Positions 1 to 48,666 of a stretch of DNA of 48,666 nucleotides are shown piece after piece; the first letter of the stretch is position 1; every line of letters starts with the position of its first letter. Under the pieces are notes generated by a model. The model saw nothing but the letters and a program-made list of their open reading frames with translations, ran no database searches and was not told the origin of the DNA. The DNA is from Microcaldota archaeon. GTDB taxonomy: Archaea > Micrarchaeota > Micrarchaeia > Micrarchaeales > CABMGC01. The position numbers and the translations under genes are program-made. The stretch lies in NCBI GenBank assembly GCA_021797995.1, contig JAJZYR010000002.1:1-48666 (forward strand). Reading direction: 5' to 3'.

Positions 1-162
1 GCCTGGAGAACGCCAATGAAGAACAACCCGAGAGGCAGAAAGTCAAAGGTTGGGTCTGAAAAGGTCAGCAGGCAGGACGGATACCTTTACTTCATAGATA
101 AGAGCGGCTATGTAGCCAGAACAAAGATGAACAGGAAAGGAAGGATGAGGAGAAGGAGATAA
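1..162 (+). CDS. Small basic protein, 5' end outside window
   Basis: Reading frame 1 is open from the window edge to TAA at 160-162, so only the C-terminal 53 residues are seen. The peptide is strongly basic and ends in a run of Arg (GRMRRRR). Its middle part, GYLYFIDKSGYVARTKM, resembles short conserved proteins in DPANN archaea that I cannot name with a function. The basic tail suggests nucleic acid or ribosome binding, which is inference. A long T-rich stretch follows directly and probably terminates this transcript. Confidence 0.6.
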   Translation, partial: AWRTPMKNNPRGRKSKVGSEKVSRQDGYLYFIDKSGYVARTKMNRKGRMRRRR

Positions 163-184
163 TCCTTACTTGATGTTTTAAGTC

Positions 185-225
185 TTTGTTTTTTTTATTT
201 TTTTATTTTTTTTATCTTTTCCTTT
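185..225 (+). terminator. T-rich terminator
   Basis: Three runs of seven to eight T separated by single A bases lie 25 to 60 bp after the stop codon of the basic protein. Archaeal termination commonly uses T-tracts without a required hairpin. The rest of 163-354 holds no convincing gene. Confidence 0.6.
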
Positions 226-354
226 TACCTTTCATCTGCTGCGGCTAATATGAGCGTGGCAGCACATACAGACGCATGGTTTTCTCCTTCAATATTCGTG
301 TGCAAGGATTTATTCTGCGGCGATATTCTTGGCCATAACGCAACCCCGGCGCAC

Positions 355-723
355 TTAGGGCTGGTCGGCGGCAGGATCAGGATCCTGGATCGCAGGCTTA
401 ACTTCCAACTCTGCCTCCCTGCGCCGCATAAGCTTCAGCGCCTCGCTCCGGCCTGCTTTTTCCGCAGCCTCTATTCCGAGCTTTAGATACTGAAGTTCGC
501 GTGCCGGATTGCAACCCCTAAACAGCTTTGCAAGCTGGCAGGCTTTATCAGCCGCGCTGGCATACAGAATGTCGGCTAGATGTTGCATCCCGCCATGTTG
601 CATCCTGCCTTCTGAGTACATGGCAGCTACTTTCAGCATGCGCTCCAGTCTGTGGCCAACGTGAAATCCTTCCCTGACGGTCATGTGTGTCAACTTATCT
701 AGAGCCATGAAGCATGGCCGCAC
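355..723 (-). CDS. Hypothetical protein, helical, 122 aa
   Basis: I do not recognise this protein. It is a single open frame of up to 122 residues, rich in Ala, Leu, Arg and Glu in its second half (PARELQYLKLGIEAAEKAGR and onward), which suggests an alpha-helical or TPR-like fold. The middle contains a short imperfect repeat, RMQHGGMQH. Possible starts are ATG at 723, at 708 (MALDKL) or at 681; none has a clear ribosome binding site or TATA box, so the start is uncertain. It is followed only by the T-rich region. Coding status rests on length and composition alone. Confidence 0.45.
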   Translation of the reverse strand: MRPCFMALDKLTHMTVREGFHVGHRLERMLKVAAMYSEGRMQHGGMQHLADILYASAADKACQLAKLFRGCNPARELQYLKLGIEAAEKAGRSEALKLMRRREAELEVKPAIQDPDPAADQP

Positions 724-872
724 CGAACTTGCCGGACTGCAGTGGATGCAACGTCAACTGCGCATACCACGTAAGGTGTACAAAAGCTGGCAGGCAAAAC
801 AGGCCGGCACGGCCGTCTGGAGCCTTGGGGCATAATACGAAAGACCATCAGGCCACGAGAAGAGGGCCTGAT
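714..872 (+). CDS. Possible small Cys-rich protein
   Basis: A 52-residue plus-strand frame begins MAAPNLPDCSGCNVNCAYH and has four closely spaced Cys, suggesting a metal-binding knuckle. It starts within the first codons of the minus-strand hypothetical gene, so both cannot easily be right at that end. There is no visible ribosome binding site. The stop lies inside the 846-875 hairpin. Listed only as a candidate. Confidence 0.2.
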
Positions 873-875
873 GGC
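846..875. terminator. Strong hairpin between convergent genes
   Basis: CCATCAGGCC at 846-855 pairs perfectly with GGCCTGATGG at 866-875 across a 10-nt loop. It sits 15 bp beyond the stop of the minus-strand pilin-like gene, where a bidirectional terminator or mRNA-end stabiliser would be expected. Confidence 0.5.
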
Positions 876-889
876 GATACTATGCCTGC

Positions 890-1471
890 TTAGGACGTCT
901 TTGCCGTTATGGTTGCCATCTTGGCAGTTAACCAGTTGCCGTCTACCACATTGCTTGACGATGTTGTGTAGTTGATCCAGATGGTTCCTGTAAACGCCGA
1001 TCCGACAGATCCTGGATCGAATGTTGCACCGCTTGACTGGTAGCACTGTATGCCACTGACAGCAAGCTGCTGCCCAGGAACCAGCGAGAGCGTGTTTGCA
1101 GGAGAGTTGGATCCGCCAGTGGACTCTGACGCAACGCCATTGGTATTTACGTAATACCACGGATCCGCACTGCCTGTATTAGGCAGGCCCAGGCTATTCG
1201 ACGTTGCAGCACATGCAAGCGCGATGTTGTACTGTGTTGACTGGCTGTTCTGGCCTAGCGTGAAGCTTAGCAGGCCGGCGGTGGTAAGCGACGGATTGCT
1301 GCATAGGAATGGGGCAACTGGAATACATGCGGTGCCGAGCGACGCTGCACCTCCGAATACGCCTAGAGCATACAGTGCTCCAAGGACCACGGCAATTATA
1401 AGAATCGCCCAGCCGTACGTCATCAAGTACTCCATTGCACTTTGCAGCCTAAATCTCTTTGTTGTGTTCAT
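890..1471 (-). CDS. Archaeal pilin-like / class III signal peptide protein
   Basis: The protein is a surface-filament or secreted-pseudopilin candidate. Its N-terminus has a short basic head (MNTTKRFRL), then QSAMEYLMTYGWAILI and a single long hydrophobic helix to about residue 40. This is the arrangement of archaeal class III signal peptides processed by an archaeal prepilin peptidase. The remaining 150 residues are Ser/Thr/Gly/Asn-rich with several Cys (TACIPVAPFLC, IQCYQ) and look like an extracellular beta domain. A GTG nine bases further upstream could also serve as start. It is a single gene between a hairpin terminator and an A/T-rich promoter region at about 1515-1540. Filament assembly genes are not seen here, so its partners are unknown. 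Confidence 0.75.
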   Translation of the reverse strand: MNTTKRFRLQSAMEYLMTYGWAILIIAVVLGALYALGVFGGAASLGTACIPVAPFLCSNPSLTTAGLLSFTLGQNSQSTQYNIALACAATSNSLGLPNTGSADPWYYVNTNGVASESTGGSNSPANTLSLVPGQQLAVSGIQCYQSSGATFDPGSVGSAFTGTIWINYTTSSSNVVDGNWLTAKMATITAKTS

Positions 1472-1532
1472 TCCTCTCACTTTACCTTCTTTTTATTACT
1501 TTTAGGTATATCTCTTTTGGATATAATGGTAT

Positions 1533-2117
1533 TTAAATCATTCCCTTCCTCGCCTGTTCCTGCTTCTCCAGCGAGACCAGCTCGCTTATGGCGCTCTCAA
1601 GCTGTATCCTCGCCACGTCCTGCTTCCTCCTGAACTCCGGAACTATGGAGTTTGCAAACCTGAAGTGAGCTGTGGAATCGTATATGTCGAGCATTATTGC
1701 GTAATACCGTGATGCCTCCTTCAGCCTGCCGGCGCGCATGGACTCGAAGGCCTCGCGCTTCAGCTCGCCAACCGAGTCCATAAGCCCGAGGAGATACGGT
1801 ATCTCGGCCTCCCCGATCTCGCTTGCCGTCGGGATCTTTCCCCTCCCCAGCACGGAGTGCAGTATCATGGCCTCTGCATACTCTTGGTGGGCCTGCATGG
1901 AGTAGTGCTCCATGCCGCGCTCTGCGGATCTGAGCTCGCTGACCATTCTGGACGCCTGCGCAAGCAGGTCCTTCGCCCTCCCGGCATCCTTGACGTGCAT
2001 TGCAGTCATAGACTTGCCAGAGGTCCTGATCACGCTGCGCGAGAGCGCCATGACCCTCTCCATCTGCGACTCGAGCTCCATTATCCTTTTCTCTATCTTT
2101 ACAGTATCCCTGACCAT
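1533..2117 (-). CDS. Translin family protein
   Basis: This is an all-helical protein matching the translin family, which binds RNA and single-stranded DNA as ring-shaped oligomers; archaeal members include RNA-processing nucleases. The family signature is seen in the middle: HQEYAEAMILHSVLGRGKIP, then EIPYLLGLMDSVGELKREAF, then SRYYAIMLDIYDS. I place the start at ATG 2117 because AGGTG lies eight bases upstream; a GTG at 2129 would overlap the preceding OGG1 gene. The resulting 194 residues are close to the usual size. It is the last gene of the minus-strand set glycyl-tRNA synthetase, OGG1, translin. Whether it retains catalytic acidic residues was not checked. Confidence 0.8.
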   Translation of the reverse strand: MVRDTVKIEKRIMELESQMERVMALSRSVIRTSGKSMTAMHVKDAGRAKDLLAQASRMVSELRSAERGMEHYSMQAHQEYAEAMILHSVLGRGKIPTASEIGEAEIPYLLGLMDSVGELKREAFESMRAGRLKEASRYYAIMLDIYDSTAHFRFANSIVPEFRRKQDVARIQLESAISELVSLEKQEQARKGMI

Positions 2118-2121
2118 CAGC

Positions 2122-2994
2122 TTACGCACCTATCTTGTTCATCCTGCCATTACAGAAGAGGTATTGGTTGGCATATCCTGATAACCCTTCCCATCGCCTT
2201 TCAGCAAAGGCATGTATCTCCCCTATGCTCTTCTTCCTGCCGTTGAAGTATACGGTCTCCACGGCGCGCTTCACCCAGACGTCGACAGGGAAGGCCTCGA
2301 GCTTCTTGTACCCGAACAGGAGTATGCAGTCCGCGACCTTGTCGCCGATGCCGTAAAGCCCGAGGAGCCTCTCCTTGGCCGTGTGGTAGTCCATATCGGC
2401 CAGGTCAGCAAGATCCACGCCGGAGGTGCAGGCCTGCGCCACCTTTTTTATGTACCTGTCACGGAAACCGGTGCCGCACTTCCTTATCTCCGAGAGCTCC
2501 GCGCTTGCAAGCGTCTCTGGGCTAGGAAACGATTTTACGGCCCTGCCTGCTAGCTCGACCTCTTCGCCGAACCTCTCCGTCAGCCTTCCGATTATCCTGC
2601 GTATCCTCTTTATGTTGTTGAACTGCGAAACAACGAAGCAGAGAGTGGTCTCCCACGGGTCGTTCTCCGTTATCCTCAGCCCATTCAGATTGCCTATCGC
2701 AGCATCCATGTACCTGTCGGTGTTCAGCACGGCATATATCCTCTCCATGTCGTCCCTGAGGCCAAACCTCCTTATTACCTCGTGCCTTATGCCGCTCTCC
2801 GTATACTTTCCTTCATAAGAGTACGAGATGCGGCTGCTGCCTCCGCTGCGCAGCGCCCTTACTGTCACGACGCCGATGGCCGTTGTATAGGTCAGCACCT
2901 CGCATCTGCACTCGACGCGGTAATCGGAACAGAAGTTGAGCGGCTGGCCGCTCAACGACGTAAGGCCGAGGCTGAAGTTCCTAACGGATATCAT
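2122..2994 (-). CDS. ogg: 8-oxoguanine DNA glycosylase, OGG1 type
   Basis: A bifunctional base-excision repair glycosylase/AP lyase removing 8-oxoguanine. The helix-hairpin-helix plus GPD signature is clear: LYGIGDKVADCILLFG with catalytic Lys at residue 219, followed by AFPVDVWVKR with the conserved Asp at residue 238. The N-terminal part (DPWETTLCFVVSQFNNI around residues 112-128) is the usual OGG1 start of the helical domain. The 290-residue length fits the full OGG1 type rather than the shorter archaeal AGOG or OGG2. It begins six bases after the GlyRS stop and ends just upstream of translin, so the three genes are probably cotranscribed. Confidence 0.9.
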   Translation of the reverse strand: MISVRNFSLGLTSLSGQPLNFCSDYRVECRCEVLTYTTAIGVVTVRALRSGGSSRISYSYEGKYTESGIRHEVIRRFGLRDDMERIYAVLNTDRYMDAAIGNLNGLRITENDPWETTLCFVVSQFNNIKRIRRIIGRLTERFGEEVELAGRAVKSFPSPETLASAELSEIRKCGTGFRDRYIKKVAQACTSGVDLADLADMDYHTAKERLLGLYGIGDKVADCILLFGYKKLEAFPVDVWVKRAVETVYFNGRKKSIGEIHAFAERRWEGLSGYANQYLFCNGRMNKIGA

Positions 2995-3000
2995 GGGCGC

Positions 3001-4473
3001 TTACACCTCAGGTATCGTCCGCGATGCAGCCAGCATCTGCATCAGCTCCTCTGTCGAGGCGCGTACCTGGCTCCTGTCATCCCTCCTCCTCACAGTGACC
3101 TTGCCGTAATTCTCTGACTTTACATCAATGGTCTCGAAGTCCACAGTGATGCAGAACGGGGTTCCTATCTCGTCCATCCTTGCGTACCTCTTCCCTATCG
3201 ATGCCGACGTGTCGTAGTATGCCCTGAACCTGCCTGAGACAGCCTTGTATATCTCGGCAGCCTTCCTCTCCAGGCCTTCATCCTTTTGCAATGGGAAGAC
3301 GGCTGCTGCGTAAGGGGAGAGGCAGGCTGGCAGCGAGAAGACCTCGCGCTCCCCGGTCTTGCTGTAGAATATGTCGGCAAGCATCCAGATGTTCCTGTCC
3401 ACTCCGAAGCTCAGCTCGAGGACGTTCGGCATGAACCTGCGCCCATTGACGCTTACGGAGAGGTCCTGGCCCGAGCCTTTCGAGTGGGAGCTAAGGTCGT
3501 ACTCGCCCCTGTAGTGCAGCCCCCCGACCTCCTTGAACCCGTTCCAGCTCCTGACGTCTACCTCTATGTCCATATGCACCTTGTTGTAGAAGGCCTTGTC
3601 CACGCCCCCCTTCTCGAAGAACCTGAGCCTTTCATCCGGCACGCCAAGCACCTTCCTGTAAAAGTTGCTTATCAGGGCCATGTGGTTGATGTAGAATACG
3701 GGATAACCCATCTTCACCAGGCCCTCCGTAGTAATCTTTACCTGCTTGCCGGTGCTGTACGGTACGACATTCAGCTCGGCCTCTGGCGACGCAAGCGCAT
3801 TCTGGAAGTTCTCCGGATCGAAGAATATCTGGAGTTCTGCCTGGACCAGCTCGCGCATCCTGTAGAGGCCCTGCCTCGGTGAGATCTCATTCCTGTACGC
3901 CCTACCTATGATCGCAAGCCCAAGCGGCAGCTTCTTCCTCAGCGTCATGAACTCCCTGTAGAAGTTGAGGTAGACAGACTGCGCGGTCTCAGGGCGCAGG
4001 TATCCCCTTTCCTTCTTCTCAGGCCCCAGCGAGACGTCGATCATCATGTTGAATGACTTGGGCTCGGCCAGCGCGCCGCCGCACTTCGGGCACTTGAGTC
4101 CCTTGGCATTCACCGCTTCCTGTATCTCCTCCGCGCCGGCGCCCTCGCTCACCGCGGCTCCAAGCTCCGCAAGCAGGACGTCTGCCCTGTAGAAGCTCCT
4201 GCATTTTGTGCAGGAGATTATTATGTCGTGGAACCTCGAGGCATGGCCCGATGCTATCAGCGGCTTTTCTGGAAGTATGTTTGATCCGTCAATCAGGAAG
4301 TAGTTGCCATTCCTCTCTATGAAATACGAGATCCAAAGATCCTCGAAGCGCCTCTTTATCGTTGCCCCAAGATGGCCATAGTCGTACAGTCCTGCGGCCC
4401 CTCCGTATATCTCCGCTGCAGGCCAGAAGAGCCCAACGCGTTTTGCAAAGCCAGCTATCTCCTCGTTATCCAT
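3001..4473 (-). CDS. glyS: Glycyl-tRNA synthetase, archaeal/eukaryal class II type
   Basis: Charges tRNA-Gly in the cytoplasm. Class II motifs are present: GYLRPETAQSVYLNF around residues 157-171, motif 2 IIGRAYRNEISPRQGL at about 188-203, and motif 3 in VLELSFGVDRNIW. Two CxxC pairs (CTKC at 88-91, CPKC at 128-131) form the zinc site of the insertion. The C-terminal anticodon-binding domain ends with a typical RDDRSQVR segment. I chose ATG 4473 (MDNEE) rather than the longer frame because a TATA box lies about 30 bp upstream, which fits a leaderless mRNA. At 490 residues it is compact for the family. Upstream-most gene of the GlyRS-OGG1-translin set. Confidence 0.95.
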   Translation of the reverse strand: MDNEEIAGFAKRVGLFWPAAEIYGGAAGLYDYGHLGATIKRRFEDLWISYFIERNGNYFLIDGSNILPEKPLIASGHASRFHDIIISCTKCRSFYRADVLLAELGAAVSEGAGAEEIQEAVNAKGLKCPKCGGALAEPKSFNMMIDVSLGPEKKERGYLRPETAQSVYLNFYREFMTLRKKLPLGLAIIGRAYRNEISPRQGLYRMRELVQAELQIFFDPENFQNALASPEAELNVVPYSTGKQVKITTEGLVKMGYPVFYINHMALISNFYRKVLGVPDERLRFFEKGGVDKAFYNKVHMDIEVDVRSWNGFKEVGGLHYRGEYDLSSHSKGSGQDLSVSVNGRRFMPNVLELSFGVDRNIWMLADIFYSKTGEREVFSLPACLSPYAAAVFPLQKDEGLERKAAEIYKAVSGRFRAYYDTSASIGKRYARMDEIGTPFCITVDFETIDVKSENYGKVTVRRRDDRSQVRASTEELMQMLAASRTIPEV

Positions 4474-4499
4474 GCAAATTACCGGAGAAAAACCACGAC

Positions 4500-4507
4500 A
4501 TATAAAT
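4500..4507 (-). promoter_or_regulatory. TATA box for GlyRS operon
   Basis: On the minus strand the sequence reads ATTTATAT, centred about 30 bp before ATG 4473. The spacing predicts transcription starting at or near the start codon. Confidence 0.55.
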
Positions 4508-4570
4508 TGATTGCAAAGAATAATAAACAATAACATCTGCGGAAGGAGCCCGTAAAGACGAGCTGCGCTT

Positions 4571-5131
4571 TCAGGCAGCGGCCTTCATGGCTTGCTGCGC
4601 CTTCTGTTCCTTCTGCACCGACATCGTTATGGAATAAGTGCCGGAGAGCTTCTTTGACGCCCTCGAGAGCGCTTCGCGCGCAACGTCCTTTGCCGCAGCC
4701 ATGACGCTGAGCTCGAATACCACCTGGCCTTCGTGCACTCTCGCCGCCACAGAGGACGGACTGCCGAACGAGAGTGACATGCCCTGCGAGATACGGTCGG
4801 CCCCTGCTCCTGTCGCCCTCTTCTTCTCCCTTATCACGCTGTGCGGGAAGGGCCTCAGCCTGAGGAGGTAGTTGTTCACCAGCTCGCGCTCGAGCAGCTT
4901 GTTTGCGACCTGCCTTGCGGCCTCAAGCGCATTCGACCTGAGCTGGACCTGCTGGTCTGCTGCCAAGGTAAGGTATAAGTCATACGAAGGCTTGGCTGTA
5001 CCCATCTTGAAGATCATGAGGCTGGTATGAGGCAGCGCCTTTATGTAATTCTTCCTGGGCTTCTTCACCGAGTACCTCGCCCACGGCTGGCTGTTTATGC
5101 TTCTTACCGATCTTGCCGGTCTTAACTTCAT
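4571..5131 (-). CDS. rpl10e: Large subunit ribosomal protein L10e (uL16)
   Basis: Component of the 50S subunit near the P site and 5S rRNA. Recognisable segments are QLRSNALEAARQVANKLL, PFPHSVIREKKRATGAGADR and ISQGMSLSFGSP, the last being the tightly conserved loop facing the tRNA site. The C-terminus carries an Ala/Lys/Gln-rich extension (QKEQKAQQAMKAAA) beyond the usual end. ATG 5131 gives MKLRPARS, the usual type of start; a GTG nine bases upstream is less likely. It is a single-gene unit between GlyRS and the divergent HD gene, sharing a short A/T-rich promoter region at about 5160-5215. Confidence 0.95.
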   Translation of the reverse strand: MKLRPARSVRSINSQPWARYSVKKPRKNYIKALPHTSLMIFKMGTAKPSYDLYLTLAADQQVQLRSNALEAARQVANKLLERELVNNYLLRLRPFPHSVIREKKRATGAGADRISQGMSLSFGSPSSVAARVHEGQVVFELSVMAAAKDVAREALSRASKKLSGTYSITMSVQKEQKAQQAMKAAA

Positions 5132-5241
5132 TTGAATCACACACGCTTATTAGTGCTGCAATGTAAAATTTGGCAATATTCATTTGCTCAGAGAATATTT
5201 AAATATATCCTTGGGCAGGTTCAATTAAGCTTTTTCGTAGC

Positions 5242-5925
5242 ATGAGGTGTCCGAGTACGCGGAGAACCGCCGCAGATGACGCAAGGGTAAGCGAGCTGCA
5301 TGATATTGTGGTAGGACTCTTCAGAAGAGGCGCGGTACCTGACCTGCCGTATCACAACCTTCGCCATACCCTGGAAGTCCATGATACGGCATTGAAACTG
5401 GCGGAACAGTACCTTAACACAGGGGAGCTCTCCGTGGAGCAGGTATCGTTACTGAGAATAGCCGCTCTCTTCCATGATACCGGATTCGCCAACCGCGGCA
5501 GATACGCAAACAACGAGCCTGTCGGGGCTACCAACGCATCCAGGATTATGGCACGGATGGATTACAATGCCGCAGAGAGGGACACGGTAAAGAGGCTTAT
5601 CCGCGCAACTGCAATGCCGCAGAGGCCTACGAACGTGCTTGAGAGGATTCTCTGCGATGCGGACCTTGGGTATCTTGGAGCGCCGGGCTTCCTTAAGGTA
5701 CTTGACGGCTTAAGACGCGAGTGGGAGGACATTGGAAGGATTTATGCGGAAAGAAGATGGCTGGACCTGAACATAATATTTCTCAGGGCCCATAGATACC
5801 ATACAGCAGCGGCCAGAGAGGCATTTGACAAGGCCAAGGTCGAGAATCTTGGCATCCTGGAGATGCTGAAGAGGGAACTCGGTTCAAGGGAGCGCATACA
5901 GGATGCTTTTACGCGCCTGCAGTAA
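5242..5925 (+). CDS. HD-superfamily metal-dependent phosphohydrolase
   Basis: A probable nucleotide or cyclic-nucleotide phosphohydrolase; the substrate cannot be read from sequence. The HD metal ligands are in order: His in YHNLRHTLEVHD (residue 42), His-Asp in AALFHDTGF (78-79) and Asp in CDADLGYLG (139). An Asn-rich NNEPVGATNAS segment follows the HD pair, as in COG4339-like predicted hydrolases. A TATA-like sequence at about 5198-5207 and ATG 5242 are consistent with a short leader. It stands alone, divergent from L10e. Confidence 0.8.
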   Translation: MRCPSTRRTAADDARVSELHDIVVGLFRRGAVPDLPYHNLRHTLEVHDTALKLAEQYLNTGELSVEQVSLLRIAALFHDTGFANRGRYANNEPVGATNASRIMARMDYNAAERDTVKRLIRATAMPQRPTNVLERILCDADLGYLGAPGFLKVLDGLRREWEDIGRIYAERRWLDLNIIFLRAHRYHTAAAREAFDKAKVENLGILEMLKRELGSRERIQDAFTRLQ

Positions 5926-6066
5926 GGGCGCCTGAAACAGGCAGGGCATCCTGTCCGGCCTTGCCCGGCTCTGCCCTTGCCCTGCTGCCCGCTGCAGCCG
6001 CATGCATTCCCACAGGTATCCGTGCCAGTGCCACGCAGATAATGGCACGCTATCAAGTGCATGCGC

Positions 6067-6216
6067 TCAGATTATTGCGGCCTCAAGACTCCGTATGTCT
6101 ACATCCCATGCCATGCTGCAGCTATCGCCGTGCTTCTCAGCCTCCTTCAGAACCTCCTTGATGTTCGCGTGCTGCGAAGTGTAGCCGCATGCACAGGAGA
6201 ATGCGTACTCTCCCAT
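6067..6216 (-). CDS. Small Cys/His protein, 49 aa
   Basis: A short frame with a good ribosome binding site (GGTGGAGG ending three bases before ATG 6216) encodes 49 residues beginning MGEYAFSCACGYTSQHANIK. It contains CAC, a later Cys and two His (EKHGDSC), the pattern of a small metal-binding or DUF1059-like protein; this is a resemblance, not an identification. A TATA-like ATTAAATAAT lies upstream at about 6256-6266. A GTG nine bases earlier could also start it. The ribosome binding site and promoter make it more believable than its length alone. Confidence 0.55.
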   Translation of the reverse strand: MGEYAFSCACGYTSQHANIKEVLKEAEKHGDSCSMAWDVDIRSLEAAII

Positions 6217-6355
6217 TTCCTCCACCCCCTTTAAACATATGAGGAGGCAATTATTATTTAATGGTATTCTGCAAGCTTGGTTCTTGACGAATTCTTATGC
6301 TGCCATGCCTCCCGTGCTCCTGGCCCGCACGCGACAGGCACCTGCACGACTCACA

Positions 6356-6370
6356 CGGCCGCAAAGGCCG
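6356..6370. terminator. Short GC hairpin after Nudix gene
   Basis: CGGCC, loop GCAAA, GGCCG lies 60-80 bp downstream of the Nudix stop. The remainder of 6217-6433 shows only the promoter of the small Cys/His protein. Confidence 0.3.
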
Positions 6371-6433
6371 GCACCATAAGTAGCGGCACCGGCATCATAA
6401 TTCTATCTGATGAGGATATGTGGTCTGGAACTA

Positions 6434-6826
6434 TCACTCCAGCGTTGTCTTGAGATATGAAAGCGCCTTCCTGTCAACCTCCACGTCTATCCGATGCTTC
6501 TGCTCAAAGGAGAGCCATGTCAGCTTGCCGACGTCGCCCCTCTTTATCCTGCCTTTCCACTTGGTGACTAGGTAATAGTGGCACTCCTGGACCTCTGACC
6601 TTGCCACATACGACTGCTTGCAGAAGAGCTTGTATTCAGTAGGCTCGACGCTCAATTCCTCAAGACACTCCCTTTTCAGCGTGCCCTCGAGACCCTCACC
6701 AGACTCCCGGTGGCCTCCCGGCAGCATAACCTTGCCTGGGTCAGTGTCATCGGTCTCTGGTCTCTTCTCTACCAGGAACTTGCCATCCTTGAAGAGCACG
6801 AACACTACGCACATTGCACGCTTCAT
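6434..6826 (-). CDS. Nudix hydrolase
   Basis: Hydrolyses a nucleoside diphosphate linked to another moiety; the exact substrate is unknown. The Nudix box is complete: GHRESGEGLEGTL followed by KRECLEELSVE (about residues 38-61), giving the GX5EX7REUXEEXGU pattern with Leu-Ser in place of the final Gly. The 130-residue length is typical of single-domain Nudix enzymes. The open frame extends far upstream through the tRNA-Val gene, but that part is not protein-like. ATG 6826 is supported by TTATAAAT at 6850-6857, about 27 bp upstream. Confidence 0.9.
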   Translation of the reverse strand: MKRAMCVVFVLFKDGKFLVEKRPETDDTDPGKVMLPGGHRESGEGLEGTLKRECLEELSVEPTEYKLFCKQSYVARSEVQECHYYLVTKWKGRIKRGDVGKLTWLSFEQKHRIDVEVDRKALSYLKTTLE

Positions 6827-6849
6827 TGTTACACCTAAGCACCTTTCAT

Positions 6850-6857
6850 TTATAACA
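6850..6857 (-). promoter_or_regulatory. TATA box for Nudix gene
   Basis: TTATAAAT on the minus strand, about 27 bp before ATG 6826, implying a leaderless transcript. Confidence 0.55.
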
Positions 6858-7117
6858 ATCAGCCCTTCCGCAGAAGGCCTGGCAGCAACATCTCTTCGTA
6901 GCAATGCCTCAGCGATGCGGCTTCGACTTCCACGCCCTCGATCGCAGTCTCGTGTTCGTGGTCGACTGCTAGGGTGGAGCTTATGGGTGCCAGCATCACG
7001 CTGTCCACCGCACCGGTGCGGTTCTTCTTCTAGGTGAATGGATGGAAATTGAGATACCAGATGTAAGAGTGAGCAAAGAGAGAGTTCAGGGACTTGAGAC
7101 TGTGGTAAACACGGCAA

Positions 7118-7188
7118 TGGAGGCAAGGAGAATTGGACTCCTGTCTGCAGAATGTCAATCTGCCGTCCTGCCACTAGACTATGCCTCC
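7118..7188 (-). tRNA. tRNA-Val (anticodon GAC)
   Basis: The minus strand folds into a full cloverleaf of 71 nt. The acceptor is GGAGGCA/TGCCTCC with discriminator A, the D-arm is closed by GTC/GAC with GG in its loop, the anticodon stem is GCAGA/TCTGC with loop TTGACAT, the variable loop has 4 nt, and the T-arm is AGGAG/CTCCT. Anticodon positions 34-36 read GAC, valine. No CCA is encoded and there is no intron. Confidence 0.95.
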
Positions 7189-7214
7189 ATCTGCGAAAAG
7201 GATTCTCCGCCAAT

Positions 7215-8105
7215 CTAGATAAATATATCGTCGCCGTCCTTTGCGACAACTGCGTTGGCGAATATCTTCCTTGACTCGGCCTCATGCTGCGCCTGGCTCT
7301 TGTACCTCGCGCTTATGTGCGTAAGCACTAGGCGCCTCGCACCTGCCTTCCTTGCTATCCTTGCGGCTTCAGATGCAGTCGAGTGCGCCCGCTCGCGCGC
7401 CAGGCCTTTCTCGCTGTCCGCATATGTCGCTTCGTGGATCAGCAGGTCCGCCCCTCTTGCTGCCGCGACAGTCGCCTGCGAGGGCCTCGTGTCGCATGCA
7501 TAGACAATCTTCTTCCCTGCTTCCCTTCGTGTGACCTCCGAAATCCTCACCGTCTTTTTTCCCAGCCGCAGCCTGCCCTTCTTCTGGAGTATTGAGTACA
7601 TCTCGCCTTCGAGGCCGAGCCTGCTGCACTTGTCCTTGATGAACCTCTTCTTGTCATCTGTCTTGAAGATGTAGCCGCATGCTGGTATGTTGTGGCTCAA
7701 CCTGAATGCGGAGATCGTGAAGTCCCTGCCCCTGTATACCTTTCCAGGCTCCACGCCCCTGATCCCTATCGGATAGGTCATGACGGCCTTGTCAAACGAG
7801 ACGAGGCTTTTTACAACGCCCTCATAGCCTTTCGGCACGAATATCAGGAGGGGCTCTTTCCGTCCGGCGAGCGCAAGGGAGCGCACGAGGCCAGCCACAC
7901 CTATCACATGGTCGCCGTGCGCGTGCGTGAGCAGTATGGCGCGTATCCTCGACATGTTTACGCCGCGCCTGATGAGCTGCATCTGCGTCCCTTCCCCGCA
8001 ATCGAACAGGAAGACATTCCCCTCGTAGGACAGGGCCACCCCTGGAAGGCTCCGCAACTTTGTCGGCGTAGCGCCGGAAGTGCCTAGCATTGTGATCCTG
8101 ATCAT
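7215..8105 (-). CDS. rnz: Ribonuclease Z (tRNA 3'-processing endonuclease)
   Basis: A metallo-beta-lactamase-fold enzyme that cuts tRNA precursors after the discriminator base, needed here because tRNA genes lack CCA. Zinc ligands are visible in order: LLTHAHGDHVIG (His61, His63, Asp65, His66), LSHNIPACGY, YACDTRPS, HEATYAD, HSTASEAA and the final LTHISARY. The N-terminal LGTSGATPT motif is the family start. At 296 residues it is the usual short form. It lies four bases after NFACT and just downstream of it in the same direction. Confidence 0.95.
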   Translation of the reverse strand: MIRITMLGTSGATPTKLRSLPGVALSYEGNVFLFDCGEGTQMQLIRRGVNMSRIRAILLTHAHGDHVIGVAGLVRSLALAGRKEPLLIFVPKGYEGVVKSLVSFDKAVMTYPIGIRGVEPGKVYRGRDFTISAFRLSHNIPACGYIFKTDDKKRFIKDKCSRLGLEGEMYSILQKKGRLRLGKKTVRISEVTRREAGKKIVYACDTRPSQATVAAARGADLLIHEATYADSEKGLARERAHSTASEAARIARKAGARRLVLTHISARYKSQAQHEAESRKIFANAVVAKDGDDIFI

Positions 8106-8109
8106 CGGC

Positions 8110-9252
8110 TCATTCCCCCAGGCTTATCAGCACCCTCTTCTCCTTCAGGTCGAGCCCGGTAATCTTGATGTTGGGGAACGCGGCCTTCAGCTCGCCGAGC
8201 GTGGCCCTCCTGTTGGACTTCATATAACTTATTACGCCGTTGACAACGGACATGTGCTCAAGAATACTGTGGCCCGCGGACAGGTAGCCTTCCGAGTCCC
8301 TCTTGAGCTGGAGCGCCAGCTCCTCCTGCTTTCTTATATTGGCGCTAAGCGCCTCGAGCTTCCTTGCCCTGGATCCGTCGGCAATCGATACCCTCTCCAC
8401 GGCATATACATCGTCGAGAAGCGCGCTGAGGCTTGCGTACCCCTTCTCAACCGCCTTCATGCCCTCGTACTTCCTTATCGGCATTATCGCGTAGTCGCAG
8501 ACGCCGTCCGTTGCGTACGTGCGGGGGCGCGGGGCTTCGGCGCGCCTGAGGAAGGCCATGAATTCCCTCGCAAGGGCTGCGGCCTCGGCCTCGGAGCTTA
8601 TCTCGCCCTTTGGATCGATCCCCGCCCTGTTGAACACGTCCTCAAGGTACAGCGGCCCCACGTTTATGCGCTTAGAGAGCTCGGCCATCGCTTTCCTCTT
8701 TCCCATTGCTTCCCTGACCGCTCCGATGACCTCGGACTCGCCGGAATTCCACGCAACGGTTGCCGTTGACTTCGGGAAGTTGTACTGAGCCCTTGGGGCT
8801 ATCTTCCTGTCCCTGAATGACACGGCAAGGTAGCACTGTTCTATCGTACCGTTCCCGTCCACAAGGACCATATTGCCCTTTCCGAACATCTCGATTATCA
8901 GGCTGCGGCGTCCCGACTTCGAGGACAGCCCCAGTATTATTATCCTGTCGGTTCCGTGCTGCGCGATGCCTGTGACTGCAGCGCCCTCTATGTGCTTCCT
9001 CATGCCCATCGCGAAGGCCGTCGGCTCCTCTGCTGCCTCTGCGAACCTTGTCTCATTGAAGGCGAACAGCAACTTGCAGTAAACCGTAGTGTTTCCGCTG
9101 GCGCTGCTGTAGAACTGGAACCTGAATGCGCCGTTTCCTATCTCATAGAACTTCCTGACAAACCCGCCCTCGATCCTTTCCCTAAGCTCATCGACGAGCA
9201 CATGTATTTCTACAGACGTTATCTCGCGCAAATGCCCACCGCATGCCAGCAA
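8110..9252 (-). CDS. Short NFACT protein (RqcH/Rqc2/NEMF N-terminal part)
   Basis: Related to the ribosome quality control factor RqcH/Rqc2, which binds stalled 60S/50S-peptidyl-tRNA. The N-terminal NFACT-N domain is recognisable (REITSVEIHVLVDELRE; FGKGNMVLVDGNG) and keeps the Asp-Arg pair (TDRIII, residues 102-103) that matches the DR motif needed for tailing. A helical middle and coiled-coil segment follow. At 380 residues it stops after the coiled coil (GLDLKEKRVLISLGE), whereas usual archaeal members run to about 600-700 residues with a C-terminal NFACT-R domain. The next gene begins four bases later, so the end looks genuine. Start is TTG 9252, or TTG 9231. Confidence 0.85.
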   Translation of the reverse strand: MLACGGHLREITSVEIHVLVDELRERIEGGFVRKFYEIGNGAFRFQFYSSASGNTTVYCKLLFAFNETRFAEAAEEPTAFAMGMRKHIEGAAVTGIAQHGTDRIIILGLSSKSGRRSLIIEMFGKGNMVLVDGNGTIEQCYLAVSFRDRKIAPRAQYNFPKSTATVAWNSGESEVIGAVREAMGKRKAMAELSKRINVGPLYLEDVFNRAGIDPKGEISSEAEAAALAREFMAFLRRAEAPRPRTYATDGVCDYAIMPIRKYEGMKAVEKGYASLSALLDDVYAVERVSIADGSRARKLEALSANIRKQEELALQLKRDSEGYLSAGHSILEHMSVVNGVISYMKSNRRATLGELKAAFPNIKITGLDLKEKRVLISLGE

Positions 9253-9255
9253 GTA

Positions 9256-10056
9256 TTATGGCCTCTTTCCCAGCTTCCTCCTGCCCTCCTCCCTTACCAC
9301 ACCTGCAAAGAGCTTTGTCTGTTTCCTAGCACTGCTCGCGCCCTCTATTGCAGTGCCTATCTGTATGCCGTCTGCGCCGCTTGACAGCGTCATGCGGAGC
9401 GATGCCGCATCCCTTACCCCTCCCGCAACTATATAAGGCACGCTTATCGACTCCTTCACGGCCCTTACCATGTCCGGCGGCACTGGGCCCTGGCCCTGCA
9501 GTTGCGGATTCGAGCCTACGTCGGTGATTATCATCCTGTTCCCGAGATACTGGCCGGCGAGCGCGAGCGCCGATGCTATCTTCGGCTTTGACCTCGGCAC
9601 CATGTTTGCGTCGCCAACCCATCCCACCGTGCCGCCAGGGGCCACAACGATGTATCCGACTGAGAGGGGCTCGATACCGATCTGCTTTATTATAGGTGCG
9701 GAGAGTGCCTGGGCCTGCGTTATCCAATACGGATTCCTGGCATTGAGCAGCGACATGAAGTATACCGCATCGGCATACTTGGTCAGCGTAGCGATGTTGC
9801 CAGGAAAGAGTATGACCGGCGCATCTGCCTCGTCCTTTATGCCTTTTGTGACGTAATCGAGGAGCTCGCCCTGCGCGCCTATGCTGCCGCCTATCAGGAT
9901 CGCATCTGCGCCCTCCTCGGCCGCATCCCTGCCGGTCCTCACCGCCAGCTCAGGCGTTGCATAGTCCACCGGGTCTATGAGCATGAAGAGCAGCGCTCCC
10001 CTCTCCTCCAGCCTCTCGTTTATATACCGCTCAACCTTCCCTATTTTTATCGGCAT
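9256..10056 (-). CDS. Geranylgeranylglyceryl phosphate synthase
   Basis: Makes the first ether bond of archaeal membrane lipids from sn-glycerol 1-phosphate and geranylgeranyl diphosphate. It is a TIM-barrel PcrB/GGGPS enzyme: LIDPVDY near the N-terminus, ADAILIGGSIG, VILFPGN, ADAVYFMSLLNARNPYW, PLSVGYIVVAPGGTVGWVGD, DVGSNPQLQGQGPV and PYIVAGGVRDA with GADGIQIGT at the phosphate site. ATG 10056 is favoured over GTG 10068 because GGATGG precedes it by a few bases. It sits in a compact minus-strand run with the SDR gene upstream and NFACT downstream. The UbiA protein at 28329 may act later in lipid or quinone synthesis. Confidence 0.95.
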   Translation of the reverse strand: MPIKIGKVERYINERLEERGALLFMLIDPVDYATPELAVRTGRDAAEEGADAILIGGSIGAQGELLDYVTKGIKDEADAPVILFPGNIATLTKYADAVYFMSLLNARNPYWITQAQALSAPIIKQIGIEPLSVGYIVVAPGGTVGWVGDANMVPRSKPKIASALALAGQYLGNRMIITDVGSNPQLQGQGPVPPDMVRAVKESISVPYIVAGGVRDAASLRMTLSSGADGIQIGTAIEGASSARKQTKLFAGVVREEGRRKLGKRP

Positions 10057-10071
10057 GGTTCCATCCACTTG

Positions 10072-11049
10072 TCATCTGCCTGCGACCGTCGCACTGACGT
10101 GCACGGCACGCTCGGCGAACATCCTTGCCACCTCCTCTATGCCCTTCCTCGAGTCAACCTTGGGACTGAAGCCGAGCTCCCTCCTTGCCCTTGATATGTC
10201 TATGACCCTGTCGCTCGTAAGGAATCGTAGTTCATCGCTGTCGATGTTCTTTGACTTGACCATGATGTTCATTATAATGCGGTTGATCTGCCTTTCCGGC
10301 TTCGGGACATGGAGCGCCGCGGCGGCAAGGGCGAACAGCTCTTTCTGCGTCTGGTTCAGCCCATCGCTCAGGTTGTATATCTTGTTTGCGCTCTCCCTCC
10401 CCTTCCCGAGAGCAAGGGCAACGGCCTGGGCAACATCACTCACATGTATTATTGCAAGGCTGTTGTCTCCTTTTCCCATCAGGTACGCCTTGCCTTCCTT
10501 TATCAGCCCAAGAACCTTGAAGAACGACGACTCGAATCCGGGGCCGTACGCCGTGGCGAGCCTGAATATCGTGTACCTGAGCCTGCCGGCCTCCTCCCTG
10601 ATAACCTGCTCCGCAAGCATCTTGCTGTATCCGTACTTGTCCGATGGCCGAAGCTCCGATTCTTCGGTAAGCACGCCCTTCCTTTGCCTCCCGTAAACAT
10701 CAATGCTGCTCGAGAATATGAGCTGACTTACCCCGCCTGAGTTGCATGCCTCGACGACGGACCTGGTGCCGACCACGTTGGTATCGAGTATCTGCTCTGT
10801 GGTGTACTTATATTCGCTCACTATCGCGGCGAGATGGAGCACCGCATCGGCTCCGTCAAAGGCGTTGGCAAGCATCTTTGAATCAGACAGGCTTCCGATA
10901 TACGGCACTGTGCCTGCAGGAAGCCCAAGCGCCGCCTCGCGGCTCCTAACTACGCTGCGGATCGTATATCCACTGTCAAGCAGCGCGCGGGCAACTATCC
11001 TGCCAATCCTACCCCTGGAGCCCGTTATTACAACAATCTTTGACGCCAT
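10072..11049 (-). CDS. NAD-dependent epimerase/dehydratase (extended SDR)
   Basis: A nucleotide-sugar or related epimerase/dehydratase. The Rossmann glycine motif is ITGSRGRIGR near the start, LHLAAIV follows beta-4, the catalytic Ser is in FSSSIDVYG and the Tyr-Lys pair in YGYSKMLAE. The C-terminal part (IIHVSDVAQAV, IYNLSDG) fits UDP-sugar epimerase-like enzymes, but substrate specificity is not readable. I start at ATG 11049 (MASKIVV), which just overlaps the stop of the upstream gene; ATG 11064 is possible. Likely translationally coupled to the ProDH-like gene. Confidence 0.85.
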   Translation of the reverse strand: MASKIVVITGSRGRIGRIVARALLDSGYTIRSVVRSREAALGLPAGTVPYIGSLSDSKMLANAFDGADAVLHLAAIVSEYKYTTEQILDTNVVGTRSVVEACNSGGVSQLIFSSSIDVYGRQRKGVLTEESELRPSDKYGYSKMLAEQVIREEAGRLRYTIFRLATAYGPGFESSFFKVLGLIKEGKAYLMGKGDNSLAIIHVSDVAQAVALALGKGRESANKIYNLSDGLNQTQKELFALAAAALHVPKPERQINRIIMNIMVKSKNIDSDELRFLTSDRVIDISRARRELGFSPKVDSRKGIEEVARMFAERAVHVSATVAGR

Positions 11050-11050
11050 G

Positions 11051-11872
11051 TCATATGCCACCATGCCCGCTCCTCTCGCCAAGCAGCTTTCCAGCGAGAA
11101 AGCGCGTGTATCCTTCCGGAACCTTGTTCATTGCATACGCCTGCCAGTCTTTTCCGAACGGGAGGTAGACGCTGACCTTTGCACCCCTCTTCAGCGCCCT
11201 CTTCATTCCTTTACCGCCCTCGCCGAACTTATACTCGAGTATCTGCCTGCCTGGCCGGCCTGAGCCGAGCACCTTCCTGGCGACGGCATCGGGGGGCGAG
11301 AGCAGGACCGTGGTGCAGTTCTTTGGAAGGCTGCCGAGCTGCCTGGCTATCCTGTCCGCTTCTCCGGCATCCTCGCTGTCTGCGAATACCACCTTCAGCG
11401 CCTTCGCGCCCCTGTGCGCCTTTGCGAAGCCGCTTATCTGGCTTGAAGGGACTGCATAGCCGAAGCCCCTGCATCCGTCAAACCCCTCAAAATCGCAGTC
11501 TGAGACGTCTGATGCCTCGGCCCAGACGAAGACCCCGTACTTGTTTCCCGTGGCTATGATGCTGGAGAGGTTCCCCCCCATAGCTCCGCGGTCCGACTCT
11601 GGTCCCATCTGTGCCAGCGGCACCTGTATGCCTGCCCTGATGCCTAGCCGTGAGATCTGCCTGGCGAGCTCCTGGTAAGTCGAGGTGATGTACTTGGACT
11701 TTGACCTTGAGCCAGCGCCGCCGCTAAGGAAGGTTATGGAGACCGGCATGCCCTTCTTGTTCAGCTCCTTTGCCTTTTCAAGCGCCGAACTCATCGTTGT
11801 TCCGGAAACATGCCTCTTTACCAGCCTATACAGAACTTTCTCAACAAAAGATTCGTCCTTCAATTTTACCAC
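11051..11872 (-). CDS. Proline dehydrogenase-like TIM-barrel protein
   Basis: The start (KRHVSGTTMSSALEKAKELN, then KKGMPVSITFL) and the end (VSVYLPFGKDWQAYAMNK) resemble FAD-dependent proline dehydrogenases, whose C-terminus typically reads VYVPYG.DW.PY. Between them the family is hard to follow: the protein has 273 residues against about 300 or more in known ProDHs, and I could not confirm the FAD or proline contacts. It may be a degenerate or re-purposed member without oxidase activity. It is divergent from truD, with promoters sharing the 100 bp between them, and overlaps the SDR gene start. Confidence 0.55.
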   Translation of the reverse strand: MVKLKDESFVEKVLYRLVKRHVSGTTMSSALEKAKELNKKGMPVSITFLSGGAGSRSKSKYITSTYQELARQISRLGIRAGIQVPLAQMGPESDRGAMGGNLSSIIATGNKYGVFVWAEASDVSDCDFEGFDGCRGFGYAVPSSQISGFAKAHRGAKALKVVFADSEDAGEADRIARQLGSLPKNCTTVLLSPPDAVARKVLGSGRPGRQILEYKFGEGGKGMKRALKRGAKVSVYLPFGKDWQAYAMNKVPEGYTRFLAGKLLGERSGHGGI

Positions 11873-11975
11873 TTATTGCTTTTATGGTTGCCCTGGCTAT
11901 GCGCTCTTTTGCTCGCTTCGTATTTATGCTTTATTATTTATAAGGATACGAAAGCTTAAAATACCGTTGACCATC

Positions 11976-13208
11976 ATGCTTCCTCTTTCGACTTCAGAGG
12001 GCACCGGAGGCAGAATAAAGGCCGTACCGGAGGACTTCGTGGTAATGGAGATAACAGGGAATGGGAGGATCCTTGAGCCAGGCCGGACATACGCCGCCGC
12101 GGATCTCTCGGAGAGCGCCGTTGCTGACGGAAGGTTTACCACCTTCGTGCTCCAGAAGAGGGAGTGGAACACGGTGCAGGCTCTTACGGCCATCGCCAAG
12201 AAGGTCGGGCACGGGAAGAAGTCGATAGGATATGCAGGCACGAAGGACAGGGACGCAGTTACCGTGCAGCTGGCCAGCATCTTCGGAGTCGTGCCAGGCC
12301 AGCTGTCATCAGTGCACCTTAAGGACCTATCGATAAACGGGGCGTGGCTGAGCAGCGGCGTGGAGATGGGCAGCAACCTGGGCAACGCCTTTGACGTGAC
12401 TGTAAGCGGCGTGGAGAGGCCAGAGAATGCCAGTATGGTAATCAATGAGTTAGGGGGCATGATGCCGAATTACTTCGACAGGCAGAGGTTTGGGTCGAGG
12501 CTCGGAAACGCAAAGACTGGCCTGGCGATCATGAATGGGGATTTTGAATCTGCTGCGATGCTGATCCTGACTGACAGCGCGGGCGAGACCAATGAAGCCG
12601 CGGTCTCCGCAAGGAAGCGCCTTCTAGAGGAGCTAGATTTCAGGGCTGCACTGTCGTACTTTCCAGGGTACCTGAAGAACGAGCGGCGCATGATTGAGTA
12701 CCTGTCGGCGCACGAAGGAGACTATGCAGGCGCGCTGAGAAGGCTTCCGAGGGGCATCTCACTGATGTTCATACACGCAGTCCAGTCCCTCATCTTCAAC
12801 CTTGAGGTGGAGAGAAGGGTCAGGCACGGGGATTTTGAGTCGGACCTGTACTGCAGAGCGAACCCCTACGGCTTCCCCGACTCTGGCGCCATAACCGTGG
12901 AGAAGGGGGAATTCGCAGTGGCGCCTTTGGTCGGGTATGAAACCGACGCGGGGCATATAACCGGAGAGAGGAAGGGCATACTGGATAAGCTGGGGCTGAC
13001 AAGGGACAGCTTCAGGATAAGGTCGATGCCTGAGCTGAGCATGAAAGGCGCATTCAGGACCATTCTCGCTCCGGTCAGGAACCTCTCGGCCGAGGCCCGC
13101 GAGGACAGGCTCAGGCTTTCCTTCTCAATACCTGCCGGCTCCTATGCAACCGTGCTTGTAAACGAGGTAACGAAGGCCGATGACCTTGACCTAAGCATGC
13201 TGTCATAG
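11976..13208 (+). CDS. truD: tRNA pseudouridine synthase TruD
   Basis: Isomerises U13 of tRNA (archaeal members may have other targets). The signature GYAGTKDRDAVTVQLASI carries the catalytic Asp91, and NYFDRQRFGSRLGNAKTG is the second conserved block. The N-terminal segment AVPEDFVVMEI is the normal family start, so I place it at ATG 11976 although the frame is open much further upstream. A TATA box (TTTATAA, about 11937-11943) precedes it by some 35 bp. The protein has 410 residues, normal for archaeal TruD including the TRUD insertion domain. It is followed by a hairpin and a repeat region. Confidence 0.95.
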   Translation: MLPLSTSEGTGGRIKAVPEDFVVMEITGNGRILEPGRTYAAADLSESAVADGRFTTFVLQKREWNTVQALTAIAKKVGHGKKSIGYAGTKDRDAVTVQLASIFGVVPGQLSSVHLKDLSINGAWLSSGVEMGSNLGNAFDVTVSGVERPENASMVINELGGMMPNYFDRQRFGSRLGNAKTGLAIMNGDFESAAMLILTDSAGETNEAAVSARKRLLEELDFRAALSYFPGYLKNERRMIEYLSAHEGDYAGALRRLPRGISLMFIHAVQSLIFNLEVERRVRHGDFESDLYCRANPYGFPDSGAITVEKGEFAVAPLVGYETDAGHITGERKGILDKLGLTRDSFRIRSMPELSMKGAFRTILAPVRNLSAEAREDRLRLSFSIPAGSYATVLVNEVTKADDLDLSMLS

Positions 13209-13209
13209 G

Positions 13210-13239
13210 GCCGTAGTATCCGCTTCATCACCCTACGGC
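13210..13239 (+). terminator. Hairpin after truD
   Basis: GCCGTAG at 13210-13216 pairs with CTACGGC at 13233-13239 directly behind the truD stop. Possible terminator or RNA-end structure. Confidence 0.4.
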
Positions 13240-13278
13240 AGCCGGGGCGCTGTTCATTATTTTGTGACTTACTTAACC

Positions 13279-13364
13279 TCGCCACTTCGAGTAGCGAGGT
13301 CTCTAACCTCTTGACCTAACTTCGCCACTTCGAGTAGCGAGGTCTCTAACCTCTTGACCTAACT
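13279..13364. repeat. Two tandem copies of a 43-bp structured repeat
   Basis: The 43-bp unit beginning TCGCCACTTCGAGTAGCGAG occurs twice head to tail (13279-13321, 13322-13364) without a mismatch. In the first copy the preceding CC allows CCTCGC/GCGAGG to form a hairpin around an inner ACT/AGT helix. In both copies GAGGT/ACCTC can form a second, mutually exclusive hairpin. A further inverted repeat, TCGATT-CGCCA-AATCGA (13364-13380), follows with a T-run. There are only two adjacent copies and no spacers, so it is not a CRISPR array. Confidence 0.85.
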
Positions 13365-13469
13365 CGATTCGCCAAATCGACTTTTACCAGCGCAGACTGG
13401 GATTTTTATTCTATATTGAGGGGAAAACCACCAAAATTGACCGAAATCGGAATGGTCGGATAGACTCGG

Positions 13470-13745
13470 TCATGCACTCACCCTGATGTACTGGCAGTGG
13501 CACACAGCAGCCGTCGACTTTCCCCTAGTGGCCTTGCCTATCCGCGCGAGAATTTCCGGTTCATCTTCGTGTATCTCGTTTGCTTTCACGACGAATCCAT
13601 ACTCTCCCTCAGTGATGGATACTTCTCTAACCGATCCGATGGCCATCAGCCTCGCAGCCGTTTTGTGTACATCGCTGTTGCAGCCAGGCCTCACGAAAAA
13701 ATAGTGATAGCCACGGCTAACTCTTCGTATTCCTTTTCCACCCAA
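13470..13745 (-). CDS. Small RAM/Lrp-ligand-domain-like protein
   Basis: A 91-residue protein without a DNA-binding part. Its pattern (YHYFFVRPGCNSDVHKTAAR, then LMAIGSVREVSITEGEYGFVV) suggests the beta-alpha-beta-beta-alpha-beta ferredoxin-like fold of stand-alone Lrp/AsnC ligand-binding (RAM) domains, where VREVSITEGEYGFVV would be the beta hairpin. This is inference from pattern, not a firm identification. It lies 16 bp after a tiny upstream gene on the same strand. The next gene to the right (14205) is a large regulator with RAM-like segments too, so the three may form one regulatory group. Confidence 0.55.
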   Translation of the reverse strand: MGGKGIRRVSRGYHYFFVRPGCNSDVHKTAARLMAIGSVREVSITEGEYGFVVKANEIHEDEPEILARIGKATRGKSTAAVCHCQYIRVSA

Positions 13746-13761
13746 TTACTCACCTATATCC

Positions 13762-13896
13762 TTACTGCTCTTCGTCAGCGTAAACTACTCTCCACGAATC
13801 TTCTCCGTCAGGCACCAGCTTCACCGGCCTCTTGTCGTCAGGCGTGCTGTATATCTCCACTCTTCTCTTCCCGAATAGCATGTCCCTTATTCCCAT
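13762..13896 (-). CDS. Tiny conserved-looking protein, 44 aa
   Basis: Unrecognised. ATG 13896 (MGIRDMLFGKRRVEIY) is preceded by GGTGGA at a suitable distance, which supports translation. The protein is short, charged and beta-rich (KLVPDGEDSWRVVYADEEQ). An in-frame ATG at 13962 would add an N-terminal stretch with CRLC and a third Cys, a possible metal site, but has no ribosome binding site. It is probably cotranscribed with the RAM-like gene. Confidence 0.45.
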   Translation of the reverse strand: MGIRDMLFGKRRVEIYSTPDDKRPVKLVPDGEDSWRVVYADEEQ

Positions 13897-14204
13897 CGAT
13901 TCCACCGATTCACAAGCACGAGTTCCGTATGTGTTTGCAGGACAGAGGCGACAGATCCGCATCTACGACGTTGGGGTGTCGGTATCTGCACGAGAAAAAA
14001 GACGTACAGTGTTCTTCGCTCAACCCATCACTCCCCTGTCCCACGGTAGTATTATGAACGACCTTGTATATATTGATACTGTGAAGTTTGCTACCAGTTC
14101 GGCAGTAGGTAATCGTAATATTCCCGATATTTTAATAATTTAATCATTCTATGTACAATGAAGCTATCATACTACGTTATAAAGCTATTTTTCCACTGTT
14201 AACC

Positions 14205-15353
14205 ATGCGCGCCGAGGCGAGGATAGAAGAAAGGATCCTTACGGCATTAAGCATGAACGGGAGAGCTCCTGCCAGGCTTGTGGGCAAGATTGCAGGCATC
14301 TCCTCACAGAAGGCGTACAGAAAGATATGCAACCTTGAGGATAAGTACAGAATAAGGTACCTTGCAGAAGTGAATCTCGAGAGCCTTGGATATCTAAAGT
14401 TCATCATGCTGATAAAGTTTCTTAGAGAAATTCCACAGGCCGACGATCTGCGGAAGGTCCTGGAGCCCGAATTGAGAATACAGTATGCGACTGTGCTGCG
14501 CGGCGGGGATTACGATCTGATGCTCTACATAATGGCAGAGAGCAACATAGAAATAGGGCTTATCAGCACCAGACTTAGAAGAAATACGCTGCTGCTCAAG
14601 TATCCTGCTGAGTGGTACACTACGCCCTTCTACGAGCACTACGGATTCATGCCGCTGAGAGACGAATTTATCGATACTCTGAAGGATAAGATAGTCAGCA
14701 GGGGCAGATCAAGGCCTTATCAAGCAACAAAGGAGAAGAAGAAGCAGATAATGCAGAGGGAGTTTGCAATCCTGCGCGAGCTGAACAGTAACGGCTCGGC
14801 GGACCTAATGGATGTAGATAGGAAGTACGGATTCGATACCGGAAGGGCCCAGTATGCGTATTATAAGCTTGTAGAGAGCGGCATCCTAAAACGGATTAGC
14901 ATATCGCTGCAGGCTCTGCCTATCAGATACATAGCAGCGATCTTCATAAAGATAACCGATATGGAGCTTTATTATGGGACCAGGGACAGTCTGCTTATGG
15001 ACATAGTGGACAGATCTGACACTCCTGTCAACAAGTACGCACTGGCAGGCGACATTGCAACCCCTTTTGGTGTGATGCTGCTCATGCCTGTATTCGGCGA
15101 ACATGATCTCGACGATACCATACGAATGCTGAGCGAGGCAAAGGGCATGACCATAAAGAGCGCAATAATAACCACCACGCTGGTGGGAGGCCTCTGCTTC
15201 AGAAGATTTGACAATGCATACTCTGAGCAGGCAGAATTCCTGCATAGCGAGTTCGGCGTAAGACTGCCTAAAAAGATCGATTATGAGGAGAAGTCACATA
15301 GTCATATAAAGAGTTCAGGATCTACAATTATAGACTTTGAAGATCTGGTGTGA
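14205..15353 (+). CDS. Lrp/AsnC-like regulator with two HTH-RAM-like halves
   Basis: A 382-residue probable transcription regulator. Residues 1-60 look like a winged helix (EERILTALSMNGRAPARLVG, ISSQKAYRKI), followed by a RAM-like segment (LKFIMLIKFLREIP, RGGDYDLMLYIMAES). A second winged helix begins near AILRELNSNGSADLMDVDRK, followed by another RAM-like part (IAAIFIKITD, LAGDIATPFGVMLLMPVF). Tandem two-module architectures of this kind occur in archaeal DNA-binding regulators. ATG 14205 is chosen because TTATAAA at 14178-14184 lies about 25 bp upstream; the frame is open to 14151. Targets unknown; the divergent small RAM-like operon is the nearest candidate. Confidence 0.65.
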   Translation: MRAEARIEERILTALSMNGRAPARLVGKIAGISSQKAYRKICNLEDKYRIRYLAEVNLESLGYLKFIMLIKFLREIPQADDLRKVLEPELRIQYATVLRGGDYDLMLYIMAESNIEIGLISTRLRRNTLLLKYPAEWYTTPFYEHYGFMPLRDEFIDTLKDKIVSRGRSRPYQATKEKKKQIMQREFAILRELNSNGSADLMDVDRKYGFDTGRAQYAYYKLVESGILKRISISLQALPIRYIAAIFIKITDMELYYGTRDSLLMDIVDRSDTPVNKYALAGDIATPFGVMLLMPVFGEHDLDDTIRMLSEAKGMTIKSAIITTTLVGGLCFRRFDNAYSEQAEFLHSEFGVRLPKKIDYEEKSHSHIKSSGSTIIDFEDLV

Positions 15354-15617
15354 TCACGTTACATTACGGCATGCATTGGGCTCCTCCCATTCTCTTCACC
15401 TACTGCTTAATTCACAACTAAACAGTACCCTGTTTATCTTTATAAATATTTACTCAAGTTCTGGATTCTGGAAGAAAACCTGCAAACCGAAACTCAAGGA
15501 CCGCAACGATCTCCACCGAACATTCGATACACCTCATTTAATGACATCTATCCACACAAGTCTTCTAATTTAAATATAAAAGGGGAGCACAGCAGAGGTG
15601 CGCGCAGGCGATACGCT
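15354..15617. other. Convergent intergenic region
   Basis: No gene is seen. The stretch is A/T-rich and holds a plus-strand TATA-like TTTATAAAT at about 15437-15445 without a matching reading frame, so a small RNA cannot be excluded. It separates the regulator from the end of the export operon. Confidence 0.3.
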
Positions 15618-16928
15618 CTACAGCTGCCTCAATGCATCGATTGGCTCCAGCTTCGAGGCGCGCCACGCGGGGTAGACGCCGGCTATGGCGCTGACAATAA
15701 CAGCGACGAGCAGCGCCACGGCCATCGTCTCGATGGTGAAGACCGGCTGGAACGATATTGACGATGAGCTTGAGGATGCCATTGCCTGGCCCGCACCGCC
15801 TGCCGCAACGAATGTTGCACCGCCATGTGCCTGCGGCCCTCTACCATATGAAGCAGTTGGGCCGGCACCAGGGGCGCCTGCCGCGCCTGTCGATGACACA
15901 TGCGACGATATGTATGAGAGGCCATACGCCGACCCGACCCCTGCGGCTATTCCGGCTATGCCACCAGCGACGCCTATTATCAGGGACTGCATGAGAAAGA
16001 CGAGCAGAATGTGGCTGTTCTTGAAGCCTATCGACTTCAGTATGCCTATGTCATGGGTGCGCTCGTAGACTGAGATCAGCATTATGTTCATGATACCTAT
16101 TGCCGCCACAAGCAGGGATATTCCGGCTATTATGACCAGGAGGGTTGTTATCGAGCCTATTATCTTGTCTGCTGTTTGTGCTATCTGCTGGGTCGTGACT
16201 ACAGAGACGGAGCTTCCGTAGATGTTGGTTATGAGCTGGGCCACGCTATTGACAGTAGAGGTGTTCGATGCCCTCACCAGTATTGTGCTGTATGTTGATC
16301 TGTGCAGCAGAAGCCCTGCTGCAGGCAGCGACATCACCACCGCGGAGTCGATCGGCACTATCAGGCTCGCATATGAGTCCAATATCCCCACAACGGAAAC
16401 GGTAACACTCTGCGAGGAGCCGTGGCCTCCTGTGTATAGTGTCACTGGATAGCCGACTTGAAGGTTCTGCCTGCCGTCGAACGAGGAGGGGAATGCAACA
16501 CTCTGGCCCACTACCACGGTAGGGGAGATTGAGTCCGAATACAGGCTGCCTTCATACATGTTGACTCCGTCAAGCAGCTCTGTGATGCCCTCAGTGGAGA
16601 TGCCCACTACAGTAACCGATGTGTTCTGCCCGTTGGCAAGCAGGTGGCCTGAGCCCTCGATGATTGGTATCACTGCGCTGACGTTTGGAAGACCGGAGAG
16701 CCTGGATACGTCAGTCGTGGTGAAACCCTTGCTGCCCGACAGTATTATCGATGTGGGGCCCAGCGTCTGGAGCGACGTCTGAACGCTGGCGCTTATTCCC
16801 TCAGTGAGCGAGACCAGGGCCACTATCGAGGCTACGCCTATCATCACCATCAGGATGGTGAGTGTGGTCCTTACTTTCTTCTCCGTCAGGTCCTTGTAGC
16901 TGAGCCAGAGAAAGTCGTCTATCCTCAT
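15618..16928 (-). CDS. ABC transporter permease, MacB/FtsX type
   Basis: Membrane subunit of a type VII (MacB/LolCDE-like) ABC system, working by mechanotransmission rather than classical transport. The N-terminal helix follows SYKDLTEKKVRTTLTILMVM, then a large extracytoplasmic MacB-PCD domain (about residues 40-260), then three helices. The cytoplasmic ATPase-contacting loop YERTHDIGILKSIGFKN is intact, and the C-terminus ends in YPAWRASKLEPIDALRQL. Unusual is a Gly/Ala/Ser-rich stretch of about 60 residues between the last two helices (SSTGAAGAPGAGPTASYG and following). Its ATG overlaps the stop of the adaptor gene by four bases: same operon. Confidence 0.92.
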   Translation of the reverse strand: MRIDDFLWLSYKDLTEKKVRTTLTILMVMIGVASIVALVSLTEGISASVQTSLQTLGPTSIILSGSKGFTTTDVSRLSGLPNVSAVIPIIEGSGHLLANGQNTSVTVVGISTEGITELLDGVNMYEGSLYSDSISPTVVVGQSVAFPSSFDGRQNLQVGYPVTLYTGGHGSSQSVTVSVVGILDSYASLIVPIDSAVVMSLPAAGLLLHRSTYSTILVRASNTSTVNSVAQLITNIYGSSVSVVTTQQIAQTADKIIGSITTLLVIIAGISLLVAAIGIMNIMLISVYERTHDIGILKSIGFKNSHILLVFLMQSLIIGVAGGIAGIAAGVGSAYGLSYISSHVSSTGAAGAPGAGPTASYGRGPQAHGGATFVAAGGAGQAMASSSSSSISFQPVFTIETMAVALLVAVIVSAIAGVYPAWRASKLEPIDALRQL

Positions 16929-18169
16929 TTTACGTGCCTGGCGTTCCGCTTCCTCTCCCTGTAATACAGTATCAGGAGGATCACGATGATTATCAGCATC
17001 ACCAGCGCTATCAGCCCGCCTCCGGTTGAGAGCCTTGAGCTAGATCTGATGAAAGTGGTTGCGTTTATCGATGCTGCTGCCATCTGCACTGGCACTGTTA
17101 TCTCCTGGCTGACGTTCTGCCTTAGGCTGTTGAGATAGTCTATCTGCACAGGTATCTGGTAGATACCGTTCTGCACGCTCCTTGAAGCAGTCAATGTCAG
17201 TGTTACTGGAGACTGGCTGTCTGCCGCTATGCTGCCTACGAATACGGAGTTGCCGCCATACGGCACGAAGCCCTTGACAGGCACTACTGCCGCAGTGACC
17301 GCTGAAGCCGGCGATGTTCCGGTGTTGGTCAATACCAATGATATGGAGAAGATGCCGCCGGGACTGGGCACGGATGGCGAGAGAGTCAGCCCTGATTCAG
17401 TTATGTTTATGATCCCAGTGGTAAGGAACTGCGTGTCGTTGTATGCCTGGCTGAGGCTAGTCCCATTATAGTAGTCCACGGTAAGGTTGGCCGGGAACGA
17501 CGCGGTGGCGTTTCTGGATACGAATACTCTCTCGTTGATGAGCATGGAGTTTTGCGGCGCGATCGAGTTCACCTCGACCGGCTGCTGGTTGAGCAGCACG
17601 GCGTCAGGAGATGGCGGTGCCATGGATATGGAGAGCGCATTGAGCGTGATCGGGCCGGAGTTGGTGATGTTGACAGTAATGTTCTGTGTGATGCCGTCTG
17701 TCAGCACCTTTGGCGAGACATTGACCGAGATTGGCTGCTGGCACGAGTGCACAGTGAAGCTCACGTTCTTTGTCTCGCTATCGGTGTAGAGCACGTAGTA
17801 GTAATAGTTGATTGATATCTGCGCCGGTATGAAGAGCGAGGCGTTGGCGTAGACGAAGACGGGCATCTTGAACGTCTCTGTTGTGTTCGGCGGTATAGTT
17901 CCAACGCCAAGCGTTGTGGAGTAGATGCCGTGGGTGTTCTGCAGGCTAAGCATCGTGTCCTGCATCGATCCGATGCTGCTCTGGCCATAGTTGGTTATTG
18001 TTATAGGTATATAGTTTGTCAGGCCCCTGCACAGGAAAGTCGCGTTTGTGGTAAGCATATATCCGAGCGGGGCGGGCACCGGAGACGGACCACTCTGGCC
18101 AGCAGAAACAAGCGCAACTAGCGCAAGCAGCATCGACACCTTCAGCATCGACAGTTTGCCAAGACTCAT
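16925..18169 (-). CDS. Secreted S-layer-like adaptor (COG1361-type) with C-terminal membrane anchor
   Basis: Has a signal peptide ([19 protein letters not shown]), about 350 residues of repeated beta domains and a C-terminal helix ([18 protein letters not shown]) followed by the basic stop [13 protein letters not shown]. The extracellular part contains at least three NEW3/CARDB-like units, each with a phrase like [22 protein letters not shown] or [12 protein letters not shown]. Many N-glycosylation sequons (NTT, NAS, NIT) are present. Its place between the ATPase and permease genes, overlapping both by four bases, says it is the extracytoplasmic partner of this ABC complex, comparable in role to MacA. 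Confidence 0.85.
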
Positions 18170-18882
18170 TTTACTACCCCCTTCTTCTCCATCTTCTCTA
18201 CCCTGCCATCGCGTATGTGGATCACCATGTCGCAGTACTTTGTGATGTCTGGATTGTGGGTAACCATGATTATTGTGACCTTCCTCTTCCTGCTTATCTC
18301 CCTGAGCAGCTTGATGACCTCGTCTCCGGAATGCGTATCGAGGTTTCCAGTTGGCTCGTCAGCGAGTATCAGGGTTGGATCGTTGACAAGGGCCCTGGCT
18401 ATGGCGACGCGCTGCTGCTGGCCTCCGCTCAGTTGCGTGGGTTTGAGCATCAGCCTGTCTGATAGCCCGAGCGTGGACAGTATTGAGTCCGCCTTCTTCC
18501 TCCGCTCGTGAGGGGACATGCTCGTCATCATGAGCGGCAGCTCGACGTTGGCTTCGGCCGTCAGCCCGACTATCAGGTTGTACGCCTGGAAGACGAAGCC
18601 GAGCTTCTTGTTCCTGAAGTTGGCGAGTTGGTTGCCATTCATCTTCGCAGTCGGCACTCCGTCTATGTAGACCTCTCCTGCGGTGGGCTTGTCTATGGTG
18701 CCGAGTATGTTCATGAGAGTCGATTTTCCGCTGCCTGACGGTCCGACTATCGCCGCGAAGTCACCTTCGCCAAGGCTGAATGAGACCTTCTCAAGGGCCC
18801 TCACCTTTATGTCGCCGGAACGGTATATCTTCTCAAGGTTCTTAACTTGGACAGAATAATTCGCCACATTTGCCTTTGCCAT
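18166..18882 (-). CDS. ABC transporter ATPase, LolD/MacB type
   Basis: Drives the permease above. All motifs are intact: Walker [10 protein letters not shown] (47-55), Q-loop in GFVFQAYNL, signature [15 protein letters not shown], Walker [13 protein letters not shown] and H-loop IIMVTHNPD. It is first in the three-gene operon. Start needs care: a TATA box GTATATATAC is centred only about 11 bp before ATG 18882, so that ATG could not be on the transcript it drives. The in-frame GTG at 18867 lies about 26 bp from the TATA box and gives [15 protein letters not shown], a more usual N-terminus. I regard 18867 as the likelier true start but report the longer frame. Confidence 0.93.
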
Positions 18883-18887
18883 GCAAA

Positions 18888-18898
18888 GTATATATACC
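18888..18898 (-). promoter_or_regulatory. TATA box of ABC operon
   Basis: GGTATATATAC on the minus strand; about 26 bp from GTG 18867. Confidence 0.55.
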
Positions 18899-18917
18899 TT
18901 GGTTCTTTCTTCGATTC

Positions 18918-18962
18918 TATTTCGCTTTGCCGTGCTGTAGGCGCAATGCGAAAAGCGAAATA
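18918..18962. promoter_or_regulatory. Inverted repeat upstream of ABC operon, possible operator
   Basis: TATTTCGCTTT (18918-18928) and AAAGCGAAATA (18952-18962) form perfect 11-bp arms around a 23-nt spacer. A third half-site, AAAAGCGAAT, follows at once (18962-18971). It lies 20-75 bp upstream of the operon TATA box, the place for a regulator binding site; a hairpin is the alternative. Confidence 0.5.
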
Positions 18963-18971
18963 AAAGCGAAT

Positions 18972-19469
18972 AATTCAGTAGTTGGACATTTCACGATGTA
19001 GGTACCCTTTCTTCTGCTAATGCGGAAGTTCCATAAACTTTTCCTGTGTATCAAAATAAGACGGCAGCAACACTAAGACGGCAGCAACACGCTGTCGACC
19101 TGTTGCATGGATCCATATCATGCTGAGCGGAGCTGCCGCCATTTCTGACGGCAGACTGCCGCATGTTGACTCAATGAGTATATCAAAAACAAAGAATAAG
19201 AAACCTGCGCCTTTCGGCGGGACATCAAAGAGAGAGTATCAAGGGACAAATATTCTCCGGAACATATCCCAGATATTGGCAACAGTCTTGAATAACGCTT
19301 CGTACGTGATCCACAACCCGAGGGTGGTGACCAGAGTCAACAAAGACCATGCAAGACTGGCCGCAAAACAGGAGCATGCGGGCTGCACAAAAGTTCTATT
19401 CCCTACGGCAAGCGCTTTCTCTAATCTCAGAAGACAAAGTGCATATTTACGACAACAGGATAACAGGTG
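18972..19469. other. Long intergenic region with tandem 17-bp repeat
   Basis: No firm gene. A perfect 17-bp direct repeat (TAAGACGGCAGCAACAC) occupies 19057-19073 and 19074-19090, and GCAACA/TGTTGC forms a small hairpin over its end. A plus-strand frame from ATG 19174 (MSISKTKNKKPAPFGG) runs 104 residues to 19488 with plausible composition, but it ends inside the tRNA gene and has no ribosome binding site or promoter; I leave it as a weak candidate. Confidence 0.35.
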
Positions 19470-19568
19470 CGCCGGGGTAGGGATTTGAACCCTAACTTCC
19501 TTGCGGAAACCAGATCTCGAGTTTCGCCTGCGGACAACTGGCGCGTTACCGGATTCCGCCACCCCGGC
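19470..19568 (-). tRNA. tRNA-Ser (anticodon CGA) with 15-nt intron
   Basis: Minus-strand cloverleaf with acceptor GCCGGGG/CCCCGGC, discriminator G, D-stem GCG/CGC, a long variable arm (TTCC-GCAA-GGAA) and T-arm TAGGG/CCCTA. Uninterrupted folding fails at the anticodon stem. Removing TTGTCCGCAGGCGAA (19523-19537) restores CCAGA/TCTGG around the loop CTCGAGA, giving anticodon CGA. Long variable arm, G73 and the GACTCGAGATC pattern all point to serine. The intron therefore sits within the 5' side of the anticodon stem, not at the usual 37/38 site. No CCA encoded. Confidence 0.88.
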
Positions 19569-19656
19569 ACTCTGGTGTTGTCTCTATATTATGTAAACAG
19601 GGATTTATATTAGTAAAGCTTTATTACAACGCGGCGGATCCGCCCCGTGATGCTTG

Positions 19657-21165
19657 ATGAGCTACTCGATAAACAGGTACGTGATAGCATGCAGCGTCGT
19701 GCTCTTCCTATTCAGCACGTTCATCATACTCAGCGCTTACGGCACCAGCGGAGTCGGCTGGGATTTCCTCTCCCATTATCTTGACGGGAGAACGCTGTCA
19801 AGCGGTTACTTCTATTCGCACCTTGATACATTCAGCAGGAGCGTGCCTGTAAACATCACTATAGGCGGGACCGTTTATACATACCGCACAGTCCCGCCGC
19901 TGACGGTAAGCGACAGGTTCTACTTTGACGATGTATGGGAGCCGCTCTCCCCCGTCCTGATAGGGATATTCATACTGCTTGCCGGCGGAATGGCCCTCGA
20001 GCTGTATCTCGTCTTCCTTATCGCGCTCCTCTTCGTAGCCTCGTATGTAGCAGCGAGGAAGCTGGACCTGAACCCGCTGCTCCTCTGCTCGATAATGATA
20101 GGACCGTACGTGCTGATGGTTACTGTGCTGTACAATGGCGCGGAGATCCTCGCGCTGAGCCTCGCCCTGATTGCGGTAGGATTTGCCTCAAGAAAGGATT
20201 ACAGGGCAGGCGTGGCGTTTGGGCTGATGGGGCTTGCAAAGTACGACAGCCTTATACTCTCGCCCATGCTCCTTCTCCTCGGGGGCTGGAAAGGCGTTCT
20301 CAAGGCAATTGCGCTCTTTGCCCTTGTTGCTTCCCCATGGCTGATATTCAATTTCCTCTTATTCGGGAATCCGCTCCAGAGCTATATGATAAGCATTATC
20401 GAGACGCAGCCGCAGCATGCAAGCCTGATCGCATATTTCCAGCTGCTCGGCTCCATCATATGGTATCCTGCCATATTGCTTCTTGTAGCCATCGCGCTCC
20501 TTGCCTATATCGGCAGGAAGGGGGCATGGATGAAGAGGCTCTCGGCAAGGGCGGTAAAACGCGTCCTGAGGAAGCAGGAGGCGCGCGTGCTCGCCCTCTT
20601 CCTGCTCCTTGCGTTCGCCGGATTCCTGCTGGTGTACAACAGCGTACAGGGGCCGGCAAGGCTCGGATACCTAGCATATGGCAGCACGGCGATGCTGGCG
20701 GCTTCGGCACTGGGCTGCAAGACCATAAGCAATGCAAGGATAAGGGCAGGCAGGCACTGCCTCAAGGTTGGGCAGCTGCTCCCGTATCTGGTCTTCCTTG
20801 CCAGCCTGACGCTCCTCGCCGTGGTATATCTGAGCTGGAGCGGCATAGGCTTTAACGTCCTTGGGAGCCTGGGATCCAGGGCTCCGGAGTTTGCTGCTGC
20901 GGTAAACGCGCTCCAGGTCCACGGCCTTCTCAACTGCAGGATAGTCTCAAACGCATGGCCATACATGAACTACTATAACGTAACGGCATATGCGCCTTAC
21001 CTCTGCAATGCAACCGTGGAAAGGATGCCGATAGTCGTATTCGGGAATATAGGCGTTTCAAGCTACTGCACGGGATCGGTTTACAGCCTTGCAGGAATCT
21101 CAAGGAGCTATGTTTATCCAAACTTCTCCATATACCTTCCTGATAACTACACCTGCATGAAGTAA
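19657..21165 (+). CDS. Polytopic membrane protein, GT-C glycosyltransferase-like
   Basis: About ten hydrophobic helices spread over 502 residues, starting with a signal-anchor (YVIACSVVLFLFSTFIILSA). The first extracytoplasmic loop contains GVGWDFLSHYLDGRTL, with an Asp where GT-C (GT39/GT83-like) transferases carry the catalytic acid, and a polar loop with VNITIGGTVYTYR follows. The C-terminal 100 residues are extracytoplasmic with several Cys (LLNCRIVSN, YLCNATV, YTCMK). It may transfer a sugar from a lipid carrier; the assignment is by topology. ATG 19657 directly follows an in-frame TTG. The next gene is a membrane GT2, so both may build a surface glycan. Confidence 0.6.
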   Translation: MSYSINRYVIACSVVLFLFSTFIILSAYGTSGVGWDFLSHYLDGRTLSSGYFYSHLDTFSRSVPVNITIGGTVYTYRTVPPLTVSDRFYFDDVWEPLSPVLIGIFILLAGGMALELYLVFLIALLFVASYVAARKLDLNPLLLCSIMIGPYVLMVTVLYNGAEILALSLALIAVGFASRKDYRAGVAFGLMGLAKYDSLILSPMLLLLGGWKGVLKAIALFALVASPWLIFNFLLFGNPLQSYMISIIETQPQHASLIAYFQLLGSIIWYPAILLLVAIALLAYIGRKGAWMKRLSARAVKRVLRKQEARVLALFLLLAFAGFLLVYNSVQGPARLGYLAYGSTAMLAASALGCKTISNARIRAGRHCLKVGQLLPYLVFLASLTLLAVVYLSWSGIGFNVLGSLGSRAPEFAAAVNALQVHGLLNCRIVSNAWPYMNYYNVTAYAPYLCNATVERMPIVVFGNIGVSSYCTGSVYSLAGISRSYVYPNFSIYLPDNYTCMK

Positions 21166-21309
21166 TCTCGCGGTTCCTGCGGTATAACGCCGGAGCGCCC
21201 AGCAACCCAAAAGCTAATAAAACAATGAGTATATTCATATAGCATTAGGCAATAAGCTGTTTACTTGCAAGCTGTTTACCTGCACTAGGCATAGACCAAT
21301 CTGAGGCAC

Positions 21310-22863
21310 ATGGAACATACAAGAAGGGATTATAGGCTGCGTTTTTTCAGCATAATATTGTTTGCCGTGCTGACAGTTATAGGGACGGTGTTTTCCGTGT
21401 ACCTGCTGCTTTACGCAGATACGCTGTATACGTATACAGTGGCTGTGCTCTTCCTGGTGCTCTCGCTGATATCCGGATTCTTCAATGTTACCACGTCTTA
21501 CTGGTACTACCGCTCGTTCTTCTACAAGGAGCATCTTGATGGCATACGCAAAGCGCTTATGCCACTGAAAGTCCTTCCGACAGTGGCGGTTGCGGTACCT
21601 GTGTTTAATGAGGACCCAAAGACAGTGGAAAGGAGCCTGCTCAGCCTGAAGGGCATGAACTACCCGAAAGGGAAGCTCAGATTCTACCTCCTAGACGACT
21701 CCGATGATGTCGCTATCGCATCTGAGCTGGAGCGGTTCAGCAAGTCGAATCAGGTAACTTACCTACATAGGGGGAGCAGGAAAGGCTACAAGGCAGGCGC
21801 ACTGAACAACATGCTCAAGCATTCAAAGGAGGACTTTGTGGCGGTATTCGACTATGACGAGCGACTCACGGACAGGGACTTCCTCGTAGACACGCTGCCG
21901 TATTTCAGCGACAAGTCTGTTTCATACGTACAGACAGAGAAACGGTATGCCAAGGGCAACCTATTTTCCGACAGCATAGACTTATTTGATGCCTTCTTCT
22001 TCAGGTTCGTCCAGCCGGCCCGCGCGCTGAACAACACGGCGATATTCGCTGGCTCGTGCGGCATCATCAGAAAGTCGGCGCTTGACGACATAGGCGGGTT
22101 TCCCGAATACATAATAGAGGATACCTTCTTCTCGTTTGAATCCGACATGAAGAATTACAAAAGCTTATACCTGCCCAAGGTCTATGCGCACGGCAGACCC
22201 ATCCGGAGGTTCAGCGAACTTGCAAAGCAGCAGTGGCGGTACAACTACGGAGACACGCAGTTCCTAAAGTACTTCTTTTCAAGGAGGTCGGAGGCAAGGA
22301 AGAAGAGGCAGCTCTCCCAGATATCTGGCATAGAGTACATGACACACGGATTCGGACTGAACTACCTATCGAGCATTCTTCTGCTCTTCACGCTCGCCTC
22401 CGTGCTGATAGTCTTTTCCTCATTCCCCGTAGCACACGTTACGCTCAACCAGCTCTTTCTCACGAAGAACATCAGCCTCGACCTTGAGATCCTCGGAGTG
22501 GGCGCGCTGCTTCTCTCGATAGCTATGCCGATAGTCCTCACGAAACTGTACTTCGGCTCTGCAAAGAAAGGCGTCATGATATTCATTGTCAACTTCGCCC
22601 TTGCAGGCATACGGGCCAGGGCCGGATTAAACGCCTTCTTTAATCTGAACCCCAAGTTCAAGTGGAGCAGGCCGAAACTCGCAAATAAGTTAAACATACT
22701 GCCGGCCATCAGGAACTCCGCGTTTGAGATAGTGCTGGCATCCGTGCTGCTTGTCTTTGGAACCGCGGCGATAGCCGTGGATAACTTCTTTGGCGGCATG
22801 TGGCTCTTCTGGTACAGCTTCCTATACAGCTCTACCTTCTACTTCTTCTACAAGTATGGTTAG
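21310..22863 (+). CDS. Membrane glycosyltransferase family 2 (cellulose/hyaluronan synthase-like)
   Basis: A processive-type GT2 enzyme of the inner face of the membrane. Two N-terminal helices are followed by the catalytic domain: VAVAVPVFNEDP, FYLLDDSDD (UDP-binding Asp), AVFDYDE (DxD-type metal site), then PEYIIEDT (catalytic Asp region) and the product-binding QQWRYNYGD in place of QxxRW. Four or more helices follow. At 517 residues it is a compact BcsA-like enzyme; no PilZ domain is seen. Together with the preceding GT-C-like protein it suggests synthesis and export of an extracellular polysaccharide or glycolipid. It nearly touches the DUF424 gene. Confidence 0.85.
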   Translation: MEHTRRDYRLRFFSIILFAVLTVIGTVFSVYLLLYADTLYTYTVAVLFLVLSLISGFFNVTTSYWYYRSFFYKEHLDGIRKALMPLKVLPTVAVAVPVFNEDPKTVERSLLSLKGMNYPKGKLRFYLLDDSDDVAIASELERFSKSNQVTYLHRGSRKGYKAGALNNMLKHSKEDFVAVFDYDERLTDRDFLVDTLPYFSDKSVSYVQTEKRYAKGNLFSDSIDLFDAFFFRFVQPARALNNTAIFAGSCGIIRKSALDDIGGFPEYIIEDTFFSFESDMKNYKSLYLPKVYAHGRPIRRFSELAKQQWRYNYGDTQFLKYFFSRRSEARKKRQLSQISGIEYMTHGFGLNYLSSILLLFTLASVLIVFSSFPVAHVTLNQLFLTKNISLDLEILGVGALLLSIAMPIVLTKLYFGSAKKGVMIFIVNFALAGIRARAGLNAFFNLNPKFKWSRPKLANKLNILPAIRNSAFEIVLASVLLVFGTAAIAVDNFFGGMWLFWYSFLYSSTFYFFYKYG

Positions 22864-22867
22864 GCCC

Positions 22868-23176
22868 ATGATCTACTTCAAGGAATACGAAACCGACAAG
22901 GGACTGATTGTTGCTATGTGCGACGAGGAGCTTTTGGGGAGGGTCCTGGCCGATGGCAGAAGGGAACTGGACCTTAAGATGTACTCAGGCTTTTACAAGG
23001 GCGAGCTGGTCACCGAGGATAGCGCAAGGAGCAGGATATCTATGGAGGAGCTCTACACCGCCAATGTCGTGGGCAAGAGGTCAGTGCGGATATTCATAGA
23101 AAAGGGCCTGGCGCAGGAGTCAGATGTCTTAACGATACAGGATATCCCATTCATACATATCTTCAGGATTGTCTAG
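22868..23176 (+). CDS. DUF424 family protein
   Basis: A 102-residue archaeal protein of unknown biochemical role. The family pattern is clear: IYFKEYETDKGLIVAMCDEE, then LLGRVLADGRRELDLKMYSG and a C-terminal NVVGKRSVRIFIEKGL with IPFIHIFRIV. Members are widespread in archaea and often next to translation genes. ATG 22868 gives the usual start; ATG 22856 would overlap the GT2 stop. It is the last gene before the 23S promoter region. Confidence 0.85.
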   Translation: MIYFKEYETDKGLIVAMCDEELLGRVLADGRRELDLKMYSGFYKGELVTEDSARSRISMEELYTANVVGKRSVRIFIEKGLAQESDVLTIQDIPFIHIFRIV

Positions 23177-23362
23177 GAAGGCCTTGCCTGACGGCATCTG
23201 ATTCGCCGCGCGGCCTTGCGATAGATTTTGGATTTATATGCTCTTGTCGGTTTTCCCATCGGCCATATATATTTATCTGGCATATTATGACTGCGGTTCA
23301 CCTTCGATCCGCCTCTGCGGCGTGTTGGATTTCCGGCTTACCCTGCTAACCGGCAACTTCTA
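23177..23362. other. Region upstream of the 23S promoter
   Basis: No gene is seen. Two A/T-rich TATA-like stretches (GGATTTATATGC near 23229 and CCATATATATTTATC near 23262) lie here and could start extra transcripts into the rRNA leader. Confidence 0.3.
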
Positions 23363-23384
23363 AAGAAGGTATATAAACCTTCTT
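23363..23384 (+). promoter_or_regulatory. 23S rRNA promoter: TATA box inside a perfect palindrome
   Basis: AAGAAGGT (23363-23370) and ACCTTCTT (23377-23384) flank ATATAA. The TATA element is thus the centre of an 8-bp inverted repeat. Transcription would start near 23400, giving a leader of about 150 nt before the processing stem. Confidence 0.65.
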
Positions 23385-23398
23385 GTCTCAACTATACG

Positions 23399-23546
23399 CT
23401 GGTGCTTTTGTGGCCACCATTAGCTTGTAGAGGCTCATTTTCGAGGGCTGCTAATGCTTGATGACAAAATCCATTGGTCATAGCCAATGCGCTCTGCCGG
23501 CAAGGCCATAGAAACTACGTGAGATTGCGCTAAGCAATTGATTTGA
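23399..23546 (+). other. 23S rRNA leader with several hairpins
   Basis: The leader can form CATTAGC/GCTAATG, CATTGG/CCAATG and an outer GCGC/GCGC helix. No tRNA and no convincing C/D guide RNA was found in it. Likely involved in precursor processing. Confidence 0.4.
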
Positions 23547-23568
23547 GGAGAAGTTGAAGCTTGATTTT
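23547..23568 (+). other. 5' arm of 23S processing stem
   Basis: This 22-nt arm, beginning GGAGAAGTTGAAGC, pairs with 26435-26455 with a single bulged T, giving a helix of about 21 bp enclosing the whole 23S sequence, as in archaeal rRNA precursors cut by the splicing endonuclease. Confidence 0.85.
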
Positions 23569-26434
23569 ATAAAGCCACCTAGGGGATGGCTTGGCTCTAG
23601 TAACGACGAAGGCCGTGGCAAGCTGCGATAAGCCGAGGGTAGGCGCATGTCAGCCTTTGAACCTCGGATTGCCGAATTGCGCACCATGAACAATGGCGCG
23701 CGTATACGCGGGGAATTGAAATGACTTAGTACCCGCAGGAGAAGAAAGCATATGCGATTCCATGAGTAAAACGATTGAAAGTGGAGCAGGGCAGCCTGAA
23801 TCCGCCTAAGCGATTGGGCGGAGATGTGGGGCAGTTTTTAGGCTTGTGCATTAGCTGAATATTCTGGAAAGAATGGCCAAAGAGAGTAACAGCCTCGTAA
23901 GCGGATACGCACAAGTTGTACTGCAAGAGAGTAGTTGGGCTTGAGAATGTCTAACGAAGACGGGGGCATTAAACCCCAACCCTAAATATTGACTAGAGAC
24001 CGATAGCGAACAAGTAGCGCGAGCGAAAGCTGAAAAGAACCCACGCGTGTGGGATTGAAAAGATCTGAAACTAGGTGGTTACGAGAACGTACGGCACGGA
24101 AGGAATGTACCCTGCTGAAGAGAAGCTGCGAAAGCAGCAATCGTGGCGGGGCGAACAGTGTCGTACATTTCTTCTCGAAGCAAGAGCCAGGGAGTGCATA
24201 GGAGTGGCAAGCCTAACGGCATAGTGAAAGCGAAGGTGCGCAAGCAATGAGGCACCGGGCATGAAAATGCCTAAGTCACTCTTATTCGACCCGAAGCCAT
24301 TGTGATCTACTCGCGGCCAGGACGAAGTCTAGTTTACACTAGATGGAGGTCCGCAACCTATCCTAGTATATCTGGTTGGGTGAGCTGCGTTTAGGGGCGA
24401 TAGACCACTCGAACATGGCAATAGCGGGTCCCCTCCGAAGTATCTTTAGGATAGCCTTGAGCGAGCTTGCACATAAGGTAGAGCGACCGATCTGAAGTTA
24501 TGGGTTCGAAAGGACCCATCTTCCCGTCAAACTCCGAATATATGTGCTGCGTAGACCTCAGGAGTCGGCGTTGTTGGGTAAGCTAGCAACACGATGCTGT
24601 AAAGACAGTTTCTAAGGTTAAGGTCCCCAAATCCTAGTTGAGTGTATCGAAGGACGGTATTATCTAAGACAGTCGGGAGGTAGGCTCAGAAGCAGCCATC
24701 CTTTAAAAAACGCGTAATAGCGTACCGATTAAGATAGTATCTGCCGAAGATGGACGGGGCTAAGCTAGGTACCGAAACCTTAGTCCAGAGATGGAGGTAG
24801 GAGGGCGTGCTGCACGGCTAGAAGTCGGGTCCTGAGATCCGATGGACCGTGCAGTAGTGAAAATCCTGGTGTAAGTAACAGCAAATAATGGTGAAAATCC
24901 ATTACGCCGGAAGCACAAGGTTTTCCTTGTAATAATTGTTAGCTGGGAGTTAGCCGATCCTAAGCCGGGAGCCAATCACTACCCGGCAAAAGGGAAGCAT
25001 GTTAATATCCATGCGCCTAGTGTGTAGGTGTGGCAACACAAGGCGGATTTCTGACGTTTGGGGATAGGCCTGTAAACAGGAGCAGATGGCTGCAGAGTCT
25101 CGTTATGAGGAGAGGCAGCTAAATGATCTGACAATGGCCGAATTCCTGAGCCAGTGAAAAGGAAATCCGCAGCGATCACATTAGCTCGTACCTAGATCTA
25201 GTACAAGTGCTGCTGGCTGAGAAGGCCAAGGCGTGCCGGGAGAACCAAGGTTAGGGAAATCGGCAAAATAGTGGCGAATGTTTTCTATAAGCCATGTCTG
25301 CGCTTGGTAAGTGCAGATATCATTGACAAGGGGGGAACGACTGTTTATCAAAAACACAACTCACCGCAAAGCCGTAAGGCCTAGTACAGTGGGTGACGCC
25401 TGCTCACCGCTAGTACGCGAAACTCCATTTCAACGGAACTAAGCGCTAGCAAAGAGCGGGAGTAACTCTGACTCTCTTTAGGTAGCGTAATACCTCGTCG
25501 CTTAATAGGCGACTTGCATGAATGGCGTAACGATTCCCCCACTGTCCCAATTTTGGACCCGGTGAAATCACTACGTGGTGTACATGCCACGTTCTTTCTG
25601 TGGGTAGCGAAGTCTCTATGAAACTTGACTATAGTCTGTTGCTGTTGTGTCATGGATGCTGCAAAGCGTAAGTGGGAGCGTCGATGCGGTGGTTCCGGCC
25701 ATCGCGGAGCGATCCTGTGACACCACTCTGCATCTATTATGCAACTTACCAGAAATGGAACAACAGCAGATGGATAGTTGGACTGGGCGGTTGCTTTCGA
25801 TAAGGAAACGAAAGTGACCAATGCTCCTCTTAGGAGGGTTGGGAACCCTCCGTTAAGCATAAAGGCAAATGAGGGGCTGACTGTATTCCGAAAAGCGTGG
25901 AATGCAGACTGGAAACAGGGGCTTAACGAACGATGGATGCCTTTTTGATGAGGCACCATGCTGTCAAACAAGTTACTCTAGAGGTAACCGGTTCGTGGCT
26001 GGCGAGAGTTCACATCGACCCAGCCGTTTGATACACCGATATGGGCTTATCTCATCCTGGCGGGGCAGGACCCGCCAATGGTTGGACTGCTCGTCCATTA
26101 AAGAGATACATGAGCTGAGTTCAGTACGTCGCGAGACAGTACGGTAGCAACTACAGAAAGTGTTAATGTCAGAGGATAAGAACTTCTTAATACGAGAGGA
26201 ACGGAAGTTCGGCGCCTCTAGTTGACCGGTTGTCGAAAGGCACTGCCGGGTAGCCACGCGCTAAGTTGATAAGACCTGAAAGCATCTAAGGACGAAGCAA
26301 CATCCGAAACGAGACATTTAGGGTGGCCGTAGTACACGGCTTTGATAGGGCGGGCGTGAAGACAGGGAGCTTCGGCGACCTGTGAGCGCACCGCAACTAA
26401 ATCCTAATTTCAAACTTTTAGAAAAAGTTTGATC
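23569..26434 (+). rRNA. 23S ribosomal RNA
   Basis: Archaeal-type large-subunit rRNA of about 2.87 kb; ends are set to the inside of the processing stem and may be off by a few bases. Landmarks: GGCAAGCTGCGATAAGCC near the 5' end, TTGAAATGACTTAGTACCCG, the L11 region CAGAAGCAGCCATCC, GGTAGCG before helix 69/71, GAGAGTTCACATCGAC, and TACGAGAGGAAC of the sarcin-ricin loop. No large insertion or intron is evident. It is not linked to 16S or 5S in this window. Several normally invariant positions in domain V are altered (see findings), while neighbouring helices remain paired. Reading frames on either strand inside it are not genes. Confidence 0.95.
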
Positions 26435-26493
26435 AAAATCAGCTTCAACTTCTCCGCTTTTTTCTGTTTCTACATGGTTAGCGTAGCTCTTTT
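26388..26493 (+). repeat. 23S 3' flank, copy A (original)
   Basis: Holds the last 23S bases GCACCGCAACTAAATCCTAA, a CAAACTTTT/AAAAGTTTG hairpin, the processing arm, a TTTTTT tract and GGTTAGCGTAGCTC. Degenerate copies follow each of the two VapBC modules (27165-27265, 28051-28100). Confidence 0.75.
26435..26455 (+). other. 3' arm of 23S processing stem
   Basis: AAAATCAGCTTCAACTTCTCC is complementary to the leader arm 23547-23568 and is followed by GCTTTTTT, a probable rRNA terminator. Confidence 0.85.
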
Positions 26494-26501
26494 AAGAAAC
26501 A

Positions 26502-26531
26502 TTTAAATATCTGTAATACGTAACGTATTAC
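26502..26531 (+). promoter_or_regulatory. Promoter and perfect palindromic operator of vapBC-1
   Basis: TTTAAATA (26502-26509) is followed by GTAATACGTAACGTATTAC (26513-26531), a perfect 9+1+9 palindrome lying between TATA box and the expected start of transcription. RHH antitoxins typically autorepress through such sites. Confidence 0.75.
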
Positions 26532-26541
26532 GGTGCACCTT

Positions 26542-26775
26542 ATGAAGAGCAGCATGGAAGTGGTCAGCTTCAGGATACCTCGAAGATTGAAGGAAAAGAT
26601 GGACAGGTTGGACACGAACTGGAGTGATGAAGTGAGGAAGCTCATCGAGATCAAGGTTAGGAACTACCGGAGAAAGGCCGCGATAGAGGACGTCATAGCC
26701 TCTGTCGAGAAGTTTCCAGGAGCAAAAGCCGGCACCGCTGCAAAATACATAAGGGAGGGCCGTGATAGTAATTGA
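26542..26775 (+). CDS. vapB: VapB-type antitoxin, ribbon-helix-helix
   Basis: Antitoxin and autorepressor of module 1, 77 residues. The beta strand EVVSFRIPRRL and the helices KEKMDRLD and WSDEVRKLIEIKVRNYRR form an RHH/CopG-like DNA-binding domain; the C-terminal VEKFPGAKAGTAAKYIRE part would block the toxin. ATG 26542 is the best start; GTG 26533 and ATG 26554 are alternatives. It overlaps the toxin gene by 14 bases, and a 19-bp palindrome lies just upstream, so coupled translation and autorepression are likely. Confidence 0.85.
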   Translation: MKSSMEVVSFRIPRRLKEKMDRLDTNWSDEVRKLIEIKVRNYRRKAAIEDVIASVEKFPGAKAGTAAKYIREGRDSN

Positions 26776-27184
26776 CGCGTCTAGCGTATCGAAACTCCTC
26801 CTTAAGGAGGAAGGATGGGAGAGCGTTGCCAGTTATCTGGACCAGAATCTCTGCGCCACAGGTTTCGTTCTGATCGAGGCTGCAAATGCTATATGGAAGC
26901 ACAAGCACAAGAAGGGGTTCACCAGCGGCGAGGCAAGAGTCGCATTCGAGAAGCTGGAAGAGATCGGCAAAGATATTGTACTATTGGAGCCTGTGGAGAG
27001 TTATTTAGAGGAGGGGCTCAATATTGCGCTAAAGGAGGATATGCCAATCTATGATGCCATTTACTTGGCTCAAGCAAGGAAATACGGCACCCTCCTGACA
27101 AGCGACGGGCCGCAAGGCAAGATGGCAGGGAGATATGGCATAAGAGTAATATGCGTGCTTGGCGGCACCGCAACTAAGTCCTAA
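26762..27184 (+). CDS. vapC: VapC-type toxin, PIN domain ribonuclease
   Basis: A Mg-dependent RNase toxin of 140 residues. PIN acidic residues are in order: Asp in MIVIDASSVSKLLLKEE, Glu in FVLIEAANAIWK, Asp in MPIYDAIYLAQA and Asp in LLTSDGPQGKMA. GTG 26762 is the start, inside the antitoxin gene. The last residues GGTATKS and the stop are encoded by a 20-bp sequence that matches the 23S 3' end at 19 of 20 positions, so this end of the gene appears to derive from the rRNA flank. Confidence 0.9.
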   Translation: MIVIDASSVSKLLLKEEGWESVASYLDQNLCATGFVLIEAANAIWKHKHKKGFTSGEARVAFEKLEEIGKDIVLLEPVESYLEEGLNIALKEDMPIYDAIYLAQARKYGTLLTSDGPQGKMAGRYGIRVICVLGGTATKS

Positions 27185-27265
27185 CAAACCTTTGGGAAGA
27201 GTTTACCTAAAAGGTTCAAGCTCTGATCTCTCCGATTTTTTATCTGTATCCGCCAAGGTGAGCGA
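27165..27265 (+). repeat. 23S 3' flank, copy B
   Basis: GCACCGCAACTAAGTCCTAA (27165-27184) matches 26388-26407 at 19 of 20 bases. Similarity continues more loosely through CAAACC/AAGGTT hairpin sequences, TCTCCGATTTTTT and AAGGTGAGCGAAT, in the same order as copy A. The copy separates module 1 from module 2 and may act as terminator. Confidence 0.7.
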
Positions 27266-27268
27266 ATG

Positions 27269-27299
27269 ATTAAATATGTACGTATACACATATATACGT
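27269..27299 (+). promoter_or_regulatory. Promoter and operator of vapBC-2
   Basis: ATTAAATAT (27268-27276) is followed by ACGTATA (27280-27286), six bases, and TATACGT (27293-27299). The ACGTAT half-site is shared with the palindrome of module 1. Confidence 0.65.
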
Positions 27300-27307
27300 G
27301 TGACTGT

Positions 27308-27592
27308 ATGAAGGAAGGGCAGAGCAAGAAGCGAAATATCACGCTTTCCGTAAACTCCGACATAGCGCGAAAGGCAAAGTCATCTTTGGCGCTAAGCGGT
27401 AAGACGATGAGCAAGGTATTCGAAGAGGCTCTGGAGAGTTACGTCAGCGGCTGGTGGATATCATCAATGGCCGCGCAGCTTGGGATAAAAGTAGGCAGCA
27501 TCAACCCTAGGGACATACCAAAGATCAGACCTAAAGCTCCTAAAAATTTTGATTCGGCATCGATCATACGGAAAATGAGGGAGGGATTATGA
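27308..27592 (+). CDS. vapB: VapB-type antitoxin of module 2
   Basis: A 94-residue protein beginning MKEGQSKKRNITLSVNSDIA. The strand NITLSVNSDIARKAK and the helix GKTMSKVFEEALESYV fit an RHH-type antitoxin; the C-terminal segment (PKIRPKAPKNFDSASIIRKM) would wrap the toxin. ATG 27308 is chosen because the TATA box lies about 35 bp upstream and the operator between them; the frame is open to 27266. Its stop overlaps the toxin start by four bases. Confidence 0.75.
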   Translation: MKEGQSKKRNITLSVNSDIARKAKSSLALSGKTMSKVFEEALESYVSGWWISSMAAQLGIKVGSINPRDIPKIRPKAPKNFDSASIIRKMREGL

Positions 27593-28029
27593 GATACTAC
27601 CTAGATACAAGTGCGATGGTAAAGAGATATATAGTTGAGCCTGGAAGCGACTATATAGACGGTATATTCAACAGTGCATTCACGGGCTCGGATGTGGTGG
27701 TTACTTCTTACTGGAACATAGGCGAAGCTGCAACAGTCTTCGACAAGTTCGAACGCCGCTCTAAGTCAACAATCGCAGTAAAGCTTCTAGAATTGATGCT
27801 TGATGAATTTGATTATCTCAGCAGATCTCAGATGATAGAACTTGAGGGTGTATCAAATTCGCTCCTGCAAGAAGCGATAAAGATGGTGATTAAACACCAC
27901 ATATACATCTCCGATGCGCTACAGATCGCCACGGCAAAGAAAGTAAATACAGATATATTCCTCTCAAGTGATCGAGGTCTTCTTTGTGCAGCTTCAGCAG
28001 AGGGCATGAAAACAACGCAGGTTGGGTAA
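27589..28029 (+). CDS. vapC: VapC-type toxin of module 2, PIN domain
   Basis: PIN-domain ribonuclease of 146 residues. Acidic residues: Asp in RYYLDTSAMVKRYI, Glu in SYWNIGEAATVF, Asp in HIYISDALQIATA and Asp in IFLSSDRGLL. It differs clearly from the module 1 toxin, so the two modules are not a recent tandem duplication of each other, although they share flanking repeats. ATGA overlap with the antitoxin stop indicates coupled translation. Confidence 0.9.
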   Translation: MRYYLDTSAMVKRYIVEPGSDYIDGIFNSAFTGSDVVVTSYWNIGEAATVFDKFERRSKSTIAVKLLELMLDEFDYLSRSQMIELEGVSNSLLQEAIKMVIKHHIYISDALQIATAKKVNTDIFLSSDRGLLCAASAEGMKTTQVG

Positions 28030-28050
28030 ATACACCGTCGAAGCGTTCGG

Positions 28051-28100
28051 GCTTTGACTTCTCAGATTCTTTCCGCTTCACGTGATTAGCGTAGCCTCTA
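28051..28100 (+). repeat. 23S 3' flank, copy C
   Basis: GACTTCTCAGATTCTTTCCG followed by TGATTAGCGTAGCC matches the end of copy A (CAACTTCTCCGCTTTTTT ... GGTTAGCGTAGC). The first part of the repeat is missing or unrecognisable. The rest of 28030-28328 holds no convincing gene; a 61-residue frame at 28082-28267 lacks support. Confidence 0.6.
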
Positions 28101-28328
28101 TTATCCTTTTTGTAAGGAAATACAGGTCAAGCATACGCATGGAATCGGGGAAGCCCAGGAAGGTTTACCCTCGCTACAGCTTCCTGGAGCCTCAAAGGCG
28201 TGTTCTCGGTTCGCCAGCCAGACCCTGCCGCAATAATCGGCTACGGGAAAGGCGGGAAAGGATATAAGAATGGCAACGTAACAAAGTTTGAAATGGTAAC
28301 GGACCTCAAGGTTCCTTTGTAGGGGTTT

Positions 28329-29216
28329 ATGATGCAGGGGCTCAGAAAGTGGATATTGGTGCTTAGGGCATGGTCATTCTCTGTGGACTTCACCCCTGTC
28401 ACGCTAGGTGCCGTACTGGCCCTTCCCCAGTTCAACCTGGGATTCTATATAGCGATGGTTATAGGCGTCGTCGCACTCAACGGCGTTGCGAACGTAGTCA
28501 ACGACATCTTCGACTTCGAGTACGGTATAGACAAGAAGAGTGATGAAGCTGCTGAAAAGAGGGGGCATCCGCTGATCGTAAACAGCGTATCGAAGAGGTC
28601 GCTATGGCATATAGTCATTGCAATGGCGGTCGTCGCGGCCCTGTGCGGCGCATACATTGCTGCGTCAAGGGGGTATATGATACTTGTGCTTGGGGCAATC
28701 GGAGCCGCACTGGCGTACTTTTACTCCGCAGGGAAGAAAAGCCTGAAGATGCTCGGGCTAGGTGAGCTTGCGGTCTTTATCGTGTTCGGGCCCCTGATTA
28801 CCGAAAGCGCGTATTTCGTGGAAAGCGGGAGCTTCTCGCTTCTCCCTGCGGCAGTAGCAATACCCATAGGCCTGCTGGTAATACTTGTTCATCTGTCGAA
28901 TAACATACGCGATATAAAGAAGGACAGGCGCGTAGGGATACGCAATGTTGTAGCATACCTTGGAAAGGCGAGGTCGACGCGGCTGTTCTCATGTATCCTT
29001 GCCCTTGTATACGCATTTGTCTTCCTATTCATAGCAATTTCAGCCATACCGTTGTTCTCTGCAGTTGTGGTACTGAGCGCTTACAGGGCGTACAGGATAA
29101 ACGCAATGGTGCACGACAATATAGCACACGACGCGCCTGCGCAGCTTTCGATATTCGCCCTCTTATTCGGCCTGCTTTTCATATCCGGAATTGCTATCGG
29201 ATATGTGCTCGGATAG
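28329..29216 (+). CDS. UbiA-family prenyltransferase (MenA-like)
   Basis: An integral membrane enzyme joining a prenyl diphosphate to an aromatic or glycerol acceptor. Both Asp-rich Mg sites are present: NVVNDIFDFEYGIDK (about residues 56-70) and NNIRDIKKDRRVG (about 195-207). There are eight to nine hydrophobic helices in 295 residues. The second motif followed by NVVAYLGKARS most resembles MenA-type 1,4-dihydroxy-2-naphthoate prenyltransferases; digeranylgeranylglyceryl phosphate synthase is the alternative, given the GGGP synthase at 9256. AGGGG precedes the start, and ATATAAG at about 28260 is a possible TATA box. A short GCGCAC/GTGCGC hairpin follows the stop. Confidence 0.85.
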   Translation: MMQGLRKWILVLRAWSFSVDFTPVTLGAVLALPQFNLGFYIAMVIGVVALNGVANVVNDIFDFEYGIDKKSDEAAEKRGHPLIVNSVSKRSLWHIVIAMAVVAALCGAYIAASRGYMILVLGAIGAALAYFYSAGKKSLKMLGLGELAVFIVFGPLITESAYFVESGSFSLLPAAVAIPIGLLVILVHLSNNIRDIKKDRRVGIRNVVAYLGKARSTRLFSCILALVYAFVFLFIAISAIPLFSAVVVLSAYRAYRINAMVHDNIAHDAPAQLSIFALLFGLLFISGIAIGYVLG

Positions 29217-29383
29217 GCGCACCGTGCGCGCATATGTGATGCCTGCCTTCAAGACGTATACCACAGCCCGCATTGTTTGGCATTATGCCGCGGTAACTGT
29301 TAGGTTCATGTGCAGTCCGCCATAATCCGGTACAGCTGTTGCTGCTTCCCCAGATCCTTCAGGCCGTCATGTGCAACAAAAGG

Positions 29384-29391
29384 TTTATATA
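29384..29391 (+). promoter_or_regulatory. Promoter of the T4SS-like operon
   Basis: TTTATATA within GGTTTATATATTATACC, about 45-50 bp before the first gene. An ACTTAAGT palindrome lies between it and the ATG at 29436. The rest of 29217-29435 holds no gene. Confidence 0.5.
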
Positions 29392-29435
29392 TTATACCTG
29401 AATATAATATCATTTACTTAAGTATAAGTGATAGC

Positions 29436-29819
29436 ATGGGAATAAATGCAGATAGGAGACTGGCAGAATCGCTATGGCTGCTGCGACTGCCCATTCTCGC
29501 CATGGTGGTTATCTTGGGATTGTTTAGCAGGGTGAGCAGCGCATCAGGAATGACGCTGGACATAGTGGGTACGCTGAACTCAATCCAGCAGATACTGGGG
29601 CACGTTGGGCCAATGCTCAGCGCAGTGCTTTTTATTGTCGCCGGGATATTCTATGCCCTCGGACAGCTCTTTCCGTCTTACAAGAGGGCCACGCTGCATA
29701 CGATGGCAATAGACATGATCATCGGCGCGATAATAGTAGCGGTGCTGTCTGTCACCGCGAGCAGCTTCGCACTGGCATCCACGCACCTTCTGGTTAATAC
29801 AACCTCGAATACATTGTGA
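29436..29819 (+). CDS. VirB2/TrbC-like pilin candidate
   Basis: 127 residues with the exact topology of T4SS pilins: a signal peptide (LLRLPILAMVVILGLFSRVSS, cut after SAS), a first helix (GPMLSAVLFIVAGIFYALGQ), a short basic cytoplasmic loop (LFPSYKRATLHT) and a second helix (MIIGAIIVAVLSVTASSFAL). I assign it by topology and by being the first gene of an operon with two VirB4/HerA-type ATPases. In crenarchaeal Ced and Ted DNA import systems the equivalent is CedA1/TedC, which are VirB2 homologues. ATG 29436 is used because the upstream part of the open frame is not protein-like. Four bases separate it from the next gene. Confidence 0.6.
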   Translation: MGINADRRLAESLWLLRLPILAMVVILGLFSRVSSASGMTLDIVGTLNSIQQILGHVGPMLSAVLFIVAGIFYALGQLFPSYKRATLHTMAIDMIIGAIIVAVLSVTASSFALASTHLLVNTTSNTL

Positions 29820-29823
29820 GTCA

Positions 29824-30870
29824 ATGCAGTACCTGCCCTTTGGACAGTATGGTTTCAGCATAGCGGTGTACGTGATCGCAATAATGATGGCGATAAGCGG
29901 AATCGCCCTGGGGCTTGGCTATGCGATAAACGAGAAGAAGTTCAAGGACTTCGGGAGGAACGAGCTTTACCAGTCGCTGCTCAACGGGGCTCTCGTAGGC
30001 GGCATGATTCTCCTCTTCTCGCAGAGCGGGATAGTCAGCCTTGCCATAAACCAGATGACAATGTCGAATTCAACCAGCATGCAGTGCCCCACTGACCTCA
30101 CTGGAAATGCGGCGATATGCCTGGCGTACAACTACCTCATCGGGCCGGGATATTCGCTCGGTGGGGTCTACCATTCCTCGATATTCTCCACCACAACCCT
30201 GATACTGACGGGACTTTTCGCGCTGAACGCCGTACTTGGGGCTATTGCCGCGGCCAAGATCACCATAATCGTCGTTACGATATCCTTCGGGCCTCTGGTA
30301 AATCCGCTAATAGCCGAGATATCGTATGTTATCAAGATGCTAGGCACGGTGGCTATAGGCGCGCTTGTCCAGGGCGCCGTGCTTCTCTTTGTCAACGCGA
30401 GCGCAATAAGCGTTATACTGCCGTCAGGCATAATCCTTAGGACATTTTATCCGACAAGAAAACTCGGCGGCTTTCTCATGGCAATGGCAATAGGGCTTTA
30501 CGTGGTGCTTCCCCTCTCGTACGTCTTTGACGCAACCATTGCAAACACCTACAGCTCGGTCAACCTAAACAGCATCAGCCAGCTAAACAGCACTGCAAGC
30601 AGCATAGACGGAGACATCTATGGGGGTCTCTCTGCTGCGCCGTCCAATTCCCTGCTGTCAGGCATATCGTCGACCCTGATAAGCCCGCTGAAGAGCCTGG
30701 CGGCAGGCTTCTCCTATGTGCTGAACTGGCTCCTGCAGGAGGTGGCATATCTCATAGTATATACTTTCATACTGCCTGCCTTCAGCTTGATAATAACGGC
30801 CGTGGCAATAAGGGAGTTCGCAGGGGTCCTTGGTTCCGAGGCCTTTTTCGGAAGATTCAAACTACTGTGA
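29824..30870 (+). CDS. VirB6/TrbL/CedA-like polytopic channel protein
   Basis: 348 residues, about seven to eight hydrophobic helices and two large polar extracytoplasmic loops (around residues 75-115, with two Cys, and 235-290, Ser/Asn-rich). The block SGIILRTFYPTRKLGGFLMA, followed by AIGLYVVLPLSYVF, is a hallmark I associate with archaeal VirB6-like proteins. A VirB6-type protein forms the inner membrane pore at the base of the pilus. It is sandwiched between the pilin candidate and the VirB3/4-like gene, with 4 bp on each side, which supports that role. No enzymatic motif is seen. Confidence 0.6.
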   Translation: MQYLPFGQYGFSIAVYVIAIMMAISGIALGLGYAINEKKFKDFGRNELYQSLLNGALVGGMILLFSQSGIVSLAINQMTMSNSTSMQCPTDLTGNAAICLAYNYLIGPGYSLGGVYHSSIFSTTTLILTGLFALNAVLGAIAAAKITIIVVTISFGPLVNPLIAEISYVIKMLGTVAIGALVQGAVLLFVNASAISVILPSGIILRTFYPTRKLGGFLMAMAIGLYVVLPLSYVFDATIANTYSSVNLNSISQLNSTASSIDGDIYGGLSAAPSNSLLSGISSTLISPLKSLAAGFSYVLNWLLQEVAYLIVYTFILPAFSLIITAVAIREFAGVLGSEAFFGRFKLL

Positions 30871-30874
30871 TTTA

Positions 30875-31600
30875 ATGGAAGAGCACATTATCGGAAATAA
30901 GCTGTATGCATATATGTTCTACAGCCTGGCGACGATCACCCTGATAGCGAGCATCTTTTTCTACAATCCATGGGTGCTCCTGCTTGCCGCTTCTCTCATC
31001 TCCTTCTCTGCAGTCTATTACAGCTCAGGTCATATCGTGAATAACCTGCTTCTGAGGCGGTCGCTTGTGATAGAGACGTATAACGGGTATGCATTGAGCG
31101 ACAATCTGCTCTCGGCAGTCAAAAAGGTTGGAAACCAGTATCTCTCGGTATCGGTTGCGGTGCTCAGGCTCAATCGCGGGATAGAGGTAAAGGACGGCGA
31201 GATATTGGGGCTCCTTGAGGGCATCGGCGAGCCCTTCTGGTTCACCCTGCAGCTCAGGGAGATAAACAAGAAAACGCTTCTTGAATCGCTGGAGACAAAG
31301 AGGAGGATGAAGGAGATTGCAGCGGGAAGGGTAGCCGGCAGCTCTTATGACAGGGCAAACGCCATCAAGAGGGAGATAGGGCTCGTGGAGCAGGAGATCA
31401 ACAGCATAAGGGGCAGCGGAAAGGCGCTGGAGATCTCAATACAGCTCAGGACGTCAGAGACGTCTGGAGACGAATCTGATGCGGCGAGAGGTTCGGCAAA
31501 GAGCCTTGAACGCGTTGCGGCTTCCTTCTCGACGGTCCTGAATGCCGATTATGAGATGCTTAAAGGGGAGGCGCTGCTCTCCGGAATAGAGGCTTTTTAA
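30875..31600 (+). CDS. VirB3/PrgI-like plus VirB4 N-terminal-like membrane protein
   Basis: 241 residues. Two adjacent helices near the N-terminus (YMFYSLATITLIASIFFYN and WVLLLAASLISFSAVYYSS) resemble VirB3/PrgI. The following part, RRSLVIETYNGYALSDNLLS and later EPFWFTLQLREINKKTLLES, looks like the N-terminal domain of VirB4 ATPases, ending in a helical charged region with EIGLVEQEINSIRG. The ATPase core itself is in the next gene, whose ATG overlaps this stop (TAATG). I therefore read it as a VirB3-VirB4N half of a split VirB4. This is inference from order and pattern. Confidence 0.55.
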   Translation: MEEHIIGNKLYAYMFYSLATITLIASIFFYNPWVLLLAASLISFSAVYYSSGHIVNNLLLRRSLVIETYNGYALSDNLLSAVKKVGNQYLSVSVAVLRLNRGIEVKDGEILGLLEGIGEPFWFTLQLREINKKTLLESLETKRRMKEIAAGRVAGSSYDRANAIKREIGLVEQEINSIRGSGKALEISIQLRTSETSGDESDAARGSAKSLERVAASFSTVLNADYEMLKGEALLSGIEAF

Positions 31601-32724
31601 TGGACATGCAGTTGAGCAGCACATCCGAGGCTTCTAGGCTTTTCTGCCTTCCGATAGTAGACGAGCAGACGCTGGAGAGCATAGAGGAGTCGGCAAGGGA
31701 TGGTATCTTTATAGGCATCTCGAAGACGTATATGCGCCCGTTCTTTCTCAATTTCGGGCTTCTTATGAACCCGCATGTCTTTATAACAGGAATAACCGGA
31801 AGTGGGAAGACATACCTTGCAAGGAGCATGATGCTGAAGCTGCAGGCACTCCTAGACTGCATAGTCATAGTGATAGACTTTACAGGTGAGTATGCAAAGT
31901 TTGCAGAGGCTCTCTCATTCGGCGGCTATACTGCAGACATGCTTGCCGGAGTGCTGGACGAAGGTCTCCCAAGAATAGTGCATATCAGCCTGAAGGGCCT
32001 CAAGGAGGACGAGAGGATCGACAGTGCCGTGTCCGCACTTGATGTTGTCGTGAGGAAGATGCGTGAGCGTGATGTCGGATCCGGGAGGAGGGTCTTTGTG
32101 ATTCTTGACGAGGCATGGAAGCTCATCGAAAAGAGCAGGCCACTGAAAACGATAATAAGGGAGGGAAGGAAGTATGGAGTGGGAATGATAATAGCCTCGC
32201 AGATGATATCAGACATAGATGCCCCATTCCTAAGCAATATGGCAACGGTCTTCGTATTCAGGACGCAGGACAGGGAGGCGCTAGGGAGCCTCCAGCAGAA
32301 CTACGGCCTTAAGGACAGCCATATGTCTGCCATCCAGAACCTTGACGTAGGCTCCTGCTTTGTCATACAACTGAACAAGGCGAACATCAGATACGCCTTC
32401 GGAATAAGGAAGGTTGCCGGCGTGGAGATTGCGCCCTTTATGCGGATAATGGTCGGTGATGGAATGAGCGTTGAGGTTAGCCTACAGGATTTCGAGAGGA
32501 TGGTGAAGGATCTTTGCAACGGCAGGGCCGGAGAAGTGCTTGCCAGGATCAGACCCGAAGGCAGAGTAAGGTTGAATGCCCTTATTTGGGAACTGGTATC
32601 CAACGGCGCCAGACGGAAGGCGGTGCTTGCGTCCCTCAGGGAAATCGGAATACGCGATGAGGACATAGCAGATGCCTTCTCAAGCGTGATGGCTGAAATG
32701 GCTGACGACTATGGAATTAGATAA
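31600..32724 (+). CDS. VirB4-type secretion ATPase
   Basis: 374-residue RecA-fold motor of the VirB4/HerA class. Walker A is FITGITGSGKTYLARSM with Lys70; the segment IVIVIDFTGEYAKF follows the next strand; Walker B is RVFVILDEAWKLIEK, the DEAW form typical of VirB4; REGRKYGVGMIIASQMISD is the conserved sensor/arginine-finger region (GRKYG, Q). The C-terminal 90 residues (VRLNALIWELVSNGARRK and onward) add a helical or winged-helix domain. It lacks the usual VirB4 N-terminal domain, which appears to be supplied by the preceding gene. Likely powers pilus biogenesis or substrate transfer at the membrane. Confidence 0.85.
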   Translation: MDMQLSSTSEASRLFCLPIVDEQTLESIEESARDGIFIGISKTYMRPFFLNFGLLMNPHVFITGITGSGKTYLARSMMLKLQALLDCIVIVIDFTGEYAKFAEALSFGGYTADMLAGVLDEGLPRIVHISLKGLKEDERIDSAVSALDVVVRKMRERDVGSGRRVFVILDEAWKLIEKSRPLKTIIREGRKYGVGMIIASQMISDIDAPFLSNMATVFVFRTQDREALGSLQQNYGLKDSHMSAIQNLDVGSCFVIQLNKANIRYAFGIRKVAGVEIAPFMRIMVGDGMSVEVSLQDFERMVKDLCNGRAGEVLARIRPEGRVRLNALIWELVSNGARRKAVLASLREIGIRDEDIADAFSSVMAEMADDYGIR

Positions 32725-33391
32725 GGATCTCTCAAAGTTCCTTTCAAGCAGGATAACCGTGAATGCAAGGGTTGTTACCAGCATTCGCAAGGTAAGGGCC
32801 TCACTGGGGGCTTATCCTGGCCTGATTGAGGTAGGATACGGAAGCGGGATAAAATACCTGATTGACTGCGAGCGCGAGGCGGGCAAGTTCTATCTGCTGT
32901 CCTTGAGCAAGAGTGCAATCGTATTCGAGGTCTTCTCAAAGGTCTCCCCGCTATACTTGATGCGGGAGAGCCTTCTACGGTTGCTAAGCATCTCTGCCAT
33001 GCTGTCTGAAGACTATGAGTTCGACATGCGCTCGCTGTTCCCATACCTGATAGAGGTGCTTGCCTGCCAGGAGCTCAAGGGCATATGCGAAGTTCGCAGT
33101 GGGGCTGATGCGAACTGCGGCGGCGACATAATCCTAGCAAGGCGCATAACCCAGCTGCTGAAAGAAAGAAGGGCCTTCAGCTCTGCGCTTGACGCAGCAT
33201 CCTCGAAACTCGCGAGGATCACGGCCCTTTTCATTATATGCAGATACGGCCATGCGGGCGACGTAAATGAGATAGCAAGAGACTGTGGGCTGACTGATGA
33301 GGAGGTCGAACGGGCGCTTGGGGGCATGCATGAGATAGGCTATAAGAGGCTGCCTTCGAGAAGCGGAAGATTCACGCTGGTGAGGGAATGA
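32711..33391 (+). CDS. Unknown operon protein with C-terminal winged helix-like part
   Basis: 226 residues, no membrane helix, no family recognised. The N-terminal half is alpha/beta (LIEVGYGSGIKYLIDCEREA, FYLLSLSKSAIVFEVFSK). The C-terminal 60 residues, ITALFIICRYGHAGDVNEIA followed by GLTDEEVERALGGMHEIGY, look like a winged helix. It overlaps the VirB4-like gene by 14 bases and the next gene by four, so it is made together with the machine and may recognise DNA or link the ATPase to the channel. The role is inference from position. Confidence 0.6.
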   Translation: MELDKDLSKFLSSRITVNARVVTSIRKVRASLGAYPGLIEVGYGSGIKYLIDCEREAGKFYLLSLSKSAIVFEVFSKVSPLYLMRESLLRLLSISAMLSEDYEFDMRSLFPYLIEVLACQELKGICEVRSGADANCGGDIILARRITQLLKERRAFSSALDAASSKLARITALFIICRYGHAGDVNEIARDCGLTDEEVERALGGMHEIGYKRLPSRSGRFTLVRE

Positions 33392-33882
33392 CTGACGGCT
33401 TTATTAATTATATCTCGCAGTTTCTGCCCCTCGCCGCAGGCATAGGGATAATGATATGCCTCAGGTCGGTACGGCATGCACGCAGGAGGATATGCATCGA
33501 CACGCACGCCGGAGGACCTGAAGGCATGGTGCGCAGCTGCCGGCAAATGGGCATGTCTGCAAATGCGGCCACCCCTGAGCGGCAGGACTTCTCGCGGTTT
33601 GTAAAAGACAATCTAATAATCAACGGCAGGACTGGCGATTTCAGCGGCAGCGGACTGGACAGGGCTGCTTTCTCATGCCTTGGAGTCATAGACGAGAATG
33701 ACCTCCACAGTCTGAGGCGATATCTGCGCACGTCGAAAATGGGGAGCATCTCGCTGTTTATTAGGGCCAAGACGGATCTCGGCGGATATATTTCGGGCTT
33801 CAACGCGGAAGCTGGCCTTCTCCTTGCTTTCCTGACAGACGCAAGGCTCAGGCTGGTAGGTGAAAACGATGAACTTGCTTGA
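33388..33882 (+). CDS. Membrane-anchored unknown protein of the T4SS-like operon
   Basis: 164 residues with one N-terminal helix (YISQFLPLAAGIGIMICLRS) followed by a basic stretch (RHARRR), so the bulk is probably cytoplasmic. The soluble part contains GRTGDFSGSGLDRAAFSCLG and ends GLLLAFLTDARLRLVGENDE. No family recognised. ATGA overlap with the preceding gene and a 14-base overlap with the next show tight coupling. Possibly an assembly or coupling factor. Confidence 0.55.
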   Translation: MTDGFINYISQFLPLAAGIGIMICLRSVRHARRRICIDTHAGGPEGMVRSCRQMGMSANAATPERQDFSRFVKDNLIINGRTGDFSGSGLDRAAFSCLGVIDENDLHSLRRYLRTSKMGSISLFIRAKTDLGGYISGFNAEAGLLLAFLTDARLRLVGENDELA

Positions 33883-34057
33883 CACTGCGACAACAGCCGC
33901 AATGGAGGCAAGTGCCATATGTTCAGTGATAGCGGTGGATATGATACTACTCAGCAAGATCGCAGGACGCGACCAGACATCTGAACTCCTGTTCAACAGG
34001 GCAGTAGGCCTGATAGCCCTATTTTTCATCATTGTTGCTGCGAAGGCGGTGATTTGA
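33869..34057 (+). CDS. Small two-helix membrane protein
   Basis: 62 residues, MNLLDTATTAAMEASAICSV then a helix through IAVDMILLSK, a short polar loop (IAGRDQTSELLFNR) and a second helix (AVGLIALFFIIVAAKAVI). Helical hairpins of this size are typical of VirB2/VirB3-like or CedA1/CedA2-like subunits. It starts inside the end of the preceding gene; GTG 33860 is an alternative start. The next gene encodes a second such hairpin, and both lie between the two ATPase genes. Confidence 0.6.
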   Translation: MNLLDTATTAAMEASAICSVIAVDMILLSKIAGRDQTSELLFNRAVGLIALFFIIVAAKAVI

Positions 34058-34150
34058 ATCAACATTAAGCATATTTATACGCGGAATGGAAGGCTGGAGC
34101 GCTGGCTGCATGCCATAGCAGGAATAGGGATCGGGGCATCAGCCCTTGCG

Positions 34151-34333
34151 GTGCTGGTATCCGCAGGCGCAGGCATTTATATCGCTGTGGCCTTGTCGGC
34201 TGCAATAGCGGCAGCAGCGGCAGCGGTAATAGGAATCAACAGGGAGCCAGTAGGAAAGGATGCCATGGCAGTGCTGCTTTTCTCGGCGCTGAATCTGATT
34301 ATCGCGATGCTCCTCGTCTTTATGATAAGATGA
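34151..34333 (+). CDS. Second small two-helix membrane protein, c-subunit-like hairpin
   Basis: 60 residues from GTG 34151: a helix (GIYIAVALSAAIAAAAAAVI), a loop GINREPVGKDA and a second helix (LLFSALNLIIAMLLVFMI). The Ala/Gly-rich first helix and the R-x-P loop recall rotor c-subunits, but the ion-binding acid is replaced in SALNLIIA, so a proteolipid-like pilin or channel subunit is more likely. The frame is open upstream to 34058 and a TATA-like ATATTTATA lies at 34071-34079, so a longer form with a non-ATG start is possible. It ends just before the large ATPase gene. Confidence 0.5.
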   Translation: MLVSAGAGIYIAVALSAAIAAAAAAVIGINREPVGKDAMAVLLFSALNLIIAMLLVFMIR

Positions 34334-34337
34334 TTTC

Positions 34338-36563
34338 ATGCCTGAACTCCGCATTATCGAGGTAAGCGCGCTGCCAAAGCTCTTCAGCAATAAAGATTTC
34401 ATAAGCGCAATGCTTGGTTCACAGTTTCTTATATGCCATGACCTCGAGAGGAGCAGGACATTTATGGCAACATGCAATTCCGACGGCATCGTGAGGCTTG
34501 GCAGACTTGTTACAGGCATCTCTTTCAGGGAGGCGGACTCCAGAACCATCGAGCTCCGTAATCCGCTGTACATCGAAGGATACTGCCCTGGAAGAGAAGA
34601 GAGGAAAGGCGTGCAGGTTGAGGAGACATTTAGCGACCTTTACCTGCTTTTTGGAAATACGAACATGCGCTTCATGGTTTCGTTTGTCCCGTCAGGCCCT
34701 GGAGAGATAGGAAGCGTCAAGCGCAGGGTGGAGAGGCTTGCAAGCAGCAGGAGCGTCAGGATGACAAGGATGATGGGAAGCAGGCAGGCCGCATCATCCT
34801 CGGAATCGGTCCAGATGGACCTGTATTATGGCTCAGACGAAAGGTTAATTCTGCTTGAATTGCTTGAGATGCTGAATAAGGCCGCATTAAACAATGGCAT
34901 TTCGTATAAGGTAGGCTTCGTCATAGACGGAGACTATGGCAAATGCGGCTTTCTTGACTATCTGATGTCGAAAATCCTCGTTTTTGACAAGTCTGCAGTC
35001 AATGAGCGAAACCTTGACGGGATATTCGGTTTTCTGGGATCTGCTGATGCGATACCGCTTTCATGCGAGCATGCCGCCAGGCTCCTCCAGTTCTCAAATA
35101 GGATAACGAGGGAGGAGATGATACCCACCGCTTTTTCAGGTAGCGTCGGAGACATCGAACTCGGTGAATTCCTTGAGGGCGCAAACACAGGAAGGGGGGA
35201 GACTGTAAGGTTGGATACGAGGATATTCAACCTTGGAACAATCATATCGGGAATGCCTGGTTCAGGCAAGACCGCCACCGCAATGGGCCTTCTGAACCAG
35301 CTTGCAGTCAGATCAGGCGCTAATGCCGTAATGATATCCCCGACAAAGGAATGGAACGGCCTCGGAAGGGAGCTCGGAATGAGGATTATCAGGATCTATG
35401 ACGATCAGACCAGGATAAACTTCTTCAAGTGCGATTCTGGGATAAATATAGGAAGATTCTATGAAAACCTGGCAATGCTCATAGCCTCGGCATCAAATGC
35501 TGGACCATACAGGAATTCACTCGAAAAGAGCCTGCTGGCCGCCTTTCATAAAGCATATGGCAGGACAACTGCGCCCGATCCTGCGGCAGTATATGATGAG
35601 ATAGAAAATGCAGTAATAGAACAGCATGGAAAGAAGAATAGTGTGGAGGTGACATTCACGAAGCACGGGGAAAATATCATGGCGGCGCTGGAAGACCTCA
35701 GGCTTATGCTCCTAAGGCCCCAGTTTGCATATGCTGAAGGAATCGACTTTAATGACCTGCTGAAGGCAGGCGTCGTCTTCGACCTGTCTCAGGTAAGCAA
35801 TAACATGAAGCCGTTCTTTTACGCTCTGATACTGAATCAGGTATACAGCCTCGCCGATGCACTTGACGAGAACGGCAACGACAAGCTGAGGATGATGATG
35901 TGCCTTGAAGAAGCCCAGCTTGTGTTTGACAATACTGAAGAGTCTGCAGCAAGCATGGACCTCAAGCAGAGGATACAGGACTTCAGGAAGAAGGGCGTCG
36001 GGTTGTTCATGATAACCCATAACATCACCGACATAGACATAGGCATCAGGCGGCTCTGCCAGATAAAGCTGTATTTCAGGCAGAGTTCAGATGTCACAAA
36101 ATTTGCATGCAATGACCTGATCTTCCCTGAGGACCAGAAAGAGCAGATTATAGACAAGCTGAAACGGCTTCCGCAGGGGGTCTGCGCACTAAGTTACATG
36201 GCGCTTGATGGGAACCTGCGCGTTCCCAAGCAGTCGATATTCGTGAAACTCTACAAGCATGACATAAATGCCGGCGAAGAGGGCGGAGGGGACAGGCAGG
36301 CAACCGCGAACGCGGTGGCTCTGTGTGGCACGATGTCCATCACGCTCCTTGATGCAGAGGGCATGCCGAGGCCAGATGTACGGATAGAAGTCTGCTATCT
36401 GGGCGAGACGCTGCATCGAATGCCAACAGACAAGGCAGGGAAGGCCGTCGTAAACGATACCCTCATGGGTAAGCTTTATAAGCTCAGGGTCCTTGGAGAC
36501 AGGAAGAGGGAGACAAGAACCTTCACAGTGATTGGTGGCAGGGAGAACACCGTCAGGACGTAG
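34338..36563 (+). CDS. Second HerA/VirB4/VirD4-type ATPase with C-terminal beta domain
   Basis: 741 residues. The first 280 form an N-terminal domain containing a Ser/Arg-rich linker (RMTRMMGSRQAASSSESVQM). The motor domain follows: Walker A IISGMPGSGKTATAMG with Lys311, NAVMISPTKEWNGLG after the next strand, FDLSQVSNNMKPFF, Walker B MMMCLEEAQLVFDN with Glu-Glu near residue 522, and RKKGVGLFMITHNITDID as the sensor region. The last 60 residues (MSITLLDAEGMPRPDVRIEV ... DKAGKAVVNDTLMG) look like a carboxypeptidase-regulatory or Ig-like beta sandwich, unusual for such ATPases. Candidates are a CedB-like translocation motor or a coupling ATPase. It closes the operon. Confidence 0.8.
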   Translation: MPELRIIEVSALPKLFSNKDFISAMLGSQFLICHDLERSRTFMATCNSDGIVRLGRLVTGISFREADSRTIELRNPLYIEGYCPGREERKGVQVEETFSDLYLLFGNTNMRFMVSFVPSGPGEIGSVKRRVERLASSRSVRMTRMMGSRQAASSSESVQMDLYYGSDERLILLELLEMLNKAALNNGISYKVGFVIDGDYGKCGFLDYLMSKILVFDKSAVNERNLDGIFGFLGSADAIPLSCEHAARLLQFSNRITREEMIPTAFSGSVGDIELGEFLEGANTGRGETVRLDTRIFNLGTIISGMPGSGKTATAMGLLNQLAVRSGANAVMISPTKEWNGLGRELGMRIIRIYDDQTRINFFKCDSGINIGRFYENLAMLIASASNAGPYRNSLEKSLLAAFHKAYGRTTAPDPAAVYDEIENAVIEQHGKKNSVEVTFTKHGENIMAALEDLRLMLLRPQFAYAEGIDFNDLLKAGVVFDLSQVSNNMKPFFYALILNQVYSLADALDENGNDKLRMMMCLEEAQLVFDNTEESAASMDLKQRIQDFRKKGVGLFMITHNITDIDIGIRRLCQIKLYFRQSSDVTKFACNDLIFPEDQKEQIIDKLKRLPQGVCALSYMALDGNLRVPKQSIFVKLYKHDINAGEEGGGDRQATANAVALCGTMSITLLDAEGMPRPDVRIEVCYLGETLHRMPTDKAGKAVVNDTLMGKLYKLRVLGDRKRETRTFTVIGGRENTVRT

Positions 36564-36564
36564 G

Positions 36565-36572
36565 TTTTTATA
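36565..36572 (+). promoter_or_regulatory. TATA box of MEMO gene
   Basis: TTTTTATA about 27 bp before ATG 36596, separating the MEMO gene transcriptionally from the T4SS-like operon and implying a leaderless mRNA. Confidence 0.55.
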
Positions 36573-36595
36573 TGCGCTCCGGCATTTAGGGTAGC

Positions 36596-37429
36596 ATGGA
36601 GAGACGGCCCGCCGTGGCAGGGGCATTTTACCCAGATGACGGGAAAGAGCTGCATGGGCTTATTGAAGGGTTCATGGAAGATGCCGAACCTGACAGGAAA
36701 GCGGCTGATTCCGCCATATCCTATGTTGCTCCGCATGCTGGTTACATATACTCCGGCCATGTTGCAGCCTTTACCTACAAAGCGCTTGGAATGAGGCCCG
36801 ATCTTGGCGGCATCGAGACCTTTGTTATAATCGGGCCGAATCATACTGGAAACGGCGATGCTCTGTCCGTATCCGGAGCTGATTGGAACACGCCACTCGG
36901 AACGGTAAGAAATGACATTGCTTTTGCAAGAGCCATGACAGGACTTGACGGCAGAATAACAATCGATGAGGAGGCACATGCTTCGGAGCATTCCATAGAA
37001 GTCCAGCTGCCCCTTCTCCAGACTGTCGTGAAGAGGCCCAGGTGCTGCTTTATCTGCATGGGCGACCAGTCTTATGAAGCCGCAGAGCTGTTGAGCTGCG
37101 CAATAACCGGTGCTGCTGAGAAGTTAAACAGGAAGGTTAGCGTAATAGCAAGTTCCGATTTCAATCATTACGAGAGCGAGGCCGTGTCAAGGGGCAAGGA
37201 TCTTCCTGCGATAGGCGCTCTTGAGAGGCTCAATCCAAGGGAGTTTCATAGGCTGATTGAGGGCAGCGGCGACAGCGCATGCGGTTATGGCCCCATAACC
37301 GTTGCGGCAATGCAGGCCGCATCCTGCGGTGCCATGAGAGGGAAACTCTTGAAATACGCAACTTCTGGTGCAGTGACCGGGGATTATGGATCTGTGGTCG
37401 CATATGCAAGCATTGTATTCTGCAGGTAG
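36596..37429 (+). CDS. MEMO1 / AmmB family protein
   Basis: Fold related to class III extradiol dioxygenases; the biochemical role in archaea is unsettled. It is recognisable from RRPAVAGAFYPDD at the start, SYVAPHAGYIYSGH (His47), IIGPNHTGNG (His83), ASEHSIEVQLPLLQ, ASSDFNHYES and the CGYGPITVA segment with the conserved Cys. These give the three His and one Cys of the metal-like site. 277 residues is normal. In many archaea it neighbours AMMECR1 and radical SAM genes, but neither is present here. Confidence 0.92.
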   Translation: MERRPAVAGAFYPDDGKELHGLIEGFMEDAEPDRKAADSAISYVAPHAGYIYSGHVAAFTYKALGMRPDLGGIETFVIIGPNHTGNGDALSVSGADWNTPLGTVRNDIAFARAMTGLDGRITIDEEAHASEHSIEVQLPLLQTVVKRPRCCFICMGDQSYEAAELLSCAITGAAEKLNRKVSVIASSDFNHYESEAVSRGKDLPAIGALERLNPREFHRLIEGSGDSACGYGPITVAAMQAASCGAMRGKLLKYATSGAVTGDYGSVVAYASIVFCR

Positions 37430-37478
37430 GATAACCATATAAACCTAAAATCTTATGTCATAATTGCCGGTAATTATT

Positions 37479-39008
37479 ATGGCCGCAGGGAGGAAAGATA
37501 GAACACTTTATCTGATAGGCATAGACGCAACTCCGCTTTGGATCCTGGAAAAGCTGAAGGACGAGAAAGGCATGGAGCCATTCAGGAAGCTGATCAGGCT
37601 CAGGCAGCTCGCAGATCTCGAGTCCACGATGCCGCCGATGTCTGGATGTTCCTGGCCGAGCATATATACCGGTCTTACTCCAGGGGAGCATGGAGCTCCA
37701 GACTTCTTTGTGATGAAGAGGGATTACGTAAAGGACTTAGTATACTATGATTCAAGGCATGTACCTCCGTTCTGGAAGGAACTGGCAGACAGTGGCCATA
37801 GGTGTCTCGTCATAACCCCGTGCATGGATATACTCATCCCTGATTACGGGAATATAGACATGATAACAGGGTTTCCGCTGAAGGCGCGGGCCAGCAACGA
37901 GAGGCTTAAGGCTCTTATGCATAGCTGCGGATTCAATGGGGAGCCAGAGCTTGAGAGGAGAATGAATGAAGGAAAGCTGACGGAAATCGAGGCATCTAAG
38001 GAATATGTAAAGAGCGTGAGGAAGAGGATACGAATCGCAAAATCCCTCATCGAATCAGGGAACTACGACTTTGTCTTCGTCTGCTTTACCGAAACGGACA
38101 GACTGCAGCACTTCACACTCAACAAGAGCGACTGGAAGGAATATCTGCTTCCTGTATATAGGGAGATTGCAGGATTTGTTGGATATGTGGAGAAAAGGGT
38201 GGAGATGGAGAATGCGCTGATGCTCCTTGTATCAGACCATGGGGCACAGCCCATACGATTGAAATTCCTGCTTAATGCCTGGCTCATAAGAAATGGATAT
38301 GCTTCACTGAAAGAATCGGTGCTCAGCGGCATAAACTCAACTGTCAGCAGACCTGCACCGGCCACATACGAGATAAGGGAGAGAGTCCTAAAGAGCGGGC
38401 TGAGGAAGATCTACGACAGGATGCCACACCGCGCAAAAAGGCTGACGGCCGGAATCGTTGGCAACTTCTTCTCAAAGGCCTCTTCAGGAAGATACACGAG
38501 GCTTCATCTCTTCGATTTTGACATGAAGAAGACAAGGGCATTCGCTGAAGTTTCAAATGATCCGGTGGCAACCATATGGATAAACGACAAGCGCTTTGCG
38601 GAGGGGACGGCCGGAGATGCCGGGAGGGAGAGACTGAAGGCAGAGATCTCAAGGAAGCTCTGTGGATTGAGAAGCGCTGAAGGCGACAGGCTGATTATAG
38701 GGACGGAGAACGCAGGAGAATATTACAAGGGCACGAAAAAATTCATACCGGCAGACCTCTTTGTCGAGGCAAAGAAGAATTACACGATAGACATATTTAA
38801 TTTCTCTACCTCCACGTATTTCATGAAGCCTGAGAAGGCGAAGAGCGGAGACCACACAAGGCACGGTATAATCGGATACTATTCAGCCGGACTGAAGCTC
38901 GACATCACCGGATCCTCGGTGCTGGATATCGCACCTACAATCCTTGATTACTTTGGCAGGAGTGGAGCAGGCAAGGGCTCAAGGCTCGCCAGGAGGAGGA
39001 TTGATTGA
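37479..39008 (+). CDS. Type I phosphodiesterase / alkaline phosphatase superfamily enzyme
   Basis: Metal-dependent hydrolase of 509 residues acting on phosphate or sulfate esters. The core begins TLYLIGIDATPLWIL with the first metal Asp. The catalytic nucleophile region is TMPPMSGCSWPSIYTGLTPG, with a Ser or Thr as candidate nucleophile. Other ligands are in CFTETDRLQHF, LVSDHGAQP and near the C-terminus GDHTRHGIIGYYS. A basic region of about 200 residues is inserted before the last ligand block. ATG 37479 is chosen; an in-frame TTG at 37464 is nearer to the expected transcription start (TATA at about 37437-37443). The GT4 gene overlaps its stop, and sulfate-activation genes lie opposite. Confidence 0.85.
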   Translation: MAAGRKDRTLYLIGIDATPLWILEKLKDEKGMEPFRKLIRLRQLADLESTMPPMSGCSWPSIYTGLTPGEHGAPDFFVMKRDYVKDLVYYDSRHVPPFWKELADSGHRCLVITPCMDILIPDYGNIDMITGFPLKARASNERLKALMHSCGFNGEPELERRMNEGKLTEIEASKEYVKSVRKRIRIAKSLIESGNYDFVFVCFTETDRLQHFTLNKSDWKEYLLPVYREIAGFVGYVEKRVEMENALMLLVSDHGAQPIRLKFLLNAWLIRNGYASLKESVLSGINSTVSRPAPATYEIRERVLKSGLRKIYDRMPHRAKRLTAGIVGNFFSKASSGRYTRLHLFDFDMKKTRAFAEVSNDPVATIWINDKRFAEGTAGDAGRERLKAEISRKLCGLRSAEGDRLIIGTENAGEYYKGTKKFIPADLFVEAKKNYTIDIFNFSTSTYFMKPEKAKSGDHTRHGIIGYYSAGLKLDITGSSVLDIAPTILDYFGRSGAGKGSRLARRRID

Positions 39009-40066
39009 AGGTCGTAATGCTTGGTGGAGAAGGTCGCTTTGACAGGTCTACTGGAGACGGAGTCCCGGCATATATGTACTGGATATACAACAGCATGAGA
39101 AAGCTTGAAGGCAGGGGACTCGCGCTGTCGAAAATCGAGTATCCGAGGACGAGCAGGTTTGGCGATGGTGCCGCATGGCTCCGGCTTGTGATGAAGAGTG
39201 CAATTGACGATTACAGGGGATTTGACATCGTGCACACTGTCGACGTCAAGCCATTCTTTCCCCTGAACAGGGGAAATGCCGTCTATGCTGCAACGGGGCA
39301 TGACTTTCAGCCGCTAACAGCACCGGAGCTGGATGCGGATCTCAAGACGTCTGCAAAGAACAGGATAAAGCTTGCACTAGAGGTAAGGCACTCGCTCAGG
39401 CTCTCATTGAAGTCTGATTACCTGATAGCAGTGTCCACCATGACAAGGGATGATGCGATATCACTCGGATACGACAGGAAGAGGATATTCGTAGTTAATC
39501 ACGGAATAGACGACAGGTTTAGGAAGCTTATCAGAAAAAGGCCCAATGGAGGCAGGTTCAGGGTCGGTTACATAGGCGGATTCAGGACAAGGAAGAATGT
39601 CGGCTCGGCTATAAATGCGTTCAAGAAGATCGGTTCGAGGAATATCGTCTTTGACATTTGGGGCAAACCCGCCTATGAATATGGAAGGCTCGTCGACCTT
39701 GCAAGAGATGATTCCAGGATACGGTTCAGGGGATTCGCACCCGAAGGCAGGATAGTAGATATATACGATACCTTTGATGTCTTTGTATGGCCAAGCATGT
39801 ATGAGGGATTCGGATTCTCGATACTGGGAGCCCAGGCAAGGGGGCTTCCCGTGGTGGCATACAGGAAGAGCAGGATACCGATGGAGGTAAGAAAGCACTG
39901 CATCGAGGTAGAGGACGAAGCTGGAATGGCGGATGCTATAGAGGGCATACGCTCAAATGGATATAGTGCCGTTAAGAGAAAGCGGGCCATGGCTTATGCA
40001 CGCAGCTTCACATGGGAGAAGGCAGCCAGCGGAACTCTCGATGCTTACAGGAGGATGTTATCGTGA
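39005..40066 (+). CDS. Glycosyltransferase family 4 (GT-B)
   Basis: Transfers a sugar from a nucleotide donor, retaining type. The N-terminal domain starts MKVVMLGGEG and contains DIVHTVDVKPFF and LIAVSTMTRDD. The C-terminal donor domain has RVGYIGGFRTRKNVGSAI, VFDIWGKPAYEYG, VFVWPSMYEGFGFSILGAQA (the conserved E-x7-E region) and GLPVVAYRKSRIP. The TTG start at 39005 overlaps the preceding TGA, indicating translational coupling with the phosphodiesterase; ATG 39017 is possible. Probably builds a cell-surface glycan; the donor is unknown. Confidence 0.88.
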   Translation: MKVVMLGGEGRFDRSTGDGVPAYMYWIYNSMRKLEGRGLALSKIEYPRTSRFGDGAAWLRLVMKSAIDDYRGFDIVHTVDVKPFFPLNRGNAVYAATGHDFQPLTAPELDADLKTSAKNRIKLALEVRHSLRLSLKSDYLIAVSTMTRDDAISLGYDRKRIFVVNHGIDDRFRKLIRKRPNGGRFRVGYIGGFRTRKNVGSAINAFKKIGSRNIVFDIWGKPAYEYGRLVDLARDDSRIRFRGFAPEGRIVDIYDTFDVFVWPSMYEGFGFSILGAQARGLPVVAYRKSRIPMEVRKHCIEVEDEAGMADAIEGIRSNGYSAVKRKRAMAYARSFTWEKAASGTLDAYRRMLS

Positions 40067-40078
40067 GAGGGAGAGTCG

Positions 40079-41293
40079 TTAGTTGATTATGCCTATCCCG
40101 GCAAATTCATTACCGTCATAGAGCACGAACCTTCCAAGCTCTGGGGTGTCATCAAATGGCTCTGAAGGCACCTTTCCACTGAGCAGGAGTTCTACGTTTG
40201 CAGCACCCAGCTTAGTGATCTCCTTCTTAGGTTCTGCCTCACCAGTCACGACGCTCACTGAGTTCTTGACCTTCATCTTTGCACTGACTTCAAGCCCATT
40301 GAGTCTTATCATGGGCTTCCTTACTAACTTTGACGTGAAGAAGACAAGCGCGTTAATAGAATTTGATGCCTTAAAGCCGTCTTTCTCTCCGCAAAGTATC
40401 CTTCCCCTTGCCTCCCCGTTGATCTTCTTGTCGAATACGATAGCTACGTTCTCGCCGCGCCTTGCAGAGCCTGACTTCTTGCCTTTTACAAAAAGCTCCT
40501 TTATAACATAGGCAGATCCGGGCACCATATTCACCTTCATATTTGATCTTAGAGTGCCGCTGATTATCTTCCCGGCAATCTTTTCGATGCTGCCGTCCTC
40601 AAGCCGACCTTGAAGGACAACCCGCAGCTTCTTGCCTGCACTTCTGTTTGGTTCTTCCGCGATGGAGTACATGGTCTCGATAAGGCTATCGCCTTTGTAC
40701 CACCTCATCTTTCCAGACTTTTTCACAAGATTTTCGTTAAGATAGGCGGAAATTGGCACGAAATGCATGCCAGAACCGGAAAAGCCTATCTTTACCAGGA
40801 ATACGGACAGCTCACGGCTTATTCTTGAAAACTCCTTCTCGCCATATCCGACAGTGTCCATCTTGTTTACCGCTATTATCACTTTCTTCATGCCTAGCAT
40901 CCTCGCTAGGAAGAGATGGCGTCTTGTCTGGTCTTTTATGCCCTCGCCTGGTTTTGCAGACACAATAAGAACGGCGAAGTCCGCATATGAAGCGCCCGAT
41001 ATCATATTCTTTATGAGCTCTTCGTGCCCTGGCACATCGATAAATTCAAATCCTGAATCCTTATACCTTATCTGGGCTCTTGTGGTATCTATAGTCATTT
41101 CATTCTCACGTTCTTCTACGAAGCTATCGAGAATGTACCCTGGTTCAAACTGCCTGCCGAGCTTCTTGCTGGTTTTTTTGGCATCGTTTATTCTTTGCTC
41201 AGTAACGGAATTTGTTGCTATAAGTAGATTCCCTATGAGGGTTGACTTTCCATGGTCTTTATGCCCAAGTAGTGATATCCTAGTTATTCCCAT
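40079..41293 (-). CDS. cysN: Sulfate adenylyltransferase subunit 1-like GTPase
   Basis: EF-Tu/EF1A-like GTPase that, with CysD, activates sulfate to APS. G motifs: GHKDHGKST (G1), MTIDTTRAQI (G2 region), DVPGHEELIKNM (G3) and VNKMDTVGY (G4). Two beta-barrel domains follow, RVVLQGRLEDGSIEKIAGKI and the C-terminal part ending FVLYDGNEFAGIGIIN. The sequence itself is close to EF1A, so the CysN call relies on CysD lying directly upstream. ATG 41293 (MGITRISLLG) is preceded by GGATGGTG; the longer frame starts at TTG. At 404 residues it is somewhat shorter than E. coli CysN. Confidence 0.8.
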   Translation of the reverse strand: MGITRISLLGHKDHGKSTLIGNLLIATNSVTEQRINDAKKTSKKLGRQFEPGYILDSFVEERENEMTIDTTRAQIRYKDSGFEFIDVPGHEELIKNMISGASYADFAVLIVSAKPGEGIKDQTRRHLFLARMLGMKKVIIAVNKMDTVGYGEKEFSRISRELSVFLVKIGFSGSGMHFVPISAYLNENLVKKSGKMRWYKGDSLIETMYSIAEEPNRSAGKKLRVVLQGRLEDGSIEKIAGKIISGTLRSNMKVNMVPGSAYVIKELFVKGKKSGSARRGENVAIVFDKKINGEARGRILCGEKDGFKASNSINALVFFTSKLVRKPMIRLNGLEVSAKMKVKNSVSVVTGEAEPKKEITKLGAANVELLLSGKVPSEPFDDTPELGRFVLYDGNEFAGIGIIN

Positions 41294-41376
41294 GCATACA
41301 CCATCCCATAAACAGCCTGACATGTCCCAGTATGACTTGCAATTCAAGCGCAATGCCTGAATGCCGACTGTATTAT

Positions 41377-42165
41377 CTATAGGTATCCTAAAGCTCTAAG
41401 TTTCTGCATAACGTATTCGCGTTCTTTATCCTGATCGCGGCCGCCCCTCTCTTCCGTGTCTGTTGTCTCGAGTTCTCTCATTATCCCGTCTATTGTCTTT
41501 GCATCAGACTTGACCGGGGAGGTGCAGTGCGTACATCCGAGGCTCCTGTATCTGTATCCGTTCCTGGAGTAGTAAAGGGAATTAATCGGGATCTTCTCCC
41601 TTTTGATATACTGCCAGATATTCAATTCGTTCCAATCAAGCAGCGGATGAACACGAACATGGCCTTTCGAGTCCCTGCTTGACGAGTAGTCATCCCATAA
41701 CTCAGCAGGCTGATTCTTGTAGTCCCACTTGAAATTTCTGTCTCTGGGGCTTATGACCCTTTCTTTTCCCCTAATGCCATGCTCGTCTCTCCTTATCGAG
41801 ACTATCAGCGCATCAAATCCGCGCTCTTTCATCAGTCTCTTCAGTGCTGCTGTTTTGTTTGCGCCACAGCATGCAAATCCGGACATCTCGGGCTTTATCT
41901 CGCTCTTTACCACTATGAGATCAAGTTTCCACTTTTTCGCCAAGTATTCCCTGAACGCGTATGTCTCAGGAAAATCGATCGAATTGTCTATGTGGATAAC
42001 GGGAAATGGCACCTTCCCCAAAAAGGCCTTCCGCGCAAGGGCCAGCATTGTCGTACTGTCCTTTCCCATGCTCCAGAGCGCTGCGACACTCTTGAACCTC
42101 GATTTCGCCTCGCGCATTATGAATATGCTCCTCTCCTCGAGCTCGTTCAGGTCCTGTTTTATCAT
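41377..42165 (-). CDS. cysD: Sulfate adenylyltransferase subunit 2-like (CysD), PP-loop
   Basis: ATP-pyrophosphatase domain enzyme forming APS from ATP and sulfate together with CysN. PP-loop: AALWSMGKDSTTMLALARKA; then FPVIHIDNSIDFPETYAFRE and ISPRDRNFKWDYKNQPAELW, as in CysD. C-terminal Cys pairs occur in GCTHCTSPV. The end (EREYVMQKLRALGYL) differs from bacterial CysD and shares the KLRALGY tail with the RHH protein two genes upstream. 262 residues, four bases after the preceding gene. APS kinase or PAPS reductase genes are not in the window, so the fate of APS is open. Confidence 0.85.
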   Translation of the reverse strand: MIKQDLNELEERSIFIMREAKSRFKSVAALWSMGKDSTTMLALARKAFLGKVPFPVIHIDNSIDFPETYAFREYLAKKWKLDLIVVKSEIKPEMSGFACCGANKTAALKRLMKERGFDALIVSIRRDEHGIRGKERVISPRDRNFKWDYKNQPAELWDDYSSSRDSKGHVRVHPLLDWNELNIWQYIKREKIPINSLYYSRNGYRYRSLGCTHCTSPVKSDAKTIDGIMRELETTDTEERGGRDQDKEREYVMQKLRALGYL

Positions 42166-42169
42166 ATGC

Positions 42170-42457
42170 TTACCTGTTTATGTTCAAAAGTCCTTTCAGG
42201 TATATTGTGGCACCCTCTATTCCCTTTCCTTTGGACTTGAATACAGGGACACGTGCGATCCGCTGCCCATTTGCGCTGAAGATCTCGGCATATGCCTCCC
42301 TGAGGTCGTCTTTCTTTGCCAGCTTTACCTTGCTGAAAACGATGCTGTAGTACTTTGCGCCGTTCTTCGCGAGGCTGCGGACGAAAACCTCCCAGTTCTT
42401 CTCGCTCGGATCCTTCCATAGCTTCTCTGCCATCACAGTAAGTCCGTTTGACGTCAT
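42170..42457 (-). CDS. Unknown small protein of the cysDN operon
   Basis: 95 residues, no family recognised. The pattern KNWEVFVRSLAKNGAKYYSI and FSKVKLAKKDDLREAYAEIF, RVPVFKSKGKGIEGATIYLK suggests an alpha/beta fold; Lys-rich. It starts nine bases after the RHH gene stop and ends four bases before cysD, so it is made with them. GAGG eight bases upstream supports ATG 42457. Its position suggests an accessory role in sulfate activation or its control. Confidence 0.6.
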   Translation of the reverse strand: MTSNGLTVMAEKLWKDPSEKNWEVFVRSLAKNGAKYYSIVFSKVKLAKKDDLREAYAEIFSANGQRIARVPVFKSKGKGIEGATIYLKGLLNINR

Positions 42458-42466
42458 AAGTATGCC

Positions 42467-42682
42467 TCAGGCATAGCCCAGCGCCCTGAGCTTCTCTATA
42501 ACGCCGTTTCCCCTTTCGCTTGGCTTCTTGCTCTCCAGTTCCACCATTGTCTCACGCAGCACGTATGTAACGTAATCGGATACTGAGGAGAATCCAGTAG
42601 ACCTTATCTTTGCCTGGATCTTGGCGAAGAGCGGCTGCGGTATCGTTATGGTCGTATACTTCCGCTTCTGCATCTTCCTCAT
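42467..42682 (-). CDS. RHH regulator with KLRALGY tail
   Basis: 71 residues. Strand and helices KYTTITIPQPLFAKIQAKIR and GFSSVSDYVTYVLRETM form a CopG/Arc-type ribbon-helix-helix domain. The C-terminus GVIEKLRALGYA matches the CysD tail. Such proteins bind palindromic operators; an inverted repeat lies at 42696-42719 between promoter and gene. GGGCGG seven bases before ATG 42682 supports the start. First gene of the set RHH, unknown, cysD, cysN. Confidence 0.8.
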   Translation of the reverse strand: MRKMQKRKYTTITIPQPLFAKIQAKIRSTGFSSVSDYVTYVLRETMVELESKKPSERGNGVIEKLRALGYA

Positions 42683-42695
42683 CTTTCCGCCCTTA

Positions 42696-42745
42696 CATGT
42701 ATTTCAATGTCATTACATGATATAACATTAAGATATATAAGGCTT
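42696..42745 (-). promoter_or_regulatory. Promoter and inverted repeat of the cysDN operon
   Basis: TTATATATC on the minus strand at about 42734-42742 is a TATA box. CATGTA (42696-42701) and TACATG (42714-42719) form an inverted repeat around 12 bases in the short leader, a likely autoregulatory site of the RHH protein. Confidence 0.5.
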
Positions 42746-42898
42746 TCGGAACAGGCCATGCAGGCTTACCATTGAAAACCGATGGAGGGCTGCCATTTGA
42801 ATACTGGAACTCATATACAGGCCGATACTTCCGTTAATTGAACCGGCTATAGTTAGCTTTTTAAAGCTTAATCTTATCTCTATCCTGCAACCGGTGTA

Positions 42899-43201
42899 AT
42901 GATGTACTATGGGGAGAGGGCGAGACTGGCGCATATGCAGAAGCTTCTTGAGAGATTCGCATATATATCTATAGGCTCGGACTTTCTCATTGCGGCTTCG
43001 ACATACCTTGTACTGCAGCATTTCGCCTACTCATCATCAATTCTGCTGGTCACCGACTACCTTGATCTCGTCGAGGTGATTATAGCCTGTGCCATTGTGA
43101 CGCTCATAGTGGCGCTGAGATACTACAAGAGGACGGTCTCAGGCCTGCATCTCTTCCTCGCAAGAAAGAGGTACAGAGGGGACATTGGAATTCTTGGATA
43201 G
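42899..43201 (+). CDS. Small membrane protein with two helices
   Basis: 100 residues, unrecognised. A charged N-terminus (YYGERARLAHMQKLLERF) precedes a helix (FLIAASTYLVLQHFAYSSSI), then VTDYLDLVEVIIACAIVTLI forms a second helix, and the tail is basic (RYYKRTVSGLHLFLARKRY). Both ends are probably cytoplasmic. A TATA-like TTTTTAAAG at about 42858-42866 supports the start. It stands alone, divergent from the cysDN set. Confidence 0.6.
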   Translation: MMYYGERARLAHMQKLLERFAYISIGSDFLIAASTYLVLQHFAYSSSILLVTDYLDLVEVIIACAIVTLIVALRYYKRTVSGLHLFLARKRYRGDIGILG

Positions 43202-43319
43202 CTACACTATCTACTGCCAGCTTCCAAATAGCATTTCCGCTATTGATGCTGCATTATCCCCATGGAGTCTATCCCGTCAGGACATGCGCTGCGGCACCGG
43301 CACCATTGCGTCACTGGCA

Positions 43320-44699
43320 TCACAGGGTTCCCTGGTCCCTTGTGTAGAGGATTATGTCATTCTCCTTCCTCTGAAACGGGTTTGCCCTGTTGCCGTATAC
43401 GGCTTTTATGCCTTTCTCCTTTGCCAGCTCTACAAGCCGCTGCGTTATTACGCCATCAAGCACTATTGCATATGCGCCATTTGAATCCTGGACCTCCACA
43501 AGGAGCTCGCGGATCGGCACCTCCTTTATCACGTTCCCAGCCTGGTCGTATAGCCTGCTCCTTAGCGTGCCTGCAAGCTGATCCAGGCCTGCGGACAGCT
43601 GCGAGAGTATGACCGACTGGAGCGCTGGCTGCGGCACTGAGCCCTGGTCCGCAGGCTTAGATATGCCCTGCGATTCTATCTTTGGGATGCTGCCGCCTTC
43701 AGGCTCTTGAGTCGGAACCGGGAATGCCCCTCTTGGCTGAGGCGCAGGCTCCCTGAGCTGCGACGGGGGACGTGACTGCAGCTCCCCGGACTGCGGAGGC
43801 TGCCTTGGCTGACGTGCTGGTTGCGGGGGAGGCGGGGTGCCGCTCTGGAACTTCTTCTGCTGCCTGGCCATTGCCTCCTGATCTACAGGGACCCTTGCCC
43901 TGAGCGCCTTTATTATCTCCTTTCTGGTAAGATCCTCCACCTCCTTGCCGTCAGGGGCCTTTGTAACATAGTCTATCTCTGCGACGTTCATAAGCGATCT
44001 TGTTATCAGGTCCCCACCCCTGTCGCCGTCCACGAAGATTGTAGACTCCTTCTGGGTGCACAGGTCGATGATGCTCTTAGGTATATTGTTTGTCGCACCG
44101 CCGACTGCCACTGCATTGGTTATGTCGTTCTTCAGGAGGTTCAGGACGTCTGCCCTTCCCTCTACGATTATGATATCCTCGCTCTTCCCGACCTCGGGAC
44201 CTGCTGGAAGCTTTTCAGGGCCGTAAGCCACTATCTCGCTTACGCGCACATCAGCCTGCACCAGCTCCGATATCTCCTTTGAATCCGGCATATTGCCACT
44301 GCTCATCAGTATCCTTACGAGGTCCTTTGCCCTTGCAAGTATCTTCCTCCTCTTCTCAGATCTGGTATCCTCCACCTTTTCCACAGTGAACTGTGCTTCA
44401 TAGGGCCCCACCCTGTCCACTGCTTCCACTGCTGCGGCAAGTATGCACGTTTCAACCTTGTCCAGCGAGGCGGGCAGATACAAACGGCCGTGTGCCTTGT
44501 TTCCCCCCTGCTGCAGGTCTATTTCTATTCTCCCGATCTTGCCGTTCTTTTGCAGCTCCCTCAGGTCGAGCTCGTTTCCAAGAAGGCCTTCTGTCTGCCC
44601 GAAGACTGCACCGATTATGTCCGGCTTGTCCACCATGCCGTCAATCGTAAACCGTGCTTCCACCATGTACTTTACTATTTCCAAATACGTTTTTGCCAT
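43320..44699 (-). CDS. dnaG: Archaeal DnaG primase-like protein
   Basis: Toprim protein associated in archaea with the RNA exosome and able to prime DNA synthesis. The N-terminal part (TYLEIVKYMVEARFTIDGMV, DIIGAVFGQTEGLLG) is the archaeal DnaG start. The Toprim domain shows IIIVEGRADVLNLL (catalytic Glu), AVGGATNNIPKS and IFVDGDRGGDLI (DxD). A Pro/Gln-rich linker (about residues 280-360) follows, longer than usual, then a conserved C-terminal domain ending IILYTRDQGTL. 459 residues. It lies seven bases after a small Toprim gene. Confidence 0.95.
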   Translation of the reverse strand: MAKTYLEIVKYMVEARFTIDGMVDKPDIIGAVFGQTEGLLGNELDLRELQKNGKIGRIEIDLQQGGNKAHGRLYLPASLDKVETCILAAAVEAVDRVGPYEAQFTVEKVEDTRSEKRRKILARAKDLVRILMSSGNMPDSKEISELVQADVRVSEIVAYGPEKLPAGPEVGKSEDIIIVEGRADVLNLLKNDITNAVAVGGATNNIPKSIIDLCTQKESTIFVDGDRGGDLITRSLMNVAEIDYVTKAPDGKEVEDLTRKEIIKALRARVPVDQEAMARQQKKFQSGTPPPPQPARQPRQPPQSGELQSRPPSQLREPAPQPRGAFPVPTQEPEGGSIPKIESQGISKPADQGSVPQPALQSVILSQLSAGLDQLAGTLRSRLYDQAGNVIKEVPIRELLVEVQDSNGAYAIVLDGVITQRLVELAKEKGIKAVYGNRANPFQRKENDIILYTRDQGTL

Positions 44700-44706
44700 A
44701 TAAAAC

Positions 44707-45087
44707 TCAACTCTCTTCCATTATTTCCCTTACAGGCCTGTATATCTGCTCCACTGACGTGGCATTGCACATCCTGAGAAGCGCAACGCCCTTACTCCTG
44801 TTTATGCTGCAGCTTGCATTCGCAACAGACAGCTCTGCATACGCTGCCTCGGCCTTCTCTACGCCCCTTCTGTCGATGTCAGTCAGTATGTAGAGCCTGG
44901 CTCCGGGAAGGATGCCGGACCTTCCCCTCATGACTGTTTCGTATGAGAAAGCGCTGATTCCAAGGTCCCTGAGCGCCTTTATGTCGTGCTTCCCCTCAAC
45001 AACTGCAACCCCCTCCCTAAGTTCATCTAGGATTGCAATAAGCCTTCTCCTCTTCTCTGCCCTTTCCGTCTCCTGCACAGATACCAC
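44707..45087 (-). CDS. Small Toprim-domain protein (UPF0292-like)
   Basis: 126 residues built almost wholly of a Toprim fold: GVAVVEGKHDIKALRDLGIS with the catalytic Glu, and LYILTDIDRRGVEKAE with the DxD acids. This matches the archaeal UPF0292/COG1658-type small primase-like or RNase M5-like proteins, whose function is not established. The start is GTG 45087; no ATG exists near. Seven bases separate it from dnaG, so two Toprim proteins are cotranscribed. The 45088-45297 gap shows no gene. Confidence 0.8.
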   Translation of the reverse strand: MVSVQETERAEKRRRLIAILDELREGVAVVEGKHDIKALRDLGISAFSYETVMRGRSGILPGARLYILTDIDRRGVEKAEAAYAELSVANASCSINRSKGVALLRMCNATSVEQIYRPVREIMEES

Positions 45088-45297
45088 TGAGGATTAGTTG
45101 CCTTTACCTGCCCAGACGCCTGTCCGAATCCCAGATACCCAGAAGTAACCCGGAACTCCCTGAATTAGTATAATAACACATTTCGTCACGCCTTAAGTGC
45201 AACTATTCCTGCAATAATGATTGGAAAGGATAGCTTAATAAGGTTGATGTACAGTGCGTTGATTGCCAAACCTACAACGGCATTTTCTGGAGCCTTA

Positions 45298-46170
45298 TTA
45301 CGTATGCCCACCGAATCCGCCAGGCATTATACCTCCGCCGCCAGTGAAGCCGTGCTTTTGCTTTATGGCCTTGTACAGCATCTCACGGCTTACCCCTGCA
45401 GGCGGTTTTGCGCCGTTTGCCACGCCATAGAGTACGAACTTGTAGACATTGCCGAGCATGTATCCCAGCATGGCGCCGTACGCCAGGAAAAGCACACCCG
45501 CAATGCCGAGGCCTGCGGCCAGTATAAGCGAGAGAGAGGTTCCGAGTACCGCGCTTGCTATCAGCACGACGCCGGCAAGGACGAAGAGCAGGGAGTACAG
45601 GTCGACGAACATGATGCCTCCGAAGGTCTTCCCGAAGTTCTGAAGGATGAAGCCGGCGCTTGTCCTTAGCGTCTTTATCGGGCCGTACTTCTTGTCGATT
45701 ATCACAGGTATTGCAAACATTGATGCCGTTCCCACTGCCATTGAGGCCGCTATGCCGAAGAGCATGCCTCCAAGGCCCCCTAGCCTCTGCTCTATGGCTC
45801 TTATTACCATGGTTACAATAGCCTCAAATATAGCCCACTCGAGTATGACGACCGAGTACTGTGCGGTAAGGGAGAGCGCTCCGACTACGCTTATCCTTTT
45901 TCCTGATTCATAGCCCCTAAAGGCAAGGAGCATCGCCATGACCACATATACAGAGGTAAAGTAGATTACAATGTAATAGGCGAACAGAACGACTATGAAG
46001 AGCACGCTGTTGAAGGCATTGAACAGGAACAGGGGGAGCAGGATTGCCACTGTCTCTAACAGCATTACAAGCCCGGATACTATCGGGTATATGAGGAGCT
46101 TCCTGTCATGCAGCGCGATCTTCCTTATCGCAGATGCAAGCTTCCATCCTGCAGTTACGTTCTCGAACAT
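45298..46170 (-). CDS. DUF6159-like polytopic membrane protein
   Basis: 290 residues with six or more hydrophobic helices. MFENVTAGWKLASAIRKIAL then HDRKLLIYPIVSGLVML is the typical opening of DUF6159/glycerophosphoryl-diester-phosphodiesterase-membrane-domain-like proteins; the middle holds DKKYGPIKTLRTSAGFILQN. The C-terminus is Gly-rich (GFTGGGGIMPGGFGG). Function unknown. ATG 46170 is preferred over the frame start nine bases upstream. Confidence 0.7.
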   Translation of the reverse strand: MFENVTAGWKLASAIRKIALHDRKLLIYPIVSGLVMLLETVAILLPLFLFNAFNSVLFIVVLFAYYIVIYFTSVYVVMAMLLAFRGYESGKRISVVGALSLTAQYSVVILEWAIFEAIVTMVIRAIEQRLGGLGGMLFGIAASMAVGTASMFAIPVIIDKKYGPIKTLRTSAGFILQNFGKTFGGIMFVDLYSLLFVLAGVVLIASAVLGTSLSLILAAGLGIAGVLFLAYGAMLGYMLGNVYKFVLYGVANGAKPPAGVSREMLYKAIKQKHGFTGGGGIMPGGFGGHT

Positions 46171-46230
46171 CAGAATCACACTTTTTACTGCAGAATTCCC
46201 AGTTGGATTGAGTGGATCGGAGCAGTATGC

Positions 46231-46638
46231 TTATGGTGGTGCAGGCGGAGTCGACGACGAATTTGTCAGTGTGTTCCCATTGCCTGTTGACTGCGGTCTT
46301 GTCGTATTAGCGGTCGTATTTGTGCTGGTCGTGCTGCCGGATGAAGGCAGAGGCGGAGGGGCAGCAGAGTAATTTGATGTTACAATGATGCTGTTAGGCT
46401 GAGATGTTGCCTTGATCTGATTCCCTGTGCCAATGCCAGATGCTGGCGAGGCTATGGCGTTGGCTGTTGTAGTGCTGGCAGGGCTTATGTGCTTTGAACC
46501 TGCACCAAGGTAAAATATTATAGCGAGTACAATGACTATTGCAATAAGAAGCGCCATTGCAGTCCTGCCTGAGAATATCGGCACCTTCGCTCTTTGGTCG
46601 TCTAACTTGCTGCCACCTTCAGGATCTATGGTACTCAT
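46231..46638 (-). CDS. Membrane-anchored Ser/Thr/Pro-rich surface protein
   Basis: 135 residues: a cytoplasmic head of about 27 residues, one helix (TAMALLIAIVIVLAIIFYLG) and an extracellular Ser/Thr/Asn/Pro-rich tail (APPPLPSSGSTTSTNTTANT and onward) with many glycosylation sequons. It has no recognisable domain; it looks like a stalk. The start is ATG 46638; an ATG at 46677 is possible. It follows the large surface protein gene by about 50 bp on the same strand and may be coexpressed with it. Confidence 0.55.
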   Translation of the reverse strand: MSTIDPEGGSKLDDQRAKVPIFSGRTAMALLIAIVIVLAIIFYLGAGSKHISPASTTTANAIASPASGIGTGNQIKATSQPNSIIVTSNYSAAPPPLPSSGSTTSTNTTANTTRPQSTGNGNTLTNSSSTPPAPP

Positions 46639-46692
46639 TGATATGCGCCTTATTTGATTATATTGACCTCCATTCATCTACTATTCGTATAT

Positions 46693-48666
46693 TTATGGCA
46701 ATGCAGGTGGCCCGCCACCAGCAGAACTGTTCCCGCCAAGGAGGCCGAGGAAACAGCTATTGCGCACGTCTATAAGGTAACCTTTTCCAGGAACTAGTTC
46801 TGAGGTTGCATGATAGCCTGTAGAGGCGTTGTAGGCGTATGGCCCCTTCATTACATTGCAGGTACCGTCAACGCTGCTTATGTTGATTGCAGTCGGCAGG
46901 CTGCCCACCATATTCCAGCCTGCTGTGAGAGTCACATAGTGCGATTGATTGAGGGCAGGGCCACTTACTATTACCGAACAGTTTTGCGGCACTTCCATCC
47001 AGTATCCGCTGCCCCCCTCCATGTTCGCAGTTTTCTCGTATTTTCCGTTTATCAGGGCCCAGAGGTTGCTTTCTAATGCGCATGAAGAGGCTGCATATGA
47101 CGTTACATACGCTAAAGGCACGGAGAAAAGATTCCAGCCTTTATGGAACGTTAGTTTATACGAAGGCGGTGGGGTATTACTCACGGACATCTGGATTACA
47201 GCCCACTTCTGGTATGCGTATAAACCAGGGAATGTGCTGCTGAGATGCATGGTAAAGTAGGTTACATTAGTTGCGTTTGACACAACGACTAATGATGATT
47301 CACCTGGCATAAACGTGGAAGTGCCGCCATATGTGCTGTTGAGTTTGCCCTTGTATAATATGTTCAGTATTGCAGACGAGGAGCCGTTGTCGTTAGGCTG
47401 GCCAAGACCGACAAGCTGCACTCCGAAGTCTCCGCAGTCATTAGTGGAATTCAGGTGCAAGGTAACCGGAAGGTTATTGCATGCGCTGCTAGTTATGTTC
47501 TTTACAACGGTTATAGAGTTGTAGTTGGCAGTCTCTATTGCCGAGTTTTGTGTCATTGTAAAGCAAGCGACAGCCTGGCTGCCGTTTCCGGTAGGATAAC
47601 CGAAGCCACTGTACGCACTGCCTGTCCATCCGGTGAAGCTTGTGGCATTGCTTGGTGCTTCCGCAATGCACGCCTTGAGTCCTGCTGCCACAGGCAGCGG
47701 ATTATCCTGGCCTCTTGCAACTGCGCCTTCTGTAGAGATATACAGGGCAGAATCATTGCATGCATAAGAGGGATTGCATCTGAGCGTAATGGTAGGCAGC
47801 TCATGAACCGTTTGGTTTGTGAATGATGCAGTTTCAACGATGTTGCTGTTTACCGTTGTACTTACTCTGCTTGATGAACTTGAGATTGCGCCTGTGCCTC
47901 CGATTCCAGACCACCCTTTGAATGTTGTGTTTGAGAATTCGTATGCGTAAAGTGTGATTGGTGTGCCTGCGGTGAAGTTGTATGTACAGGATTGCTCTGG
48001 CTGATCGCACGTGTAACCCACGGTGTTGCTTGCAACCCCCTCGTATCCGGAACCGGATGGGCTGTCCCGCACTGTGACGTGATATGTCGGAATAGTGGCA
48101 TTCTGCAACTGCCGCGCTTTAACCGTAAGCGTAACGTTTGCCGATCTTGCCGATGCGCCGTTTGCGCCAGTTGCCTGCACATAGTAAGAGTAAGTATGCG
48201 TAGAACCCTCTGCGGTGATCTTTAGCGTACTTGATGTTGCCCCTGGTACTGCAGTGACTACAGATACAACCGCACCTGCTGGTCTGGTATCATTGTACCA
48301 TTGGTAAGCATATGGAGGAGTCCCTCCTGATACGTTTGCGGTGAGGACTATAGAGTTGCCTGCGTATACGGTGTCAGATGATGGAAAGGCAGTTATAGTA
48401 ATGGGATATGGTATGCTCGCGTACTTGTAGTCGGCGGTTTCCTGTATGTTTCCGTCAACTGTGACAGAGGGGCTCTGCGACGGGCCTGTGTACGATCCGC
48501 TGCCTGTCCCGGTCCATCCGGTGAACGTGCAGGTGTATGCGGAGTTCCCGCCGCCTGCCGCGGCGCTGAGCGGCACAGAGGTGCCTGCGGACTTTGAGTA
48601 TGTGCCCGATCCAGGTGATGTAAGGTTCAGTTGCGCGCATGCGGAAGGCGATGCGCCGACAGTGAT
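46693..48666 (-). CDS. Large secreted repeat protein, N-terminus outside window
   Basis: The frame is open from the right window edge, so the 657 residues seen lack the N-terminus. Three InlB-B/Flg_new-like repeats recur, each with a GW core and a closing A.Y/A.F strand (TFTGWTGTGSGSYTGP, TFKGWSGIGGTGAISS, SFTGWTGSAYSGFGYP). One PKD/Ig-like domain begins YPITITAFPSSDTVYAGNSI. The C-terminal 190 residues hold two units opening GWNLFSVPL and GWNMVGSLP. Cys residues are paired through the repeats and N-glycosylation sites are frequent. No C-terminal anchor is present. An adhesin or S-layer component is likely. Confidence 0.75.
   Translation of the reverse strand: MTVGASPSACAQLNLTSPGSGTYSKSAGTSVPLSAAAGGGNSAYTCTFTGWTGTGSGSYTGPSQSPSVTVDGNIQETADYKYASIPYPITITAFPSSDTVYAGNSIVLTANVSGGTPPYAYQWYNDTRPAGAVVSVVTAVPGATSSTLKITAEGSTHTYSYYVQATGANGASARSANVTLTVKARQLQNATIPTYHVTVRDSPSGSGYEGVASNTVGYTCDQPEQSCTYNFTAGTPITLYAYEFSNTTFKGWSGIGGTGAISSSSSRVSTTVNSNIVETASFTNQTVHELPTITLRCNPSYACNDSALYISTEGAVARGQDNPLPVAAGLKACIAEAPSNATSFTGWTGSAYSGFGYPTGNGSQAVACFTMTQNSAIETANYNSITVVKNITSSACNNLPVTLHLNSTNDCGDFGVQLVGLGQPNDNGSSSAILNILYKGKLNSTYGGTSTFMPGESSLVVVSNATNVTYFTMHLSSTFPGLYAYQKWAVIQMSVSNTPPPSYKLTFHKGWNLFSVPLAYVTSYAASSCALESNLWALINGKYEKTANMEGGSGYWMEVPQNCSVIVSGPALNQSHYVTLTAGWNMVGSLPTAINISSVDGTCNVMKGPYAYNASTGYHATSELVPGKGYLIDVRNSCFLGLLGGNSSAGGGPPALP

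Follow-up and report, generated by a model that had tools for sequence, protein, structure and literature searches.

A nine-gene operon of Micrarchaeota with VirB2-, VirB6- and VirB4-type parts, probably encoding a chromosomal transfer machine

The stretch of micrarchaeal DNA analysed here (48,666 nucleotides, hereafter the window) carries nine genes encoding a machine that is very probably derived from type IV secretion systems (T4SS). Taken as a whole, the data are best explained, with somewhat better than even probability, by a chromosomal micrarchaeal transfer machine broadly akin to the Ced and Ted import systems, for which DNA import is the likeliest use. The source archaeon, represented by a metagenome-assembled genome of Candidatus Micrarchaeota, is tiny and probably host-dependent. 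No description of this micrarchaeal operon was found in the open-access papers searched.

Layout and conservation of the operon

The inspection of ORFs and sequence confirmed nine overlapping or nearly touching frames, all on the plus strand between positions 29436 and 36563, as an earlier note made from the sequence had reported. The features are as follows:

29383 to 29394, plus strand: TATA-like element TTTATATATT, a putative promoter read from the sequence, about 45–50 nt upstream of gene 1
29436 to 29819, plus strand: gene 1, VirB2-type pilin, 127 aa (Pfam TrbC and T4SS_pilin family matches)
29824 to 30870, plus strand: gene 2, VirB6/CedA-type polytopic channel protein, 348 aa (fold match of the AlphaFold model)
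30875 to 31600, plus strand: gene 3, transmembrane (TM) hairpin and VirB4 N-terminal domain, 241 aa (fold match; 40/40 loci)
31600 to 32724, plus strand: gene 4, VirB4/CedB-class ATPase domain without an N-terminal domain of its own, 374 aa (NCBIfam, Pfam)
32711 to 33391, plus strand: gene 5, soluble protein with an N-terminal domain and a C-terminal HTH-like domain, 226 aa (35/40 loci)
33388 to 33882, plus strand: gene 6, one N-terminal TM segment and a cytoplasmic domain, 164 aa, fast-evolving (29 loci by sequence)
33869 to 34057, plus strand: gene 7, two-TM hairpin, 62 aa (place, size and topology alike across loci)
34058 to 34333, plus strand: gene 8, small two-TM protein, candidate frame, with an (H)IY(K/T) motif near the N-terminus
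34338 to 36563, plus strand: gene 9, second HerA/CedD-class ATPase, 741 aa (NCBIfam, Pfam)

The stop codon of gene 3 and the ATG of gene 4 overlap by 1 nt at position 31600, genes 4 and 5 overlap by 14 nt and genes 5 and 6 by 4 nt, with overlaps or short gaps elsewhere. Gene profile searches recovered the same-strand gene order in 40 loci, which represent about 40 genera and two families, and the nine-gene arrangement is therefore not due to chance. Mean column identity fell from 41–51% in genes 1–4 and 9 to 34% in gene 5 and 21% in gene 6. In several relatives gene 9 has a separate genomic location, so genes 1–8 form the tighter unit. A strong match to gene 2 was absent from some genomes that are at least 90% complete (e.g. 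G033, G035, G038, G041, G052 and G053), suggesting that the operon is dispensable in some lineages.

The GC content of the operon (0.519) is that of the window (0.520), so the operon does not appear to be a compositional island. The genes flanking it vary between genomes. Nevertheless, a mobile-element origin is not our preferred reading, given this window-like GC content, the clustering of gene 4 sequences largely by family and the absence of a PF03432 relaxase from the whole of the 94.6% complete genome. Plasmid searches with the gene 4 ATPase and its relative from a second cluster (see below) yielded only distant VirB4, TraC and DUF87 proteins, with no record covering 80% of the query, and no archaeal plasmid was present among the plasmid matches listed for the two queries.

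Components of the putative machine

Gene 1 has a signal-like TM segment followed by a two-TM hairpin, and an N-x-S/T sequon at its C-terminus. The window copy matched Pfam TrbC with an E-value of 8.8e-4, which falls short of the Pfam gathering cut-offs, and its homologues matched TrbC (22/34, best 1.6e-5) and T4SS_pilin (21/34, best 4e-7). By these family matches gene 1 is a VirB2-type pilin, in agreement with the topology first noticed. The sequon was conserved in all 34 pilin tails, and the genome encodes the oligosaccharyltransferase STT3.

Profile searches of the PDB by sequence with genes 1–3 gave nothing significant, and genes 2, 3, 5, 6, 7 and 8 had no usable match in Pfam, PHROGs or NCBIfam. 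Gene 2 is predicted to have about 6–7 TM segments and contains two invariant cysteines (88 and 99). A Foldseek search of the PDB with its AlphaFold model (pLDDT 76.5) placed TrwI/VirB6 of R388 (8rt9) first, with a probability of 0.99, the next best unrelated protein reaching 0.41. The predicted fold thus supports the assignment of gene 2 as a VirB6-type channel, with R388 VirB6 as the sole strong match. A homology between the N-terminus of gene 2 and the pilin, as reported for CedA and CedA1, was considered and set aside, the comparison being not significant. For gene 3 (model pLDDT 86), the top ten PDB folds were all TrwK/VirB4 of R388, with probabilities of up to 1.00. The E-values of the gene 2 and gene 3 matches are modest (0.038 and 0.0077) and their TM-scores lie between 0.38 and 0.42, so that rank and probability carry the assignment. 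As a search for PF03135 (VirB4 N domain) across the genome gave no match, gene 3 is recognised by its fold only.

Gene 4 matched CedB (2.5e-16), CedD (2e-12), VirB4 (5e-10) and HerA (4e-9) in NCBIfam, and TrwB (6e-12) and AAA_10 (1e-10) in Pfam, with CedB as the best-scoring curated model. The VirB4 fold of gene 3 together with the matching ATPase of gene 4 indicates that these two genes constitute a split VirB4, in which the N-terminal domain and the ATPase are both present, as two proteins.

Gene 9 comprises an N-terminal region of about 270 aa, an ATPase core and a C-terminal beta domain. Its best curated NCBIfam model was CedD (6e-10), followed by the VirB4-like CD1110 (1.6e-9); in Pfam it matched HerA_C and DUF87. 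The ATPase core is homologous to the gene 4 family (hhalign 98.5%), and a CarboxypepD_reg domain was found in 2/22 homologues. The possibility that its N-terminus is a VirB4 N-terminal domain was not retained, since the HMM match to the corresponding domain of the second cluster was weak (E-value 4e-4) and hhalign with the gene 3 family gave no match. The motifs listed in the earlier note were all present (GITGSGKT and DEAW; GMPGSGKT and LEEAQ), with the P-loops in genes 4 and 9, respectively. Matches to CD1110 and Mbov_0397 only suggest, at the sequence level, a VirB4 of the MPF-FATA clade.

The HerA_C and DUF87 matches of gene 9, and PDB sequence searches in which HerA-type proteins came ahead of VirB4 for both ATPases and no CedB chain appeared among the matches, could be taken to indicate HerA-NurA repair ATPases with unrelated membrane neighbours. 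However, the CedB (59) and CedD (46) bit scores of gene 4 exceed those of the HerA models (35–38), and a search that detected NurA in seven control genomes gave no match in this one. Moreover, the ATPases are kept together with pilin, VirB6-like and VirB4-NTD genes in the 40 loci, the second cluster repeats this order, and the VirB6 and VirB4 folds predicted for genes 2 and 3 also count against a repair function. A HerA-NurA repair module is therefore rejected as largely refuted and very improbable. The scores are, on the other hand, far below the curated cut-offs (59 bits versus 700 for CedB and 38–46 versus 600 for CedD), so the operon is not filed as a Ced system.

The gene 5 profile matched the protein of the second cluster that ends in an HTH domain (E-value 1e-11). 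In the second family, the position of gene 6 is occupied by a diverged TM protein. Genes 7 and 8, previously described as tiny helical hairpins, are indeed both two-TM proteins. For gene 7, the ATG at 33869 is a likelier start than the GTG at 33860, and the frame of gene 8 opens immediately after the gene 7 stop (34058), with no ATG, GTG or TTG upstream of the conserved (H)IY(K/T) motif. In most intact loci, their equivalents agree in position, size (87–105 aa for gene 8) and topology (2–3 TM segments), with partial agreement in sequence; a left-out member outscored every control in 16/24 cases for gene 7 and 10/17 for gene 8. Genes 6–8 are fast-evolving membrane or linker proteins.

Relationships to known systems and probable function

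The Ced system of Sulfolobales (CedA, CedA1, CedA2, CedB and CedD) likewise combines a VirB2-type pilin, a VirB6-type channel, small two-TM extras and two HerA/VirB4-class ATPases, is chromosomal and lacks a relaxase (PMC9905601, PMC11868833). However, the micrarchaeal genes form one operon, in a DPANN lineage, with a split VirB4 and the additional conserved genes 5, 6 and 8. In the Ted system of Thermoproteales (TedA, TedB and TedC), as here, the pilin gene is directly followed by a VirB6-like gene with a VirB4-like ATPase nearby, and a HerA-like gene is often close, as is gene 9; TedC has a cleavable signal peptide and gene 1 a signal-like TM segment. Unlike in Ted, the motor is split and neither ParA/MinD nor Rad50 is found among the nine genes. 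The likeness to the membrane parts of these systems (CedA/TedA and TedC) is one of parts and gene order, and profiles A3 and A1 matched no CedA1 or TedC chain in the PDB.

The R388 Trw system, with its VirB2-VirB6-VirB4 inner membrane complex, provides the nearest solved folds for genes 2 and 3, but VirB5, VirB7–11 and the relaxase are unmatched by any of the nine genes and the archaeal setting lacks an outer membrane core complex. In MPF-FATA T4SSs, which include that of Patescibacteria (TrsD, VirB4 and PrgI), TrsD is a separate protein remotely homologous to the VirB4 N-terminus and encoded with VirB4, comparable to gene 3; the bearer of the patescibacterial system is an obligate epibiont, and the system has no relaxase (PMC12102498). 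The micrarchaeal operon differs in its archaeal lineage, in a VirB4 trimmed to the ATPase domain and in that VirB1 and VirB8 were not recognised. A VirB4/TraG-like ATPase has also been proposed to act in host interaction in DPANN, in the giant SPEARE proteins of nanohaloarchaea, but there it comes as a fusion with a giant surface protein, and the parts of that report considered here describe no pilin/VirB6/NTD operon (PMC10266531).

In the machine as we envisage it, the two-helix pilin of gene 1 would polymerise to form a pilus that rests on the channel of gene 2, the extracellular C-terminus of the pilin being probably N-glycosylated. Gene 3 would anchor the N-terminal ring of the split motor in the membrane and gene 4 would supply the ATPase, while gene 9 would be an additional hexameric motor, much as CedD accompanies CedB or VirD4 accompanies VirB4. 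As gene 9 lacks a TM segment, the gene 6–8 proteins may tether it to the membrane. In Ced, DNA import requires both CedB and CedD (PMC11868833).

An adhesive pilus, used on a host or in biofilms and with motors serving assembly and retraction but not transport, would suit the invariant glycosylation sequon, the apparent loss of the operon from near-complete genomes and the rapid evolution of genes 6–8, which might reflect partner recognition. We consider it improbable, since a VirB6 channel and two distinct motors of the HerA superfamily go beyond what a simple adhesive pilus requires and Micrarchaeota such as Mia14 already have type IV pili (PMC5498576).

A transport function is preferred, and its cargo is likely to be nucleic acid. 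We give import an even chance as the direction: DNA, probably single-stranded, would be taken up on contact with a host cell or a sister cell, to supply nucleotides and/or to allow recombination. Searches of the 94.6% complete genome detected neither DprA nor the purine AIRS_C domain, the absence of the latter suggesting that purines are not synthesised de novo, and DNA import fits best with these absences and those of the PF03432 relaxase and NurA. Export, whether of DNA or protein effectors injected into a host archaeon or of chromosomal DNA spread to other cells, appears rather unlikely. The core parts are shared with exporting T4SSs, gene 9, with its VirB4-like scores, could serve as a coupling protein, and in Patescibacteria, which are likewise ultrasmall epibionts, growth on the host requires a T4SS that has no relaxase (PMC12102498); however, the genome lacks a PF03432 relaxase, we noticed no effector-like gene among the nine, and the archaeal relatives of tested function need their ATPases for import, not export (PMC11868833). 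The outcomes that the earlier note had named as refuting its reading did not occur, and the Ced/Ted-like logic proposed at the outset holds for the T4SS-type parts and their order; that the machine imports, as opposed to exporting or serving host contact, is inferred.

A paralogous cluster and implications for Micrarchaeota

A paralogous cluster elsewhere in this genome encodes a pilin, a tandem series of six VirB6-like proteins, a pair of VirB4-NTD proteins and an ATPase. The order pilin, VirB6, NTD, ATPase and HTH is repeated in it, as it is in other Micrarchaeota. This second cluster, which is new beyond the first observation, is a larger relative of the nine-gene machine. Both clusters were found together in genome G042 and are apparently carried by the co-cultured Mia14, which lacks purine and pyrimidine synthesis (PMC5498576).

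We tentatively suggest, as a possibility of somewhat less than even probability, that T4SS-derived transfer machines are core equipment throughout the phylum. An ancestral pilin-VirB6-NTD-ATPase machine would have expanded in two families, where six VirB6-like proteins encoded in tandem and two VirB4-NTD proteins would form a heteromeric pore and motor ring, alongside the separate nine-gene machine. With these machines the purine auxotrophs would draw DNA from their archaeal hosts, in an archaeal parallel to the T4SS that Patescibacteria need on theirs.

The operon bears on how DPANN archaea acquire building blocks that they are unable to synthesise, and on how they exchange genes with their hosts. 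The nine-gene machine most likely moves DNA between cells, and it shares its parts with the conjugation machines of bacteria. It would add DPANN to the Crenarchaeota as a group with T4SS-derived DNA transfer and would parallel the T4SS required by Patescibacteria for epibiotic growth, and the split VirB4 represents a natural dissection of that motor. With both clusters apparently in co-cultured Mia14, the system is testable and offers a defined apparatus for studying transfer in DPANN.

Layout and conservation of the nine-gene operon

Nine plus-strand ORFs fill positions 29436-36563 of the window, and neighbouring ORFs overlap or are separated by short gaps, as the earlier note had read them, with corrections to the starts of genes 7 and 8.

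Features of the window
23556-26418, archaeal 23S rRNA, complete
29436-29819, + strand, gene 1, VirB2-type pilin
29824-30870, + strand, gene 2, VirB6-like protein
30875-31600, + strand, gene 3, VirB4-like protein
31600-32724, + strand, gene 4, VirB4-class ATPase
32711-33391, + strand, gene 5
33388-33882, + strand, gene 6
33869-34057, + strand, gene 7, small ORF
34058-34333, + strand, gene 8, small ORF
34338-36563, + strand, gene 9, second HerA/VirB4-class ATPase

Gene 7 probably starts at the ATG at 33869. In the stretch 34058-34150, the frame of gene 8 opens directly behind the in-frame stop of gene 7, and no ATG, GTG or TTG was found upstream of the conserved HIYT motif; a rare start codon, readthrough or an assembly error may account for this anomaly. 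A TATA-like sequence, CATATTTATA, overlaps this region. No 16S or 5S rRNA match was obtained besides the 23S in the 48.7-kb window, and the rRNA genes appear to be unlinked.

Synteny across Micrarchaeota, proposed earlier as a check, was assessed with an iterated profile for each gene in 40 loci of up to 20 kb from 39 genomes of two families. The gene order was found to be kept, with genes 1-5 retaining order and strand in nearly all 40 loci. Gene 6 had a sequence match in 29 of them, its position in the second family being occupied by a diverged transmembrane (TM) protein. The interval between genes 6 and 9 contains, in most intact loci, two small ORFs at near-constant offsets, encoding a two-TM protein of 60-70 aa and a two- to three-TM protein of 87-105 aa; sequence kinship of these counterparts of genes 7 and 8 was demonstrable in about two thirds. 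A strong gene 9 match (E < 1e-170) came from 46 genomes, that of the window among them, out of 60 searched. The gene does not always adjoin genes 1-8, and the genes flanking the operon vary from genome to genome.

Individual loci showed further peculiarities. In L053 (genome G029), genes 8 and 9 are separated by a 457-aa frame that resembles an IS66-type transposase, and a fragment detached from gene 9 accompanies it. In L068 (G058), the counterpart of gene 6 has an additional Ig/carboxypeptidase-regulatory-like domain, in a style like that of the gene 9 C-terminus. The G032 bin carries the operon twice (L060, contig C3; L061, contig C2), possibly through duplication or strain mixture.

Pilin, channel and motor components

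The pilin assignment of gene 1 was borne out by its homologues, 22 of 34 of which matched TrbC/VirB2 and 21 of 34 T4SS_pilin; 13 matched the pLS20 conjugation membrane protein family. All 34 tails contain an N-x-S/T sequon (1000 shuffles: mean 22, maximum 31), and an STT3 oligosaccharyltransferase is encoded in the window's genome. Sequence searches with gene 2 gave no hits. The VirB6-like identity claimed for it is upheld by its AlphaFold model, for which the single strong PDB match was TrwI/VirB6 of the bacterial R388 system (probability 0.99, runner-up 0.41; E-values modest). Cys 88 and Cys 99 of gene 2 lie within one loop, are invariant in 37/37 homologues and could form an extracellular disulfide.

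Gene 3 had been described as VirB3/VirB4N-like; the ten best PDB matches of its model (pLDDT 86) were all R388 TrwK/VirB4 or TrwK-containing complexes (probability up to 1.00, again with modest E-values). Since gene 4 starts shortly ahead of the Walker A region and lacks an N-terminal domain, we read genes 3 and 4 jointly as a split VirB4. The VirB4-class assignment of gene 4 agrees with its model ranking by score (CedB, followed by CedD, VirB4 and HerA). Gene 9, likewise confirmed as a second ATPase of the HerA/VirB4 class, scored best with the CedD and CD1110 VirB4-like models, and by hhalign (98.5%) its ATPase core and gene 4 are homologues. The CedB and CedD models were thus the best for genes 4 and 9, respectively, yet all scores were far under the curated cut-offs, and neither gene was therefore filed as CedB/CedD. 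Elsewhere in the genome (L207, contig C25), a 601-aa frame encodes a HerA-like ATPase whose C-terminal part resembles a PD-(D/E)xK nuclease domain (GPDVIAFEGRERIAVEYE).

A second cluster in the same genome

Further matches of the gene 2 profile located a second T4SS-like cluster on contig C1 of the window's genome.

Second cluster, L192 (C1:4000-23999), positions 1448-17699, components in order
VirB2-type pilin, TrbC 1.5e-5
six VirB6-like proteins in tandem, E 3e-16 to 5e-7 by profile
two VirB4-NTD-like proteins, 3e-12 and 1e-19
ATPase, 509 aa, gene 4 profile 4e-64; best curated models CedD, CD1110 and CedB
gene-5-like HTH protein, 1e-11

The six VirB6 paralogues differ from one another and could assemble into a heteromeric pore. 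This cluster was also found, whole or over the stretch covered, in five further genomes (L195-L199); one VirB6-like protein of L199 (1942-4869, G027) reaches 975 aa through a large insertion. Several further Micrarchaeota families possess a minimal pilin-VirB6-NTD-ATPase set (L201, L203-L205). ATPases of the C1 and minimal types grouped together in a tree with strong support (100/100), separate from the gene 4 ATPases; by this evidence the operon and the second cluster are paralogues of long standing and did not arise by recent copying. Gene-2-type matches occurred in 263 of 301 genomes of the phylum, many of them weak and of the C1 kind, and a strong gene 2 match is missing in some near-complete genomes. 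Among the genomes checked, the six-VirB6 cluster therefore looks general and the nine-gene operon accessory.

Both the nine-gene order (L070) and the second cluster (L195) are present in G042, a single contig of 952,257 bp that is apparently Ca. Mancarchaeum acidiphilum Mia14. According to the available text of its description, Mia14 grows together with Cuniculiplasma and is without purine and pyrimidine synthesis; that text names type IV pili, Sec and Tat, and not these two clusters (PMC5498576).

Proposed mechanism and direction of transfer

The gene 1 pilus would most likely sit on the gene 2 channel, with gene 3 most likely forming a membrane ring that bears the gene 4 motors and gene 9 most likely supplying a second motor on the cytoplasmic side. 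Because gene 9 has no TM segment, genes 6-8 perhaps tether it; for pIP501 TraI/TraJ, anchoring of a coupling ATPase by a small two-TM protein has been proposed (PMC12857230).

Searches of the window's draft genome (945 kb, 94.6% complete) with single Pfam models found no relaxase (PF03432), NurA, DprA or AIRS_C, and the earlier statement that no relaxase is visible thus holds for PF03432. The main rival reading of the cargo and its direction is export to the host, because Patescibacteria have a host-essential T4SS (PMC12102498). We prefer DNA import, both because of this absence of the four models from the genome and because the functionally tested archaeal relatives require both ATPases for DNA import (PMC11868833).
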